Translations under genes and position numbers: made by a program
The notes under the pieces: generated by a model
Databases searched by the model: none
What the model was told of the DNA's origin: nothing
The model's input: the letters and a program-made list of their open reading frames with translations, nothing else
Shown: piece by piece, positions 1-64,000 of the stretch
Layout: every line of letters begins with the position of its first letter
How positions within the stretch are numbered: the stretch's first letter is position 1
Assembly (NCBI RefSeq): GCF_009363535.1
Contig: NZ_CP045369.1
Location: forward strand, 942,501-1,006,500
Source of the DNA: Microbulbifer sp. THAF38
Lineage (GTDB): Bacteria; Pseudomonadota; Gammaproteobacteria; Pseudomonadales; Cellvibrionaceae
DNA length: 64,000 nucleotides
Direction of reading: 5' to 3'

Positions 1-2
1 TG

Positions 3-308
3 AACTCTGAATTTGCCGAAAATCCGGACCTCGCTGAGAAGTACCCCAAAGCGGTATCTGCAATAGCAGGGAAAGCACAGAGTCTTATAACCTTTGTAAA
101 GGATAGGGCCGGGCATGATCGTCGCTATGCCATAGATCCTCAAAAATCCAATTCTGAACTTGATTATCAACCACGGGAGAGTTTTGCAACCGGTATTCGT
201 AAAACACTGCGATGGTATCTAGAGAACGACGGCTGGTGGCAGGCTGTGATGGATGGTAGTTATCGACAGTGGATAGAGCAGCAATACTGCAACGCTGAGA
301 GAGTGTGA
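3..308 (+). CDS. rfbB: dTDP-glucose 4,6-dehydratase, C-terminal end (partial)
   Basis: The gene enters from the left edge; only about 101 C-terminal codons are present, ending at TGA 306-308. RfbB removes water from dTDP-glucose to give dTDP-4-keto-6-deoxyglucose, the shared precursor of rhamnose, fucosamine and related deoxysugars. The visible part carries the family's C-terminal signature: ITFVKDRAGHDRRYAIDPQK, then a PRESFATGIRKTLRWYLEN stretch and a terminal WW. The catalytic YxxxK and the Rossmann fold lie outside the window. The partner gene rfbA is about 20 kb away at 20354, so the usual rfbBA pair is split here. No rfbC or rfbD is seen in the window, so the final dTDP-sugar cannot be named. 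Confidence 0.9.
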   Translation, partial: NSEFAENPDLAEKYPKAVSAIAGKAQSLITFVKDRAGHDRRYAIDPQKSNSELDYQPRESFATGIRKTLRWYLENDGWWQAVMDGSYRQWIEQQYCNAERV

Positions 309-317
309 AGATAGATT

Positions 318-2186
318 ATGGGAATTAATATAAGAAAGCGTTTTAAGGCTGTTCTAGATACGGCGGAAAAAACTTTTTCAGAACAAGTGCAAGTATGGGT
401 AGACATTTGTGGTGTTGTCGGTGGAAAGCATCTTTTGATCCAGGGGTGGGCCTTTCACCCCGAACATGAATCCCTGGATTTTCACCTAGAATATATTGGT
501 AGCGAAGAAGAGTCCGATACTCAGAATATTGAGGATATTAAATATTACACTCTTCGAACCACTAGGCTAGATGTAAATAAACATTTCAACTTCGAAGGTG
601 ATAGCTGCTGGGGTTACAGCTTATTGGTTGAGTGGCCCTATGATAGAGCAGTGGATAACAAATTACTGTGCATGACCGTAAGTGCAAACGGCCAGGCCAA
701 AGAGATAGAGCTAAAACCTTTTATAGAGTTAAGTGGTGAAGCGTTATTTGGCCACTGTATGACATGGCGCACCGGAGAAAAGGCAGAATTGCTTAGTGCC
801 ATGTTTGAGAGCATGGGCAATAAGGTTTTTGAGATCCCAGGCTTAAAGAAACTGGAGGAGGGACAGCTCAAGACCCTGGTCGACTGGCATTGGGACAGTA
901 TCTTAGCAGTACCCGGCCATGGACTGTTTCTTTCTGGATGGCTGCTTGATGGTCAGCGGGATCTGGCAAGTTTAGTGTTGCGGACTACAGATGGTAGCTA
1001 TAGCAAAAATTTACTTGAGGAATCTGCACGCTTTGCACGCGTAGATGTATTAGAGGCTTTTCCTGGCAGAGCTGAACCTAATTATAAAGCGGGCTTTTTT
1101 ACTTGGGTTCCTATGCCTCACCTTATAGAGAGAGCTGGATTGGAGCTGCTGTTCTTCACTAAAGAAGGTCACCTGGGCGTTGTTCCGCTTCAGCAGACTA
1201 ATATTCGCGAGGATATTACCCAGGCTAGTCAGCAAGTATTGGTGAACTTCAATGTAGATGGCAGGGAATACCGGGACAATATGCGTAAACATATTGGTCC
1301 GGCATTGTCAGCGCTCTGGGTTAATCGACGCTTTCTTCTAGAGGAACCAAAAGTAGAAGTATTACAGTTCGGCCAAAAAGTAAAAGAACCCAAGCGAAGT
1401 GTCATAGTGCCACTGTATGGACGCTATGATTTCCTGCTACATCAGATAGCTCAATTTACAGAAGATACCGATTTTGCCGAGACAGAGCTGATTTACGTTC
1501 TAGATGACCCTCGTCTCTATGATGCATTTATACCTTTTTGCTATGACACCAGTAAGTTGTTCCCAGTAAACTTTAAGGTGATATATGGTGGCCGTAACTT
1601 AGGTTACGCAGGAGCTAATAATCTCGGTGCGCGTTATGCCAGCGCAGATAAATTAGTGCTACTTAATTCAGATATTATCCCCAGTAGCAGCGGCTGGATT
1701 TCACGAATTGAACAACAAGCATCTTCACTGGAAGATGTTGGTGTGGTTGCACCAAAGTTGGTTTTTGATGATGGCACAATCCAACATGTGGGAATGACTT
1801 TTTCCAAAAGTGCACAATTTGGTAATTTGTGGCTGAATGAACATCCGGGTAAGGGAAATCCAGAGTGGCTGGTAGATATTGATTCTGTTATGGAATCACC
1901 AGCAGTGACAGGCGCTTGCATGTTTATTAGCAAAGCCTTGTATGATTTGGTGGGTGGCCTGGATGAAACCTATGTACTCGGTGATTTTGAAGATTCTGAT
2001 CTCTGTCTGCAGTTGAGGAAGGCGGGCTACCGTCACTATGTACTTACCGATGAAAAGCTCTACCACCTGGAGCGTATGTCACAAAATCTGTTCGAGAACC
2101 GTGACTGGAAATTTAAGATCACTCTATATAATGCCTGGCAACACACAGAGCGCTGGGGAAGCCTGATTGAACAGCTGGTTCGTTAA
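318..2186 (+). CDS. GT2-family glycosyltransferase with two N-terminal beta-sandwich modules
   Basis: This is a 622-residue predicted cytosolic glycosyltransferase. The C-terminal GT-A domain starts near residue 360 (RSVIVPLYGRYDF). It contains GGRNLGYAGANNLG, LLNSD (about 449-453, the DxD equivalent) and GDFEDSDLCLQLRKAGY, which is the ED acceptor region typical of rhamnosyltransferase-like GT2 enzymes. Two weakly similar modules precede it, each with a GW core (LIQGWAFHPEH near 41 and FLSGWLLDGQ near 205) and an R-x-DV turn. Related modules occur in other polysaccharide enzymes, including the sulfotransferase at 10846. The ATG lies 9 bases after the rfbB stop, so the genes are probably co-transcribed. 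Donor and acceptor sugars cannot be read from the sequence. Confidence 0.85.
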   Translation: MGINIRKRFKAVLDTAEKTFSEQVQVWVDICGVVGGKHLLIQGWAFHPEHESLDFHLEYIGSEEESDTQNIEDIKYYTLRTTRLDVNKHFNFEGDSCWGYSLLVEWPYDRAVDNKLLCMTVSANGQAKEIELKPFIELSGEALFGHCMTWRTGEKAELLSAMFESMGNKVFEIPGLKKLEEGQLKTLVDWHWDSILAVPGHGLFLSGWLLDGQRDLASLVLRTTDGSYSKNLLEESARFARVDVLEAFPGRAEPNYKAGFFTWVPMPHLIERAGLELLFFTKEGHLGVVPLQQTNIREDITQASQQVLVNFNVDGREYRDNMRKHIGPALSALWVNRRFLLEEPKVEVLQFGQKVKEPKRSVIVPLYGRYDFLLHQIAQFTEDTDFAETELIYVLDDPRLYDAFIPFCYDTSKLFPVNFKVIYGGRNLGYAGANNLGARYASADKLVLLNSDIIPSSSGWISRIEQQASSLEDVGVVAPKLVFDDGTIQHVGMTFSKSAQFGNLWLNEHPGKGNPEWLVDIDSVMESPAVTGACMFISKALYDLVGGLDETYVLGDFEDSDLCLQLRKAGYRHYVLTDEKLYHLERMSQNLFENRDWKFKITLYNAWQHTERWGSLIEQLVR

Positions 2187-2196
2187 GGAATTATCG

Positions 2197-3432
2197 ATGA
2201 CTGAACACAGAATACTGATTGTTTCCCACGGTCACCCCGATCATAGCAAGGGTGGTGCAGAAGTGGCTGCCTATAATCTGTTTAAGGAATATGAACGACT
2301 GGGCTTGGATACAGTTTTTCTGGCACGAAGCGACCAGCCTTCCCATGGGGGTTCCGCCTTTTCTACGATTAATTCGGACAAGGAAATTCTATTTCATACC
2401 CATATGTCCGACTTTTTCCTATTCCAGTCTGGCTGTAAAAAGCATGTATGGCAGGAATTTCGTGCACTACTTGAACGCTACAAACCCACGGTAATACATT
2501 TTCATCACTACATACATATGGGGTTGGAGTTAATACGTGAGGTAAGGAATACACTGCCGAATGCACGTATTGTTGTAACCTTGCATGAGTACTTGGCCAT
2601 CTGTGCTAATAACGGCCAAATGGTTAAACCGGGTAAGCAGATGAAGCTCTGCTATAAGTCATCTCCTACCGACTGCGCACGCTGTTTCCCCGAACGTTCT
2701 GCTGCGGACTTCTTTCTGCGAGAAAAATATATCAAATCCATTTTCAATTTAGTGGATATGTTTGTCTCCCCTAGCTATTTTCTGATCGAGCGCTATAAAG
2801 CTTGGGGGATTCCCGAGGAAAAAATGGTGATGATTGAAAATGGTCAGCCGGAGATTGAAGCACCAGCAGCGCGCCAGCTAACAGAAGGGGAGGGCCGCGG
2901 CCGTTTTGCTTTCTTTGGCCAGATCAATCCATTCAAAGGTGTGGACGTGCTGCTGGAGGCCTTTAGGCTATTGCCAGAAGATATTCAAAAGAAGGTGCAT
3001 CTTGATATTCATGGTGCAAACCTGGAGGGGCAAACAGAGGCGTTTCAGGAAAAAATCCATGGTCTGCTGGAAGACCTCGGTGATTTGGTTACTTTACACG
3101 GCTCCTATGAGTCTCATGAGATCGGTCGCCTGATGGAGCAGGCTGACTGGGTGATTATTCCTTCGGTATGGTGGGAGAACTCACCGATGGTAATTCAGGA
3201 AGCCTTTAACCACGGTCGCCCGTTGATCGGAAGTGATATTGGTGGAATGCAGGAAAAAATATTAGATGGAGTTACTGGAATTCATTTCAGAAATCGCAGT
3301 AGTATCGCATTATCAAGAGAAATTGTTAAAGCGTCTTTAGATTCTAAGCTAAGCCTTGCAAAAAATATTGTAAAACCACTCACTATTTTTCTATGCGCAG
3401 AAATGCACTTAAATGAAGTTTATGGGAGTTAA
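2197..3432 (+). CDS. GT4-family glycosyltransferase
   Basis: This GT-B glycosyltransferase begins HRILIVSHGHPDHSKGGAEV, the family's N-terminal nucleotide-fold start with the GGAE loop. It also has FFGQINPFKGVDVLLEA in the C-terminal domain and SVWWENSPMVIQEAFNHGRP, which is the E-x7-E donor-binding region. An ATG at 2167 would also be open, but it lies inside the upstream gene and gives ten unconserved residues. The ATG at 2197 has AAGGA just upstream (2185-2189) and is preferred. The C-terminus ends with the usual family tail (KPLTIFLCAEMHLNEVY), so the gene is complete. It probably transfers one sugar of the capsule repeat; the sugar is unknown. Confidence 0.85.
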   Translation: MTEHRILIVSHGHPDHSKGGAEVAAYNLFKEYERLGLDTVFLARSDQPSHGGSAFSTINSDKEILFHTHMSDFFLFQSGCKKHVWQEFRALLERYKPTVIHFHHYIHMGLELIREVRNTLPNARIVVTLHEYLAICANNGQMVKPGKQMKLCYKSSPTDCARCFPERSAADFFLREKYIKSIFNLVDMFVSPSYFLIERYKAWGIPEEKMVMIENGQPEIEAPAARQLTEGEGRGRFAFFGQINPFKGVDVLLEAFRLLPEDIQKKVHLDIHGANLEGQTEAFQEKIHGLLEDLGDLVTLHGSYESHEIGRLMEQADWVIIPSVWWENSPMVIQEAFNHGRPLIGSDIGGMQEKILDGVTGIHFRNRSSIALSREIVKASLDSKLSLAKNIVKPLTIFLCAEMHLNEVYGS

Positions 3433-4420
3433 CTTGAAAACCATATATTTGCATATAGGCCATGAAAAGACTGGTACTACTTCCATTCAAAACTTTTTAG
3501 CGGAAAATAGATCGGCTCTTGATAGTGAGGGTTTTATATATCCAGAGATCGGATTTCAAAATGAAGTTCATTCATCATTAGTTAACTCAATACATAGTTT
3601 GGATAATGGTAGGGAGCTTGAATTTGCTCCTCCAGGATATGGTGATCCAGATAAAGAGTGGGGTGAATTGATCAAGCTAAAAAACTGCGATGTCGAAAAT
3701 GTGATTCTAAGTTCAGAGCACTTTATATCTCGTCTTAGAGTTAACGGAATTAATTTTGTAAAAAGTTTTTTTGAAAAAAATTTCCAAGAATATAAGATTA
3801 AGATCGTAGTTTTTTTAAGGAGACAGGATGACTGCTTTACTTCAAGGCTTAGTACTTTGGCTAAAGCGGGTGCATCTCAGCCTTATGATTTTTGGTTAAA
3901 AGAAGTGTTAAACAAAGGTGTTTACTACGATTACAGTAAACTTCTGAGGCCTTGGGTTGACGCCTTTGGAAAAGATTCCATAGTCCTTTCTCCATATAGG
4001 AGGGATGTAAATGTTGTTCAAGAATTTTGCAATTTGATTGGGTTTTCTTGTGATGACATTCCAAGCCCGGAAAGAAAAAACTCTTCTTGGGACCCTCTGA
4101 CGACAGAGATTGCATTTATTATTAATAATTTATGTAAAGACATGAAGCCTTTCGAGAAAAGAAAAAGATTGAATCATGTCAACAAGATTATATTGGGAAA
4201 AAACATCAATAATGGAATCTTATCCAGAAAATTGATCTCTAGTGATCTGGCAAGAAATATTCTTTCCGTTTACGAGGATTCAAATTTATATATCTCCAAA
4301 GAATTCTGTTCTGGCAATGATATATTTTGTGCTGAAGTTAATAATGAGGATTATTATGGTGAATTTGGTTCATTATCTCATGATGACGCCATTAAAATAA
4401 TCTTCAAATCTCTGCTCTAG
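3413..4420 (+). CDS. sulfotransferase-like protein (PAPS-loop) 1
   Basis: About 335 residues starting KTIYLHIGHEKTGTTSIQNF. The HIGHEKTGTTS loop (about 13-23) is the 5'-phosphosulfate-binding loop of sulfotransferases, and IKIVVFLRRQDDCFTS with ILSSEHF fits the 3'-phosphate-binding strand and helix. The family moves sulfate from PAPS to hydroxyl or amino groups of glycans. The start is uncertain. ATG 3413 and ATG 3422 overlap the previous gene, while TTG 3434 has GGGAG at ideal spacing and begins at the conserved LKTIYLHIG. The gene is clearly more AT-rich than the two upstream genes, as is its right neighbour, which suggests separate acquisition. Specificity is not predictable; it could instead be a non-sulfating P-loop relative. 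Confidence 0.75.
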   Translation: MKFMGVNLKTIYLHIGHEKTGTTSIQNFLAENRSALDSEGFIYPEIGFQNEVHSSLVNSIHSLDNGRELEFAPPGYGDPDKEWGELIKLKNCDVENVILSSEHFISRLRVNGINFVKSFFEKNFQEYKIKIVVFLRRQDDCFTSRLSTLAKAGASQPYDFWLKEVLNKGVYYDYSKLLRPWVDAFGKDSIVLSPYRRDVNVVQEFCNLIGFSCDDIPSPERKNSSWDPLTTEIAFIINNLCKDMKPFEKRKRLNHVNKIILGKNINNGILSRKLISSDLARNILSVYEDSNLYISKEFCSGNDIFCAEVNNEDYYGEFGSLSHDDAIKIIFKSLL

Positions 4421-4465
4421 CATCAGTTAACATGAAAATATATTCAATCTAAGCTTGGAATTAAA

Positions 4466-5281
4466 ATGACAATTTTGTGTGTTTCGACTGCTAGTGGTGA
4501 TGCAAATTTATTAAGGCAGCAAATACTTACATATAATAAATGTTTCGATGGCGATGTTTTCCATATCGTGCACCTGAGTAATGAGTTTAATGATCGACTG
4601 GATGTAAATCCAATAATAAAGAAGTCAATTCTAGATCTTGGAAATATTCATCTCTTTAATAGGGTGAAAACAGCATATGGTGTGATATTTCATGCAATGC
4701 TTCAGTGTGTTTTTGAGGCTATAAGGCTGGGTGTGCAGTTTGATTATGTTTTATTTCATACAAGCTCTGATCTAATGGTTGGCAGTGGGGTTAATAAATA
4801 CATAAGGAAGTTTGACATAGGTGCAGCTAAGCCACATTTCATGGCTCGGAATGGATTCTGGTATGATAAGGCAGTAAATTACAAAAAATCAGAATTGCTA
4901 TTGACTGCATTAGACTCGGATAAGCGTTATAAGGCTAGAGCTGAAGGGTGTTTTTTCAGGAGAGATATATTTTTTGAATTAATATATCCTCTGTTAACAT
5001 ACTACGGCACCATTGAGTTTGACGAGCTTGCTTCGCACCCTGTCGAAGAAGTGGAGTTTGCATGGGCAATAGAATTTTATTGTGCAAGAAACAATGTAAA
5101 GCGTGTCGATAACTTGGTTAAAAACTTGGAAGGGCATAAAAGGATCGCATGTGTGAAAGATGTTGACTCTATTGTACATGAAGATGGAGTTTTTGGCCTG
5201 AAGAGATTTAGTTCCAATAGGTTTGATGCAGCTCGAACCCGAGTTTTTGAGTTGTTAGGTTTGGATAAAGATGACTTATGA
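4466..5281 (+). CDS. uncharacterised capsule-locus protein, possible glycosyltransferase
   Basis: I do not firmly recognise this 271-residue protein. It starts TILCVSTASGDANLLRQQIL, a beta-strand then helix start like a GT-A nucleotide-binding core. It continues with FDYVLFHTSSDLMVGSG, where a hydrophobic strand ends in a polar SSD that could stand in for a DxD motif. No signal peptide or membrane segment is seen. The general layout recalls core-2/I-branching-type transferases, but I see no diagnostic motif. It sits in an AT-rich pair with the preceding sulfotransferase-like gene, 45 bases downstream. A role in capsule assembly is inferred from location only. Confidence 0.6.
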   Translation: MTILCVSTASGDANLLRQQILTYNKCFDGDVFHIVHLSNEFNDRLDVNPIIKKSILDLGNIHLFNRVKTAYGVIFHAMLQCVFEAIRLGVQFDYVLFHTSSDLMVGSGVNKYIRKFDIGAAKPHFMARNGFWYDKAVNYKKSELLLTALDSDKRYKARAEGCFFRRDIFFELIYPLLTYYGTIEFDELASHPVEEVEFAWAIEFYCARNNVKRVDNLVKNLEGHKRIACVKDVDSIVHEDGVFGLKRFSSNRFDAARTRVFELLGLDKDDL

Positions 5282-5431
5282 AGTTTTTAATGAAATTAAC
5301 TTTTTGATAATTAGTAATTAATAAGTTTTTTTAACTGAATTGACAGGATTCTTCACTTCAGTGATTTGGGTGTATTTGGGTTCGGAATGAAAAATTATAT
5401 TAGGAAGAGTTTCTGTAAGGGGGGAAGGTAG

Positions 5432-7045
5432 ATGATGATACTAGATTGCACGCTAAGAGATGGCGGGTATTATAATAGCTGGGATTTTGATCCCAATATC
5501 GTAAATTCTTACCTCGCTTCCATGTCACAGGCAAAAGTGGATTTTGTAGAGTTAGGGTTACGGTCATTCCCAAAGAACGGTTTTTTGGGCCCTTTTGCAT
5601 ATACAACAGAATTGTTTCTCGAGAGCTTAGAATTGCCTGATGGCCCGGTTTACGGAGTCATGGTTGATGCAAAGACAATTCTTTCTGCCGAGATTCCAGT
5701 GATTGAAGCTATCGATAAACTTTTTATCAATAAAGTCGATAGCAAAATTGGTCTGGTTCGAGTAGCGGCTCATTTTAATGAGGTTGAGGCGTCAGGCGAG
5801 ATTGTTAAGGCTTTGAAGGAAAAAGGATATATAGTTGGTTTCAATCTTATGCAGGCTGGCGGTAAACCTTGCGATGTAATCGCCGAAAAGGCGGAGTTAG
5901 CAGTCAGTTGGGGTTGCTTGGATGTTCTCTACTTTGCCGACTCGCTTGGGAATATGGATAGCGATGAGGTATTCAGGATTATCACCGCATTGAGGCGGCA
6001 TTGGGATGGTGAGCTCGGCATACATACCCACAACAATATGGGGAAGGCGCTGGATAATACGATTGCAGCCCATAACAAAGGCGTTACTTGGTTGGATGCA
6101 ACGGTCACAGGGATGGGCCGAGGTGCCGGTAATGCTCAAACGGAAAATCTGTTGGCAGTGCTGAACAAAACCAATGCGCCATATGCTCCAAAGCCGGTTT
6201 ATGATTTGGTCGTCAGGCATTTTGGCCTGATGCAAAAGGAATACGGTTGGGGAAGTAATCTTCTTTATTTTCTTGGTGCACAGAATGATGTACATCCAAC
6301 CTATGTACAAAATTTATTGTCAGATGAGCGATATGGTCCAGACGAAATTGTAGGAGCGATCGATTATCTAAGTAGTGCAAATGCCTCCTCTTACGATGGC
6401 AAGATACTCGAACAAGCGCTGCAATTGAGTGCAATTAGCAATGAAGTGGGCGGGTCGGATACGTTGTTGAATGCGTTTTCCGGTCGTGAAGTTCTTATTG
6501 TCGGTAGTGGCAATAGTGTTAACCGGTACAACTCTGGAATATCCGATTATATCCGAGATAGAAAGCCTGTCGTATTGGTGATCAATCTAAATGGCGATAT
6601 AGATGAGGATTTGGTTGATTATATCGTTATCTCCCATAACTCTAAATTCCTTGCAGATAAAGAAAAGTATCAAAATTCTGATAAACCAATAATTCTTCCA
6701 CGTCAACGCTTCTCTCCTGAAGATATGGAGGTTTTAAATCCTTATTCAGAAATTATCGATTATGGGTTACAGGTTGAGAGTGGGATTTTCGACTATTCCG
6801 AAACACATTGTGTAATTCCGCTAGAGTTGACTGCGGGCTATGCGCTTTCGATTGCTCTTATTGGTGGTGCTAAGGCAATAAGCCTAGTCGGATTTGATGG
6901 TTACGACAAAGGAGATAAGCGGCAACAGGAGATGATCGATTTAATGATGGCTGTGCATGACAAGCACAGTGATGACATTATTTTATCATTGACACCGACT
7001 ACTTATCCTATAAGCGAAGGATCTATTTATGCACCATCTATTTGA
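5432..7045 (+). CDS. DRE-TIM metallolyase-type aldolase fused to a C-terminal Rossmann-like (DUF115/MptE-like) domain
   Basis: This 537-residue fusion has two parts. Residues 1-about 330 form a DRE-TIM barrel of the HMG-CoA lyase / 4-hydroxy-2-oxovalerate aldolase type. It starts ILDCTLRDGGYYNSWDF, the metal and enolate-stabilising D-x-x-LRDG motif, and carries the metal-binding HTHNN (H198, H200) and GMGRGAGNAQTE. Residues about 350-530 start EVLIVGSGNSVNRYN and contain ELTAGYALSIALIGGAK and SLVGFDGYD, which resemble the DUF115/MptE-like fold. Barrel enzymes of this type often condense or cleave pyruvate-type enolates with aldehydes. ATG 5432 follows GGGGGAAGG. The 17-base overlap with the HAD gene, followed by a CMP-sugar synthetase, suggests a 3-deoxy-2-ulosonic acid pathway. 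That is inference; the substrate is unknown. Confidence 0.75.
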   Translation: MMILDCTLRDGGYYNSWDFDPNIVNSYLASMSQAKVDFVELGLRSFPKNGFLGPFAYTTELFLESLELPDGPVYGVMVDAKTILSAEIPVIEAIDKLFINKVDSKIGLVRVAAHFNEVEASGEIVKALKEKGYIVGFNLMQAGGKPCDVIAEKAELAVSWGCLDVLYFADSLGNMDSDEVFRIITALRRHWDGELGIHTHNNMGKALDNTIAAHNKGVTWLDATVTGMGRGAGNAQTENLLAVLNKTNAPYAPKPVYDLVVRHFGLMQKEYGWGSNLLYFLGAQNDVHPTYVQNLLSDERYGPDEIVGAIDYLSSANASSYDGKILEQALQLSAISNEVGGSDTLLNAFSGREVLIVGSGNSVNRYNSGISDYIRDRKPVVLVINLNGDIDEDLVDYIVISHNSKFLADKEKYQNSDKPIILPRQRFSPEDMEVLNPYSEIIDYGLQVESGIFDYSETHCVIPLELTAGYALSIALIGGAKAISLVGFDGYDKGDKRQQEMIDLMMAVHDKHSDDIILSLTPTTYPISEGSIYAPSI

Positions 7046-7679
7046 ATATGATCTTTATATATTCGACTGTGATGGCGTAATTCTGGATTCAAATGCATTG
7101 AAAATTCAGGCGATGGATCGGGCTTTGACCGGATATTCTGAGAGTGAAATATCCAGTTCCCTGGATTATTTTGCTAAGAACTTTGGAAAGTCACGCTATC
7201 ATCACGTAGAGTTTTTTTTACGTAATGTGATCAAAGTTTCTGAGAGTGATTTTTCAGATCGCTATAGCCAGGTATTAAATCTATATGCAAGAGCTTGTGA
7301 AAAATTGTATCTTTCAGCAGCCATTTGTGACGGATTTATTGAGTTTATTTCAAACCTTGGGATGCCATGTTATGTGGCTAGCGGCTCAGATCAAGATGAA
7401 CTCCGGCAAGTGTTTGCCAAGAGAAAATTGAGTAAATATTTTATAGATATACTCGGTTCTCCAGAAAAAAAGGCCAATAATGTAAGAAAAATATTATCCG
7501 AATCAAAGGGCAAGGCTCTGATGATTGGTGATTCTTTAAGTGATCTAGAAGCTGCTAGAGAATGTGAAATCGATTTCCTTTTTGTATCGAAATATTCGGC
7601 ATCACCTGAAGCCGTAAGATCATCAAGCTTATTTTCGGAAACTGAGGAAATTTTGTCTTTTTCGAGCTTGACCAGTTAA
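7029..7679 (+). CDS. HAD-superfamily phosphatase (phosphoglycolate/beta-PGM-like)
   Basis: A 216-residue haloacid dehalogenase-fold hydrolase. Motif I is FDCDGVILDSN (nucleophile D13, acid/base D15), motif II is the S/T in YVASGSD, motif III is the lysine in GSPEKK, and motif IV is MIGDSLSDLEAA. A helical cap lies between motifs I and II (about 20-95), as in phosphoglycolate phosphatase-like enzymes rather than the capless tetrameric KdsC. The ATG lies inside the aldolase gene with GAAGGA eight bases ahead, so translation is probably coupled. Its position between an aldolase and a CMP-ulosonate synthetase suggests it removes a phosphate from a 2-keto-3-deoxy sugar acid, taking the role KdsC has in Kdo synthesis. 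The substrate is inferred. Confidence 0.8.
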   Translation: MHHLFEYDLYIFDCDGVILDSNALKIQAMDRALTGYSESEISSSLDYFAKNFGKSRYHHVEFFLRNVIKVSESDFSDRYSQVLNLYARACEKLYLSAAICDGFIEFISNLGMPCYVASGSDQDELRQVFAKRKLSKYFIDILGSPEKKANNVRKILSESKGKALMIGDSLSDLEAARECEIDFLFVSKYSASPEAVRSSSLFSETEEILSFSSLTS

Positions 7680-7694
7680 TTTGGTAGTTTATAA

Positions 7695-8438
7695 ATGAAT
7701 TATGCAGTAATAATACCTGCGCGCTATAAGTCAACAAGACTGCCAGGTAAACCTCTCCTTGACATCTTGGGTAAGCCTATGATTCGTCGTGTTTGGGAGC
7801 AGTGTGTATCGGCGGTGGGAGAGGAAAAGGTCTATGTCGCTACGGATGATGACAGGATTTCAACTTGCTGTCGTGAATTTACCGATAATGTCGTGATGAC
7901 AAGCGACAACTGCAAGACTGGCACTGATAGGGTTTTTGAAGCAGCAAGAATAATAGGACATTTAGACTTTGTAGTTAATGTGCAAGGAGATGAGCCTTTA
8001 ATAAACCCTGATGAAATCTCGTGCATCATTGAAAAGTATATGGAGTGCCCTGGAACTATCGTAAATGGTATGGCCAGAATTGGCTCAGAGAATGAGTATA
8101 TTAGCAATACGGTTCCAAAGGTCGTTTTTAGAGCGGATGGTCGACTTTTATATATGAGCCGCGCTGCCATACCTTCCAATAAGTCGGGCAAATTTAATAC
8201 TGCTTGGAAACAAATTTGTATATATGCATTCCCGATGAATGCTTTGTCTGAATTTGCTTTGAAGGAAGAGAAAACTTTCTTTGAGAACGAAGAGGATATA
8301 GAAATTCTCAGATTTTTAGAGATGGGATACGATGTGACAATGGTTGAAGTCGAGGGAAATAGTATCGCTGTAGATACACCTGATGATGCAGTAAGGGTTA
8401 TCGAAATATTGACAAATAACCCGACTTGCATTGTTTAG
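7695..8438 (+). CDS. kdsB: 3-deoxy-manno-octulosonate (or related ulosonate) cytidylyltransferase, KdsB/KpsU family
   Basis: A 247-residue CMP-Kdo synthetase-type enzyme: CTP plus Kdo gives CMP-Kdo and pyrophosphate. Family landmarks are IPARYKSTRLPGKPL (CTP loop), VYVATDDDRI, VVNVQGDEPLI (metal-binding aspartate), the MSRAAIP segment and the C-terminal E-x-N-SIAVDTPDD. Length and motif order are normal. Two readings are possible. It may be the capsule-specific KpsU copy that feeds CMP-Kdo to KpsC and KpsS (50489, 54487). It may instead activate a modified ulosonate made by the aldolase/phosphatase pair directly upstream. It starts 16 bases after the HAD stop, with no arabinose-5-phosphate isomerase (kpsF) or Kdo8P synthase beside it. 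Confidence 0.9.
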   Translation: MNYAVIIPARYKSTRLPGKPLLDILGKPMIRRVWEQCVSAVGEEKVYVATDDDRISTCCREFTDNVVMTSDNCKTGTDRVFEAARIIGHLDFVVNVQGDEPLINPDEISCIIEKYMECPGTIVNGMARIGSENEYISNTVPKVVFRADGRLLYMSRAAIPSNKSGKFNTAWKQICIYAFPMNALSEFALKEEKTFFENEEDIEILRFLEMGYDVTMVEVEGNSIAVDTPDDAVRVIEILTNNPTCIV

Positions 8439-8447
8439 GTTTATTGG

Positions 8448-8468
8448 CTGCCAAATATTTTTTGGCAG
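8448..8468 (+). terminator. stem-loop between kdsB-like gene and galU
   Basis: A perfect 8-bp stem (CTGCCAAA with TTTGGCAG) and a 5-base loop lie 10 bases after the kdsB-like stop. The T-run that follows is weak and interrupted. It may attenuate or process the transcript rather than terminate it fully. It marks a change from the AT-rich cassette to the more GC-rich galU-galE pair. Confidence 0.4.
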
Positions 8469-8495
8469 AGTTTTAACTCAATTTTTAGGTTGCCC

Positions 8496-9431
8496 ATGAA
8501 GGCTGTTATACCTGTTGCAGGGCTAGGGACAAGGATGCTGCCTGCGACTAAAGCTATCCCCAAAGAAATGCTGCCTATCGTCGATAAACCACTTATTCAG
8601 TATGTGGTCAATGAAGCGATTGCGGCTGGTATAAAACATATTGTACTGGTTACTCACTCCAGTAAGAATTCTATCGAAAATCATTTTGACACCAGTTTTG
8701 AGTTGGAGGCGACCCTAGAGGCCAGGGTCAAGCGTCAGCTGCTGGATGAGGTGCGATCCATCTGCCCGAAAGACGTTACCATCATGCACGTGCGGCAGGG
8801 TGAGGCGAAAGGCCTGGGGCATGCGATCCTATGTGCCCAACCAGTGGTCGGAGATGAGGACTTTGCGGTGCTACTGCCGGATGTCATTATCGATGATGCA
8901 GCCTCAGATCTTAGTCGCGATAATTTAGCGCAAATGTTATTTCGGTTCGATCAAACCGGTGTTAGTCAGGTGATGGTGGAACCGGTGCCGCAGGAAAAGG
9001 TACATCAATACGGGGTAGCGGATTGCCAGGGGGCTACATTATCCCCAAATACCTCGCAGCCAATGACGGCTATCGTGGAAAAACCACCAGTGGAAGAAGC
9101 ACCATCAAATATGGCTGTGGTTGGGCGCTATGTATTATCACGCAAGCTATGGCCACTGCTTGAACAGACATTACCGAGTGCCGGTAATGAAATACAGCTC
9201 ACTGATGCTATTGCCGATTTGATAGCCCAGGAAAGCGTCGAAGCCTACCGTATGGTCGGCAAAAGCCATGATTGTGGTTCTAAGCTGGGATATTTAAAGG
9301 CAAATGTTGAGTATGGCTTACGCCATCCAAATTTAGCTAAGGAATACCGAGCTTATTTAAACACGTTGATGCTATCTGAGAGCAGGGTTTCCAATGGTAA
9401 GCTCAAAATTTCACAAGAAGCTGTAGCATGA
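8496..9431 (+). CDS. galU: UTP-glucose-1-phosphate uridylyltransferase
   Basis: GalU makes UDP-glucose from UTP and glucose-1-phosphate. The protein begins [20 protein letters not shown], the nucleotide-binding G-x-G-T-R loop, followed by [16 protein letters not shown]. It has [15 protein letters not shown] ([15 protein letters not shown]), LLPDVIIDD and [20 protein letters not shown], all typical of GalU. The frame opens at TTG 8490, but ATG 8496 gives the family start and is preferred. Length (about 311) is normal. The next gene is galE 16 bases downstream, and together they provide UDP-Glc and UDP-Gal. UDP-glucuronate could follow only with a dehydrogenase that is not seen here, since wecC at 23651 belongs to the ManNAc type. 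Confidence 0.95.
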
Positions 9432-9447
9432 TGGAGACTGAGTAGCA

Positions 9448-10485
9448 ATGGTTAGAAAAGTATTGGTTACCGGGGGCGCTGGCTACATAGGCTCCCACAC
9501 CTTGGTGGCATTGCAAGAAGCAGGTTTTGAGGCTGTCGTCATTGACAGCCTGTGCAATAGCTCCGAAATAGCTTTACAGCGGGTACAAAGGATTACCGGT
9601 AAACCCGTGAGATTTTATCCTGGTGATATCAGAGATCGCAGACTGCTAGATCAAATACTTACTGAGAATAAGATTCATTCAGTGATTCACTTTGCTGGGT
9701 TGAAAGCTGTAGGAGAGTCTTCGCAGAAGCCGATCGACTACTACCAGAGTAATGTCGCTGGTAGCCTGGTATTGCTAGAGGCTATGCAGGAAGCTGGAGT
9801 CAAGCGATTGGTTTTCAGCTCTTCGGCTACCGTTTATGGCAGTGAGGCTCCGGTGCCCTACGTGGAAACTCTGCAAACTGGAAACACCAGTAACCCATAT
9901 GGCACCAGTAAATGGATGGTGGAGCAGATATTGCAGGATGCCGCCGCTGCGAACCAAGAGCTTTCTGTGGCACTCCTTCGGTATTTTAACCCTGTTGGGG
10001 CCCATCCCTCGGGACTGATCGGGGAAGACCCTCAGGGAATACCTAACAATCTGTTGCCGTATATCGCTCAGGTCGCGGTGGGAAAGCGCAAAGAGCTGTC
10101 GATATTTGGTGATGATTATCCCACATCAGATGGTACCTGCTTGAGGGATTACCTGCATGTGATGGATTTAGCAATAGGGCATGTTCGAGCCCTGGAATGG
10201 ATAGAAGATAAAGTAGGCACAGAGGCATTCAACCTAGGAACAGGTAGGGGAATCTCCGTTCTCGAAATAGTTCGTGCCTTTGAACAGGCCTCTGGCGTAC
10301 CAATACCCTATACAGTAGCGCCACGCCGTGCAGGCGATCTGCCAGCCTTTTGGGCTGATGCCTCCAAGGCAAAGAGCGAATTAGGATGGGTTGCAGATTT
10401 AGGGCTGGAGCAAATGATGGTAGATACATGGCGTTGGCAAAGGGAAAATCCGCAAGGTTATAACGCTACCCACTCTGAGAGTTAG
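9448..10485 (+). CDS. galE: UDP-glucose 4-epimerase
   Basis: GalE interconverts UDP-glucose and UDP-galactose with bound NAD. The N-terminus KVLVTGGAGYIGSHTLVAL is the GxxGxxG Rossmann motif. Catalytic residues are in FSSSATVYG (Ser/Thr) and NPYGTSKWM (Tyr-x3-Lys). YFNPVGAHPSG, SDGTCLRDYLHVMDLA and FNLGTGRG are conserved in GalE proper. Length 345 is typical. Although related epimerases act on UDP-GlcNAc, the LRDYLHV and NPxGAHPSGxIGE pattern fits ordinary GalE best. It closes the first block; about 360 bases of apparently non-coding DNA follow. Confidence 0.95.
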   Translation: MVRKVLVTGGAGYIGSHTLVALQEAGFEAVVIDSLCNSSEIALQRVQRITGKPVRFYPGDIRDRRLLDQILTENKIHSVIHFAGLKAVGESSQKPIDYYQSNVAGSLVLLEAMQEAGVKRLVFSSSATVYGSEAPVPYVETLQTGNTSNPYGTSKWMVEQILQDAAAANQELSVALLRYFNPVGAHPSGLIGEDPQGIPNNLLPYIAQVAVGKRKELSIFGDDYPTSDGTCLRDYLHVMDLAIGHVRALEWIEDKVGTEAFNLGTGRGISVLEIVRAFEQASGVPIPYTVAPRRAGDLPAFWADASKAKSELGWVADLGLEQMMVDTWRWQRENPQGYNATHSES

Positions 10486-10845
10486 CTAGTAGTCCCAAAG
10501 AGAGTATTTACCATTTGGCGTCAAGTAGAGAGATGGTAAGAGAAGGCGTAAAATAATTACCACTTGCCAAACTGATTTTGTAGTAGGAAATCATATCTGG
10601 ATGTGGCTAATCTGGGCAGAGTATGTGCACCTATTTATGTAGAATACTCGATCCATGAAAAGAGAATAACTAGTCGCTTAGATTATAAACAAGATAAGTA
10701 TTTTACGAGGATTTTGTTAATTTCCTCTATATGATTACAACGATATTAGGATATGAATAAAGAATAGATAGTACTAATCCATGGCTTTTGCCCGTTTGTG
10801 GATGAGCTTGACAAGCTTAACTTAAATAGATAGTGGTATGATATT
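10486..10845. other. non-coding stretch after galE
   Basis: No convincing gene is seen on either strand. There is an inverted repeat TTACCAT/ATGGTAA with a loop of about 18 bases at 10508-10539 and no T-run. Base composition drops from the galE level to strongly AT-rich here, so this is a likely join between blocks of different origin. The promoter of the next gene presumably lies here, but no clear -35/-10 pair can be defended. Confidence 0.5.
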
Positions 10846-11787
10846 TTGAGTCCAATTGTGTTTGTGCATATCCCAAAAACTGCGGGTACCAGTTTTCGTT
10901 TGGGGGCTGATTCTTTTTTTGGGAAAGAAAATGTCTGTCGAGACTATGGGGAAAAGGCAGTAGAAACCAGTACGATTGTCAGAGAATGGATTTCTAGTGA
11001 CAAAGATGGATGGTTATTTGCAAGAGACTTTGAAAAGCAGGGCTACCAATTTCTTACAGGGCATTTTCATGCGGCAAAATACATAAGTATTTTTGATGCT
11101 AGTAGAATGATCACTTTTCTGCGAGATCCAATACAGAGGATTGCCTCCGAATATAATCATTTTGTGAGGAATAATGGTTATGAGGGGAGTTTTGAAGACT
11201 TTTTCCGAAGCCCTCAAAATGTTAATCGTCAGCTACGTCTCGTGGGTAAGAATAACTGGGCCGAGTTTGGGTTTATTGGGTTTGTAGATGCTTATCAGGA
11301 CTCCTTAAAGTTACTCAATAGAAAATTTGAAATTGATATTCCTCAACTGCATGAAAACGTTGCAGAAAGTGAAGTAGTTAAACCACAACAGCTAACAAAA
11401 GACCAAATAGAAGAGTTACAAATTCTTAATGCAGAGGAGTTGGAATTTTTCAGCAGTGCTCGAGCGCAGTTTGACTGGCGTCTTCGCCTTGCGTGCGCTG
11501 ATGAAAGCTATGTGTCAGGTTGTGTGACTCATGTTGAAATGGGAAAGCTAAGAGGTTGGGCAATCTCCGAGGATATTAATAACGCAGTATTAATTCAGGT
11601 CAAAGTTGATAATGAGATTATTGGGGAATGTAAAGCTAATGAATTTCGCCCCTATTGTAGGGCACGTGGGCTTGGTCGGGCGGGCTTTATAGGCTTTTCG
11701 TTTGAGTTTTCTAGAGAAATAAATGTTGGCTCTGTAGAGTGTGTTGTGGCTAACACACAGCAGCCTCTATTAAATGTATATAGTTGA
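10846..11787 (+). CDS. sulfotransferase (Sulfotransfer_2-like) 2 with C-terminal GWA beta-sandwich module
   Basis: A 313-residue protein starting SPIVFVHIPKTAGTSFRLGA; HIPKTAGTS (8-16) is the PAPS-binding loop of carbohydrate and heparan-type sulfotransferases. MITFLRDPIQRIASEYNHF supplies the RDP...R...S 3'-phosphate-binding motif, which makes this the best-supported sulfotransferase of the four. From about residue 220 a separate module follows (KLRGWAISEDINNAV, then FRPYCRARGLGRAGFIGFSF). It is of the same GWA type found in the glycosyltransferase at 318 and probably helps bind glycan. The start is TTG 10846, with no in-frame ATG nearby and only a weak ribosome site. The expected role is sulfation of the capsule glycan on the cytosolic side. 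Confidence 0.82.
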   Translation: MSPIVFVHIPKTAGTSFRLGADSFFGKENVCRDYGEKAVETSTIVREWISSDKDGWLFARDFEKQGYQFLTGHFHAAKYISIFDASRMITFLRDPIQRIASEYNHFVRNNGYEGSFEDFFRSPQNVNRQLRLVGKNNWAEFGFIGFVDAYQDSLKLLNRKFEIDIPQLHENVAESEVVKPQQLTKDQIEELQILNAEELEFFSSARAQFDWRLRLACADESYVSGCVTHVEMGKLRGWAISEDINNAVLIQVKVDNEIIGECKANEFRPYCRARGLGRAGFIGFSFEFSREINVGSVECVVANTQQPLLNVYS

Positions 11788-12237
11788 TGGTTTCATTGCT
11801 TAAGAAATAAAAGATGATAATCTGATTTTATGTGAACTTGAGAGTAAGGTTTTCTTGGCGCCTACCTAGTAGAATTTTGGCTCATAAAATATAAATTCAT
11901 GGTGAGGCTTCTATGATAAAATGTTTTAAAAAATATTTTACTAGAGATACGATTTTAATCATATAGTAAGCTACTATGAAATTTTCAAATTTTTGTAGGA
12001 TGGGTGTACATGAGTGCACCTTGAAATCAAGACGCTATTATTTTGATAATCTAAACCCAGCGTATTTGAAAGCGACGAGTAATTTGACCCTAGGAGTAAA
12101 GAGGTTGTCATTTCTGGGTTAGATTAAATCGCTATGAGGTTAACCCCCGTTCTGGCGATTGTCTCAAGTTTGGATTGCGAATAATAGATTTAAAACTATT
12201 TTTATAAAGTTTTTTTACCAAATTGGTCTTGTAGGTT
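11788..12237. other. non-coding stretch
   Basis: About 450 AT-rich bases with no open frame resembling a protein on either strand and no recognisable transposon trace. It probably holds the promoter of the GTG-initiated gene at 12238, but no motif is strong enough to mark. Confidence 0.5.
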
Positions 12238-14505
12238 GTGTTGAAGTTTTTAAAGTCTTTGTTTCATATTAATTTATCCCCAAGGCTAAAACCTGAAGTG
12301 GCAATTGAATGCGTTGATGATGCAAAGACAGTTTTTGACTGGTGCTCCAAGGGGAGTGATCCTCAATTTTTACTAAAAAATCATACCCTCAATGCCGGTT
12401 GGTATATGGTGGAAATTGAACTTAGACATGACCAACCTTGCGCAGATTCAAAAATATACGTTGATTACGGTGAGGGATTTAATGAGGATGATAGTTTTTC
12501 TATACCGATAAAATTTGGAAGAATTACTAAGCGCCTTATTTATCTATCATCTCCAGTGCAGGCACTGCGTTTTGACCCGCTGGAGACTGCTGGGATGTTT
12601 ACCATTCGGCATTTTCATTTTGTTAAACTTTTTCCTTTTTTTGCAAAAGATAGACTATCTCAGCGTCTAGTTAACATGCATTTTAAATTTCGTAATATGA
12701 GTAAGGAAAGTGCCTTAAAGCATATTTATGAAGAGTCCAATAAGAAAGGATGTGGCTGGCAAGAATTAGCATTAAATTACTATGAAAAAACTTTTATTAA
12801 GAAGCGCCAGGTGAGAGATTATGCTGAGTGGATAGAAAAGGTTGAAATTAATAATCTAAAATCCCGAAAATATTATAATGAAGAGGTAGGGAGGGATGTT
12901 CAACCTCTTATCTCAATTATTCTACCTACATTCAATTCAAATATTGATTTATTGAAGGAGTGCATTGAATCCGTAATTAATCAAACTTATGGAAAATGGC
13001 AATTATGTATCGCCGATGATGCTTCCCAGAGCTCAATGGTAAGAGATTGTTTGAAAAAGTATCAAGAGTTAGATCCCCGTATTTATGTAGATTACCGGAA
13101 AAACAATGGACATATTTCTGCTGCTAGTAACAGCGCTTTATCATTGGTAAAAGGTGACTATATTGCCCTGTTGGATCATGATGATATCTTGGCACCAAAA
13201 GCACTTCAAAGAGTTGCAGAAGAAATTGTACAAAACCCGCAGGCTTTGCTGCTATACAGTGATGAAGATAAAGTTGACAAATATGGCGAACGTTATGACC
13301 CCCACCTTAAGCCAAGTTGGAATCCAGACCTGCTACTTTCACAGAATTATATCTGCCATCTAACCATAATTAAAACACAATTAGTGAGTCAAGTTGGCGG
13401 TTATCGAATTGGTGTTGAAGGCAGCCAGGATCATGATTTATTGCTGCGCTGTATGCCATACCTTGAGTCCAATAATGTGGTGCATATCCCTGAGGTACTC
13501 TACCACTGGAGAGCTATTAGTGGATCTACAGCACAAGAGAGTAGCGCCAAGAATTATGCCGCTACAGCGGGCTTGAAAGCCGTTTCCGATTACCTGAAAC
13601 GTGAAGACCTAAGTGCAACAGCCGAGCCCGGAACTGTACCAAATAGCTATCGGGTTCGTTGGTCCATTCCCGAGCCAGCTCCGTTAGTGAGTCTTCTAGT
13701 CCCAACAAGAGACGGCATTGATATCCTTAAGCCATGTATTGAGGCTATTCTTTCCAAAACCAACTACTCTAATTTTGAATTGATCATTTTAGACAACCAA
13801 AGTCGCTGTAAAGAAACATTGCGTTTTCTTGAAGAGGTTACAAGCTCCGATTCACGGGTATCTGTCCATCGTTGGGATCATCCATTTAATTATTCAGCTA
13901 TTAATAATTATGGAGTGGGCATAGCAAAAGGTGAAATTATTGGATTGATAAATAATGATATAGAGCCGATTAATGTCCTTTGGTTGACGGAGATGGTAAG
14001 TCAGGCAATGAGACCTGAAATTGGCTGTGTAGGAGCTAAACTTTACTACCCAAATGATACGATTCAGCACGGTGGTGTTATCTTGGGTATTGGTGGAGTT
14101 GCTGGGCATTCTCACAAATATTTTTGCCGTAATGATTATGGTTACTTTTCTCGGCTGCATTTGGTGCAGAACCTTTCTGCAGTAACAGCTGCGTGCCTTC
14201 TATTACGTAAAGAAGTATTTGAACAAGTGGGAGGCCTGGACGAAAAAAACCTAGCGGTAGCCTTCAACGATGTAGATCTTTGCCTAAAAGTACGTGAAGA
14301 GGGTTATCGAAATCTTTGGACACCATATGCTGAGCTTTACCATCATGAGTCCGTATCTCGGGGTGCTGACAATACTGTTTCTAAGCGTCGTCGTGCGCAA
14401 AGAGAAGCGGAATATATGCGTAGCCGGTGGGGTGAACAGTTAGATTCAGACCCTGCTTATAATCCCAATCTAACTTTGGTGCATGAAGATTTTTCATTAG
14501 CATGA
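12238..14505 (+). CDS. bifunctional two-domain GT2 glycosyltransferase
   Basis: This 755-residue protein carries two complete GT-A domains. Domain A starts near residue 223 (PLISIILPTFNS) and has IADDAS, LLDHDD (about 311-316) and YSDEDK. Domain B starts near 482 (PLVSLLVPTRDG) and has ILDNQS, LINNDIE and NDVDLCLKVREEGYRNLWT. The first 200 residues form an unrecognised beta-rich region. This layout is common in O-antigen and capsule clusters, and both active sites look intact, so it may add two sugars or polymerise a disaccharide. The start is GTG 12238 after AGG. A paralogue with the same layout is at 45020, in which domain A is damaged. The gene is followed by an inverted repeat (ATACCGCA, 14511-14518 and 14545-14552). 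Confidence 0.88.
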   Translation: MLKFLKSLFHINLSPRLKPEVAIECVDDAKTVFDWCSKGSDPQFLLKNHTLNAGWYMVEIELRHDQPCADSKIYVDYGEGFNEDDSFSIPIKFGRITKRLIYLSSPVQALRFDPLETAGMFTIRHFHFVKLFPFFAKDRLSQRLVNMHFKFRNMSKESALKHIYEESNKKGCGWQELALNYYEKTFIKKRQVRDYAEWIEKVEINNLKSRKYYNEEVGRDVQPLISIILPTFNSNIDLLKECIESVINQTYGKWQLCIADDASQSSMVRDCLKKYQELDPRIYVDYRKNNGHISAASNSALSLVKGDYIALLDHDDILAPKALQRVAEEIVQNPQALLLYSDEDKVDKYGERYDPHLKPSWNPDLLLSQNYICHLTIIKTQLVSQVGGYRIGVEGSQDHDLLLRCMPYLESNNVVHIPEVLYHWRAISGSTAQESSAKNYAATAGLKAVSDYLKREDLSATAEPGTVPNSYRVRWSIPEPAPLVSLLVPTRDGIDILKPCIEAILSKTNYSNFELIILDNQSRCKETLRFLEEVTSSDSRVSVHRWDHPFNYSAINNYGVGIAKGEIIGLINNDIEPINVLWLTEMVSQAMRPEIGCVGAKLYYPNDTIQHGGVILGIGGVAGHSHKYFCRNDYGYFSRLHLVQNLSAVTAACLLLRKEVFEQVGGLDEKNLAVAFNDVDLCLKVREEGYRNLWTPYAELYHHESVSRGADNTVSKRRRAQREAEYMRSRWGEQLDSDPAYNPNLTLVHEDFSLA

Positions 14506-14529
14506 GGAAGATACCGCAGAGATCGTACA

Positions 14530-15110
14530 CGAAAATTATTCTTTTGCGGTATAACTTATTACCTCTTTAAAGTCCTTTTCCTTTGTAGAATACTATTGGA
14601 TAAGGCTGTTAGTGTTTTCGTTGCTCCCTCTTTCCCAGAATGGAAATGGGAGCAAAATAAATATCGGTATATAAACCCTTTACAATTCTTTCATGACCAA
14701 AGAATCCAAGACCATTGTTGAAGGTATTTGTGTTGAGTTCCTCTTTGAAGCTCATCATATGACTAATTACTGCTTCATCCAACAAGTATGATCTTTTACT
14801 TGTGAATCGAACAATAACCGCAAAAAACGTCTTACGTTCGACCATAGTCAACAAAGCTCCGCCTCGCCCCTAGCCTATAACGGTATTACCTTCCTTGTCG
14901 CCAATCCTATTCATGCTGTCTAGTACGGCTGGTAGATCATTTAGTACACTTTGTTTTTGATCTTTCTTTGTCGATTATTCTTAGCGTACCGCTTGCGACA
15001 GGGTTTAGGTGCAATCCTAAGATACTTGTATAAGCCTCCACCATTTATTTGATCTCAATAAATCAGAGGGTAAATCATCTCGTGATGGAGCGATAACCCC
15101 GAATGTCTCT
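14530..15110 (-). pseudogene. decayed IS30-family transposase remnant
   Basis: The minus strand carries pieces of an IS30-type DDE transposase in several frames. Reading from 15110 downward they are: GLSLHHEMIYPLIY, GGLYKYLR with a basic RKRYAKNNRQRKIKNKV stretch, MNRIGDKEGNTVIG then GRGGALLTMVERKT, TFNNGLGFFGHERI, and WERGSNENTNSLIQ. These match in order the IS30 core (ISHETIY, GDWEGDTIIG, TFDNGKEF, WERGTNENTNGLIR). Frameshifts and in-frame stops break it, and both catalytic aspartates of the first two motifs appear as asparagine, so it cannot be active. The longest open piece is 14609-14854. No clear terminal inverted repeats or target duplication were found. It marks past insertion between the glycosyltransferase block and the export block. 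Confidence 0.82.
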
Positions 15111-15756
15111 CTAAATAGTTGACTGTCTGTAGGGCTTAACTCTTTCAAAGCTAGGGTGTCTATTTTCATCAGACGATATAGGTCACTTTATCTGAAGTTT
15201 ACTATTGCCGGCGCCTCAGATCCGCAAGGTTATGTATTTCCCAATAGGATATCCTTGTAAACCGGTATCGAGATGTAGCTTTATACAGATCATCGAGAGC
15301 GTATTTTCAAAAATTCTGTAATTGCTCTCTGGGAGTGTTAGATTTTTATCGATCTGTAAATCTAGTATCTTTTCTTAAGTTCCTATTAATAGAAGCTCAC
15401 CAGTGTTTATATATTTAGTTCAAAGGTGTTTTTTGTGCCAACGTCCTAGATACAAATCAAATTAGATCTTAATGATGACCCTCCCTATATAAGATGAAGG
15501 TACAGATTAAGACTGGTTAAGAGAGTGTAATAAAATCCATAAATAGTACTTGTGTTAGGATATGGTCTTGCCGATGTTAGGCTAATGGATAATTTTCGCG
15601 ACACAGTGCGATTGAAATAAAATTTTACAGAGGAATAGTGCGTCAATTTATTTTTGAGGTGGTATTTTCAGGAAGATTAGCTATAAATAAATGTAAGTTT
15701 AGCATTGTTCTCAATAACAAGATTTTTTTATCATTTATAATCAATAAACTCCTACT
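15111..15756. other. non-coding stretch upstream of the exporter operon
   Basis: About 650 AT-rich bases between the IS30 remnant and kpsM. Parts nearest 15110 (up to about 15190) could be more decayed transposase, but the match is too weak to claim. No JUMPstart or ops element (GGCGGTAG) was found here or elsewhere in the window. The promoter for kpsM-kpsT-kpsE-kpsD should lie here. Confidence 0.45.
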
Positions 15757-16548
15757 ATGAGACCTTCACCTACAAGAACAATTTGGCAAATACAAAGAGA
15801 TGTAATTTACGCCTTGCTTGTACGTGAGATGAAAACTCGCTTTGGTAAATGGCGCTTAGGGTATGCATGGGCACTCCTTGAGCCAGCTCTACATATTATG
15901 ATGCTGGCTGCAATCTTCAATTTTCTTAAAAGGGATTTTTATCCAGGTATTCCAACAACACTATTTATGCTTGGTGGTATCGCACCATTCTTATTTTTTA
16001 GTCATTGCTTTTATAAAGGAATTGCTGCTGTGGCTTCAAATAGAGGACTATTCAACTATCGTCAGTTACGTCCTTTTGATGCTGTGCTCAGCCGTGTATT
16101 GTTAGAGTTTTCTATCTACATATTGTGTATGATTACACTACTGATACTTCTAGCATGGTTTGGAATCAGAGTCGAATTCGGTGATTTTCTACTACTTGTA
16201 GAAGTTAATATTCTGTTCTTTTTTTTCTGTTTTGGCTTGAGCTTAGCATTATGTGTTGCTGGCGAACGGTATCCAGAGCTATCAAAAATACTACCATTAA
16301 TTGTCCGGCCTTTATATTTTGTTTCAGGAGTTTTTTTCTCGTTAGAGCAGATACCAGTTGAATATCATCCATATTTAATCTGGAATCCTTTAGTGCATGT
16401 AATTGAGTTAACTCGAGAAGGGCTTTATGCAAATTATGATGGAAAGTTTTCAAATTTTAATTACTATATATTTACTTCAATAGGCACGCTTACCCTGGGG
16501 TTATTGATATATCGTGCACATTGGCGTGATTTGATTCGAAGCCAATGA
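15757..16548 (+). CDS. kpsM: capsule polysaccharide ABC transporter permease, KpsM/Wzm type
   Basis: A 263-residue ABC-2-type inner-membrane permease with about six predicted membrane segments. Its cytosolic N-terminus IWQIQRDVIYALLVREMKTR, then LGYAWALLEPALHIMMLA, is the signature of the KpsM, BexB and CtrC capsule exporters. The stretch LPLIVRPLYFVSGVFFSLEQIP near residue 190 is the conserved turn before the last segments. With KpsT it moves the lipid-linked capsule chain across the inner membrane. The next gene starts inside its last codons (4-base overlap at 16545-16548), so the two subunits are translated together. Presence of this pair defines the ABC-dependent pathway. Confidence 0.93.
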   Translation: MRPSPTRTIWQIQRDVIYALLVREMKTRFGKWRLGYAWALLEPALHIMMLAAIFNFLKRDFYPGIPTTLFMLGGIAPFLFFSHCFYKGIAAVASNRGLFNYRQLRPFDAVLSRVLLEFSIYILCMITLLILLAWFGIRVEFGDFLLLVEVNILFFFFCFGLSLALCVAGERYPELSKILPLIVRPLYFVSGVFFSLEQIPVEYHPYLIWNPLVHVIELTREGLYANYDGKFSNFNYYIFTSIGTLTLGLLIYRAHWRDLIRSQ

Positions 16549-17213
16549 TAAAGCTTGAAAATATAACCAAGTCATTTCGTTCACACAGTGAACGAAATAT
16601 CCTTTTTGAAAATGTCAATGTTGTTTTTCCTGAAGGAAAAAATATAGGAATTCTGGGTCGAAATGGTGCGGGTAAGTCCACACTATTAAGAATAATTGGT
16701 GGTATTGATTACCCAGACTCAGGTCGAGTAATAACAGATCAAAGAATATCCTGGCCTATGGCTCTTTCAGGTGGCTTTCAAGGAAGTATGACTGGAAGAG
16801 AAAATGTAGCATTTGTTTGTGGAATTCATGGTATTTGGGGTAATAAGAAGAATAAGGTGATGGATTTGGTTAGAGAATTTTCTGAAATTGGTAACTACTT
16901 TGATGCTCCAATTAAGAATTATTCTTCAGGTATGCGCTCACGTCTGGCTTTTGGTCTCAGTATCGCTGTAGATTTTGATGTGTATCTGGTAGATGAAGTG
17001 ATGTCTGTAGGTGATGTGCACTTTAGAAGTAAATGTGAAGAGATAATCTCTGAAAAACGAAAGTCATCTAGCTTCATAATAGTGGCTCATGCAATGCCAA
17101 CTTTAAGGAATAATTGTGATGCAGGTATATATATCGAGAAAGGAAAGGTAAGAATCTGCCAATCAGTTGAAAAGGCTATCTCCCTATATCAAAAGGGAGT
17201 GCCTGAGCCGTAA
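16545..17213 (+). CDS. kpsT: capsule polysaccharide ABC transporter ATPase, KpsT/Wzt type
   Basis: A 222-residue ABC ATPase with Walker A GRNGAGKSTLLRII, signature YSSGMRSRLAFGLS, Walker B VYLVDEVMSVGD and the switch histidine in IIVAHA. It is short and lacks the C-terminal carbohydrate-binding domain of Wzt proteins that recognise a chain terminus. It therefore resembles KpsT, which exports without a terminal-modification check on the ATPase. This matters for the ruler hypothesis at 36352, because a WbdD-type terminator usually works with a two-domain Wzt. It overlaps kpsM by four bases. Confidence 0.94.
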   Translation: MIKLENITKSFRSHSERNILFENVNVVFPEGKNIGILGRNGAGKSTLLRIIGGIDYPDSGRVITDQRISWPMALSGGFQGSMTGRENVAFVCGIHGIWGNKKNKVMDLVREFSEIGNYFDAPIKNYSSGMRSRLAFGLSIAVDFDVYLVDEVMSVGDVHFRSKCEEIISEKRKSSSFIIVAHAMPTLRNNCDAGIYIEKGKVRICQSVEKAISLYQKGVPEP

Positions 17214-17255
17214 ATAAATGTTAATAAATTAACAAACGTACTGACTATATGAACT

Positions 17256-18491
17256 ATGAATATAGATGTTAAAAATAATATCGTGTACAGTGAAACCATT
17301 AAACATAGATTTGGTTTTAGTCTGTCAAAACTGAGAGAGTTTTTAAAAAAAAATATATTTTTGTTAAATAAAAAAAATATATTTTCCAGAAGTTTATTTA
17401 TCATAAAAAGCTATACTTTCCTTTTTTTTGTTCTATTACCTTTACTGCTTGTTGGTACGTATTATATTTTTTGGGTTTCTGAACGCTATGTGAGCTATAC
17501 ACAAATAATAGTAAAAGATACGGCCTCTTCTCAGGTTTCTTCTTCAGCAATGGGTTTTTTAATACCAGGTATGGGTATTGATAACCAAGATGCTTTTTTA
17601 GTAGTGAATTATATCCAATCTTTAGATATGGCTCTTTATCTCGATAAAGAATTAGCATTATCAGAGTACTACCAGAGTAACACCCACGATATATTTTCTC
17701 GATTGGGAAAGGATGCAACACAAGAAGAATATTTAAAGTATTACCGAAATCATATATCTGTAAGGTACGATGAAACTACCGGAATAATCGCAATTGAAAT
17801 ACAGGCTTTTGATCCAACATTTGCGCATAAACTCGTCGAAACAATAACTTCAAAATCTGAGAGTTTTGTAAATTCAGTAAGTAATCAACTTGCTGAAAAG
17901 CAGGTGACATTTGTTGAAAATGAAGTTGAACTTGCACAGAGTAAGCTGCGGTTTACTAAGCAAGAAATTCTTGATTTCCAAAACAATAATAATGTAGTTA
18001 GCCCAGAGGAATTAACAAAAGGAATAACTAGTATTATTCAGGGGCTAGAGGCCCGCCTGGCTGAAGAGAGAGCAAAACTTACAGCAGCTAAAAGTTATTT
18101 AAATGCGAATTCATCACAGATAATATCGATGCAAGCAGAAATTGGAGCTTTGGAAAAACAAATTGAGCTTGAGAAAGTTAGATTAGTTGGCATCGGTGAT
18201 GAAAAAGGAGAGCAACGTCTTAATACTTTAGGGGCTCACTTTCAAAATTTAGAATTAGATTTACAGTTTGCAACAGATGCCTACGCAGCCTCTCTAAAGG
18301 CATTAGAAACTGCACGTATGGAAGCTTCTGGAAAGTTAAAGCACTTGATGATAGTTACTCAGCCCTCCCTTGCTGAGGAGCCTGAATATCCACACAAACT
18401 CTATAATATGATTAGTCTAATGATAATACTATTATTCTTGTATGGTATTGGAAAAATGCTGAATGCCAGTATTCGAGATCATCGGATATGA
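17256..18491 (+). CDS. kpsE: capsule export inner-membrane protein, KpsE/BexC/CtrB type (PCP-3)
   Basis: A 411-residue polysaccharide co-polymerase-type protein with one N-terminal membrane segment (about 50-72, FLFFVLLPLLLVGTYYIFWV) and one C-terminal segment (about 383-403, ISLMIILLFLYGIGKML). Between them lies a large periplasmic part with coiled-coil helices (about 210-360). SERYVSYTQIIVKD and GMGIDNQDAFLVVNYIQSLDM are typical of KpsE. It bridges KpsMT and the outer-membrane KpsD. Its stop overlaps an ATG (18488-18491, ATGA) of the next frame, suggesting coupling. Confidence 0.9.
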   Translation: MNIDVKNNIVYSETIKHRFGFSLSKLREFLKKNIFLLNKKNIFSRSLFIIKSYTFLFFVLLPLLLVGTYYIFWVSERYVSYTQIIVKDTASSQVSSSAMGFLIPGMGIDNQDAFLVVNYIQSLDMALYLDKELALSEYYQSNTHDIFSRLGKDATQEEYLKYYRNHISVRYDETTGIIAIEIQAFDPTFAHKLVETITSKSESFVNSVSNQLAEKQVTFVENEVELAQSKLRFTKQEILDFQNNNNVVSPEELTKGITSIIQGLEARLAEERAKLTAAKSYLNANSSQIISMQAEIGALEKQIELEKVRLVGIGDEKGEQRLNTLGAHFQNLELDLQFATDAYAASLKALETARMEASGKLKHLMIVTQPSLAEEPEYPHKLYNMISLMIILLFLYGIGKMLNASIRDHRI

Positions 18492-20206
18492 ATTATGCCT
18501 TGAATTGCAAAAATCTCTGCTCAAGAAATAAATTTCTATTTAAAAATATTTTAGGTGTGATTAGTACCATGAATAGTATAAAAGTAATAAAAAAAGGGGT
18601 GCATCTTTGTCTGTTGGGAATACTGGTTTTTAGTGAGGCATTTGCTTTGGAGACTCAACAGATAGATGAAATTGATTCTACCGTCCAAGCGAATAAAAAA
18701 ATAATACCAGTGTTTGGTCAATCTCTTTTTAGTGGATCTTTTAAAGATCAGCCATTTAGTGGTTTCAATCCAGATTATAGAATTACCATTGGTGATCAGA
18801 TCAATTTACAGCTTTGGGGTGCTTATAGTTTTAGTGCAACCTTGCTTGTAGATCCCAAAGGTAACATTTTTGTTCCAGAAGTTGGACCTGTACATGTTGC
18901 TGGAATCAAGAATGGTGAATTGAATGATTTTGTCCTTCGTCATGTGAAACGCGTCTTTAAGAATAATGTGCAAGCATATGCAAATCTTGAGGCCAGCCAG
19001 CCGGTTAAGGTGTTTGTAACTGGCTATGTGAATAATCCTGGCCTCTATAATGGGTTTAGCTCAGATTCAATTCTTTATTATTTGGATAGTGCTGATGGTA
19101 TAGATCCACAGAGTGGAAGTTTTGTGGATATAAAAGTGATGCGTAATGGCGAGTTAATACAGCGGATTAATTTATATAATTTTATAGTGGAAGGTGTAAT
19201 GCCTGCTCTACAACTACGAAGTGGTGATGTGATAGTGGTCGGCGCTCGTAAAGGTTCCGTTTCTGTTGAGGGAGCCGTTCAGCAGGCAGCACAGATGGAA
19301 TTTACTGGACCATATACTCAGCTTGGTGAGATGCTGCTTGTAAGTAAACCTGATCCACAGGCAAATTTTGCTCGTATAACCCAGGTCGTGGATGGCGTTC
19401 AAGAAGCAATTTATTTATCTTTGAATGAGGCAATGACTACTCAGTTATATCCTGGAGCCCATGTTGAGTTGGTTCGTGATAATGATGTGCATTCTATCTC
19501 AATACAGGTTTCTGGTGAGCTGGATGGTCCCGCAACCTACGTTTTACCATACGGTTCCACATTGGAAGATTTATTAGATAAGTTGCGATTTCGTGAAAAT
19601 GCTGATAGAAACTCTATTCAGCTTTATCGTGAAAGTGTTGCAGAGAAGCAGAGTGCAGCACTTAATAGATCTTTGGATGCGCTACAGATGGAGGTTTTAA
19701 CGCGGCAACCCAATACTGATATGGAAAAAAATGCACAAAAAGATAACGCCTTAATGATACAAAAATTTATTAAACAAGCTCGAGAAGTAAGTCCCAGGGG
19801 ACAGGTTGTAATTGCAAATAATCCTAATGCAACTGAGATGATATTAGAGGATGGGGATCAATTAGTGGTACCCTTGAAGTCGTCAACGGTATCTGTTGTG
19901 GGAGAAGTAATCTTCCCAACCTCTCTCGTGTATAACAAAAAGCTCACCTTGGATGACTATATAGAGCTGGCAGGTGGTTTTGCGAATAATGCTAATCGAG
20001 ATGAGCTAGTCATCTTACATCTTGATGGCACAATAAGTCGTATAGATGATAAAGATTTTGATAATCGACTTGGAGATCGTCTACGACCCGGCGATGAAAT
20101 TATGGTAATGCCTAAGATACGCTCAAGTGAACTACAAGTCACAAAAGATGTTACCGAAATTCTTTACCGCATCGCTGTTGGAGCAGCGGCGGTTCTTTCT
20201 TTCTAG
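18488..20206 (+). CDS. kpsD: capsule export outer-membrane/periplasmic protein, KpsD type (Poly_export/SLBB)
   Basis: A polysaccharide export protein of up to 572 residues. YRITIGDQINLQLWGAYS followed by LLVDPKGNIFVPEVGPVHVAG is the poly-export domain, and several SLBB repeats follow (VFVTGYVNNPGLY, VSVEGAVQQAAQME, IQVSGELDGPATYVLP, VSVVGEVIFPTSLVYN). The ATG at 18488 overlaps the kpsE stop. An in-frame ATG at 18569 follows AGGTG and begins a proper signal peptide (MNSIKVIKKGVHLCLLGILV, then SEAFA-LE), so 18569 is the more likely functional start. No lipobox cysteine is seen at the cleavage site, as in KpsD rather than Wza. It probably forms the channel that takes the chain to the surface. 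Confidence 0.9.
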   Translation: MNYALNCKNLCSRNKFLFKNILGVISTMNSIKVIKKGVHLCLLGILVFSEAFALETQQIDEIDSTVQANKKIIPVFGQSLFSGSFKDQPFSGFNPDYRITIGDQINLQLWGAYSFSATLLVDPKGNIFVPEVGPVHVAGIKNGELNDFVLRHVKRVFKNNVQAYANLEASQPVKVFVTGYVNNPGLYNGFSSDSILYYLDSADGIDPQSGSFVDIKVMRNGELIQRINLYNFIVEGVMPALQLRSGDVIVVGARKGSVSVEGAVQQAAQMEFTGPYTQLGEMLLVSKPDPQANFARITQVVDGVQEAIYLSLNEAMTTQLYPGAHVELVRDNDVHSISIQVSGELDGPATYVLPYGSTLEDLLDKLRFRENADRNSIQLYRESVAEKQSAALNRSLDALQMEVLTRQPNTDMEKNAQKDNALMIQKFIKQAREVSPRGQVVIANNPNATEMILEDGDQLVVPLKSSTVSVVGEVIFPTSLVYNKKLTLDDYIELAGGFANNANRDELVILHLDGTISRIDDKDFDNRLGDRLRPGDEIMVMPKIRSSELQVTKDVTEILYRIAVGAAAVLSF

Positions 20207-20353
20207 AAATTTGAAAGATATCAATATAAGGCGTTCTATATATCTAATATTATTAGGATTAATATTTGTGATAGTTGAAAGGATATTTAGTTTGTTGATT
20301 AATACCTGATCTTTATAGCAACTCACTAAAACCTAAATCTAATAGGAGGAATT

Positions 20354-21268
20354 GTGAGTACGACTGATACTGAGCGTAGAGGTATTATATTAGCAGGTGG
20401 AACTGGCTCGCGACTGTATCCACTGACAAAGGGTGTGTGCAAACAATTGATGCCAGTATACGATAAACCAATGATTTATTACCCGCTAACAACATTAATG
20501 TTAGCAGGAATTCGAGAAATTCTGATTATTACTACTCCACAGGATCAGTACTTATTCCAAGCGTTAATGGGAGATGGCTCGCAGTGGGGATTAAACTTAA
20601 ATTTCGCAGTACAGTCATCCCCGAAAGGAATTGCTGAGGCATTTATTATCGGGCGTAGTCATATTGAAAATCATCCTAGCGCTTTGATTTTGGGTGATAA
20701 TATCTTCTATGCACACCAATTTAGTGATCTATTAAACAGAGCTAACGCAAGATATCAAGGAACTACGATATTTGGTTACCGAGTTGCTGACCCCAGTGCA
20801 TATGGTGTAGCTGAATTAAACAAAAATGGAAAAGTCATCAGTGTTGAAGAAAAACCAGTAGAACCTAAATCAAATTATGCAATCACTGGTTTGTACTTAT
20901 ACGATGATCAAGTCTGTGAGCTAGTTAGAGAAATTAAGCCAAGCAGTCGTGGGGAGCTAGAAATTACTGACCTAAACAAAATTTATCTTGATCGTGGCGA
21001 GCTAAATATTGAATTAATGGGGCGCGGGTCTGCATGGCTAGATACCGGTACTCATGATAACTTGCTTGCAGCCGCACATTTTGTACAAACTATTGAACGC
21101 CGACAAGGGCTTAAAATTGCATGCCCAGAAGAAGTAGCTTTCCGTAAGGGATTTATTTCTGCTGATCAACTTAAGAGTCAAGCTAGGCTATTAATGAAGA
21201 GTGGTTACGGCGAGTATTTGATGAGGCTGCTGGATGAATCTTTGAGAGATCATGCATTTGGTCGTTAA
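20354..21268 (+). CDS. rfbA: glucose-1-phosphate thymidylyltransferase
   Basis: RfbA makes dTDP-glucose from dTTP and glucose-1-phosphate. RRGIILAGGTGSRLYPLTKG is the G-G-x-G-x-R-L nucleotide loop. KQLMPVYDKPMIYYPL, LGDNIFYAHQF, VEEKPVEPKSNYAITGLYLY and RGSAWLDTGTHDNL are all standard. Length 304 is slightly long because of the C-terminal tail. The start is GTG 20354, placed by a strong AGGAGG at 20344-20349. It is the enzyme upstream of RfbB (left edge of the window); the two are about 20 kb apart with the exporter between them. About 690 bases without a gene follow. Confidence 0.95.
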   Translation: MSTTDTERRGIILAGGTGSRLYPLTKGVCKQLMPVYDKPMIYYPLTTLMLAGIREILIITTPQDQYLFQALMGDGSQWGLNLNFAVQSSPKGIAEAFIIGRSHIENHPSALILGDNIFYAHQFSDLLNRANARYQGTTIFGYRVADPSAYGVAELNKNGKVISVEEKPVEPKSNYAITGLYLYDDQVCELVREIKPSSRGELEITDLNKIYLDRGELNIELMGRGSAWLDTGTHDNLLAAAHFVQTIERRQGLKIACPEEVAFRKGFISADQLKSQARLLMKSGYGEYLMRLLDESLRDHAFGR

Positions 21269-21957
21269 AGACTAGATTACATAGTAAAACTGAAATTATT
21301 CACATAGAAGATATTATATAAGAGAGTTGACTGGATGTTTTCTAAGGCAAAGAGAAAATTGATATATTAAATTACTTTTAGTAACTTTAGTCTAAGTATT
21401 TCATTTTCCGAGCTTGGCTAAAAGTTTTAAATCAACGTTTGCCCCGGAATACTTTAGGCTTAATATATAAAATTAATGAAATGCAAAAAAATGGCACGTT
21501 TTTAATTGGACATTAAGCGTTCAAACTGATCTACTAAAGAGTCACACATCGGCAAAGAAACATCAAATATATACGTTGCACTAGGACTTTTGATTTGTAT
21601 CTAGAATGTAGATGATAAATCAATAAATAACAGCATTAAATGATACAATGAAAATGCTATAAAAATATGGTTGTCTATACCGTAATTTCATAGAAAACAA
21701 AAGTTTTACTGTTAAATCAATTCAAGATTAATATTAGATGTCTACACATGCTGCCATAGATGATTAGTATAAAGGGTGTTGGCCTTGTAGAAAAATGATT
21801 TGCTGTATATTTATCAAGAGGTTTTATCAAAGGTTATTGCATTGTTCACTGTAATAATTTTGAAATGTGCTTTTGCCAGGTTAATTTATGATGGGCTTAA
21901 TAAGCCTTAATCGAATTTAGTTCTCATTTTCTATCAATAATTCTTGGTATTAATATA
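21269..21957. other. non-coding stretch
   Basis: About 690 strongly AT-rich bases with no credible gene on either strand, no recognisable transposase trace and no clear terminator after rfbA. It is a likely site of past recombination between the export block and the next block. Confidence 0.45.
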
Positions 21958-22425
21958 ATGGATGAGAAGTATCAAGTTCAGTTACTGAAGGAATCACCGC
22001 TCTTTGATGCTGATTGGTATAGATCTCAGCATTCTGACGTAGTAGGTATTAAGCTTACACCTGAACAACATTATCTTCGGTATGGTTGGCGAATGGGAAG
22101 AAGCCCCTCGGCATTATTTTGTGGTGTTAGTTACCTAGAAAAATATCCTGATGTAGTTCAAAGTAACGAAAATCCTCTCGTTCACTATTTACGTTTTGGC
22201 AGACGTGAAGGTAGAGAAATCAAGTCAGTCAAACAAATTAGAAATAATATAAAAAAAGATATAGGTGTGGATTTAGGGAAACTGTTTTCACCTGACAGTG
22301 AAGAAGCACAATTTGAATTAAATATCCCCTTGATTAATCAACTAAAAGAAACTCAACATCTTCTTGAAAAATATGTTCGGCGTTGTCATGAACTAGAATA
22401 TCAAATTATAGATGAGAAGTTATAA
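21958..22425 (+). CDS. small protein with two WYL/YPDV-EGR repeats
   Basis: A 155-residue protein made mostly of two copies of a roughly 35-residue motif. The first is FDADWYRSQHSDV ... HYLRYGWRMGRSP (about 18-51). The second is FCGVSYLEKYPDV ... HYLRFGRREGREI. The C-terminal 50 residues are helical and charged, ending NQLKETQHLLEKYVRRCHEL, a possible short coiled coil. The same motif ends the 1504-residue protein (36352) and occurs three times in the GT2/GT4 fusion (40882). Elsewhere it is known as an appendage on polysaccharide glycosyltransferases, with no function that I know to be proven. Here it stands alone, so a docking or adaptor role is inferred. It is 27 bases upstream of wecB. Confidence 0.75.
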   Translation: MDEKYQVQLLKESPLFDADWYRSQHSDVVGIKLTPEQHYLRYGWRMGRSPSALFCGVSYLEKYPDVVQSNENPLVHYLRFGRREGREIKSVKQIRNNIKKDIGVDLGKLFSPDSEEAQFELNIPLINQLKETQHLLEKYVRRCHELEYQIIDEKL

Positions 22426-22452
22426 GTTTTCTTTATGTAAAGGAATACGTAA

Positions 22453-23577
22453 ATGAAAGTACTTATTGTATTTGGGACACGACCTGAAGCCATAAAAATG
22501 GCTCCGCTGGCTTTGAAGCTTAATAGTGATGCTAGATTTAATGTGAAGGTATGTGTTACAGCACAACACAGGGAAATGTTAGATCAGGTACTAAATCTAT
22601 TTGAATTGAGTCCTGATTATGATCTAAATCTGATGAGACCTGGACAAGATCTGACAGATTTAAGTACAGATATCTTGAAGGGTATGCGTAAGATATTGGA
22701 AGTAGCAAAGCCAGATATTGTGCTGGTACATGGTGATACTACAACAACTTTTGCAACTACTTTATCTGCTTATTACCAACAAATTCCTGTCGGGCATGTA
22801 GAAGCAGGATTACGCACAGGTAATTTATATTCCCCCTGGCCAGAAGAAGCAAATCGAAGACTTACTGGATCTCTAGCAGCTCTTCATTTTTCTCCAACAG
22901 AAACATCGAAGAAAAATTTGCTAAATGAAGGGATTAGTAAAGATAAAATATTTGTGACCGGTAATACGGTAATTGACGCACTAATGCAGATTGTAAATAA
23001 ACTTGATACAGATCAATCGGCTTTTAATAAAATACATGAAAAACTGAAATTTATTGATGAAAATAGAAAGATAATTTTAGTAACCGGACATAGGCGAGAA
23101 AGCTTTGGTGGAGGATTTGAACGTATATGCCAAGCATTAGCATTAACAGCAAATACACATCCTAATTGTCAAATAATATATCCGGTTCATCTGAACCCTA
23201 ACGTGCGTGAGCCTGTTAATCGGTTATTAAAAAACATTAGGAATATATGCTTAATTGACCCTTTGGAATACCTGCCATTTGTTTATCTCATGAATAAATC
23301 GAATATTATTCTGACCGATTCTGGTGGTATTCAAGAAGAAGCTCCTTCATTGGGTAAGCCAGTACTTGTGATGAGGAACACCACTGAGCGTCCTGAAGCT
23401 GTTGAAGCTGGAACTGTAAAACTGGTCGGAACCAAGATTGATACAATTACTAAAGAAATCACAACACTACTTACTGATAGTGCAGAATATAAAAAAATGA
23501 GTTTTTCCCACAATCCATATGGTGATGGTGAGGCATCTAACAGAATTCTGAAAGCATTAGTCGATTACCAGAAATAA
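22453..23577 (+). CDS. wecB: UDP-N-acetylglucosamine 2-epimerase (non-hydrolysing)
   Basis: WecB converts UDP-GlcNAc to UDP-ManNAc. The 374-residue protein starts [19 protein letters not shown] and has [55 protein letters not shown] and [19 protein letters not shown], then TERPEA. All are diagnostic, including the catalytic Asp, Glu and His set. It is directly followed by wecC, giving a two-step route to UDP-ManNAcA. The product may go into the capsule as ManNAc, as its uronic acid, or both. The aaggaat just ahead of the ATG serves as ribosome site. Confidence 0.95.
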
Positions 23578-23650
23578 ATAAACATAGAGTGAGAGAAAAA
23601 GATTTGAGACTTTTTACAGGTTAGTGATAAGTATTTATATAAGGATATTT

Positions 23651-24931
23651 ATGAAATTCGAAACTATTTCAATCATTGGGTTGGGTTATATTGGGTTGCC
23701 AACAGCTGCAGTAATCGCTTCAAGACGCAAGAAAGTAATCGGTGTAGATGTAAACCAGTATGCAGTGGATACCATCAATAGTGGTCATATCCATATTGTT
23801 GAGCCTGAATTAGATATGATTGTACATGCAGCAGTGACAGAAGGATATTTACAAGCTAAGAATAAGCCGCAACCAGCAGATGCATTTATGATTGCAGTCC
23901 CAACCCCCTTTATATCGGATAAAGAAAGCAGACATCATAAGGCAGACCTTAGTTATATTCATGCGGCTTCTAAAGCTTTGGCTCCAGTGTTAAAAGCTGG
24001 TGATCTAGTAGTACTTGAGTCTACTTCTCCTGTGGGAACTACAGAGAAAATGTCTGCATGGCTTGCAGATGCCCGTCCCGACTTAACCTTCCCTCAGACA
24101 CATGGGGAGGATTCGGACATCCGAATAGCCCACTGTCCAGAACGTGTACTACCAGGATATGTGGTTCGAGAGCTAGTGGAAAATGATCGTGTAATCGGTG
24201 GTATGACAAAAAAATGTTCTGAATCGGCAAAGGCGCTATACCAAATTTTTGTGGAGGGTGAATGCTTTGTAACCTCGGCAAGAACGGCTGAAATGACTAA
24301 GCTTACCGAGAATAGTTTTCGGGATGTGAATATTGCTTTTGCAAACGAATTATCAATAATCTGCCAGAAGTTAGATATAAATGTCTGGGAGTTAATTTCC
24401 CTTTCAAATCGTCATCCAAGGGTAAGTATTCTTCAGCCTGGAGCTGGGGTTGGTGGTCATTGTATTGCGGTGGACCCATGGTTTATTGTGGATTCCTGCC
24501 CTAAGGAGACACGATTGATAAGGGCTGCGCGTGAGGTAAATGATCATAAACCCAAGTGGGTGTTACATCAGGTTAATAATTCTATAGAGCGGATACTAGG
24601 GGAAAACCCTGGATATACTAGTCGTGATATTACTGTTGCTTGCTTGGGGATTTCTTTTAAGCCTAATATTGATGACCTTAGGGAAAGCCCTGCGCTGAAT
24701 ATAGCAAACGCCATTGTGGATTTTGGGTGCCAGGTACAGATTGTGGAACCTAATGTAAAATCCCTACCTAAAGCTCTGAACCATTCTAATGTTGATCTAG
24801 TCCCTATAAATCTATCATTAGATAAAGCAGATATAGTTTGTATTCTGGTCAAGCATGACGAATTTTTTGAACAAACAAATATTCTAGCCAACAAACAAAA
24901 TGTTATCGATGCTGTAGGACTTCTAAGTTGA
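23651..24931 (+). CDS. wecC: UDP-N-acetyl-D-mannosamine dehydrogenase
   Basis: WecC oxidises UDP-ManNAc twice with NAD to UDP-ManNAcA. The N-terminus FETISIIGLGYIGLPTAAVI is the NAD-binding fold. Then come LESTSPVGTTEKM, CPERVLPG, the AEMTKLTENSFRDVNIAFANEL helix region, and the catalytic cysteine in GAGVGGHCIAVDPWF. LGISFKPNIDDLRESPA marks the UDP-binding domain. The frame opens further upstream at 23624, but ATG 23651 has AAGGA at good spacing and starts at the conserved fold, so it is chosen. It is the only nucleotide-sugar dehydrogenase seen, so the acidic sugar of this capsule is probably a HexNAcA. Confidence 0.94.
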   Translation: MKFETISIIGLGYIGLPTAAVIASRRKKVIGVDVNQYAVDTINSGHIHIVEPELDMIVHAAVTEGYLQAKNKPQPADAFMIAVPTPFISDKESRHHKADLSYIHAASKALAPVLKAGDLVVLESTSPVGTTEKMSAWLADARPDLTFPQTHGEDSDIRIAHCPERVLPGYVVRELVENDRVIGGMTKKCSESAKALYQIFVEGECFVTSARTAEMTKLTENSFRDVNIAFANELSIICQKLDINVWELISLSNRHPRVSILQPGAGVGGHCIAVDPWFIVDSCPKETRLIRAAREVNDHKPKWVLHQVNNSIERILGENPGYTSRDITVACLGISFKPNIDDLRESPALNIANAIVDFGCQVQIVEPNVKSLPKALNHSNVDLVPINLSLDKADIVCILVKHDEFFEQTNILANKQNVIDAVGLLS

Positions 24932-24990
24932 CTCCAGGGTAGACGAATTTACTACATTTATCATTTTTTTAACCGTGGGCAGAATTTGAT

Positions 24991-27900
24991 ATGGATGTAT
25001 TGTTAAAGCATGTTGAAGATCTTATCGATTATTCAATAAATGAGACGTATATCCCAGTACATGAAAGGATAGCCTACATGGTTAGTCATGGTCAAAGCTA
25101 TGCGAGTAATGGGTATTCAGTTAGAACACAAGTTATCGCCAAAGCATTAAATGATAACGGTTTGGAAACATTATGTTTTGTTAGGCCAGGTAGGCCTTGG
25201 GAGCTGGGTGTAAAAAAAGGTTCAATACCGCCAGAAAAAGTAGTTAGCGGTGTTAGGTATATCCATAGCCGGTGGCAAAATGACCTATCTCCCATTGAAG
25301 AAAGAAGTCACCTAGAAGCTTGTGTGGCTCGTTTTATGGATTTATTTAAAATATATAGACCTTCGGCTGTATTGGCTGCTTCTGATTATATCATTGGGTT
25401 ACCAGCATGGATTGCAGCTAAACGTCTAGGGTTACCATTTTATAATGAGGTTAGGGGCTTCTGGGAACTTTCTAAAGCTACAAGGAAAGCAGGCTATCAT
25501 AATTCTCTAGATTTCAAAACAGAAATTGAGCGCAATACCTATGTAGGAATGCAGGCATTAAAGGTATTTACGCTCAGTGAGAGAATGAAAGTAGAGCTGG
25601 TTTCCCGAGGATTAGATCCACATAAAATATCAATCATACCTAATGGAATTGGTGAGCAACCAAAGACGATGGGTATGGATTCAAATTTTAGGGAGAGATT
25701 GGGCATAAATTTGAATGATAAAGTAGTGGGTTATATTGGTAGCTTCGCCCCTCATGAAGGGCTAGATACTCTTATTGATGCCTGTACTAAGTTGAATGAG
25801 CTGGGCAAGAGGTTTAAATTGTTACTAGTAGGAGATTACCAGCCATTAAATGAAGCGATATGCTCACAGAAGAAAATAGCTAATGAGCCTTGGCTTATAC
25901 AAACCGGTCGAGTACCGCATGAGGAGATTGCTAAATATTACTCATTGATTGATACAGTGGTAATTCCGCGAAAAAAATTACCGGTATGCGAATTAGTTTC
26001 GCCAATAAAATTAGCTGAAGCCATGTCTTATGGTAAGAGAATAGTTGTTTCAGATGTTGCTCCTCTGCTAGAAATTTCAAAGAAGAATGAAGAAATTATT
26101 GTGTTTGAAGCAGGGAATTCTAAGAGCTTAATGAGCTGTATCTTACGATCTCTGAACACTTCTTCTATCAATACTTATAAATTTCCAACAATGAAGGAGT
26201 ATGTAAGAGTACTAATTGATGAGTTACGAAATGAATATATAAATCCACCTTTGCCCAAAGGTTACTTAGATAAAGCAACAAAACCGATAAATACCCAAAG
26301 TCTTATAAAACAAAATAATTGCATTGAAGAATTGGTTACTGAATCATGTGATTCTGATGTAAGGATTAACCAAACAGCTTATATAGACAACAATAAAGTT
26401 AATTATTCAGATAAGCAAGTGTCACAATCTGACATTGTTAAGTATAAAATACTAAATCATGAAATTAATTTTGAACCAAAAAAATATGAATTGAATTCTT
26501 CTGATAAACTGCTACTTTTAAAGGAACAAAAATTTAAGCTGAAAAATAATTGTAAAAAGAATATAGCTGAAATAAAAATTAATGTTTCTGGATCGGTTTT
26601 AGAATTATCGGCTGCAGTTTTTTATCGACTAAAAAGCAATCAGACGACCAGGAAGGCAGTAGTATTACTTGACTTCATAGATAAATCAGGGAGTAAGATA
26701 AGCAATATTCCAGGGCTAGGAGTTTCTGCTGCATTCAATCAACATTTTCGTTATTTGAACTCTAATAATAAAACATCCCCTGATGAATTTAAAGATATAG
26801 TAAAATTAAAAATTCCTGATAGTGTGGAAAAAATCTCTATCGACCTTTCCAGTCTGGGTCTCAAGCCTGATGAGTATATAGATATAAGAATTCATGGACG
26901 TTGTTACATTAAAAAGGGTAAAGAAAAGGAAAAATTAGATTTAGTCCGACATCAGCGTTTGCCTCCTGCTATTGTATCCGACCCTTTTCGAAAGCGCTCT
27001 ATTTCTGACTTAATAGTTGCATGTGTACTTGATGAATTTTCAGCTGAATGTCTCTCCCATGAAGTTAAGCTGATTGCCCTGACACAGGAGCATTGGCAGA
27101 CCCAATTGGAGTCAAACCCTCCTGATTTTCTTTTGATCGAAAGCTGCTGGAAGGGAAATGATGGAAATTGGGGAACAATTACAAAAGGTAGTGGTGGTGG
27201 AAAAAAATTAAGTGGTTTACTAAGACATTGTAATAAAAAAGGTATTCCCACTGTATTCTGGAATAAGGAAGACCCTCCACACTATGATAAATTTGGGCCT
27301 ATAGCGAAATTCTTTGATTTAGTTCTCACCACAGATGTAAACATGGTGCCATATTACAAAAGAGATTATGGAATTGATGCCTTTCCTTTATCATTCGCTG
27401 CGCAGCCAAAAATCCATAACCCAATCCCATATATTAATCGACTAGAAAAAGCGGTATTTGCTGGTTCCTATTACAGCGATAAACCCAAACGATGTGAAGA
27501 CTTCAATCATATTCTTGAACAGCTTGAAAAAGCGAGCATCGATTACGATATTTATGATCGTAATTATAATAAAAATATAGAAAAATTTACTTTCCCAAAA
27601 AAATACAAAAAAAATATTCTAGGAAACCTCATACCTTCAGAGGTATGGAAAGCACATAAAGGCTATAAGTATCAAGTAAATATGAATTCAGTCCAGGACT
27701 CTGAAACCATGTTTGCTCGTCGTGTATATGAATCACTAGCATCTGGAACGCCGGTAATCAGTAATTCTTCTATTGGCGTAGAAAAATTATTTGGTGATGT
27801 AGTTATTTTATCAAATGGTAGGCAATCCATAGTAAACCAGCTGAAAGATCTGGAAGAATCACCTGCAGATTATCGTGATTTAGCGCGCCGCGGAGTTAGA

Positions 27901-28281
27901 ATGGTGATGCGAGAGCATACCTATGGCCATCGTATTCAGAAACTCTGTGAGTTAATTGGCATTCAAGTAGAAGTAGCCCTTCCTAAAGCAATATTAACTG
28001 TTAAGGCCAATAATGAAGGTGATGTTAGCAGAGCCAAAGAGGTGTTTTTCAGTCAAACTGCGCCAAACAAACATTTATTCATTGAACTTGATAATTTTGA
28101 TTCTTCTTATAGGTGGTTAAATTCATCTTCCTCATCTATTACCTATGCAATGGAATTTGCACAAAAATTCTACAAGGATGACAAGCAATTTTATGGTGGT
28201 GAAAAGGTACTTAGTTATAATCTAAATGAAAAATTACCGGCAGAAGCTTTAGAAGATTTTATATATTGGGGGGAGATATAA
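24991..28281 (+). CDS. giant fused glycosyltransferase: GT4 + beta-rich linker + CgeB-like GT
   Basis: A 1096-residue protein with at least two transferase modules. Residues about 25-415 are a GT4 domain (VSHGQSYASNGYSVRTQVIA, IPNGIG, VGYIGSFAPHEGLDTLIDA, SPIKLAEAMSYGKRIVVSD). Residues about 440-640 are Asn/Lys-rich then beta-sandwich-like and were not recognised. Residues about 660-985 resemble CgeB-type GT-B proteins (FWNKEDPPHYDKF, AVFAGSYY, VNMNSVQDSETMFARRVYE, SLASGTPVISN). The last 100 residues (KAILTVKANNEGD onwards) look like a partial extra domain. There is no membrane segment. It begins a tight operon with spacings of 3 and 9 bases to the next two genes. Two activities in one chain suggest assembly of a two-sugar unit; the sugars are unknown. 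Confidence 0.82.
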   Translation: MDVLLKHVEDLIDYSINETYIPVHERIAYMVSHGQSYASNGYSVRTQVIAKALNDNGLETLCFVRPGRPWELGVKKGSIPPEKVVSGVRYIHSRWQNDLSPIEERSHLEACVARFMDLFKIYRPSAVLAASDYIIGLPAWIAAKRLGLPFYNEVRGFWELSKATRKAGYHNSLDFKTEIERNTYVGMQALKVFTLSERMKVELVSRGLDPHKISIIPNGIGEQPKTMGMDSNFRERLGINLNDKVVGYIGSFAPHEGLDTLIDACTKLNELGKRFKLLLVGDYQPLNEAICSQKKIANEPWLIQTGRVPHEEIAKYYSLIDTVVIPRKKLPVCELVSPIKLAEAMSYGKRIVVSDVAPLLEISKKNEEIIVFEAGNSKSLMSCILRSLNTSSINTYKFPTMKEYVRVLIDELRNEYINPPLPKGYLDKATKPINTQSLIKQNNCIEELVTESCDSDVRINQTAYIDNNKVNYSDKQVSQSDIVKYKILNHEINFEPKKYELNSSDKLLLLKEQKFKLKNNCKKNIAEIKINVSGSVLELSAAVFYRLKSNQTTRKAVVLLDFIDKSGSKISNIPGLGVSAAFNQHFRYLNSNNKTSPDEFKDIVKLKIPDSVEKISIDLSSLGLKPDEYIDIRIHGRCYIKKGKEKEKLDLVRHQRLPPAIVSDPFRKRSISDLIVACVLDEFSAECLSHEVKLIALTQEHWQTQLESNPPDFLLIESCWKGNDGNWGTITKGSGGGKKLSGLLRHCNKKGIPTVFWNKEDPPHYDKFGPIAKFFDLVLTTDVNMVPYYKRDYGIDAFPLSFAAQPKIHNPIPYINRLEKAVFAGSYYSDKPKRCEDFNHILEQLEKASIDYDIYDRNYNKNIEKFTFPKKYKKNILGNLIPSEVWKAHKGYKYQVNMNSVQDSETMFARRVYESLASGTPVISNSSIGVEKLFGDVVILSNGRQSIVNQLKDLEESPADYRDLARRGVRMVMREHTYGHRIQKLCELIGIQVEVALPKAILTVKANNEGDVSRAKEVFFSQTAPNKHLFIELDNFDSSYRWLNSSSSSITYAMEFAQKFYKDDKQFYGGEKVLSYNLNEKLPAEALEDFIYWGEI

Positions 28282-28284
28282 GTT

Positions 28285-30444
28285 ATGAGAAAAAAAGTTT
28301 TATTATTATCCTGGCATTTTCCACCATATAAAAGCTCTTCTGCTTTCAATCTATTCAAGCGTCTAAAAGATACTGGCTATGAATACGATGTTTTGCAAAT
28401 TCAGAGAAAAGATAAGCCAGATAATGAGATAATGTTTCGGTACGCTTCTAGCCGTTTCACCCGGTATGAAATTCAAGTTCCTTCAGAAAATGCACGAGAT
28501 CCTGAAGCTCGAGCTCACTTCGTAGAAAAAGTTTTAGATATCTATAACTGTCTCAAAGAGCATAATCATTATTCAGTAATGGTCTCGCACTCTCATGAGT
28601 TTGTTTCGCATATTGCTGCAATGCGGATTAAGAAGAGCGATCCTCAGTTATCCTGGGTAGCTTCATTTGGAGACCCAATTGCTGCAAATCCGTATAACGA
28701 TTGCTACAAGTTTCCAATGTTAGATGAAGATATCCGAGCAGAAGAGCAGGTACTTCAAATAGCTGATCGTATAATTGTTACAAATGCATATCAGCAGGAA
28801 ATTGTTTCTACTACACAAAGAATACCATTAGAGAAAAGCAAGTTCTATATACTACCACATTGCTTTGATGAGCGTATGTATCATAGGGAACCCCAAGGCT
28901 GTAGAAGCGATTACAGCGAACCAAAAATTTTCCGATTTAGACATGTTGGTATGTTGTATAAATATAAACGAACCTCATTACCATTTATTTTGGGAGCACA
29001 ACGTTTGCTTCAAATCCATCCAGAGCTTAAGGGCTGCTTTACACTGGAATTTTATGGTGCTAATGATCAATTTATTAAGTCTGCATCAACCTATGGATTA
29101 GAATCTATTGTTAGCTTCAAAGGCACACTTAACTATTTAGAAAGCTTGAAAGTGATGACTAATGCTGACTGTTTGTTATTACGTGATGCAGATTTCAGTG
29201 ATCAAGGGTTATTAAATAGTCCATTTTATCCAGGGAAATTAGCTGATTACCTTGGCGCCAAAAGGCCAATTTTGGCTGTTACTATGGCTAAGGGCTGTGT
29301 CCCGGATATGCTCTCCAGGCTAGGGGGCATATCATTAACAGAAGATGATGTAGACGGTATTGCCGACGCTATGTATCGCGCAATAAAGGGAAAGATTACT
29401 ATCGATCATAAAGAAGCTGAATACTACTCACATAAAAATACTATCAGAAGAGCGAAACAGGCACTTACATTAGATCAGGGTAAAAGAACAATTCTCATCG
29501 CCGGACATGATTTGAAATTCGCTAAATTTATTATTGAGAAGATTAACCAGCGAAAAGATTTACATTTATTAATCGATGACTGGAATGGACATGATAAACA
29601 TGACGAAGAGAAAAGTTTGGCTCTTCTAAATAATGCTGACGTTGTATTTTGCGAGTGGGGATTGGGAAATATAGTATGGTATTCAAAAAATATTAAAAGA
29701 GGCCAAAAACTTATTGTTAGGATTCATGCTCAAGAGATAAAAACCCGCCATTTAGATCGTTGCAATCATGAGAAAATTGATAATTATATATTTGTTTCAC
29801 CGTATTACTTTGAAATGATGATTGCAGAATTTTCTCTTAAGCGGGAAAAGTGCAAAATGATATTTAATATGGTTGATACGGATATTCTTAATAAACCAAA
29901 GGTTGAAAGCTCGAAATATAATTTGGGAATGATTGGCGATGTTCCTCAGTCTAAAAGATTAGATCGTGCATTAGACATCTTTGAAAAATTATATAAAGAA
30001 AATAATCGTTACAAACTTTTTGTAAAAGGTAAGCGACCAGAAGACTACGCCTGGATGCATTCAAAAGAAAAGAGGGGAGAACTGTCTTACTTTGAAAATC
30101 AATATGAAAGGATAACTAAAAACGGATGGAAAAAAAATGTGATCTTTGAAGGGTTTGGTCCAATTGAAGAATGGCTTCAGAAAATTGGGCATATACTATC
30201 TGTTAGCGATAATGAGAGTTTTCATTTGTCAGTAGCTGAAGGGATGGCGTCTGGAGCGCTACCTTCAATTTTAAACTGGCCGGGCAGTGAGTATATTTAT
30301 CCTTCGAAATATATTTCAACTTCAATCTCTACAGCTTTTGAAAAAGTAACCAATATAGATAGCTCAACCACTTCAGAAGTCAAACAATTTTCAAAAAGAT
30401 TTTGTAAAGATGCGAATACAGACAAAATATTAGCACTGCTGTGA
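28285..30444 (+). CDS. dual GT4-like glycosyltransferase
   Basis: A 719-residue protein with two GT-B halves. The first (1-about 395) starts KVLLLSWHFPPYKSSSAFNL and has FRHVGMLYKYKRTSLPFI and SPFYPGKLADYLGAKRPIL. The second (about 405-719) starts KRTILIAGHDLKFAKFII and has ADVVFCEWGLGNIVWYSKN, IFNMVD, LGMIGDVPQSKRLDRALDIF and SDNESFHLSVAEGMASGALP, which is the E-x7-E-like donor site. Both halves keep the typical C-terminal donor loops, although the first lacks the classic double glutamate. It starts 3 bases after the preceding stop, so translation is coupled. Like its neighbours it is AT-rich. Confidence 0.8.
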   Translation: MRKKVLLLSWHFPPYKSSSAFNLFKRLKDTGYEYDVLQIQRKDKPDNEIMFRYASSRFTRYEIQVPSENARDPEARAHFVEKVLDIYNCLKEHNHYSVMVSHSHEFVSHIAAMRIKKSDPQLSWVASFGDPIAANPYNDCYKFPMLDEDIRAEEQVLQIADRIIVTNAYQQEIVSTTQRIPLEKSKFYILPHCFDERMYHREPQGCRSDYSEPKIFRFRHVGMLYKYKRTSLPFILGAQRLLQIHPELKGCFTLEFYGANDQFIKSASTYGLESIVSFKGTLNYLESLKVMTNADCLLLRDADFSDQGLLNSPFYPGKLADYLGAKRPILAVTMAKGCVPDMLSRLGGISLTEDDVDGIADAMYRAIKGKITIDHKEAEYYSHKNTIRRAKQALTLDQGKRTILIAGHDLKFAKFIIEKINQRKDLHLLIDDWNGHDKHDEEKSLALLNNADVVFCEWGLGNIVWYSKNIKRGQKLIVRIHAQEIKTRHLDRCNHEKIDNYIFVSPYYFEMMIAEFSLKREKCKMIFNMVDTDILNKPKVESSKYNLGMIGDVPQSKRLDRALDIFEKLYKENNRYKLFVKGKRPEDYAWMHSKEKRGELSYFENQYERITKNGWKKNVIFEGFGPIEEWLQKIGHILSVSDNESFHLSVAEGMASGALPSILNWPGSEYIYPSKYISTSISTAFEKVTNIDSSTTSEVKQFSKRFCKDANTDKILALL

Positions 30445-30453
30445 GATTTTAAG

Positions 30454-32166
30454 ATGAAGCTAAATTTCTTTAATGCAGAAAAAATAATAAGATTAACACC
30501 TTTTACAAAAGATACTATTTCTATAGCAGATCAAATTCTAGAAAATAATGTAAAAATTTTTCCTACGTTGCCTAACGTACAAGTATCTGATATGAATAAT
30601 TTATGGTGGATTCGTTTTTCGTCAGCACAATCAACATATTCACTATATATCTACGCTTTCTACCCAGTATCATATTTACTAAATGCCTATGAGCTTACAA
30701 AAAAAGAGATTTATCTTGATAAAGCGATGAGTTTAGTTGAAAGTTTTTTTTGTTGGTCCCTAGAAAAGAATAAAAAAATCAACAAAAAAATGAAAGGTAT
30801 ATTACTTGGAGATCATGCGTTCTCAAATAGAACACAATCTCTTTGCTATTTGATAGTGTGTTTAGTTTACTCCAAAAGAACTATTCCTGATTATATAATA
30901 AATTTACTTTTATATAATGGTGAATATTTAGCGGATATAAAGAATTACAGCCATTATAATCATGGATTAATGATGGATCTTGCACTACTTGGGTTACTTA
31001 ATACTTTTGATGGGCTTAATATTGAGTACCCAACCCATTTTAAAAAAAATTTGATTTCACGATTAAGCTATTCAATTTCGAGAGACCTGACTAAAGATGG
31101 TGTACATATAGAAAATAGTCCTGGTTATCACTTTTGGCTACTAAGTTTTTTGAAAAAAGTTATTGATCCCCTATCAATTCTAGATAGGTCTCTACATCAA
31201 AAAGCCACAAAAGTTTTAACAAAAGCTTCAACATACGCGAAGCTTATATCCAGACCTAATGGTACTGTTCCTGCTATTGGGGATACCCATGCTGGATTAA
31301 AATACAAGCCCTCAAAAGGTCTTCGGAGTCAATTTCTTAAATATGCCAATAAGGTGATATTCAGAGATATGAATGATGAGGTATGGGCCTACTTTAGTTC
31401 TGGATATAAAACTCATGTACATAAACATGGTGATAATGGTGTTTTCAATCTTTATTATAAGGGAAGAGATATTTTAATAGATCCTGGATTTTTGAATTAT
31501 GAAAAATCAGAAAATTCTCTTAAAATTAGAAACACTGCTTTTCATAACACGGTGAGACCAAAGGGAGAAGATCAAAAAATCAGGACAGTAGATCTTTCTC
31601 TAGATAATATAGATTACTCAAAAAATATAAGCGATTCAAAAATTTTAGGGTATAGAAATTTAGGTGATATTGAAGTTTCCCTTGCTAAGATAGCTGATTA
31701 TGATTCATGTTTTATTATAAGAATGATAATCTGGCTGAGACCAAATTTTTTTCTAATTTATGATAAAGCAGAAGGAAAGACTCATGGATTGGAACAGTTC
31801 TTTCATATAGGCTCGAGCATAACTCCTATACCAAGTGGAAGTAAAGTGAATTTATTAAATTCAAATGGAGTTAACATTTGTCAAATAGAGCAGTTTAAAT
31901 TCCAAGATGGGAAAGTCTGTACCACACCATCCGAAGCTAGAATAAAATCAGGTTTCTTTGCAAAAAAATTTAACGAAAAAGAAAATAGTAATCGTATTTT
32001 TTATGAGACAAACGATAATTATTTCTTGACGTCTATACAGCTGGGTGATGAGAAGTTGAAAATAGATGCACATGCTGATGTTACTCTTAAAGTTGAAATA
32101 GAATCATCAATTAAAAAAATTAAGCTTGACCTTAATAATATTAAGTCAAAAATAATTTCATCATAA
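30454..32166 (+). CDS. heparinase II/III-family protein (polysaccharide lyase or epimerase fold)
   Basis: A 570-residue protein with an N-terminal alpha/alpha-toroid (about 30-300, including SHYNHGLMMDLALLGL). A C-terminal beta-sandwich of the heparinase II/III family follows (HVHKHGDNGVFNLYYKGR near 321, then LIDPGF and FHNTVRP near 364). Family members cut uronic-acid-containing glycans by beta-elimination; the same fold also serves in uronyl epimerases. Members in surface-polysaccharide operons are often thought to trim or edit the polymer. No signal peptide is seen at the N-terminus (MKLNFFNAEKIIRL), so it appears cytosolic and would meet the chain before export. It follows the dual glycosyltransferase by 9 bases and precedes a sulfotransferase, fitting a glycosaminoglycan-like product. 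Exact activity is inference. Confidence 0.82.
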   Translation: MKLNFFNAEKIIRLTPFTKDTISIADQILENNVKIFPTLPNVQVSDMNNLWWIRFSSAQSTYSLYIYAFYPVSYLLNAYELTKKEIYLDKAMSLVESFFCWSLEKNKKINKKMKGILLGDHAFSNRTQSLCYLIVCLVYSKRTIPDYIINLLLYNGEYLADIKNYSHYNHGLMMDLALLGLLNTFDGLNIEYPTHFKKNLISRLSYSISRDLTKDGVHIENSPGYHFWLLSFLKKVIDPLSILDRSLHQKATKVLTKASTYAKLISRPNGTVPAIGDTHAGLKYKPSKGLRSQFLKYANKVIFRDMNDEVWAYFSSGYKTHVHKHGDNGVFNLYYKGRDILIDPGFLNYEKSENSLKIRNTAFHNTVRPKGEDQKIRTVDLSLDNIDYSKNISDSKILGYRNLGDIEVSLAKIADYDSCFIIRMIIWLRPNFFLIYDKAEGKTHGLEQFFHIGSSITPIPSGSKVNLLNSNGVNICQIEQFKFQDGKVCTTPSEARIKSGFFAKKFNEKENSNRIFYETNDNYFLTSIQLGDEKLKIDAHADVTLKVEIESSIKKIKLDLNNIKSKIISS

Positions 32167-32193
32167 AGTTAAAAACTTGTTAGGAATTTTAAG

Positions 32194-32964
32194 ATGATTA
32201 ATTCTCCTCCAGTAATTATTTTTGGTAATCCAAGAAGTGGTACTCGTATGTGCGCAAATATATTAAATCTTCACCCTGATATTTGTATAACAGATGAATT
32301 CTATAATGTGCAGATGCTATCAAATTTCGCTAATAGGCAAATTGCAAGTTTTATTGAAAATAGAGTTGATCCGGGAACTATTGCTCTGAGAAAAGAACTA
32401 TTAGTTAAGAGTTATTGGATCTTCCGCTCAAATATAAAACAAGTCGAAAAATCGTTTACCTCAAAAATTGTTGGTAACAAAACACCACGGAGTGAGAATT
32501 TCTTTGATCTTTATGAAGAAATATTCTCAGTAAACAAGCCAATATATATATATTGTGCACGCAACGCATACGATGCATTAAGAAGCATAAAAAACCTAAA
32601 AAATATTCTATGGGGCAATCTTCCTTTTGAGGAAATATTTGAGAATTATAAGAAAAGTTATCGCATTTATACAAAAATTAAAAAATCTTACCCTATAAGA
32701 ACTTTTGAAATAAATGTTAATATGTATAATGAGAAAAATGCATTTGTTCATTATAAGCAAATTTTCGACATGCTGGGCGTGGATTACGATGATGAATTCA
32801 TCGAAAAAGTAAATTCTTTGGCACCACAAAATACTTTACAGCGTGTGAAAGCGATTACCAAAGATGAATCACCTATTAAAGAGCTAACTGCTGAGGAAAT
32901 GAAGCTTATATCGAGCTGTAAAGAATACGCAAAAATCAAGGAGTCTTGGTCGTTTGCAAGCTAG
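32194..32964 (+). CDS. sulfotransferase-like protein 3
   Basis: A 256-residue P-loop protein. PPVIIFGNPRSGTRMCANIL contains the PAPS-binding GNPRSGT loop (11-17). IYIYCARNAYDALRSIKNL provides the R-x-x-x-D-x-x-x-S-type 3'-phosphate site, and FDMLGVDYDDEFIEKV is the usual C-terminal region of Sulfotransfer_1/3-like proteins. The gene is intact and of normal length. It lies 27 bases after the heparinase-family gene, in the same AT-rich operon. The acceptor is most likely a capsule sugar hydroxyl, inferred from context. Confidence 0.8.
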   Translation: MINSPPVIIFGNPRSGTRMCANILNLHPDICITDEFYNVQMLSNFANRQIASFIENRVDPGTIALRKELLVKSYWIFRSNIKQVEKSFTSKIVGNKTPRSENFFDLYEEIFSVNKPIYIYCARNAYDALRSIKNLKNILWGNLPFEEIFENYKKSYRIYTKIKKSYPIRTFEINVNMYNEKNAFVHYKQIFDMLGVDYDDEFIEKVNSLAPQNTLQRVKAITKDESPIKELTAEEMKLISSCKEYAKIKESWSFAS

Positions 32965-33139
32965 ACATTAATTATTAATTTAGATGCTAATCTAGAATAG
33001 AAAATTATAAATCAGAAATGAATAAAATAAGATCAATAGCTTGTTATTATTATTTTTTATTGTGCTTATTCAGTACTAACTCCTCATTAAGCAGTTTGTT
33101 TTTGATTGATTTCGTTCACATTTTTTGCGGGGAGAGGGT

Positions 33140-33835
33140 ATGTTATTATCTAACCCATTAATTTTTGATAAGTTATATTGCTTTCTTGCTGAGTTACCTA
33201 TTATTTCTAGTTCTTTTTCAACTTCAATCTCCCTTAATGATTGTCAAAACATAAATGTAAAAAAAACTAAATCATTAAGTAATACATATTTCGAGGAATC
33301 AGTCAGACTTAACTCCTCTGTTTTACTAGGTCAATATAAAACTTTTATTGGTGCCCATTCTTATGTAGGTGAAGGCGGATATTTAAAGCAAAGTTTTATT
33401 GGACGTTATTGTTCGATTGGGAGACGAGTAACAATTGGTGCTGGCTCACATGAAATGACCAACTTGACTACTTATCCTGGACTTTCAAAAAAAAATCCAA
33501 CTAATCCAGTAATTTTAGAGAATGATGTTTGGGTGGGGGATGGTGTAGTTATATTACCAGGTGTTAGAGTTCAGACAGGTGCTGTCATTGGTGCAAACTC
33601 AGTTGTTACTAAAGACGTTGAGGCTTTTAGTGTGATAGCTGGAGCACCTGCAAGGCATATTAGATATCGTATCGATCCTTCTTTATTTGATTTTATTAAG
33701 ACAAGCAATTGGTGGGAGTATCCAAAAGATATTTTATCAGAGACTAAAAATTTAGAATTGATTGATCGATTGCATGTCCTCAAAGCATTTCCAAAAGAAA
33801 AATACAAAAAGTATGGGACTTATAGTTTAATATAG
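33140..33835 (+). CDS. hexapeptide-repeat acetyltransferase (LbH, CatB/NodL-like)
   Basis: A left-handed beta-helix acyltransferase. Hexapeptide turns run through YVGEGGYLKQSFIGRYCSIG, RRVTIGAGSHEM, VWVGDGVVILPGVRVQTG, and AVIGANSVVTKDVEAFSVIAG. They end with APARHIRYR, the standard end of xenobiotic and sugar O-acetyltransferases. The catalytic histidine is probably in GSHEM. The frame opens at TTG 33125, but ATG 33140 lies right after GGGGAGAGGG and is chosen. It probably O-acetylates a capsule sugar with acetyl-CoA in the cytosol. About 160 bases separate it from the sulfotransferase, and 437 gene-free bases follow. Confidence 0.85.
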   Translation: MLLSNPLIFDKLYCFLAELPIISSSFSTSISLNDCQNINVKKTKSLSNTYFEESVRLNSSVLLGQYKTFIGAHSYVGEGGYLKQSFIGRYCSIGRRVTIGAGSHEMTNLTTYPGLSKKNPTNPVILENDVWVGDGVVILPGVRVQTGAVIGANSVVTKDVEAFSVIAGAPARHIRYRIDPSLFDFIKTSNWWEYPKDILSETKNLELIDRLHVLKAFPKEKYKKYGTYSLI

Positions 33836-34272
33836 GTTCAGATCTCTCATTAATGTGTATAGGAGAGTCGAATTTTAAATATTTCTTATTAGCTTTTAAA
33901 AAAATTGCTCCTTTATCAGCCACTTTTCAAGCAGTGCGGTTAATTTGATTAAAAAAAACTAATTATAAATATATGTAAGTAGAAATATCAAAAATTCTCT
34001 TAATTAGTGACTATTAGTATAAATGATAGATAAATTTTGTGAAAATTTTATTAATATCAGCTTGTTTTAATTTATCTATCAAGATAGGAAATACCTAAAA
34101 GTCAAAAATGTTGACAAAATTGGATATAATATTGCGTAGTTCTTAAGTAGATATTTTTGCTTGGATAAATTTAGTTGATCATTGGTATAATGCTTTCCTT
34201 AGAAAAAATATTTTTTGTAGCAAGATAAAGATGATCTACCGTAGGTAGACATAACTGAACATAAAATCTGAA
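33836..34272. other. non-coding stretch
   Basis: About 437 very AT-rich bases with no credible gene, no transposon trace and no clear terminator. Confidence 0.45.
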
Positions 34273-35169
34273 ATGAGATTCTTACTGGCTATGACTAATA
34301 ATGTATCTGATGATTCCACCAATCAACTTGAGCAGCTAGAATGTAAGATTTTACAGACTTGTAAAGAAAATTCTAATAAGCTCACACGGGACTTAATTAC
34401 TGTTCAGAATCGTGTATATGCCCAACTTGAAAGTCTTAGCTGGCTTCAGAAACGCTTATCTATCAAAGGACAACTTCCCCCACTGCGGGGTTGGGCGGCA
34501 TCACCAGATGTTCTACTAAGGTTGCATACCCATATCATGAGTTCTCGCCCCACTATTGTAGTTGAACTCGGTAGCGGTGCTTCTACATTAGTGATTGCTG
34601 ATGCATTACGCCAAAACGGTAAAGGTAAATTGATATCTATTGAACATAGTGAATATTATGGGTCCCTGACATTATCATCTCTTCAAGTTGAGTATTTACA
34701 GTCTTGGGTAGATCTAAGAATTGGAGATTTAGAACTCTGGGAAGGTGAGCATCTGAATTCTGATGATTCTGATAAGCCACCACGCTGGTATCCACTATCG
34801 ATTCTCGAAGGGATTGATAATGTTGATCTGCTTTGGGTAGATGGCCCCCCTGGAGCTACTTGTTTATATAGTCGCTATCCTGCCTTACCAGCATTATTTA
34901 ACCGTCTTTCACGGAAAGCTGAAGTTTGGATGGATGATACTATCCGTAAGGAAGAAAAGAATATTTGTGAGCGCTGGGCGCAAGACTATGATTTTGAGCT
35001 GGAGTATCATCCGCTGGAAAAAGGACTTGGAAGGATGATAAGGCCTAATAACAAAAATACATCCATTGATTCATCGTCAAAAGAGGAATTCACTGATCAA
35101 GATGACGTGTTTACACGTGTCTTGGGCCTGAGCTTTCCGTTACAAGAGAACGATCATGATATAGGCTAG
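34273..35169 (+). CDS. class I SAM-dependent methyltransferase-like protein
   Basis: A 298-residue protein. After an N-terminal helical part (1-80) it has VVELGSGASTLVIADAL (97-113), a clear SAM-binding motif I. LISIEHSEYYG with the acidic residue after strand 2, VDLRIGDLE, and VDLLWVDGPPGATC (strand 4) complete the fold. RKAEVWMDDTIRKEEKN is the following strand and turn. The pattern matches Methyltransf_24-like proteins often found in O-antigen and capsule loci. Unlike the related head domain of the next large protein (36352), its SAM motif is intact, so it may be the working methyltransferase of the pair. An ATG at 34291 is an alternative start. The acceptor is unknown. Confidence 0.75.
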   Translation: MRFLLAMTNNVSDDSTNQLEQLECKILQTCKENSNKLTRDLITVQNRVYAQLESLSWLQKRLSIKGQLPPLRGWAASPDVLLRLHTHIMSSRPTIVVELGSGASTLVIADALRQNGKGKLISIEHSEYYGSLTLSSLQVEYLQSWVDLRIGDLELWEGEHLNSDDSDKPPRWYPLSILEGIDNVDLLWVDGPPGATCLYSRYPALPALFNRLSRKAEVWMDDTIRKEEKNICERWAQDYDFELEYHPLEKGLGRMIRPNNKNTSIDSSSKEEFTDQDDVFTRVLGLSFPLQENDHDIG

Positions 35170-36351
35170 CAAATTATCTGATGTTATTTATACCCATGGA
35201 GTACTGTGAATTGACATCAAATCATTCATATACCCTATTTTAACAATAGACTTTTTGGGGGGCTATTACTTAGAATAGCTTAAACTAATCCTTAGTGTCT
35301 ATTAACTATCTCTATCAAAATAAGGCACATTAGTACAAATTGAACCGCTGTCTAGATAATAGGATCTTTCGATAGCATATTTTTGCCATATTATATCATT
35401 TTGTCTGTTTGTTCGATTTTTATATTCTATTTAAATCTAATAAATATAAGAATGAATTATTGTTTTCCTAGCCTGTTTTTATTTCTTAATTAAAAAAATA
35501 CAATTTATGTTTTTCTGAATGAAGTTTTCTTCAGCCCTAAATTCGAAAGTGTGAACTTTGAAATTTGTTATTAATAAATATACTAGAAACTATCACTATC
35601 TGCGATACTTTAAAACTTAACCTTTATGGTATGTCAATAGGGATAAAAATTCAATTAATATGTACCCCTTTCAAAGGAGGTCAGCAGTACCATGTAAATA
35701 CTATATTCACGATAAAAATCATACAACAAGCCACTCAAGAAGATGGATCTATGATCTATAGCATTAATGATGTATAAATTGGGTTGTTGAAATACAATTA
35801 AGAATTAAATTCATATACTGTTTATGTCTTCAGCGGAATCCAATAAGATTTTCAGATTTGGGATCCAGAAAGAGCGATAAAATTAAAATATTTATGATAC
35901 CTAATAAGTTAAATTAGGATTATAAAATTACTATCTCAGGGGAATTGGATACTTCTTAAAGCGCTGTCGAAGTCGGATAGGTGACAAGTTTAGATTAGGT
36001 TTAAGTGTGAGAAAAGTAGCAATTTCAAGAATTGATAGTCTGTCTGAGGTTTAAAAGTATTTTCGGAGAGCCTTGTACCAACGTATTCAAGGAGGTTACG
36101 GATAGTCGCACAGCTAGATTGTACGAAGTTGAGATTATCAATTCACGCTTTCCAAATGTAAGTTTTGAGCAATATTATAAACTTTCATTATTGATAACTT
36201 AAGCATATAGTTAAAGTTATTTAAAAATATTTAAATAGTAAAAACATGTGAGTATGGCATTTAATAACACTGACTGACCTTAATTTTATTAAATTTTTTG
36301 AATAAATTGAATTTACAAGTGAAATAGTTATCGATAAAGGGATAGACGAAA
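35170..36351. other. long non-coding stretch upstream of the giant coiled-coil gene
   Basis: Nearly 1.2 kb without a convincing gene. The longest frame is about 70 codons (35565-35777), with no recognisable motif and no good ribosome site, and was not accepted. There is no clear transposase trace in either strand and no tRNA. Composition is very AT-rich. The region may hold a long leader or the promoter for the 36352 gene, or may be debris of lost genes. Confidence 0.45.
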
Positions 36352-39300
36352 ATGCAATCAGACTTGGCAATAAAACCTGCAATTAATTCACTTGCTCAGA
36401 GCTCTATGTTTTGGAAGCCTGACTATCTTCGCTCTTCACTTTGGTTAGAGCATGTTCCTTTTTTGTTTTGGCTTATAGAGGCACATCAACCTAGGACTGC
36501 AATAACTTTGGGAATAGAGTCTGGGGTTGCGCACTTTGCATTATGCCAAGCTATTCAGCGTCTTCGGCTGGACACCCGTTGCTATGCTACTTGTATAGGG
36601 AAAAGTGAGGATTCCTCTACTTCTGATGACCAGATAAGAATGTATCATGAGAAGAATTTTGATAGTTTTTCCTACCTACTTGATAGTTCGTCTATGAAGA
36701 CTGGCGGGCAGTTTGAGGATTCAAGTGTTGATTTGCTGTTATTGAACGCCTTTCATGAGGATGATTTTGAAGGCTTAATGGCTCGATGGACCCCCAAAAT
36801 ATCGAGCTATGGCTTAATACTTATACCTGGTATTTCCCGGCGTTCTCAGGAAAATGTAAATTATAAAGCTTTTGAATTTCTGGCAAAAGATAACCCCTCC
36901 TTTGCTTTTCATCACGGAGATGGATTAGGGGCTATCTCTTTGGGTAGAGATTTGAATCCATTACTTTCAAATCTATTTGAGCAGGGAGAGTCAAATTCAG
37001 CATTACAGGTTGTCAAGGATGTTTTTGCTCGTTTAGGCCGCACATGTAAAGACGCTCTGAAGGCGAATGAATATCTAGAAAAAGCAGAAGTGCTTAAGGT
37101 AAATCTTGCTGATCAGAAAAGTAAATTAGAGCGATTAGGAGCAGACTATGAAAATACTCGCTTACAATTGGAATCTAAGCGAAGGGAACTAGTTAATTTT
37201 AATAATCGCATGGATCAAGCATTGGAGCGGCATGCACAAGAACGTGGCCAACTAGCCGAACGAGTTAGTATCTTGCAGGAGTTTCGTGATGAACTCAAGT
37301 CTGAAGTTTCCCAGCTTCGTTCAAGGCTTGATGAACAATACCGGCAAATGGATAACCGAAACCAACAGCTTTTGCAGCTACAAGAAGCAGGTTTGGAGTT
37401 AAGACAGGAATTGATGAATTATCAGATGCGCTCAAAATCAAGTGCAGATGAGTTGGCCAGAACACAAGAAGAGCACCAGAACCTAAAGGAACTTTATAAT
37501 GATAAATTGAAGGATAGTACTGAGCTTTCTAGTCGATGCGTAGAGCTGGAGAAGCAGTTAACTACACATAGTGAAATCGTAAAAAAACTGCAGGATGATA
37601 AAGATAGAATTATTGAGGAGAATCGAGCACATGCTGAGAATGTAAAGAATCTTGGAAAAAAAATAAAATTATTAGAATCTGAAAATGAACAAAAGCGAGA
37701 ATCAGAAGATAAAAATAGACAAGAACTTTTAACGCTTAAGAAGAAGTTGAAAGAAGCACAAGACACGATTATCAAAAGGGATGAGGCACTAGATACTCAG
37801 AGAGCTCTTAACGATGGATTAAAGTCTGCGTTGGCTGATAAGGAGCAACATAGGAAACAAAAAGATGCTCTTGCTAAACAACTCGAACAAAAAATAAATG
37901 AACTTGAAATTAACTCAAAAAGCTATATTGAAGAAAAATCTGGTCTTGAAAAGCAAGTAGAATTTTTGCAGAACACGCAGCAGCAGTTAGAGCAAGCACA
38001 GGCACGAATTAAAAAATTGGAAAATAATATATCAGAGGTCACGTGCAGATCTGAAATTCTTACTTTAAAAAACGGACAGATGCAAGAACAAGTTCAATCG
38101 CTTCGAGAAAAGGAGAAAAATTGGAGACTAGAAAAAGATAACATAAAGGTCCTTGAGGAATATCTTTCGAATTCACAAGTTGAACTTGAGAAAGCTACAC
38201 TTGAGAAAAATAAGTTAGAGAAAAAAGTAAAACAGTTTGATGAGAAAGAAAAAAAATGGATCTTAGAGAAAGATCATATTAATAACCTGGAAAAAAATTT
38301 ATCACAACTAAGAAAAAACAATGAGAAGATTGCGCTGGAGAAAAACCAGCTTGAGCAGCAGATAAAGATTCTACAGGAAGAGCAGAAGACATCAAGACAT
38401 GTACAAGAACATGTGAAAAATCTTGAAATTGAAGTTGAAAAATCCGAACGTAAGTTGGAGAGCTCTAATTTAGTTAAGAATCAACTTGAAGAGCAAGTAC
38501 AGGTTTTGCTTGAGGATCAGAAAAATTTACAGAATGCATATGAAAAAATTAGTAAGCAGGAAGGAGATATTCTAAAGCTAGCTCGTAAGTCGAAGAGTAC
38601 GGAATTAGAAAAAAATAAGTTAGAAGAGGAAATACAAGTTCTTCTTAAGAAACAACATCAGTTCCAATTGAGGGAAGAACACATAGGACAGCTTGAGCAA
38701 AACCTTGAAAAACTTGAAAATGATTTACACGTTGCCAACCTAGAAAAACAAAACAAAGAAGAGAAATTACAAGCACTTCTTGAGGAGCAGCAGAACTGGA
38801 CGAAGGCAGAAGTTCATATCAAAAAACTAGAGCAATCTCTAGTCGACTTACAAGACAAATCCGAGAAAGATGCAGATGATAAAAGAAAGCTTAAAGATAG
38901 AATAGAAACCCTCAGGGAAAAATATCAGCAATTGCGTGAAGTGGAAGTGAATTATAATAAATTGGAAAAGGATTTTTCTAATCTTGAACGAAAATATGAA
39001 AGTATCGATATAAAAAATAATCAGCTTGAGGGCCAGGTTCAAGTTTTTCAGAAAGAGCAAAGTGAATGGAAAAAAATAAAAAAATATACAAATGATTTAG
39101 AATCAAATTTTAATAATCTTAAAAAAAGTTATGAGACTATAAGTTCAGAAAAAAAATCTCTCGAAGAGCAATTGCGCACTTTGTTGGCGAAGCAGGAGCA
39201 ATGGCATCAAGTTGAACTTAATGCTAATAAATTAAAACAAGATTTTGTTGGGTTGCAACGTAATCATGAGACAATAATCAAAGAAAAGAATGAAATCGAA

Positions 39301-40866
39301 CGGCGTTTTCAGGCATTAGAGGCGGATAAAAAAAATTGGAAACAGGATAAAATCCATGCAAAAAAACTAGAATCTGATCTTGTTAGGCTCAATCAGAACT
39401 TGGAGAAAACTGCAACGATTGAAAGAGAGCTTGATGAGTGGGTGCAGGCATTCGAGGATGAAGAGAAGAAGTGGGAATGCTCACAAAAATATGCAAATCA
39501 ATTAGAGCAAAAGCTTATTGATCTTGAACAAAAATATGAAAGTTCAGCTTCTGAGAAAATGAAGCTTTATGAGAGGGTAGAAATTCTTGAGGATAAAGAG
39601 AGACAGTTGAAGCAGGTACAAAGCCATAATAACGATCTGAAGCATAACCTTGCAGAGAACATGAGTAAGTCTGATCGTTTAGAGAGAGAAAACCATGACC
39701 TAGAAAAATATATTGAAAAACTAAAAGTCGATTGGCATCAATTACAAGAAACTAATAACCGGCTTAGTCATGAAATAGAAAACCTCAAGCTTAAACTTGA
39801 TCAGGCAGTTAATAATAAAGTTATACTTGAAGATCGATTGCATACTCAGGAAGAGGCGTTAATAATTAATAAAAAAGTTATTGAAAAAAATAATAAAGAG
39901 ATGGCCTCTCTTAAAAAATTGCTAAATAACGCAGAGGTACAAACGGCTGAATTAAAGTCACAAAATGCAGAAAATCTACGCATCTTAACTGATAAAATTC
40001 AACTGTCGGAGACAACTATTTCTGCTTTAGAGGATCAATTACAAACTCAAGAAAGTAAGCTTGAACAACTTAGAGAATCTAAAGAGAATCAAGAGAAAAC
40101 TGTTAATATCTTGCAGGCAGACCTCGCAAAAAAAGACTCGCAGCTAAAAACAAGTCAGGAGCGCTCCCAGCAGCTTGAGAAATCAATAAATTCTTATGTT
40201 GATGAACTGCGGAAGGTGGAGAAGACAAAACAGGGTTTAGATAAAAAACAAGAGGATCTGAATTCTCACTGTCAAAAACTTAAAAAATCTTTACAGCTTA
40301 TCGAGACGGAGCGCGATGAACTTCTGCAAGCGAAACAGAGGTTACAAATCCAAGTTCAATCTTTGAAATCTGAACTTACTGATACTAAACATTCAGTTGA
40401 TGAGCGCTTTAAAGAATTGACTTTAATGACTCGTTTATTAGAGGAGAAAGAAGAACAACTGACATCTCTACGCATGGAAGTAGCAGGTGATTCGGTGGGA
40501 GCAGCAGAGAAAAACCATCAGCCTGTTAAAAAAAAGGTACTTCAGGTCAGCTTACCATTCGGTAAGCATACTAAAAAGATTCGTAAAGAGAAAAAGGAAC
40601 TGGATCAGATCCATCGTTCAGGTTTATTTGATGCGGAATGGTATCTGAACTCTTACCCCGATGTGGCTAAGAATGAGGATTCATCTCATGATCCCGCTTT
40701 ACATTACTTGAAACTCGGTGCTTTTGAAGGACGTAATCCTAGCCCAGACTTCGACAGTCAATGGTATCTAGATACTAATCCGGATGTAAAAGATAGTGGT
40801 TTCAATCCACTGGTGCATTATATCTCCATGGGTAAGGAGGAAGGCCGTCAACCTCTTCCATGCTGA
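36352..40866 (+). CDS. giant coiled-coil protein: degenerate methyltransferase head, 13 x 45-residue repeats, YPDV-repeat tail (candidate molecular ruler)
   Basis: A 1504-residue protein in three parts. Residues 1-about 220 resemble a Methyltransf_24-type domain (LGIESGVAHFALCQAI, then RLDTRCYATCIG and VDLLLLNAFHEDDFEG), but the SAM-loop acid and the IDG-H motif are altered. Residues about 245-1400 are an almost unbroken coiled coil, rich in Glu, Lys, Gln and Leu. Within it, residues 527-1111 (37930-39684) are 13 end-to-end repeats of exactly 45 residues. Two FDxxWYL-PDV-EGR repeats start at 1426 and 1467. No signal peptide or membrane segment is seen. E. coli WbdD also joins a methyltransferase to a coiled-coil ruler that sets chain length, so a ruler or scaffold is proposed. 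No kinase domain was found. Confidence 0.8.
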   Translation: MQSDLAIKPAINSLAQSSMFWKPDYLRSSLWLEHVPFLFWLIEAHQPRTAITLGIESGVAHFALCQAIQRLRLDTRCYATCIGKSEDSSTSDDQIRMYHEKNFDSFSYLLDSSSMKTGGQFEDSSVDLLLLNAFHEDDFEGLMARWTPKISSYGLILIPGISRRSQENVNYKAFEFLAKDNPSFAFHHGDGLGAISLGRDLNPLLSNLFEQGESNSALQVVKDVFARLGRTCKDALKANEYLEKAEVLKVNLADQKSKLERLGADYENTRLQLESKRRELVNFNNRMDQALERHAQERGQLAERVSILQEFRDELKSEVSQLRSRLDEQYRQMDNRNQQLLQLQEAGLELRQELMNYQMRSKSSADELARTQEEHQNLKELYNDKLKDSTELSSRCVELEKQLTTHSEIVKKLQDDKDRIIEENRAHAENVKNLGKKIKLLESENEQKRESEDKNRQELLTLKKKLKEAQDTIIKRDEALDTQRALNDGLKSALADKEQHRKQKDALAKQLEQKINELEINSKSYIEEKSGLEKQVEFLQNTQQQLEQAQARIKKLENNISEVTCRSEILTLKNGQMQEQVQSLREKEKNWRLEKDNIKVLEEYLSNSQVELEKATLEKNKLEKKVKQFDEKEKKWILEKDHINNLEKNLSQLRKNNEKIALEKNQLEQQIKILQEEQKTSRHVQEHVKNLEIEVEKSERKLESSNLVKNQLEEQVQVLLEDQKNLQNAYEKISKQEGDILKLARKSKSTELEKNKLEEEIQVLLKKQHQFQLREEHIGQLEQNLEKLENDLHVANLEKQNKEEKLQALLEEQQNWTKAEVHIKKLEQSLVDLQDKSEKDADDKRKLKDRIETLREKYQQLREVEVNYNKLEKDFSNLERKYESIDIKNNQLEGQVQVFQKEQSEWKKIKKYTNDLESNFNNLKKSYETISSEKKSLEEQLRTLLAKQEQWHQVELNANKLKQDFVGLQRNHETIIKEKNEIERRFQALEADKKNWKQDKIHAKKLESDLVRLNQNLEKTATIERELDEWVQAFEDEEKKWECSQKYANQLEQKLIDLEQKYESSASEKMKLYERVEILEDKERQLKQVQSHNNDLKHNLAENMSKSDRLERENHDLEKYIEKLKVDWHQLQETNNRLSHEIENLKLKLDQAVNNKVILEDRLHTQEEALIINKKVIEKNNKEMASLKKLLNNAEVQTAELKSQNAENLRILTDKIQLSETTISALEDQLQTQESKLEQLRESKENQEKTVNILQADLAKKDSQLKTSQERSQQLEKSINSYVDELRKVEKTKQGLDKKQEDLNSHCQKLKKSLQLIETERDELLQAKQRLQIQVQSLKSELTDTKHSVDERFKELTLMTRLLEEKEEQLTSLRMEVAGDSVGAAEKNHQPVKKKVLQVSLPFGKHTKKIRKEKKELDQIHRSGLFDAEWYLNSYPDVAKNEDSSHDPALHYLKLGAFEGRNPSPDFDSQWYLDTNPDVKDSGFNPLVHYISMGKEEGRQPLPC
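37930..39684 (+). repeat. 13 tandem 135-base (45-codon) coding repeats
   Basis: Thirteen diverged repeat units of exactly 45 codons run without a single insertion or deletion. Repeat position 6 is mostly Leu, position 10 is V/I/L/F in all 13, position 20 is Trp in seven (otherwise mostly Leu or Phe), and position 30 is Leu in twelve, usually followed by an acidic residue. Half-units fade out on both sides (about 482-526 and after 1111). Forty-five is not a multiple of seven, so each unit shifts the heptad phase by three residues. The DNA copies have diverged strongly, which indicates old duplication with length kept by selection. Confidence 0.85.
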
Positions 40867-40881
40867 GATAATGTAAAAATT

Positions 40882-43857
40882 GTGCTGAATATAAAACGTA
40901 TATGTCGCAGGCTTGTGGAGATGATCCTGAGAGTTACTCCTTTAGGCTGCGACTATCCATCACAGGTCTCTGACCACTTCGATTCTCACTGGTATTTACA
41001 GACTTATCCAGACGTTGCCGATGCTGGAGTCAATCCGTGGGCACACTATATCAAACATGGTCGTTTTGAAGGTAGACGTCCATTTCTCAATCGCGCTGTC
41101 GTTTGGGAATACCATCTTTGGCGTGGTGGAGATAAGTTACTCCTACCTCGGCTCAAACAACTAGCGGATTCTTCAAATGAAATTTGCCAGGAGCGATTTT
41201 ACGCAGCATGGGCTATTGCGCGTTGGTATGCTGCAATTGATGATTGGTCGAAAGTTTTGGTTTCTCTATCATCGTTTCGATGTGCAGATAGTCCTGATCC
41301 CTCACATGCGGGTCCTTTCTTACTTTTATTTGAAGCAGCACTACACTGTAAGCAACAGACGATAGTTCAGAAATCACTTTCAATATTAGCCCAGCGGTTT
41401 TCAGGGCAGGTTGATATTCTATTGGCAGAGGTCAATCTACTCTCACAGAGTAAAGCTAACCATACCTCTGATAGAAAAATGAATTGTTTGCTTTTAAAAG
41501 CTATCAATCGAGTCTTTATACCTAATGGGCTGTGTTATTTATCTGGCGAGGATAATAAAACACTAAGTTTAGATTCTCTCCATCCTGCAGAGCATTTGCC
41601 TGTTGTGGGAGATGAAAGATCGCCAAGAGTTTCAGTAATTCTTCCCACTTACAATTCTGAGAAAACTCTGAAAACGTCACTTCGTTCTTTATGCGATCAG
41701 TCTTGGCGGAACCTAGAAATTTTGGTTGTGGACGACGCTAGTAAAGACACCAGCTGGCAATTTCTTGAAAATTTTGTGCGAAGTATTCACTTGCGACCAG
41801 GTTTGGAAATACGGATATTGCGCCATGAAGAAAATCAAGGAGCCTATGCGGCCCGGAATACTGCCCTGAAGATAGCCAGTGGTGATCTAATTACCACGCA
41901 TGATAGTGATGATTGGTCTCATCCTCAAAAGATTGAATACCAAGTTAAAGCTTTATTATCTGATCCATTTAAAGTAGGTTGCACTTCACATTGGGTGCGT
42001 ACCACCAATGATCTACATTTCTCACACTGGAGATTAGAGGATAGCTGGGTATATCGTAATGTCTCTTCATTGATGTTTCGCCGCTCTGTATTTGAAGTAT
42101 TAGGTTATTGGGATAGGGTTACTGTGAATGGGGACACTGAGTACTACTATCGTATTCTTCATGCTTTTGGGGAAAATGCTTTAACTGAAGTCTTACCGGG
42201 TGTGCCGCTTAGTTTTGGTCGTATTAGTAAAGGTTCATTAAGTAGATGTAGTGAAACAAGTCTTTTTACACGATTTAATGGTATTCGAAAATATTATGAA
42301 GATGCTGCTAAGCGATGGCACAGAGCGGCAAAATCGGTAGAAGATCTTTATTTACCAGAAAATCCGAAATTTCGACGGTTTATCGCGCCAGCACCAATTT
42401 GTCCTGATGAAAAGCCTGTTGAGAATCCTAATCCTTCCGACCTGGTTCAGCAGTCACGCTATTTTGATGTAGCTTGGTATTTAGAGCAATACCCAGACTT
42501 GCAAGATACATCAGTAGATCTGTTTGAGCACTATTGGTTAACTGGTTTTTTAGAGGGGAGGGATCCAGGCCCAGAGTTCAGTACCTCTGGATATGGATAC
42601 CATTATCCAGAGGCTAGATCAGATAATCTGCCTAGTCTTTATCATTACCTTACTGTGGGCAAAGAGAAAGGATTAAAACCTACTCCAGAAATAACTGGAA
42701 CGCAGATACCTCGGTCGGGCTCATTAAATTTGTTAGTTTGTGCGCACCAGGTTGACAGCAATTTATTTGGCGCTGAACGCAGCCTGTTAGATGTATTAAC
42801 CGTCTTGAATGAGTTAGAAGTCAATTTGATAGTAACATTACCAAATGCTTTGAACTCTAAATATGTAGAAAACATAAAGTCTCTAGCAAGTGTTGTAAAA
42901 ATTTTACCATATGGTTGGTGGAATTCTGGCCGTCCTCCCTGTCAGCGAACCTTAGAACAGTTTAAGAAGTTAGTAAAAAAATACGATATTCAAGCAGTGT
43001 ATGCTAATACGCTAGTGCTTGATGAGCCACTACTTGCGGCTCGAGCTTTAGAGATACCTACTATAATTCATGTTCGTGAACTTCCTTTTCACGATGATGC
43101 TCTCTGTAAGGCATTGGGAGCTAGTGCTCAATTAATTACCGAGCGTGTTAGGGTTTTGGCCGATATTACGTTAGTTAACTCTCGTATCGTGGAAAAGGAA
43201 ATAGCCGCACCAAATTCTGTTGTAGTACCAAATATAGTAGATGTAACTCGATATAAATCGAATTCTCAGACATTGGAGACTAAAAATACTCCTATTTGTA
43301 TAGCGTTGATTAGTAATAACTTGCCAAAAAAAGGTTTGGCAGATTTTGTTAATTTAGCAAAAATACTTGAGCAACGTGCTATACCAGTTATTTGTAAACT
43401 GATTGGACCAGAGAATGAGCATATAAGGTATGTACGATCTCAACAGCAAACTGGCGAAATTGCAAAGTGTATTGAATTTATAGGATATATTGCTAACCCA
43501 GATGAAGCTTTAGCCAGCGTCGATATAGTTGTTAACCTATCGCATTTTCAAGAATCATTCGGGCGCACGATACTGGAAGCTATGGCTGCAGCACGGCCAG
43601 TGGTAGTTTACGACTGGGGGGCACTCTCTGAGCTAGTTGTAGACGGTGAGACTGGTTATCTTGTTCCATTTGGTGAAATTGAAATGGTCGCAAGACGAGT
43701 GATACAGCTTATTTATGATAAAGAATTGCGAGTTCAAATGGGGCAGGCCGGTCGACAGCATGCTGCTGAAAACTATAGTTTCAAAAAAATGCTCGGGCGC
43801 TTCAGAAATATTTTACAGAAAATTGAGCACCTCTCATCGTTTTCGGAAAAAGTATAA
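40882..43857 (+). CDS. GT2-GT4 fusion glycosyltransferase with three YPDV-EGR repeats
   Basis: A 991-residue bifunctional enzyme. One repeat (FDSHWYLQTYPDV ... EGRRP, about 34-70) comes first, then a helical region. A GT2 domain starts near 247 (PRVSVILPTYNSEKTLKTSL, with VVDDASKD, THDSDDW as the DxD site, and NGDTEYYYRI). Two more repeats (FDVAWYLEQYPDL ... EGRDP and a weaker copy) lie near 527-600. A GT4 domain runs from about 613 (NLLVCAHQV, FGAERSLLDVL, ISNNLPKKGLADFV, ESFGRTILEAMAAARPVVV) to the end. GTG 40882 is 15 bases after the ruler gene's stop; ATG 40921 is an alternative. The shared repeats and tight spacing suggest a physical complex with the 36352 product, possibly as polymerase. 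This role is inference. Confidence 0.85.
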   Translation: MLNIKRICRRLVEMILRVTPLGCDYPSQVSDHFDSHWYLQTYPDVADAGVNPWAHYIKHGRFEGRRPFLNRAVVWEYHLWRGGDKLLLPRLKQLADSSNEICQERFYAAWAIARWYAAIDDWSKVLVSLSSFRCADSPDPSHAGPFLLLFEAALHCKQQTIVQKSLSILAQRFSGQVDILLAEVNLLSQSKANHTSDRKMNCLLLKAINRVFIPNGLCYLSGEDNKTLSLDSLHPAEHLPVVGDERSPRVSVILPTYNSEKTLKTSLRSLCDQSWRNLEILVVDDASKDTSWQFLENFVRSIHLRPGLEIRILRHEENQGAYAARNTALKIASGDLITTHDSDDWSHPQKIEYQVKALLSDPFKVGCTSHWVRTTNDLHFSHWRLEDSWVYRNVSSLMFRRSVFEVLGYWDRVTVNGDTEYYYRILHAFGENALTEVLPGVPLSFGRISKGSLSRCSETSLFTRFNGIRKYYEDAAKRWHRAAKSVEDLYLPENPKFRRFIAPAPICPDEKPVENPNPSDLVQQSRYFDVAWYLEQYPDLQDTSVDLFEHYWLTGFLEGRDPGPEFSTSGYGYHYPEARSDNLPSLYHYLTVGKEKGLKPTPEITGTQIPRSGSLNLLVCAHQVDSNLFGAERSLLDVLTVLNELEVNLIVTLPNALNSKYVENIKSLASVVKILPYGWWNSGRPPCQRTLEQFKKLVKKYDIQAVYANTLVLDEPLLAARALEIPTIIHVRELPFHDDALCKALGASAQLITERVRVLADITLVNSRIVEKEIAAPNSVVVPNIVDVTRYKSNSQTLETKNTPICIALISNNLPKKGLADFVNLAKILEQRAIPVICKLIGPENEHIRYVRSQQQTGEIAKCIEFIGYIANPDEALASVDIVVNLSHFQESFGRTILEAMAAARPVVVYDWGALSELVVDGETGYLVPFGEIEMVARRVIQLIYDKELRVQMGQAGRQHAAENYSFKKMLGRFRNILQKIEHLSSFSEKV

Positions 43858-43985
43858 TAAAACAATGTGCCTTGAGTTATAAAACGATCTTGTATTCAAA
43901 AAGAGGTGATTTCTTTCCGATCCGTTAGGAGGGTTTATGATAGGGATTATTCACTTGGTTATTTTAAAGTTAGTGAACACTTAGC

Positions 43986-44927
43986 ATGAGAATTTTAATT
44001 TATGGGTTGAGTAAGTCGGGCACCACGATATTGCATACCATGGTAAAAGCTTCTCTGGAGAATCACCTGGGGACAGGAATCCAAGAAGTCTTTGAGCCCT
44101 TTGAAATTTTTGAGGAATCCGATGGGGTTAGGTATGCTAAAGAAGGTATTAGCTCCAATATAAAATCTAGTAAAAATGAGATTGTTAAGGCCTTATTAGA
44201 TTCTGGCATTACCCCTCAAAAGGTTTTATCGTTTCAGAAATATTTTGATAAAAAGATATTTATCGTCAGAGATCCCCGCGATAGGTTTGTTAGCCAGATT
44301 TTCTATCGTTGGCATTGGGTCCACAGACCAGATAAGGAAAAATTTATTCGAACACTTAGGCTTGTCAAGTACAAAGAAGATAACCCTAAAGACATTCCCT
44401 GTATATTTTTATTTAATCAGAATCCTAATTTCTATCCAGCCTTTTCAAAAAAGATGCTAGATACCTATGACAGAGTTATGAAATTTCTCGGAAGAGCAAG
44501 CCAGGACTGGTTTATTTTGAAATATGAAGATCTAATTGATGGGAATGTTGAGAAATTAGAAGAATATCTCTCATTCCCTATTAGGAAGAATGTGTCAGTT
44601 AACAAAAATTATAAAGGAGTTGTCAGAAGCAAGGCCCATGGAAACTGGAGAAAATGGTATTCTCAGGAAGATGTAGTTTTTTTCAAGCCAATATTTAAGA
44701 AATACATAAAATATCTGAAATATGATAGCTCTGACTGGAAACTAGAGTATCCTGAATATCTACCGAAGGCTCATGGGTCTGAGTACATGTTACGAATTTT
44801 CCCAGAGGGAAAAGCGGAGTTAAAAGCTATCCCTGAGACTTTAAGAATTAGTGCCGAGAACCGCAATATTGGGATAGGGTTACGAGATCGTTTTTCAAAA
44901 ATATTTAGAGCGATTAAACTAAAATAA
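43986..44927 (+). CDS. sulfotransferase-like protein 4
   Basis: A 313-residue P-loop protein starting RILIYGLSKSGTTILHTMV; GLSKSGTT (7-14) is the 5'-phosphosulfate loop. KKIFIVRDPRDRFVSQIFYR is the RDPRDR...S 3'-phosphate-binding motif. The segment KAHGNWRKWYSQEDVVFFKP resembles the GKxGxWRxxLS-type C-terminal motif of sulfotransferases, which contacts the adenine ring. These three motifs together make the assignment good. It has no signal peptide and is presumed cytosolic. It sits between the GT2/GT4 fusion and the second two-domain GT2, so it probably modifies the same chain. Confidence 0.82.
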   Translation: MRILIYGLSKSGTTILHTMVKASLENHLGTGIQEVFEPFEIFEESDGVRYAKEGISSNIKSSKNEIVKALLDSGITPQKVLSFQKYFDKKIFIVRDPRDRFVSQIFYRWHWVHRPDKEKFIRTLRLVKYKEDNPKDIPCIFLFNQNPNFYPAFSKKMLDTYDRVMKFLGRASQDWFILKYEDLIDGNVEKLEEYLSFPIRKNVSVNKNYKGVVRSKAHGNWRKWYSQEDVVFFKPIFKKYIKYLKYDSSDWKLEYPEYLPKAHGSEYMLRIFPEGKAELKAIPETLRISAENRNIGIGLRDRFSKIFRAIKLK

Positions 44928-45019
44928 ACATATTGATGGCTACAAATTCATTTCTTGTATTTAGGTTGTAGTTTTTGGAGCAACAGCACCTTGGCAATCA
45001 AAATAAAAAATGAGGACTT

Positions 45020-47236
45020 ATGGAGTTATATATGAGTGGTAAGCGTTCAGGGATCACTGTTCCTCATTTAACTAGATACGATTTGCGTCCATTGCTGCGT
45101 CCACTTAAAGGGTTGAAAGCTGAGACTGGCAAAGATGGCTATATTACATGGACTTCGACTACCAGCCAATCAAAATTTTGCATTGCAAATAACAGCTTTT
45201 CTCGGGGCTGGTATATGGTAGAAGTATTACTGGATTCTGATCAAAGTTATTTGGATGCGGCTTTTATCCTTCAACATAAGGGTGGACGAAAATCCCAGAA
45301 GCTTCGTTTGCCAATTCGTAATGGCCGAATGTCTAAGAGACTTCTTTGGTTTGCTAGAGGAGGTGAGGTACTTCAATTCTCACCCTCACAATCCGTATGT
45401 AAATTTACCATTCGTCACTTAACTCTAGTCAGAGTGTCTTTAATTTTCGCTCGAGATAGAATGCGTTCTCGATTAAAGTCTCGTAAATTAAGAGTGCCGT
45501 TTAGAATAACGAATCGTTGGGCCTATTATGATGCTACTTTTCGACCTGCTGGAGTTAAGGTCTCTTATCGGGACTGGGTTAAAAAAATAGAGCCTACTTT
45601 CTGGCCCGAGTTAGTTGAAAATTATTATAGTATAAGTTTCTCTATTATAATGCCAATTATTAATACAGATACATTGGACGCTATAAAAGATGCAGTCGAT
45701 TCAGTTTGTGCTCAAATACACCGAAATTGGAAACTTTTTATCCTCTCATCTGCTACTTGCAATAAAGATATCTATTTCTGGCTTAATGAACTTGTCTGTT
45801 CTGACAACAGAATAGAGCTGATTGGTTGTTATGAACTTAGCAATGAGTTCTCAAATCTAATTGATGCTGATAGCTATCATCTGCTATGTCCGCCAAGGGC
45901 TGTACTCGCCCCCAAAGCATTATCATGTTTTCAGTATGTTTTACAGAGTAATCCTCAAGCGAAAGTTATCTATAGTGATGAGGATAAACTGAGTGAGTCT
46001 GGGAGACGGTGCTTACCTAACTTTAAATCAGCATGGAATCCTGATCTTTTTTTTTCTGATAATTATATCGGTGAGTTTGTTCTTTTTGCCCCGAGCTTGT
46101 TAGAGCAGTCCAACTTCACTGAATTCAATCTTGAACAGGCTTGGGATTACTCGCTATTCCTTCAGGTATTACGTAAGTTAAAGCATCCTTCGCGAGAAAT
46201 TATTCATATACCGAGAATTCTTTTTCATAGGCAAAGCTTCCAAGATCCCGCAACTTATGTTAAGAGCAGTCAGCGTGTACTGCAAAAATATTTTAATGAG
46301 ACTGAGTGTTCGGATGTCTCAGTACATGTTGAAAATAATTATAGAGTATTACAAGTATGCTGGCCTTTAAAGATGGAAGAGCCTCTGGTTTCTCTTTTAA
46401 TTCCTACGCGGGATATGTTGCCCATACTTCGACAATGTATTGATAGTATTCTTGAGAAGACTGCCTATCAAAACTATGAGATTCTGGTTCTAGATAATCA
46501 GAGTGTTAAGCCTGAAACACTTAATTATTTATCTCATTTGAAGAAGTTACCCAATGTGAGAGTGATTAAGTATGATGCTCCTTTCAATTACTCGGCGATT
46601 AATAATTTCGGCGTCCAGCATACTCGTGGAGACATTATTGGTCTAATTAATAATGATATTGAGGTGATCTCACCCAACTGGCTTAAGGAAATGGTCACGC
46701 ATGCAATAAGGCCAGATATCGGTTGTGTGGGTGCCAAGCTATATTATAGCGATGGCCGTATCCAGCATGCTGGTGTTGTGGTTGGCCTGGGTAGTTTAGC
46801 GGGGCATGTCCATAAATTCTACCATCGCCATGAGGAAGGTTATATGAATCGCCTGAAGTGCACACAGAATTTTTCGGCAGTCACAGCTGCTTGCATGTTG
46901 GTACGTAAGAGCATATATGAAAAAGTTGGAGGACTAGACGAAAAAAATTTTGAAGTAGCTTTTAATGATGTTGATTTTTGCCTGAAGGTAAAAGAAGCTG
47001 GCTATCGAAACTTGTGGACACCTTGGGCTGAAATGTACCACCATGAATCAATTAGCCGTGGTATTGATAATACACCTGAAAAGCGGGCCAGGTTTGACAG
47101 GGAGGCGATTAACTTAAAGACCAGGTGGTCAACTCATGAGAGAAGGGATCCTTACTACAGCCCATTTCTGACTCATACCAGGGAAGATTTTACTTTGGGG
47201 TTAAATGAGGAAGCAAAAGCCCCTCTATGGCGCTGA
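45020..47236 (+). CDS. two-domain GT2 protein with a degenerate first catalytic domain
   Basis: A 738-residue paralogue of the 12238 protein with the same layout. The second domain (from about 455, PLVSLLIPTRDM) keeps VLDNQS, NYSAINNFGV, LINNDIEV and NDVDFCLKVKEAGYRNLWT and should be active. The first domain (from about 205, FSIIMPIINTDT) has lost key residues. The IADDAS of its paralogue reads ILSSAT, and the DxD-like LLDHDD reads LLCPPR, while downstream YSDEDK and AWNPDLFFS remain. It is thus probably inactive there and kept as a structural or acceptor-binding unit. The start is either ATG 45020 or ATG 45032; the latter has GGAG at ideal spacing. Composition is AT-rich. Confidence 0.85.
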   Translation: MELYMSGKRSGITVPHLTRYDLRPLLRPLKGLKAETGKDGYITWTSTTSQSKFCIANNSFSRGWYMVEVLLDSDQSYLDAAFILQHKGGRKSQKLRLPIRNGRMSKRLLWFARGGEVLQFSPSQSVCKFTIRHLTLVRVSLIFARDRMRSRLKSRKLRVPFRITNRWAYYDATFRPAGVKVSYRDWVKKIEPTFWPELVENYYSISFSIIMPIINTDTLDAIKDAVDSVCAQIHRNWKLFILSSATCNKDIYFWLNELVCSDNRIELIGCYELSNEFSNLIDADSYHLLCPPRAVLAPKALSCFQYVLQSNPQAKVIYSDEDKLSESGRRCLPNFKSAWNPDLFFSDNYIGEFVLFAPSLLEQSNFTEFNLEQAWDYSLFLQVLRKLKHPSREIIHIPRILFHRQSFQDPATYVKSSQRVLQKYFNETECSDVSVHVENNYRVLQVCWPLKMEEPLVSLLIPTRDMLPILRQCIDSILEKTAYQNYEILVLDNQSVKPETLNYLSHLKKLPNVRVIKYDAPFNYSAINNFGVQHTRGDIIGLINNDIEVISPNWLKEMVTHAIRPDIGCVGAKLYYSDGRIQHAGVVVGLGSLAGHVHKFYHRHEEGYMNRLKCTQNFSAVTAACMLVRKSIYEKVGGLDEKNFEVAFNDVDFCLKVKEAGYRNLWTPWAEMYHHESISRGIDNTPEKRARFDREAINLKTRWSTHERRDPYYSPFLTHTREDFTLGLNEEAKAPLWR

Positions 47237-47812
47237 TTGTTTATATGACTTGGCTGCTTGATTACAGACTGGTCAGTATAGCAAGCTCAAAGCTAACTAA
47301 TACTAAACTCATGGGCCCCATACCTTGGGTATCGGCTTTATCCGTATTGGATTTCATTATTGCTTTTATTTTATGCTAAATCGTTACATATTTAGCACTT
47401 TATGAGAGTCGCTTGGACTTAAGCTAAGAGCCAGCCTTTTGGGCTTAGAATTCTCCATGGAAATCTAACTGGCCGATAACCATTTGATTTACCTAGCTTG
47501 TGTAAGACCTATCTCCATCCATATAGGAGGAGATCAAAATATAGCCAATCCGCTCATAACTGTTTAGACGATCCTCACTCCTTGCTTAGATCTATATAAA
47601 GATGTTGATTCGTTACCTCCTAGTTTCATCTCACTTACCTCCGTGCCAAGCTTTTTTAACCAACCACTCATGAGCATGAAGTAAGCCTTCCTTTATTTAC
47701 TCTTGCTGATAGCTTGGGGTATGGGCATCAGATTTAGTATAGTTTGCCTTCTTTAGAGAGATATTTTAGGTGTAGCACCTACTATGGTAACCAAAGCGGC
47801 CCCCCGAACTTT
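47237..47812. other. non-coding stretch before the SLC13 permease
   Basis: About 575 bases without a convincing gene. The permease frame is open from 47744, but the TTG there would add 23 unconserved, non-hydrophobic residues. Composition begins to rise in GC here, marking the right shoulder of the AT-rich core. No terminator with a T-run was found after 47236. Confidence 0.45.
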
Positions 47813-49543
47813 ATGACTTTTTCTCAAATCTTTGTTGCTGGCACTTTTGTTCTGGTTATCTTCACCCTGATTTTTACTCGTGTACGTCCCTCTTTGGTCT
47901 TTGCCTCGGCTGCATCTGTTTGTTTTTTGACCGGTTTGGTCCCAGTTGAGTCGGTATTGCAAAAAGCCGTCAATCCCGGGCTGGTTACTTTGGTTGTTCT
48001 ACTATTGATCTCAATTGGGTTGGAGAAGGCTCGCTGGCTAAGAGCGATATCCGATGGATTGATTGGAGGAAGTTTGAAAACCAGCCTGCTCAGGCTTACA
48101 AGTGCTACTGCCTTAAGTTCGGCTTTTTTGAATAATACGGCTATTGTTGCGGCCCTGGCATCTAGCGTTAAGGCCCAGCGGCGGCACCCTTCAGGTAAGC
48201 TGCTATTACCGCTGTCCTATGCGGCCATTCTTGGTGGAACCTTAACCTTGATTGGAACTTCCACAAACTTGATCGTGAATAGCTTTGTGTTGGATAGGGG
48301 CATGGGATCTTTAGATTTTTTTGCCTTTCTTCCTATTGGCAGCGCTGCAGTCCTGGTCGGGCTGGTGGTATTACTGCTCTGTAATCGCCTGCTTCCCGAG
48401 GTGGGCGCTGTTGAGGAGGAAGCGGCACAGTATTTGCTGGAAGCCGAAGTTATTGAAGACTCGCCCTTGGATGGCCGTAGCGTAGAACAAAATAACTTGC
48501 GTCAGCTCGAAACACTCTACTTGATAGAGATTGTTCGCGGAGGGCAGAGTATCAGTCCTGTTGCTCCCACAGAATTAATTCGCAGCGGCGATAAGCTCAT
48601 TTTCAGCGGGGATGTGCGTGATCTGCAAAGGCTCCAGTCTATTGAGGGATTGCATTTGTTCGCATTGGATGATGATGCCCTACATATGGATCTCACAGAG
48701 GTCGTACTGACCCCGAACTCTAGTATCACCGGTGAGACACTGAAAAGCTGCCAGTTTCGGACTCGGTTCGATGCAGCGGTGGTAGCAATGCGTCGGGGCG
48801 GGGAGCGCCTGTCCGGCAAGCTGGGGGAGATACAGCTTCAACCAGGCGATGCCCTCCTCTTAGCGGTTGGCCAGGACTTTAAGCACCATCGTAATATCGA
48901 TAAGAACTTCTACGTGATCAGCGGAACTGATGTACAGCGCCAACTTTCCAGTAGGAACAGCTGGCTGCTAGGGCTGGGTTTTGCCAGTGTGGTGACGGGC
49001 TCGGCTCTGGGGCTCTTCTCCCTTTTAAAGGGGTTGGTGGTATTACTAGGCTTCATGGTGATACTGAATATCGTCACCACTTCTGAACTCCAACGGCGCT
49101 TTCCTTTCCAAATTTGGATCATTATTGCCAGTGCATTAGTTTTAGCCGAAGCTTTTTCTGGCAGCGGACTCGCTGATAGCCTCGCACGTTCAATGCGAGA
49201 TTCCCTTCAAGGCGCTGGACCATTGGCTGGAGTTATTGGCATTTTTTTATTGACGCTATTACTAACAGAATTGATGACCAATAATGCCGCTGCGGCACTC
49301 ACATTCCCATTAGCCTGGAGCTTGGCTGATAGTTTCGGTGTTAGCTGGATGCCGTTTGTGATGGCTGTAGCTTATGGAGCCAGTGCAAGTTTTTTGACCC
49401 CCTTTGGTTATCAGACCAATTTAATCGTTCAAAACTTAGGTGGTTATCACTTGCGCGATTTTCTACGTGCAGGTTTACCCTTGACAATTGCCTACTCATT
49501 AACGGTCCTAATATTATTACCAGTCGTATTTCCTTTTGAGTGA
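47813..49543 (+). CDS. SLC13-family permease with two TrkA-C domains (possible sulfate transporter)
   Basis: An inner-membrane ion transporter of the SLC13/ArsB-NhaD type. Membrane segments in the first half include LVTLVVLLLISIGLE, ATALSSAFLNNTAIVAALA (with the conserved NNTA) and GGTLTLIGTSTNLIVNSF (the GTSTNL signature). A cytosolic insert with two TrkA-C-like domains follows at about 190-370 in the protein counted from 47813. The second half repeats the signature (LTELMTNNAAAALTFP and ASFLTPFGYQTNLIV). Relatives transport sulfate or dicarboxylates. ATG 47813 is chosen because it starts at the first hydrophobic segment. Being placed next to sulfotransferases, sulfate uptake for PAPS is an attractive but unproven role. 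Confidence 0.82.
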   Translation: MTFSQIFVAGTFVLVIFTLIFTRVRPSLVFASAASVCFLTGLVPVESVLQKAVNPGLVTLVVLLLISIGLEKARWLRAISDGLIGGSLKTSLLRLTSATALSSAFLNNTAIVAALASSVKAQRRHPSGKLLLPLSYAAILGGTLTLIGTSTNLIVNSFVLDRGMGSLDFFAFLPIGSAAVLVGLVVLLLCNRLLPEVGAVEEEAAQYLLEAEVIEDSPLDGRSVEQNNLRQLETLYLIEIVRGGQSISPVAPTELIRSGDKLIFSGDVRDLQRLQSIEGLHLFALDDDALHMDLTEVVLTPNSSITGETLKSCQFRTRFDAAVVAMRRGGERLSGKLGEIQLQPGDALLLAVGQDFKHHRNIDKNFYVISGTDVQRQLSSRNSWLLGLGFASVVTGSALGLFSLLKGLVVLLGFMVILNIVTTSELQRRFPFQIWIIIASALVLAEAFSGSGLADSLARSMRDSLQGAGPLAGVIGIFLLTLLLTELMTNNAAAALTFPLAWSLADSFGVSWMPFVMAVAYGASASFLTPFGYQTNLIVQNLGGYHLRDFLRAGLPLTIAYSLTVLILLPVVFPFE

Positions 49544-49577
49544 TGACTGTAAATTTTTCTGACTTGTTGGAGTATGA

Positions 49578-50498
49578 ATGGAAGTAATCAACCGCTGGAT
49601 CATTGTAGAGGAGGGGCCAAACCCCTCGACAGATTACTTCGTAATTCCTTATCTGAAAAATTTGGGTGTGAGTGTCAAGCGCCTGACTTTTACCGATCTA
49701 CCCTCGGTTGATGAACTCGATGGAGCTCAGGTTATTTTTGTACGCTATGTTTCTCACGCCTGGCAATCTCTGATACAACAGAATTTGAAAAAGGTATCTG
49801 GCGTTTCAGTATTTCTAGATGATGATTTATTTGATTGGTCAGCATTCTCCGGGATGCCACTCCGCTATCAGATTAAAATACTACGCTATAGCTGGTCTAA
49901 GCAGCGCTGGTTAAAAGCCATTGGGGCAAAATTATTGGTCTCAACTCCATTTCTACAGAGAAAATATCGTCACTTGTCTCCTCAACTATTGTCAGCTGAG
50001 CCTCTGGATTTGGGTGCAAAGCGTCCACTTTCTATTTTCTATCATGGATCGGCATCTCACAGTGAGGATATTAACTGGCTTTATCCCATCATCAGACAGG
50101 TACTAGAAGAGAATCAAAACCTGGATTTTGAAATTATTGGGGATAAGCGAGTAAACCGTCTATTTCGGGGTGTGCCGAGAGTGCAAGTAATACACCCTAT
50201 GAAGTGGACAACTTACTTGTCCATGATACAGCGATCAGGCCGCTCTATAGGATTAGCTCCATTGTTGGATAGACCTTTTAATAGGGCAAGATCCCACACC
50301 AAATTTTTTGACATTACGCAGGCTGGTGCAGTAGGGATTTATGCGGAAGGGGATATTTACGGAAGAATAGTCCGACACCAGGAAAATGGAATCCTGTTGC
50401 CAATGCAGCCATTGGCCTGGGTAGAAAGTATTTTACAGTTGGCAGCTGATGATGTACTTAGAGAAAAGTTATTGCGCGGAGCACAAGAATGTCTGTAG
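49578..50498 (+). CDS. glycosyltransferase-like protein (GT4/GT1 fold)
   Basis: A 306-residue protein of the GT-B type. VFLDDDLFDW (about 85) follows a Rossmann-like first half. The second half has LSIFYHGSASHSEDINWL, DFEIIGDK, VIHPMKWTTYLSMIQ, and RARSHTKFFDITQAGAVGIYA, where a donor loop of GT1/GT4 proteins would be. HQENGILLPMQPLAWVESI is the family's end pattern. It is short for GT4 and lacks the double-glutamate motif, so the subfamily is uncertain. It overlaps kpsC by ten bases and is likely translated with it, so it may act close to the Kdo linker end of the chain. Confidence 0.7.
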   Translation: MEVINRWIIVEEGPNPSTDYFVIPYLKNLGVSVKRLTFTDLPSVDELDGAQVIFVRYVSHAWQSLIQQNLKKVSGVSVFLDDDLFDWSAFSGMPLRYQIKILRYSWSKQRWLKAIGAKLLVSTPFLQRKYRHLSPQLLSAEPLDLGAKRPLSIFYHGSASHSEDINWLYPIIRQVLEENQNLDFEIIGDKRVNRLFRGVPRVQVIHPMKWTTYLSMIQRSGRSIGLAPLLDRPFNRARSHTKFFDITQAGAVGIYAEGDIYGRIVRHQENGILLPMQPLAWVESILQLAADDVLREKLLRGAQECL

Positions 50499-52540
50499 TT
50501 GGGCACTGTTCCCTGGGGCTCCGCAGAATGCGTATTTTGGAGCCGTTGCTTGGTACTAAGTGCCAATATGTACTTTCAAGACCCAATGAAGCTATTAATC
50601 ATATGGTGGGCTGGGGGCTTAAGAATTCGGCGATTAAGGCACAGAGAATTGCCTCACGGGCTGGGCTTTCTTATTTCTGTATAGAGGATGGTTTTTTACG
50701 CTCCTTGGGTCTAGGGGTGGAGGGGGCTCAAGCCCATAGTTTGGTAGTGGATTATACTGGCATTTACTATGACGCCTCCCGTCCCAGTGACCTTGAAAAC
50801 TTGATTAAAACCAGTGGCTTTACTGCCGAAGAACTAAGTCGAGCAGAAAAAGGGCTTGGGCTCCTGCGAACCCATCGGTTGTGTAAATATAACAAGTCAT
50901 TTGATACACCCTTGGAAATAGCAGACAATCGCTCGGCAGTTCTGGTGGTAGATCAGACTTATGGTGATACATCGATAAGGGCAGGATTAGCCTCTGAAAG
51001 TCATTTTCATCAAATGTTGCGAAGTGCTATTTCAGAAAATCCTGGGGCTGAAATAATTGTCAAAATTCATCCGGATGTTATTTCTGGTAAAAAACGCGGT
51101 TATTTACAGGCGCTTGCAGAGCAAGAAGGCTGTAAAGTTATCGGACAGGATATATCCCCCTGGTCGATGTTCGATCGTGTTGATAAAGTCTATGTAGTGA
51201 CCAGTCAACTGGGCTTTGATGCGCTGATTGCTGGTAAAGAGGTACATTGTTTCGGCGTTCCCTTCTATTCTGGCTGGGGGCTTACAAAAGATCGCCAGTC
51301 TGTTGCTAGGCGTAATGTAAAACGAACACTGACAGAAATTTTCTGTGCGGCCTATCTTCGCTATTGCCGCTATATAAATCCTTACACGAACCGTAAATGC
51401 GAATTTGAGGATGCACTGGCTCTGATAGTCGAACAAAAAAGACAGTGGGAGCGTTTTCAAGGTACTTGGGTAGGTGTCGGGTTTTCGCCTTGGAAGCGTA
51501 GGTTTATTCCTAATTTTTTAGGGAGTAAGTCTAGAGTTGCTTTTTCGAGGTCTCTCAATAAGAGGCCTAAGGCCAGTCCTGGCGCTAATATTTTAGTATG
51601 GGCCAGCCGGGTTAACGACTCTCTGGTTGAGCAATGTCAACAAGCTCAATTGAATTTGTGGCGTATTGAAGATGGTTTTTTACGCTCGGTAGGCTTGGGC
51701 GCTGATTTAGTTACTCCAAGTTCTCTGGTGTTGGATTCCAGTGGAATCTACTTTGATGCCCATAATCCGAGTGATCTGGAAACTCTCTTAAATAGTACTA
51801 AATACTCACCAGCTATTTTGGCCCAGGCCAGAAAATTAAGGCAACAGTTGGTAAAGAATAGGGTGACCAAATATAATCTTGGTCGAGCAAAATTGTCCTG
51901 TGAGTTAAATCTGCCCAAGGATAAAAAGATAATTTTAATCCCTGGTCAAGTGGAGAGCGATGCCTCTATTGCCTGTGGCTCACCGGTATTCAAAAATAAT
52001 TTATCCTTGCTGCAACAGGTGAGGGCGAAGCATCCTGATGCTCATATCATCTATAAACCCCATCCAGATGTTGTTTGTGGTGCACGAAACGGGGAAGTGC
52101 CAGCAGTTGCTGGATCTCTGTATGACACTTTGATTGAGAGGGGGGAAATCTCCCTGTTGCTGGATAAGGTTGATGAAGTGCATACCATGAGTTCACTATG
52201 TGGTTTTGAGGCTTTGTTGAGAGAAATCAAGGTAGTAACTTATGGGCTGCCATTTTATGCAGGATGGGGGCTTACAGAAGATACACTCCTTATTGATAGA
52301 GAGCTCAAGGCATTCGATCTTCAATCTTTCAAGCTTCGGCGGCAGAGAGAGCTTAAACTGGATCAGCTAGTAGCTGGCGTACTGCTTCTTTACCCCGTAT
52401 ATGTGGACCCCAGAAGCGGTGAATTTATCAATGCGGAAACTACCATCGAGATTTTACAGCAATCCCGCAAGGTTGGTCGAAAAGAGAGCGTTTTTTTAAA
52501 GGTATTTAGTTGGTATCGAAGTCAGTTCTTAAAATATTAA
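50489..52540 (+). CDS. kpsC: capsule linker beta-Kdo transferase
   Basis: KpsC extends the poly-beta-Kdo linker that joins group 2-type capsules to a phospholipid. The 683-residue protein has the expected two related halves. FCIEDGFLRSLGLGVEGA with IYYDASRPSDLENLI lies in the first half. RIEDGFLRSVGLGADLVTPS with IYFDAHNPSDLETLL starts near residue 391 in the second. Each half also keeps IVKIHPDV or IYKPHPDV, followed by a T-S-x-LGF or MSSLCGFEALL block and LPFYAGWGLT-like ends. Length is typical. Together with kpsS it needs CMP-Kdo, which the gene at 7695 can supply. Confidence 0.94.
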   Translation: MSVVGHCSLGLRRMRILEPLLGTKCQYVLSRPNEAINHMVGWGLKNSAIKAQRIASRAGLSYFCIEDGFLRSLGLGVEGAQAHSLVVDYTGIYYDASRPSDLENLIKTSGFTAEELSRAEKGLGLLRTHRLCKYNKSFDTPLEIADNRSAVLVVDQTYGDTSIRAGLASESHFHQMLRSAISENPGAEIIVKIHPDVISGKKRGYLQALAEQEGCKVIGQDISPWSMFDRVDKVYVVTSQLGFDALIAGKEVHCFGVPFYSGWGLTKDRQSVARRNVKRTLTEIFCAAYLRYCRYINPYTNRKCEFEDALALIVEQKRQWERFQGTWVGVGFSPWKRRFIPNFLGSKSRVAFSRSLNKRPKASPGANILVWASRVNDSLVEQCQQAQLNLWRIEDGFLRSVGLGADLVTPSSLVLDSSGIYFDAHNPSDLETLLNSTKYSPAILAQARKLRQQLVKNRVTKYNLGRAKLSCELNLPKDKKIILIPGQVESDASIACGSPVFKNNLSLLQQVRAKHPDAHIIYKPHPDVVCGARNGEVPAVAGSLYDTLIERGEISLLLDKVDEVHTMSSLCGFEALLREIKVVTYGLPFYAGWGLTEDTLLIDRELKAFDLQSFKLRRQRELKLDQLVAGVLLLYPVYVDPRSGEFINAETTIEILQQSRKVGRKESVFLKVFSWYRSQFLKY

Positions 52541-52705
52541 ACAGTGGCACATCTTATGTTATCGATTTTTTTGTCATTGTTGTTTTAATGGGTGTTAATG
52601 AATCTTCGAATACTTGAAACCAAGATAGATAGTTCTGAACCATTTATTTATTAATGTTGTGGCGAAAATAGCCTGTTTGAAACAGACTTTTGCTGGGGGG
52701 CAAGC

Positions 52706-53776
52706 ATGCGGCGTTCTGTAATTGGAATAACCTGGAAGGTCCCGAAGTGGATATTTGAGTTGTTGAGCTGGGGTAAGAGTTTTAAGAATAACCCTATATT
52801 AGGAAACTATTTTTTGAATCGCTGTGGATTACATGTAACTCGAGTTATTCTGGCACACTTGCTTTTTCGGTTTCGTTTATTGCTGTTATCTCCTTTGGTC
52901 TCTTCAGAGGATCGAAGTGAATTCAATCGTAATGGCTATTTGCTTAAAAAAAACTTTCTTTCGCACGAGGATTTTGAGCGTCTATCCCAAGAACTGCTTG
53001 AGCTGAATGCCCCAGTAAGGGAGGTCATCGAAGGGACCACTATTACCCAGCGAGTTTTTATGGATTCAGAGGTGAGAAATACAGCACCGAATTTCCAAAA
53101 ATTATACACACATAAAAGTTTGGATCGATTGATGCGCTACTGCTCCTCAAAGAATCGGCCACCACTCTTTTACATCGAAAATCTGTACAATCACGCAAAT
53201 GTTACCCCACGCCCAGACCCGCAACGGGATTTACATGCAGATACCTTCCATCCTTGTGTTAAGGCATGGTTATATATGGATGAGTCGTCAGATGATAATG
53301 GTTCATTCGTCTATGCCCCCGGCTCCCATCGATTGACATGGAAGCGCCTCAAGTGGGAATACCGGCAGAGTCTGGAGGCTTGTAAGAGAGGTTCTGACCG
53401 TGCCCCAGGGCGTTACTGGGATGGCTCATTTCGTGTTAGTAAAGAGGATCTGGCTAAAATGGGGTATAAAGTAAAGAAGTTATCTGTTCCGAAAAATACC
53501 CTTTTAATTGGCAATGTTTACGGTTTTCACTGCCGTGGTCGTGCACTACGAAAGTCACACCGAATGACAGTTTGGATGCAGGCTCGGGATAACCCTTTTA
53601 ATCCTTTGTTTACCCCTTTTCCAAAATCCACCGCGTGGCTGTTTGAGCGGGTATGGAAGAAAGCTTTAATGAAGATTGATCGCCAGAAGACTGAGGGGGG
53701 AGAGCAGAGGAATTACTTTGGAGCCCTTACTCGTGCAGAATGTTCCAAAGTCTCCGAAATAGTTGGATCTGATTAA
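52706..53776 (+). CDS. phytanoyl-CoA dioxygenase (PhyH)-family protein
   Basis: A 356-residue non-haem iron, 2-oxoglutarate-dependent dioxygenase-like protein. RDLHADTFHPCVKAWLYMDE contains the H-x-D iron ligands (H177, D179). GSFVYAPGSHRLTWKR is the usual PhyH motif. GNVYGFHCRGRALRKSHRM holds the distal iron histidine (H275) and the arginine for 2-oxoglutarate (about R286). An N-terminal basic, partly hydrophobic stretch (about 1-62) precedes the fold and could touch the membrane. PhyH members hydroxylate lipids, small molecules or sugars. It lies between kpsC and kpsS, so modification of the capsule linker, lipid or a sugar is possible. The substrate cannot be named. Confidence 0.82.
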   Translation: MRRSVIGITWKVPKWIFELLSWGKSFKNNPILGNYFLNRCGLHVTRVILAHLLFRFRLLLLSPLVSSEDRSEFNRNGYLLKKNFLSHEDFERLSQELLELNAPVREVIEGTTITQRVFMDSEVRNTAPNFQKLYTHKSLDRLMRYCSSKNRPPLFYIENLYNHANVTPRPDPQRDLHADTFHPCVKAWLYMDESSDDNGSFVYAPGSHRLTWKRLKWEYRQSLEACKRGSDRAPGRYWDGSFRVSKEDLAKMGYKVKKLSVPKNTLLIGNVYGFHCRGRALRKSHRMTVWMQARDNPFNPLFTPFPKSTAWLFERVWKKALMKIDRQKTEGGEQRNYFGALTRAECSKVSEIVGSD

Positions 53777-54486
53777 TCTCGAATGAAATGGGGAAAAATT
53801 AGTTTTATAAAGAGCTTTCACCCGTATCTCACAGTAAAAGATAGGGGACATTAACTAGAAGATAATAAAGTCACAGCACATTCTGCCTGTACGCTGTTGC
53901 GTTACTTGTTGATAATTTAACCAGTTAAGCTAAGGTCTAGCTTTCAGCTTTCCTGGTGTAATCGCTTGTCGTGGCATTATTTCCTATGCCATCTAGAATG
54001 GCGGACTGTGAAGTGTGCCATACTCCCTTCCTGGAGCAATCCTATAGAGCCTTCTGCTCTGCTATATAAAGCGAAGGCTGATGTTGTTCTGTAGGTTCCT
54101 TATAAAGTCTGCCCCTTATCCCATTACTGGAATAAATTTTGAGTTTGTACCAGTTTGCTTGGAGGTTCGCTAAGGACTTGATTCAAAAACCAAGCGCACA
54201 AAGTTGTCTCTAAAGTTGGCTTTTCAGGGCATCGCCTAATGGATAAATTTACAGTAAGGTATTTTGATGGCCACTTTAAGCATCTAAATTAGCGCCTACA
54301 CCTCCAATGTTTGTTTTCTATTTGGAAATTTATGGGGTACTGAAACGGTCAGATTGGTTTTTGTGTGATGTATGCCAATACGGTTTAATTTGTGGTTTGT
54401 AGATAGTGAGTTTCTGGTTGTCCCTATAATGTTTCTTCATCAAGTTTCAATGCACCCATTAGGGTGATTCTGGAGTAGGCCTATTC
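53777..54486. other. non-coding stretch between the PhyH gene and kpsS
   Basis: About 710 bases with no convincing gene on either strand, no transposase trace and no terminator with a T-run. The region has intermediate base composition. It separates kpsC from kpsS, which are usually adjacent, and probably contains a promoter for kpsS that I cannot place. Confidence 0.45.
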
Positions 54487-55740
54487 ATGTCTGTGGCAGT
54501 ATTTCTACAGGGACCGCATGGCCCATTTTTTGCCAGGCTGGCAAAACGCCTCTCTCAGCTTGGTGTTGTCACCCATAAGATCAACTTTAATGGGGGGGAT
54601 CGCTTCTTTGGCTGGGGAAACGCCCAGGTGGATTTCACTGGTCGAGAAGTAGACTGGCCGGCCTTTTTCCGTCGTTATCTTTCTGAGCATAAGGTTGATA
54701 CAGTTTTTGCCTATGGTGACTGCCGTAGACTCCATGAGAGCGCAAAGAAAGTATGCCAATCCATGGGCGTCGCCTTTATCGTTTTTGAGGAAGGCTATCT
54801 GCGCCCCGACTTTGTCACTATGGAGTGGGGCGGGGTTAATGCTTTTTCCTCTACCAACTGGTCCAGGCAGGCAATACATCAATATCTACCGAGAGGTCGT
54901 ACCCCTGCGTCGCCTGTTGGTCATACTTTTTGGCGACGAGCGTACTTTGCGTCTGCATATTATGTGGCGATGCGACTTGCTCAAGCAGAGTTTTCCAGTT
55001 ATCGCCATCACCGGAATCGCAGTTGGCTAAAGGAAGGTGTTTGCTGGCTTAGAAGCTTTTATCGTAAAGGGCTTTATAAGATTACAGAGCGAGGCCTTAT
55101 CCGACAGCTGACGGAAGAGTTCAGTGGTCGCTTTTACCTGTTTCCTTTGCAGACCTGTGATGATTTTCAGCTGCGTAAACATTCCGACTTGCTCTCGATT
55201 GAGAATGCAATAGATGTTGTATGTAAATCTTTTGCCCGAAACGCTCCTGAAGATACAGTCATTGTTATCAAGCATCACCCCATGGATCGAGGCTTTTGCC
55301 ATTATCAAAAGCTGATTAGTGTATTAGAGGCCCGCTATCAGATTAGTGGGCGGGTCATTTATTGTCATGACCTGCACCTTCCCACTTTGTTGGATCATGC
55401 AAAGGGAGTCGTAACAATCAATAGCACTGTGGGGATATCCGCGTTGCTTCACAAGGTACCTACCAAGGTACTGGGGCGCTCTTTATATGACTTGCCGGGT
55501 TTGACACATCAGGGCAGCCTCTCCAATTTTTGGCAGCAGCCAGAACCGGTGGATACCGCCTTTTTCCGGCGCTTTCATACTTATCTATATGAGCGTACAC
55601 AAGTGGATGGTAGTTTCTCCCGGGGTATCACATCTACCGTGGATGGCGTCTGTGACCGTTTTCAGGAAATGGGTGTAAAGGGTTCTATTTTGCCTGTATC
55701 AAAGCCTGCTGGAACCGATGCCAAGACTGACGCCAAGTGA
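54487..55740 (+). CDS. kpsS: capsule linker Kdo transferase, KpsS family
   Basis: KpsS adds the first beta-Kdo to phosphatidylglycerol or lysophosphatidylglycerol, which KpsC then extends. The 417-residue protein starts VAVFLQGPHGPFFARLAKRL, then HKINFNGGDRFFGW. YGDCRRLHESAKKVC and VFEEGYLRPDFVTME with GGVNAFS are diagnostic. VIVIKHHPMDRG and TINSTVGISALLHKVPTKVLG are the C-terminal donor site. Length is normal. This is the last capsule gene: the stop codon sits in a strong hairpin, and the base composition of the following genes is clearly higher in GC. Confidence 0.93.
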   Translation: MSVAVFLQGPHGPFFARLAKRLSQLGVVTHKINFNGGDRFFGWGNAQVDFTGREVDWPAFFRRYLSEHKVDTVFAYGDCRRLHESAKKVCQSMGVAFIVFEEGYLRPDFVTMEWGGVNAFSSTNWSRQAIHQYLPRGRTPASPVGHTFWRRAYFASAYYVAMRLAQAEFSSYRHHRNRSWLKEGVCWLRSFYRKGLYKITERGLIRQLTEEFSGRFYLFPLQTCDDFQLRKHSDLLSIENAIDVVCKSFARNAPEDTVIVIKHHPMDRGFCHYQKLISVLEARYQISGRVIYCHDLHLPTLLDHAKGVVTINSTVGISALLHKVPTKVLGRSLYDLPGLTHQGSLSNFWQQPEPVDTAFFRRFHTYLYERTQVDGSFSRGITSTVDGVCDRFQEMGVKGSILPVSKPAGTDAKTDAK

Positions 55741-55754
55741 TTTTTTCACTTGGC
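55732..55754 (+). terminator. strong hairpin at the end of kpsS
   Basis: A perfect 9-bp stem (GCCAAGTGA with TCACTTGGC) and a 5-T loop include the kpsS stop codon itself. There is no T-run after it, so it is either a weak terminator or an RNA 3'-end stabiliser for the capsule transcript. Confidence 0.45.
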
Positions 55755-55937
55755 CACTATCCCTTCCAGGTCTTTTCTCTTCTATATTCACCCTCTAGGT
55801 ATGCTATGAGCTTCTAGTCGGTATGGCGCCCTCGAGGGTCTGCTTAAAAAACAGGCTGATCTGGAACGCCTAACCTGTTAGACTGCGCGACCTTTTGACC
55901 CACCGCTCCGGTCCCACGACAGGGACTTTGGCTTCAA

Positions 55938-57731
55938 GTGAATTCCGAAATGACCGATACCCCAAAACCGGCCGGCTTCGACCAGCTGGGCCTGCCGCCT
56001 GAAATCCTTACTGCCATTGAAAAACTAGGCTATGAGACCCCCTCTCCGATTCAGGCACAGACAATCCCCTCCCTGTTGGAGAACCGCGATGTGCTGGGCC
56101 AGGCCCAGACCGGCACCGGCAAAACTGCCGCCTTCGCACTGCCATTACTGTCCAAATTGGACCTGAAAGACCGCCGCCCGCAAGCTTTGGTACTGGCGCC
56201 GACTCGCGAATTGGCTATCCAGGTGGCCGAGGCCTGCCAGGCCTATGCCGCCAACCTGAAAGGCTTCCATGTAGCCCCGATCTACGGTGGTGCCGACTAT
56301 CGTGGACAGATTCAACAATTGAAGCGTGGCGTGCAGCTGGTGGTGGGTACCCCCGGCCGAGTGATGGACCATATGCGCCGCGGCTCCCTGGACCTCTCCA
56401 ACCTGCGCACCCTGGTGCTGGATGAAGCCGATGAAATGCTGCGTATGGGCTTTATCGACGATGTTCAGTGGGTATTGGAGCAGATTCCTGAAGAACGCCA
56501 GATTGCGCTGTTCTCCGCCACCATGCCTAAAGAGATTGCTCGGATAGCTCGAGAACACCTGCAGGAGCCGGTTGAAGTTAAAATCCGCGTCAAGCAGGAG
56601 ACGGCAGAGACTATCCGTCAGCGCTACTGGCCTGTGGGCGGTTTGCACAAACTGGATGCTCTTACCCGTATCCTTGAAGCGGAGCCGGTGGATGCCACGA
56701 TTATTTTTGTGCGCACCAAAAACAGCACCGTTGAGTTGGCCGATAAGTTAGCGGCCCGCGGTTTTGCCAGTGCCGCCCTGAACGGCGATATGGCGCAGAA
56801 CCTGCGTGAGCAGGTGATTGACAAGCTGAAGAAGGGCAAGCTCGATATCGTTGTCGCCACCGATGTGGCAGCGCGCGGCCTGGATGTGAAGCGTATCAGC
56901 CATGTGATCAACTACGACATTCCTTACGATACTGAGGCTTATATTCACCGTATCGGCCGTACCGGTCGCGCCGGTCGCGAGGGCGATGCCATCTTGTTTG
57001 TGGCACCGCGCGAGCGTCGCATGCTGCGCGTTATTGAGAAGGCCACTAAGAAGCCCATTGAAAAGCTGGATTTACCCAGCGCAGAAATGGTCAACAGTGC
57101 CCGTATGCAACGCTTCCGCGAGCGTATTACTGCGACCCTGGAAGGCCAGACAGACTTGGCACCTTACCGCCTGCTGGTGGAGGAATTCCTCGCCCAGAAT
57201 GAAGTGGATCCGTTGGATGTCGCCGCCGCTTTGGCTTCTATGGCCCAGGGTGACCAGCCGCTGCTGGTCAAGGAGCAGGAACCGAAACCGCGCAGGGAAA
57301 GGGAGCGCCGCGACCGGGATGACGAATTTGAAGGTCGTCGCCGCAAGAAAGATAGTTATGAAAAAGACCGCAAGATGCCGTCACCGGATGAGGGCTTAGA
57401 ACGTTTCCGTATCGAGGTTGGGCGCGAGCACGGTGTGCGCCCAGGCAGTATCGTCGGTGCCATTGCCAACGAGGTGGATCTGGAAAGCTCCTATATCGGC
57501 CGTATCGAGATCTACGGGGATTTCACTACGGTTGATCTCCCGGAAGGTATGCCCAAGGAAATACTCCAACACCTGAAGAAGGTGCGGGTGGCCGGTAAGC
57601 CGATGAAGATTTCCCGTTTCGATGAGGACGCGGTCAAGCCGAGAGGGAAACCCAAGGGTAAGCCAAAGGGTAAGCCACAGGGCAAACCTAAGGGCAAGCC
57701 CAAGTTCAAACGGGATAATGGCGGGGAGTAA
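55938..57731 (+). CDS. deaD: DEAD-box ATP-dependent RNA helicase, DeaD/CsdA type
   Basis: A 597-residue RNA helicase. In order: Q motif FDQLGLPPEILTAIEKLGY with SPIQ, Walker A AQTGTGKTAAF, PTRELAIQV, TPGR, DEAD at 162-165, SAT, FVRTKNSTVELA, VATDVAARGLDV and HRIGRTGRAG. A DbpA-type RNA-binding domain follows (about 480-560, FRIEVGREHGVRPGSIVGAI and the SSYIGRIEI stretch). The last 30 residues are a basic GKPKGKP repeat tail. DeaD helps ribosome assembly and RNA turnover, especially in the cold. The frame opens at GTG 55938; ATG 55950 is an equally plausible start. GC-rich composition shows that this is outside the capsule island. Confidence 0.93.
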   Translation: MNSEMTDTPKPAGFDQLGLPPEILTAIEKLGYETPSPIQAQTIPSLLENRDVLGQAQTGTGKTAAFALPLLSKLDLKDRRPQALVLAPTRELAIQVAEACQAYAANLKGFHVAPIYGGADYRGQIQQLKRGVQLVVGTPGRVMDHMRRGSLDLSNLRTLVLDEADEMLRMGFIDDVQWVLEQIPEERQIALFSATMPKEIARIAREHLQEPVEVKIRVKQETAETIRQRYWPVGGLHKLDALTRILEAEPVDATIIFVRTKNSTVELADKLAARGFASAALNGDMAQNLREQVIDKLKKGKLDIVVATDVAARGLDVKRISHVINYDIPYDTEAYIHRIGRTGRAGREGDAILFVAPRERRMLRVIEKATKKPIEKLDLPSAEMVNSARMQRFRERITATLEGQTDLAPYRLLVEEFLAQNEVDPLDVAAALASMAQGDQPLLVKEQEPKPRRERERRDRDDEFEGRRRKKDSYEKDRKMPSPDEGLERFRIEVGREHGVRPGSIVGAIANEVDLESSYIGRIEIYGDFTTVDLPEGMPKEILQHLKKVRVAGKPMKISRFDEDAVKPRGKPKGKPKGKPQGKPKGKPKFKRDNGGE

Positions 57732-57756
57732 TCTTTTCCCAGCAAATATCGAAAGT

Positions 57757-57786
57757 AAAAAACGGCGCTTTAAGCGCCGTTTTTTT
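57757..57786. terminator. bidirectional intrinsic terminator between deaD and the cytochrome gene
   Basis: The sequence ACGGCGCTTTAAGCGCCGT (57762-57780) is a fully palindromic GC-rich stem. It has an A-run before it and a T-run after it (57781-57786), so it can end transcripts from both converging genes. Confidence 0.85.
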
Positions 57787-57812
57787 ATTCCACTAGGCTA
57801 GGGCAGCTGTTC

Positions 57813-58352
57813 TTAGCGCTGGGGTAGCATGCGGGTCAGGGTACTGTCGCGCATTACAAAATGGTGCCAGAGTGCGGCAGCGATATGCAGTCCCACCAAT
57901 ATCAATAGTGCCGGCCACAGAACATCCTTGTGCAGGAAAGCGAGCTGCTTGCCCAGGTCCGAATTTTCAGCCAGTAAGCGCGGTAGGGCAAAAAGGCCAA
58001 AAAACTCTGTATCTCTACCGAACAACTGGCGCATTGCGATACCGGAAACGGGCATCGCCAGCAGCACCAGATAGAGTGCGCCGTGGGTGAGGCTGGACAA
58101 GGCTTTTTGCCAGGTGTTGCCCTGGATCTGTGGGCGCTTGTGGCGTGCCCTCCAGTAGAGGCGGATGGCCAGCAGCATCAGGACGCCCACGCCGAGGGAG
58201 AAGTGCAGACGCATAAACCAGCCGCGCATGGGGTCGCCGCGCTCAAAAAACTCGTGCAACTCCACGGCGCCCCATACCGCTAATAGTAGAATCACAAATA
58301 GCCAATGCAGGCCCTTACTCACTGAATTCCAGCGATCACTCGTTGTGGACAT
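57813..58352 (-). CDS. cytochrome b561
   Basis: A small inner-membrane di-haem b-type cytochrome of about 179 residues. It has four predicted membrane helices. Candidate haem-ligand histidines lie in KGLHWLFVIL, MRLHFSLGVGVL, LTHGALYLVLLAM and GLHIAAALWHHFV. The frame opens to 58412, but the ATG at 58352 (MSTTSDRW) has AGGAGA at good spacing and is chosen. Bacterial CybB-like proteins move electrons from quinol to small acceptors such as superoxide or to partner enzymes. It stands alone between two converging or divergent genes and has no link to the capsule. Confidence 0.9.
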   Translation of the reverse strand: MSTTSDRWNSVSKGLHWLFVILLLAVWGAVELHEFFERGDPMRGWFMRLHFSLGVGVLMLLAIRLYWRARHKRPQIQGNTWQKALSSLTHGALYLVLLAMPVSGIAMRQLFGRDTEFFGLFALPRLLAENSDLGKQLAFLHKDVLWPALLILVGLHIAAALWHHFVMRDSTLTRMLPQR

Positions 58353-58453
58353 AGAACATCTCCTGTAAAGCAGCACCCAGAGCGGGCGATTAATGACGGC
58401 GGGCGTGTGCACCCGCTCCAGTTATCTGTTGCTGATAGTAGTGGCTAGCCCGC

Positions 58454-59389
58454 TTAACTCGCCGCACGAATCCCGTTTAGATGGGTAAAACAGGTATCCC
58501 GGGCGGTCTGCAGAAAGTCAGTGGCATAGGCTTGCTCCAGCGTCTCCTCGCGCACGGCGGCATACAGAGTGCTCCAAAGCCCCTTTTCTCCCAGGCGCAG
58601 CTGCGCCACAAATCCTTTTTGCAGATATTCGTACAGGGCCCAGTTGGGCAGAGCGCAGACACCGCGTCCACTGGCCACCAGCTGCACCATCATAACCGTC
58701 AACTCCGCCGTGCGCACACCTGCAGGCTCGACGCCGGCGGGCTCGAGGAAATTCTGGAAAATATCCAGACGCTCCCGCTCCACCGGGTAAGTGATCTGTA
58801 CCTCTCCGGCCAACTCCCCGGGAGTCACCCAGCGGCGCTTGGCATCATCTTGCAATAGTGGGTGTTTGCGGCTGAGTGCCAGGCACATCTCAAAGCTGAA
58901 GAGTGGCTGATAGTGGATGCCTTTCAAATCCCGGTCTGGATTAGAGGTGACTACTAGATCCAAGTCACCGCGGGTAAGGGCTGGCAGCGGTGCGAAGTGA
59001 AAGCCACTGCAGAGGTCCAGCTCCACCTCGGGCCAGTCATCGCGATAAGTATTCAAAGCCGGCATCAACCACTGGTAACAGCTGTGGCATTCGATGGCGA
59101 TATTCAAGCGCCCCGACTGGCCGGAGGCCAGCCGTGCCAAGTCTCGCTGGGCTAGAGCCGCGCGCGGCAATATGTCATCGGCCAGCTGCAGCAGGCGCAA
59201 TCCGGCGCTGGTAAAGCGCAGCGGGCGAGACTTGCGCACAAATAGTGGCAGGTTGTGGCGCTCCTCCATTTCCCGGAACAGGTGGGAGAGGGCCGATTGG
59301 GTCAGGTGTAGATGCTCAGCGGCGCGCACCAGGCTGCCAGTCTCACGCAGAACAGAGAGGGCGCGCAGATGGCGCATTTCTATCATCAT
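58454..59389 (-). CDS. metR: LysR-family regulator MetR
   Basis: A 311-residue LysR-type regulator. The winged helix-turn-helix is in the first 65 residues (LRALSVLRETGSLVRAAEHL, then LTQSALSHLFREMEE). The ligand domain follows with RLNIAIECHSCYQWLMPAL, the pattern seen in MetR, which senses homocysteine. It is transcribed away from metE, the classic MetR target, with 183 bases between the two starts. This divergent arrangement supports the assignment strongly. An ATG at 59377 (MRHLRALS) is an alternative start and better fits the family. Confidence 0.92.
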   Translation of the reverse strand: MMIEMRHLRALSVLRETGSLVRAAEHLHLTQSALSHLFREMEERHNLPLFVRKSRPLRFTSAGLRLLQLADDILPRAALAQRDLARLASGQSGRLNIAIECHSCYQWLMPALNTYRDDWPEVELDLCSGFHFAPLPALTRGDLDLVVTSNPDRDLKGIHYQPLFSFEMCLALSRKHPLLQDDAKRRWVTPGELAGEVQITYPVERERLDIFQNFLEPAGVEPAGVRTAELTVMMVQLVASGRGVCALPNWALYEYLQKGFVAQLRLGEKGLWSTLYAAVREETLEQAYATDFLQTARDTCFTHLNGIRAAS

Positions 59390-59396
59390 TAAAATT

Positions 59397-59425
59397 ATTC
59401 ATGTTTATGGCAAAAAATATGAAAT
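59397..59425. promoter_or_regulatory. possible MetR-binding inverted repeat in the metR-metE gap
   Basis: An imperfect dyad, ATTCAT (59397-59402) and ATGAAA (59419-59424), lies just upstream of metR within the divergent promoter region. MetR sites are usually TGAA-N5-TTCA; here the half-sites are inverted outward with a longer spacer, so the match is weak. Confidence 0.3.
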
Positions 59426-59572
59426 TGATTGAATAACACTGCGGGCACACAATCAAGTCCTAAGCCTCACAAGTGGTGAAGCCACTATCGGTAGATACAG
59501 ACAGCATCGACATGTGTGGGCAGGAAATAAGGGCTTGGCCCTCTCACAGGAACGGACTTGGGAAAGTAGAAA

Positions 59573-61804
59573 ATGGTGCAAACGCATGTCCTCGGTTATC
59601 CGCGCATCGGCGCCGATCGCGAACTAAAGAAAGCTCAGGAAGCCTATTGGCGCGGTGAAATATCTCAGCAGCGGCTATTGGAGGTTGGTGAGAGTATTCG
59701 CCGGGAGAACTGGCAGGCCCAGGCGAGTGAGGGGCTCAATTTAGTGACGGTTGGCGATTTTGCCTGGTATGACCAGGTGCTCAATCATTCGCTGATGTTT
59801 GGTGTGGTTGCTGAGCGCTTTGCCGAAGGGGCTGCGAGCAATAAATTGGACCAGTACTTTCGCCTGGCCCGCGGCCGCGCGCCCTCCGGCCAACCGGTTG
59901 CGGCGAGTGCCATGACCAAGTGGTTCGATACCAATTACCACTATTTAGTGCCAGAGCTTCACGAGAAGCAAGCTTTTACCCTGGATAGTAATTGGTTGCT
60001 GGAAGAAATACGTGAAGCACAATCCCTGGGTTATAAGGCCAAGCCGGTGGTTCTCGGGCCGCTCACTTACCTCTGGTTGGGGCGGGGTGTTGATAATGCC
60101 TTGGATTTACTCGCCAACTTATTGCCCTGCTATACCGAGCTGTTTTCCCAGCTCGAAAGCCTGGGGGTGGATTGGGTGCAAATTGATGAGCCGATTCTCG
60201 GTCTGGACCTGCCAGAGCAGTGGCGTAGTGCGTTTCACGATGTGTATGCCCAACTCAACCAGACGGCAGATTTGCAATCGTTGCTGACGACCTATTATTC
60301 CCCGCTGCGGGAAAACCTGCAGTTGGCTTTTTCCCTGCCGGTAGCGGGAGTACACATTGACTGCGTACGGGCGCCAGAGGAGTTTGCGCAAGCCGCGCAG
60401 TTGCTTGGGGAAGATCAGGTACTTTCCGCGGGGGTACTGAATGGCCGCAATGTTTGGCGAGCGGATTTGCAGAAGTGGCACTCACAGCTGAAGCCTCTGG
60501 CGGATCGTTTGGGCGAGCGCCTATGGGTTTCGGCCAGCTGCTCACTACTGCACAGCCCGGTGGACTTGGATACCGAAACATCGTTGCCGGCTGAGCAAAA
60601 ACAAAAGCTTGCCTTCAGTCGCCAGAAGTTAGCGGAGTTGGCCCAGTTGCAAAAACTATTGGCCGAGCCAGTTCCATCAACGGCAATTCCTGTAGAGAAT
60701 CCTATCGCCGTCAACTCCGTCACTGAACGCTTACAGGACAGCTGGCGTGCACAGCGCTATCAAGAGCGCGCGGTACTGCAGGAAAAACGCTGGCAGTTAC
60801 CACTGTTGCCGACCACCACGATCGGTTCTTTCCCACAAACGGACCTATTGCGCAAGGTACGCCGCCAGCATCGCAGCGGTGAGATCAGTGAGTCGGATTA
60901 CACCGAGCATTTGCGTGCGGAGATTGCCGAGGCGATCCGCCGCCAGGAAATTCTTGGCTTGGACGTGTTGGTACACGGTGAGGCCGAGCGCAACGATATG
61001 GTGGAGTATTTTGGCGAGCAACTGCTGGGGTTTGTGCATACTGGCAATGGTTGGGTACAGAGCTATGGGTCTCGCTGTGTAAAACCGCCCATTATTTTCG
61101 GTGACATCTCCCGTCCACAGGCTATGACCGTGGAGTGGAGCCGCTATGCTCAGAGCCTGACCCAAAGGCCGGTAAAAGGCATGCTCACAGGTCCAGTGAC
61201 GATTCTCAACTGGTCCTTCCCTCGTGAGGACATCCACCGAAGTGAAAGTTGCTTGCAGATTGCCGAGGCATTACGCCAGGAAGTATTGGATCTTGAGAAT
61301 GCGGGTATAGGAATCATTCAGATTGATGAGCCGGCTCTGCGCGAGGGGGTTCCCCTGCGGGAATCCGAGCATGCCGATTATTTTGCCTGGGCGGTGGGTT
61401 GTTTCCGCTATACCTGTAGCGAGGTAAAAGCGGAAACCCAGATTCACACTCATATGTGTTACAGCAATTTCAATGCGATTATGGAGGCGATTGTCTCCAT
61501 GGATGCGGATGTGATTACTATCGAATCCGCCCGTTCTGACCTGCGCCTGCTCAGTACTTTTGCTGATAGGAACGGCGGTTACCTCAATGAGATTGGGCCG
61601 GGAATTTACGATATCCACTCGCCTAATGTGCCTGAGCGGGAGGAGCTGGTTGAGCGTCTGAAGAAAATTGCCGAAGTGGTGCCGATACAGCGGCTTTGGG
61701 TGAACCCAGATTGTGGCTTAAAAACCCGCAGCTGGGCCGAAGTGGGCTCCTCCCTACTGAACATGGTGGAAGCGGCGCGCACTGTGCGCAGCGAGTTGGC
61801 CTAA
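59573..61804 (+). CDS. metE: cobalamin-independent methionine synthase
   Basis: MetE transfers a methyl group from 5-methyltetrahydrofolate (polyglutamate) to homocysteine using zinc. The 743-residue protein is of normal length. It starts VQTHVLGYPRIGADRELKKA and has WFDTNYHYLVPE and DWVQIDEPIL in the N-terminal domain. The C-terminal catalytic domain has TTTIGSFPQT and VHGEAERNDMVEYFGE, and GIIQIDEPALREG. Zinc ligands are H627 and C629 in HTHMCYSNF, a glutamate in VITIESARSD, and C714 in NPDCGLKTR. It is divergent from metR and so probably activated by it. Confidence 0.96.
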   Translation: MVQTHVLGYPRIGADRELKKAQEAYWRGEISQQRLLEVGESIRRENWQAQASEGLNLVTVGDFAWYDQVLNHSLMFGVVAERFAEGAASNKLDQYFRLARGRAPSGQPVAASAMTKWFDTNYHYLVPELHEKQAFTLDSNWLLEEIREAQSLGYKAKPVVLGPLTYLWLGRGVDNALDLLANLLPCYTELFSQLESLGVDWVQIDEPILGLDLPEQWRSAFHDVYAQLNQTADLQSLLTTYYSPLRENLQLAFSLPVAGVHIDCVRAPEEFAQAAQLLGEDQVLSAGVLNGRNVWRADLQKWHSQLKPLADRLGERLWVSASCSLLHSPVDLDTETSLPAEQKQKLAFSRQKLAELAQLQKLLAEPVPSTAIPVENPIAVNSVTERLQDSWRAQRYQERAVLQEKRWQLPLLPTTTIGSFPQTDLLRKVRRQHRSGEISESDYTEHLRAEIAEAIRRQEILGLDVLVHGEAERNDMVEYFGEQLLGFVHTGNGWVQSYGSRCVKPPIIFGDISRPQAMTVEWSRYAQSLTQRPVKGMLTGPVTILNWSFPREDIHRSESCLQIAEALRQEVLDLENAGIGIIQIDEPALREGVPLRESEHADYFAWAVGCFRYTCSEVKAETQIHTHMCYSNFNAIMEAIVSMDADVITIESARSDLRLLSTFADRNGGYLNEIGPGIYDIHSPNVPEREELVERLKKIAEVVPIQRLWVNPDCGLKTRSWAEVGSSLLNMVEAARTVRSELA

Positions 61805-61820
61805 TATTTGGTTGATAAAA

Positions 61821-61849
61821 AAACCGGCAGTCTTTTGGACTGCCGGTTT
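61821..61849. terminator. bidirectional intrinsic terminator after metE
   Basis: A 12-bp stem (61821-61832 with 61838-61849, core ACCGGCAGTC) and a TTTTG loop are flanked by A-rich sequence on the left and T-rich sequence on the right. It can serve metE and the converging amidohydrolase gene. Confidence 0.85.
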
Positions 61850-61883
61850 TTACTTTTCTTTTTTTGCTTGCCGCTTTGCCTTT

Positions 61884-63935
61884 TTATTCAGACTTGGCTG
61901 CAATGGTAGTCGTACCATTTAATTCAAATGGCACCGAGGGATGAAATGGCTTGATGCCCAGAGCTTGATACAGTTCATCGGGGCGATAGAGATTTTGCCC
62001 TTCAATAACCAATGCGGTGCGACGCAATGCACTGATATCTTCCAACGGATTACCCTCTAGCAAAACCAGATCTGCATTTTTACCCACGGTGATGCTGCCG
62101 GTATATTGATCGACTCCCATTACCTGGGCGGGTACTAGTGTGGCGGTACGCAGTACATCCATTGCGGGAATACCGGATTTGGCATAAAGCTCCAATTCGC
62201 GTAACAGGGTAAATCCAGGAATACCATCGGAACCCGCTACCATGGTCACCTTGTGCTCATGCAGTTTACGCATCATTTTCAGCAGGGCATCGGCGGAGAG
62301 GTCGTAGTCATCCCGGTGTTCCGGTTTTACATCCAGCTCGGCACCGACAAATGAGCGCTGGATATTCACCGGTAAATGGTCGGCAATATCTTCAAACTCC
62401 GGATCTACTTTGCCAGGTTGGCGCAGCAACATAGAGCTAAATACGGTAGTCGTGGCATCTACCACTGTGCCTTTTTCAGCGAGTTTATCCAGGAATTTAC
62501 CAACCTCTGCACTTTCCAAGTCCAGCTCGTGGGCATGTTCACCAATTTCGGTAAAACGCAGTTTTTTACGGGTGTCGATCTTGCCCATAAAATTGAGGAA
62601 CAGCATGTTGATATGCTGGATTTCATCAAAGCCGGCATCCACCGCTTCCTCTGCGGTCATAAAGGCGGGGATATGCCCGGATAAGCGCATGCCGTTTTCG
62701 TGGATATGTTTGGCTAAAGGAGCGATCCATTCGGGTTCCATGGAGCTGTAGGTTTTTATCTGCTGGTAGCCGTGCTCCGCGTACCACTCGACAATTTCCT
62801 TGGCTTCTTCCAGGCTATCTGCCGTTTTACCCATGCGCATGGCATTTTCACTTTCCCGGTCCATAAAGCCCGCACGGAACAGGTCACCGCCGATAATCTG
62901 TTCGGACTCATACAGGCCGGATATGCGCATAATATTTTCGTGGGTATTACCGATATCACGCATATTAATAATACCGGCGGCCATATTCAGGGCACCATCG
63001 GTGGATGACAGATGTGCGTGCATATCTCACAGCCCGGGAATCAGGGTATGGCCCTTGGCATCGATACGGGTGGCGTTTTGGGCTTTGATTGGGCGGCGGC
63101 TAATCTTGGTGATTTTGCCGTTTTCCACCAGTAGGTGGCGACGCTTGCGCAGTTTGCTCGCTTCTACATCCACCAGATTAACGTTGCTAATCAGGATCGG
63201 CTGGGCGGAGGTATGGGTGTGCTTTTCGGCGATATCCAGTAAAAACTGGTCGGAAGCGGCAACTTGGCGTTCTTTGAGTTGTTGCAGGTGGGATTTATCC
63301 CAGCCTTTGCGTAGTATGGCGAACCAGCCTCCTTCATCGGCGGCAAACAGATCACCGGATTCATCGTACCAGGCCAGGTTTGGAGTAAAACCCAGGCCAC
63401 TCACACCGTAGAGATGCACGGTTTTTTTCTCATCGCCCTGCTCAAGAGTGAGCTGATCCAGTTTGTGTAGCTGGGCTTGTCCTTGGGGTAGCAAGCCTAT
63501 GCTGTGATCCTTATCGGCAAGTAGCGCTTTTACCAGCTGGGTTTGTACGGCCAGGGTCGAGTTTTTGGGAATATAAAATTGCGCTTCGGAAGTTTTTGCA
63601 CTGCCGTGTTCATCGGTGCCCTGCCAAGTGGCCACAGCATCTTTCAGTGTAAATTCTTCATTGACTGGCACGCCAAAGGGGCTGATACCTTCAATGTGGA
63701 CCTGCTAGGGCATTTTGGCAGCGCCGATCGTGAAGCTCTCCTTTAGGTTGAGTCGGCGGTTATTCCAACCTAGCTTTAATTCCCCGGAAATTTTCGAGCC
63801 CTTTTGTTCGATTACCTCGCTGCTGGCGATACCCCCTTTATCGTAAAAGATATATTCGATCGATTTTGCATAGGCGCAATTGGCAGTGGCGAATACCGCT
63901 GCGGCGACCAGTGTTGCTAGCCTGGACTTTTTCAT
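61884..63935 (-). pseudogene. amidohydrolase (imidazolonepropionase-like) interrupted by two in-frame stop codons
   Basis: One reading frame of about 683 codons runs from ATG 63935 (signal peptide MKKSRLATLVAAAVFATA, then NCAYA-KS) to 61884. It is broken by TAG at 63705-63707 and TGA at 63024-63026. Both sides stay in the same frame. Across the TAG it reads IGAAKMP-stop-QVHIEGISPFGVPV. Across the TGA it reads HTLIPGL-stop-DMHAHLSS, where relatives have Trp. The metal-binding HAH, the LSGHIPAFMTAEEAVDAG stretch, MVAGSDGIPG and a C-terminal GKNADLVLLEGNPLEDI are intact, so the protein was until recently a periplasmic metallo-hydrolase. Substrates of this group include peptides and prolidase-like targets. 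Either recent pseudogene or sequencing error; readthrough of two different stops is unlikely. Confidence 0.85.
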
Positions 63936-64000
63936 AGGGCGAACCTTTCTTGTTGTTTTTGCGCAGGGGAGGTTGGCTGTTTTTTTCTATTCAGGCAAGA

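What the first reader, a model, noticed from the sequence alone, without database searches (positions are those of the whole stretch)
36352..40866. Candidate giant molecular ruler for capsule chain length
The sequence shows a methyltransferase-like head, a coiled coil of about 1150 residues and a tail of repeats shared with the next-door glycosyltransferase, all inside an ABC-dependent capsule locus. Established knowledge: E. coli WbdD joins a methyltransferase and kinase to a coiled coil whose length sets O-antigen chain length. Inference: this protein is an independent or much enlarged version. At 0.15 nm per residue a continuous helix would span about 170 nm. It differs from WbdD in having no visible kinase and in a KpsT without a carbohydrate-binding domain, so it may set length by holding the polymerase rather than capping the chain.
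Basis: partly seen in the sequence, partly recalled or inferred. Interest (0 to 1): 0.87.

Follow-up and report, generated by a model that had tools for sequence, protein, structure and literature searches.

The report
Giant coiled-coil capsule-polymerase spacer protein
A marine bacterium makes a very long rod-like protein with a seemingly dead methyltransferase at one end and, at the other, a small domain shared with the neighbouring sugar-chain-building enzyme; it looks like a molecular spacer that could set capsule chain length, and relatives with naturally different rod lengths would let this be tested.

Summary
ORF 36352-40866 (1504 aa) has a methyltransferase-fold head, about 1,190 residues of coiled coil and a tail of two repeats shared with the next-door glycosyltransferase, inside an ABC-transporter capsule locus. 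New here: (1) The head looks like a pseudoenzyme. Of 78 head-coil-tail relatives 64 keep none of nine conserved catalytic positions and five keep eight; of 38 other head relatives 31 keep all nine. The dead head is still conserved. (2) Thirteen exact 45-residue units (six heptads plus three residues) build the middle of the coil; relatives differ in coil length, often by coil-compatible steps (45n in the window's orthologues; 7, 11, 49, 63, 84, 105 elsewhere). (3) In 16 of 19 tail-bearing loci the next gene carries the same repeat (14 of 451 other ORFs); 560 proteins carry it, 103 of the 120 listed with glycosyltransferase-type domains. (4) E. coli group 3 capsule loci hold the same layout with an intact active site. 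Best reading: a polymerase-docked spacer of WbdD-like design that has lost its capping chemistry. The ruler function is untested. Coil-length variation of the E. coli genes is already in print, without a function.

The parts
36352..40866 (+). head-coil-tail protein, 1504 aa
36352..37056 (+). head, pseudo-O-methyltransferase fold (residues 1-235)
37051..40626 (+). coiled coil (residues 234-1425)
37852..39606 (+). thirteen 45-residue coil units without indels (residues 501-1085)
40627..40848 (+). tail with two WYL...PDV...HY...EGR repeats (residues 1426-1499)
40882..43857 (+). GT2-GT4 glycosyltransferase, candidate polymerase
   Evidence: Pfam
40978..41076 (+). tail-type repeat in the glycosyltransferase (residues 33-65)
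42463..42561 (+). tail-type repeat in the glycosyltransferase (residues 528-560)
34273..35169 (+). separate Methyltransf_24 protein, candidate partner of the head
21958..22425 (+). 155-aa protein with two tail-type repeats
15757..20206 (+). export genes: KpsM, 222-aa ATPase (KpsT), KpsE, KpsD-like
   Evidence: KpsT and KpsD by own reading
50489..52540 (+). KpsC-like (own reading)
54487..55740 (+). KpsS-like
   Evidence: below curated cut-off

Best explanation
The protein is a polymerase-docked spacer. Its C-terminal repeat domain docks onto the capsule polymerase machinery (first candidate: the 40882 product, which carries the same repeats), a very long coiled coil stands off from it, and the N-terminal head is a methyltransferase that has lost its chemistry. 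Shown by computation: head fold, loss of catalytic positions, coil periodicity, the 45-residue units, repeat sharing and gene adjacency, length variation among near-identical relatives. Inferred: that tail and polymerase bind through these repeats; that the head still binds the chain end or recruits another enzyme (in the long-coil loci perhaps the 34273 methyltransferase); and that the head-to-tail distance sets when a chain is released, that is, capsule chain length.
For: Known coiled-coil terminators place the terminator at the distal end of a coil whose other end holds or recruits the polymerase (PMC11231755, passages). Same layout here. The next gene carries the tail repeat in 16 of 19 tail-bearing loci, 0 of 12 tail-less head loci (one had no same-strand neighbour) and 14 of 451 other ORFs; partners differ: GT2-GT4 in Microbulbifer (Pfam), GT2 in E. 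coli and a GH99-like protein in E. coli GN25 (annotation), GT2 in G703 and GT4 in Sinorhizobium (own reading). 560 proteins carry the tail repeat; 103 of the 120 listed have glycosyltransferase-type Pfam domains by my count. In the genus the coil protein and the 40882 orthologue (53% identity or more) occur in the same 5 of 48 genomes. Dead head conserved: dN/dS 0.08 in the only pair with unsaturated head dS, against 0.15 for the glycosyltransferase in that pair. Coil indels against three orthologues are 7, 42, 45, 90 and 180 residues, apart from one of 3 and one of 4.
Against: No binding, chain-length or capsule data exist. The repeat is widespread in glycosyltransferases and may do something else, for example bind sugar. 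G003a (1612 aa) and G066 have no repeat-bearing next gene, and in G039 the repeat-bearing genes lie two and three genes down. Coil indels of 4, 5 and 17 residues are also frequent, and only 328 of 731 counted occurrences are multiples of 7, from related pairs. PMC13171606 treats coil-length variation in the E. [quoted passage not shown] Relatedness inflates the adjacency count: 10 of the 19 loci are E. coli. A 177 nm rod is large for a bacterial cytoplasm.
Confidence: 0.5

Rival explanations
1. Scaffold without length control: the coil protein gathers glycosyltransferases and other locus enzymes into one complex; coil length drifts and has no effect on chain length.
For: Coil lengths vary widely (290 to 1276 residues) and among near-identical proteins; three window proteins carry the tail repeat; PMC13171606 expects length variation to be uncritical.
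Against: Many length steps keep the coil in register, and different lineages show different unit lengths (45, 88, 25, 56, 75), which suggests selection for length or at least for rod continuity.
Confidence: 0.3
2. Pseudoenzyme activator: the dead head is a regulatory partner of a live methyltransferase (34273), which does the capping.
For: 34273 occurs in 4 of 48 genus genomes, the four that have a coil of 883 residues or more, close upstream of the coil gene.
Against: Only four cases. G039 and the G003b locus have coil proteins and no 34273 in the stretch read. Co-occurrence in one locus can be plain linkage.
Confidence: 0.12
3. Active WbdD-like capping enzyme: the head still methylates the chain end.
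For: The fold is that of O-methyltransferases; E. coli, Sinorhizobium and Chelatococcus-type relatives keep the catalytic positions.
Against: The window's head keeps one of nine positions, and 64 of 78 coil-tail proteins keep none.
Confidence: 0.05
4. SMC-like or cytoskeletal coiled-coil protein unrelated to the capsule.
For: Best NCBIfam matches of the coil are SMC families, far below cut-off (70.8 against 567 bits).
Against: The head is a methyltransferase fold, and position, tail repeat and relatives tie it to polysaccharide loci.
Confidence: 0.02

Closest known systems
WbdD of E. coli O9a and other coiled-coil chain terminators (WbbB, ORF7-O4, ORF6-O7 of Klebsiella)
   Same: N-terminal terminator-type domain, coil, polymerase at or near the other end, ABC-dependent polysaccharide locus (PMC11231755 and PMC3482155, passages)
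   Different: Dead head; no kinase seen; about 1,190 coil residues against a WbdD C-terminal domain (460-708) that includes the coil; tail of undescribed repeats; short KpsT; KpsC/KpsS-type capsule locus; no WbdD entry matched by sequence
Putative methyltransferase gene of E. coli group 3 capsule loci (TBA_3, TBA_7, TBA_8)
   Same: Same head family, coil and tail; next gene carries the tail repeat; export genes upstream
   Different: Catalytic positions intact (8 of 8 for the representative); coil 483-584 residues in the nine measured
WsaE of Geobacillus (methyltransferase plus two rhamnosyltransferase domains)
   Same: N-terminal methyltransferase proposed to cap the chain in an ABC-dependent locus (PMC2943079, passages); live head relatives here also include methyltransferase-glycosyltransferase fusions
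   Different: No long coil is mentioned in the passages; the WsaE sequence was not compared here
Cation-dependent O-methyltransferases (MeT1, MycF, COMT)
   Different: Catalytic and metal positions lost in the window's head (roles of the residues recalled)

Membership tests
[quoted passage not shown]
   1 of 9 conserved positions kept; by sequence only, no assay
WbdD-type coiled-coil chain terminator | extended coiled coil | tested here: met
   helix 216-261 runs on from the head in the model
WbdD-type coiled-coil chain terminator | C-terminal recruitment of the polymerase | tested here: inconclusive
   repeat shared with the next-door glycosyltransferase, adjacency in 16 of 19 loci; no binding test
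WbdD-type coiled-coil chain terminator | coil length sets polymer length | not testable with these tools
   needs capsule measurements
WbdD-type coiled-coil chain terminator | sequence relationship to WbdD | tested here: inconclusive
   no WbdD entry among PDB sequence matches of profiles A1 and A4 at E 0.01
WbdD-type coiled-coil chain terminator | export ATPase with C-terminal carbohydrate-binding domain | tested here: not met
   ATPase is 222 aa; that this feature belongs to the WbdD system is recalled
Methyltransf_24 / cation-dependent O-methyltransferase | class I methyltransferase fold | tested here: met
Methyltransf_24 / cation-dependent O-methyltransferase | conserved SAM and metal residues | tested here: not met
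ABC-dependent (KpsMT, KpsCS) capsule locus | KpsM, KpsT, KpsE, KpsD, KpsC and KpsS in one locus | tested here: inconclusive
   KpsM, E, S are best NCBIfam matches below cut-off; KpsT, KpsD, KpsC by own reading

The most novel reading that the evidence does not exclude
A pseudoenzyme ruler: a clade of capsule loci has turned a chain-capping methyltransferase-coil protein into a purely geometric length gauge for ABC-exported capsules, which lengthens and shortens by coil units and docks on whichever polymerase carries its repeat, so that capsule thickness evolves by adding or removing coil units.
Probability: 0.3. Interest if true: 0.87.

Novelty: new variant of a known kind. Interest (0 to 1): 0.72.

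Why it matters
How ABC-dependent capsules set their chain length is not explained in the passages read; [quoted passage not shown] If this family is a spacer for such capsules, it carries the molecular-ruler principle from O antigens to capsules, suggests that a ruler may work without capping chemistry, and offers ready-made length series: proteins 98.2-99.8% identical outside coil indels of 63, 96 and 105 residues, and homologues of 292 to 1276 coil residues in one genus. It also points to an uncatalogued repeat domain, found in 560 proteins, as a possible assembly code of multi-enzyme glycan synthases.

Tried and rejected

Rows dropped or placed by hand before counts: two short head matches (L045, L054) were left out of the tree; heads with identical cores were counted once and close ones were not merged; P0018 (proline-free stretch 138) fell on the 'other' side of the coil definition; the L076 fusion, which has one internal repeat, was put on the tail-less side by hand.

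Full report

THE COIL. From residue 203 to 1391 there is no proline. All 20 windows of 112 residues that start between 225 and 1289 have a best hydrophobic period of 3.46-3.56, reached by at most 2% of 200 shuffles. A stricter test with a control gave 22 of 34 windows of this protein and 7 of 171 windows of 11 other window proteins at p<=0.01. The coil has a 45-residue period that shows at lags up to 360. Thirteen units stack from 501 to 1085 without an inserted or lost residue. Columns with hydrophobic residues in half or more of the units include 1, 4, 8, 11, 15, 18, 22, 25, 32, 36 and 39 (also 27 and 38), so each unit reads as six heptads plus three residues: in coiled-coil terms (recalled) a stammer every 45 residues, about 6.7 nm apart.

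THE HEAD IS DEAD BUT KEPT. I aligned 116 distinct heads. In relatives without coil and tail the signature E, D, H-x-D-G-x-H-x-Y, H-D is the rule: 31 of 38 keep all nine positions. Of 78 proteins with coil and tail 64 keep none, nine keep one to four, and five (P0076-P0080, one named Chelatococcus, 543-648 aa) keep eight. The window's head keeps one. The E. coli and Sinorhizobium representatives keep eight of the eight positions counted. The roles of these positions in SAM and metal binding are recalled. A tree of 69 representatives (from 128, at 80% identity) places 30 dead rows in one supported group (27 with tail, 3 without a recognised tail); P0010 and two tail-less rows are dead elsewhere, and the dead state needs at least three changes. 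Long branches and midpoint rooting limit this. The dead head is not decaying: in the one pair with unsaturated head dS (G009-G036) dN/dS is 0.08 for the head, 0.14 for the first part of the coil, 0.05 for the tail and 0.15 for the neighbouring glycosyltransferase.

THE TAIL. The tail is the best conserved part (77-80% identity to three orthologues, against 60-67% for the head and 28-35% for the unit region). It holds two repeats of about 34 residues (WYL...PDV...HY...G...EGR; not the Pfam domain called WYL, as far as I know). Pfam gave no match to the tail alone, NCBIfam none to the 155-aa repeat protein, and PDB sequences none better than E 0.26. It is predicted with high confidence as a small all-helical domain (pLDDT 92.2), with no structural match among the 13 chains offered. 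One protein search gave 560 carriers among proteins of about 830-2630 residues; of the 120 listed 103 have glycosyltransferase-type Pfam domains by my count (family meanings recalled), and 12 of 120 also carry a head-type methyltransferase. In the window three proteins carry the repeat: the coil protein, the 155-aa protein at 21958 and the GT2-GT4 protein at 40882.

GENE NEIGHBOURS. In 19 loci with a tail-bearing head protein the next gene carries the repeat 16 times; in 12 loci with a tail-less head 0 times (one lacked a same-strand neighbour); 14 of 451 other ORFs in the same loci carry it. By lineage: E. coli 10 of 10, Microbulbifer 4 of 6, Sinorhizobium 1 of 1, G703 1 of 1, G066 0 of 1. 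Partners are of different enzyme types, and where the partner differs (E. coli GN25, annotated GH99-like) it carries the repeat too. Within the genus the coil protein and the 40882 orthologue (53% identity or more) are found in the same 5 of 48 genomes; more distant 40882 relatives in G014, G046 and G023 go without a coil head. Linkage in one locus can explain this as well as interaction.

LENGTH VARIATION. Head-to-tail coil lengths in the genus are 292, 440, 883, 1022, 1192 and 1276 residues. Against the window G009 differs in the coil by +7, -90, -45 and -42; G036 by +7, -90, -180, -42 and a 4-residue gap near the tail; G003a by +45, +42 and a 3-residue gap (gap placement depends on the aligner settings). 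Other lineages show other unit lengths: 88, 25, 56 and 75 residues. Among 240 pairs at least 85% identical, indels of 7, 11, 49, 14 and 35 are common, but 4, 5 and 17 are frequent too; 328 of 731 occurrences are multiples of 7, and these pairs are not independent. Single cases: E. coli FAM21845 and LP26, 99.8% identical apart from 96 residues; P0076 and P0080, 99.8% apart from 105; P0006 and P0015, 98.2% apart from 63.

E. COLI RELATIVES. A plasmid search led to E. coli. p13QT31-2 carries a polysaccharide export gene, ABC permease, ATPase and polysaccharide transporter gene, then the 912-aa head-coil-tail protein with a live signature, then an 805-aa GT2 protein with the repeat near its start. 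In complete E. coli genomes 17 of 5426 match by megablast, 15 places on plasmids and 3 on chromosomes. FAM21845 shows the whole locus with capsule genes at its far end. [quoted passage not shown] So the length variation in E. coli is known; the dead clade, the repeat link, the giant marine members and a proposed function are what this work adds. Between p13QT31-2 and S1-ZIM the DNA is 99.9% identical up to the coil and 88.7% after the coil gap, so the coil may also be where loci recombine.

MECHANISM AND RANKING. In the known coiled-coil terminators the terminating enzyme sits at the far end of a coil whose other end holds the polymerase (PMC11231755, passages). The window protein has the coil and a likely docking end but not the chemistry. 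The most likely function is a spacer on the capsule polymerase; whether it measures chains or only organises enzymes cannot be decided from sequence. I put about 0.5 on the spacer with length control and 0.3 on scaffold only. The head may still hold the chain end or call in another enzyme; 34273, a separate methyltransferase found in the four genus genomes that have long coils (4 of 48), is a candidate, on four cases.

SCORES. New variant of a known kind. Interest 0.72: the anatomy is well supported and gives natural length series for a direct test, but the central function is untested and the E. coli variation was already noticed in print.

Noticed in passing
21958-22425: A 155-aa protein made of two tail-type repeats plus a helix sits beside the WecB-like gene; a copy of about 160-173 aa (open frame) is listed in all five genus genomes that have the coil protein.
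   Followed up: partly
L082, L015, L083, L014 (G003:C1:946000-1006000): One genus genome has two neighbouring capsule loci, each with its own export genes and its own coil protein (612 and 1612 aa); only the first has the repeat-bearing glycosyltransferase next to it.
   Followed up: partly
L016:14063-14992: A 309-aa protein with short coil and tail repeats but no methyltransferase head, close to the 760-aa coil protein.
   Followed up: no
L106:7932-10874: Jannaschia plasmid: dead head plus long coil with no tail repeat, near ABC export genes; the coil holds near-identical units by eye.
   Followed up: no
3413-4420, 10846-11787, 32194-32964, 43986-44927, 30454-32166: Four sulfotransferase-like proteins (32194 and 43986 by Pfam, the other two by own reading) and a heparinase-like protein (below cut-off) suggest a sulfated capsule.
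   Followed up: no
L115:1-12742: In E. coli GN25 the capsule locus lies on a plasmid near mcr-10.1 (annotation); described only.
   Followed up: no
L074, L075, L076, L078, L080, L081: Head relatives with intact signature and no terminal tail sit next to KpsT/Wzt-like ATPases of 440-520 aa, long enough for a C-terminal domain: possible capping methyltransferases.
   Followed up: partly
37852-39606: Each 45-residue unit implies a three-residue stammer, often near a tryptophan: evenly spaced local irregularities along the rod.
   Followed up: partly
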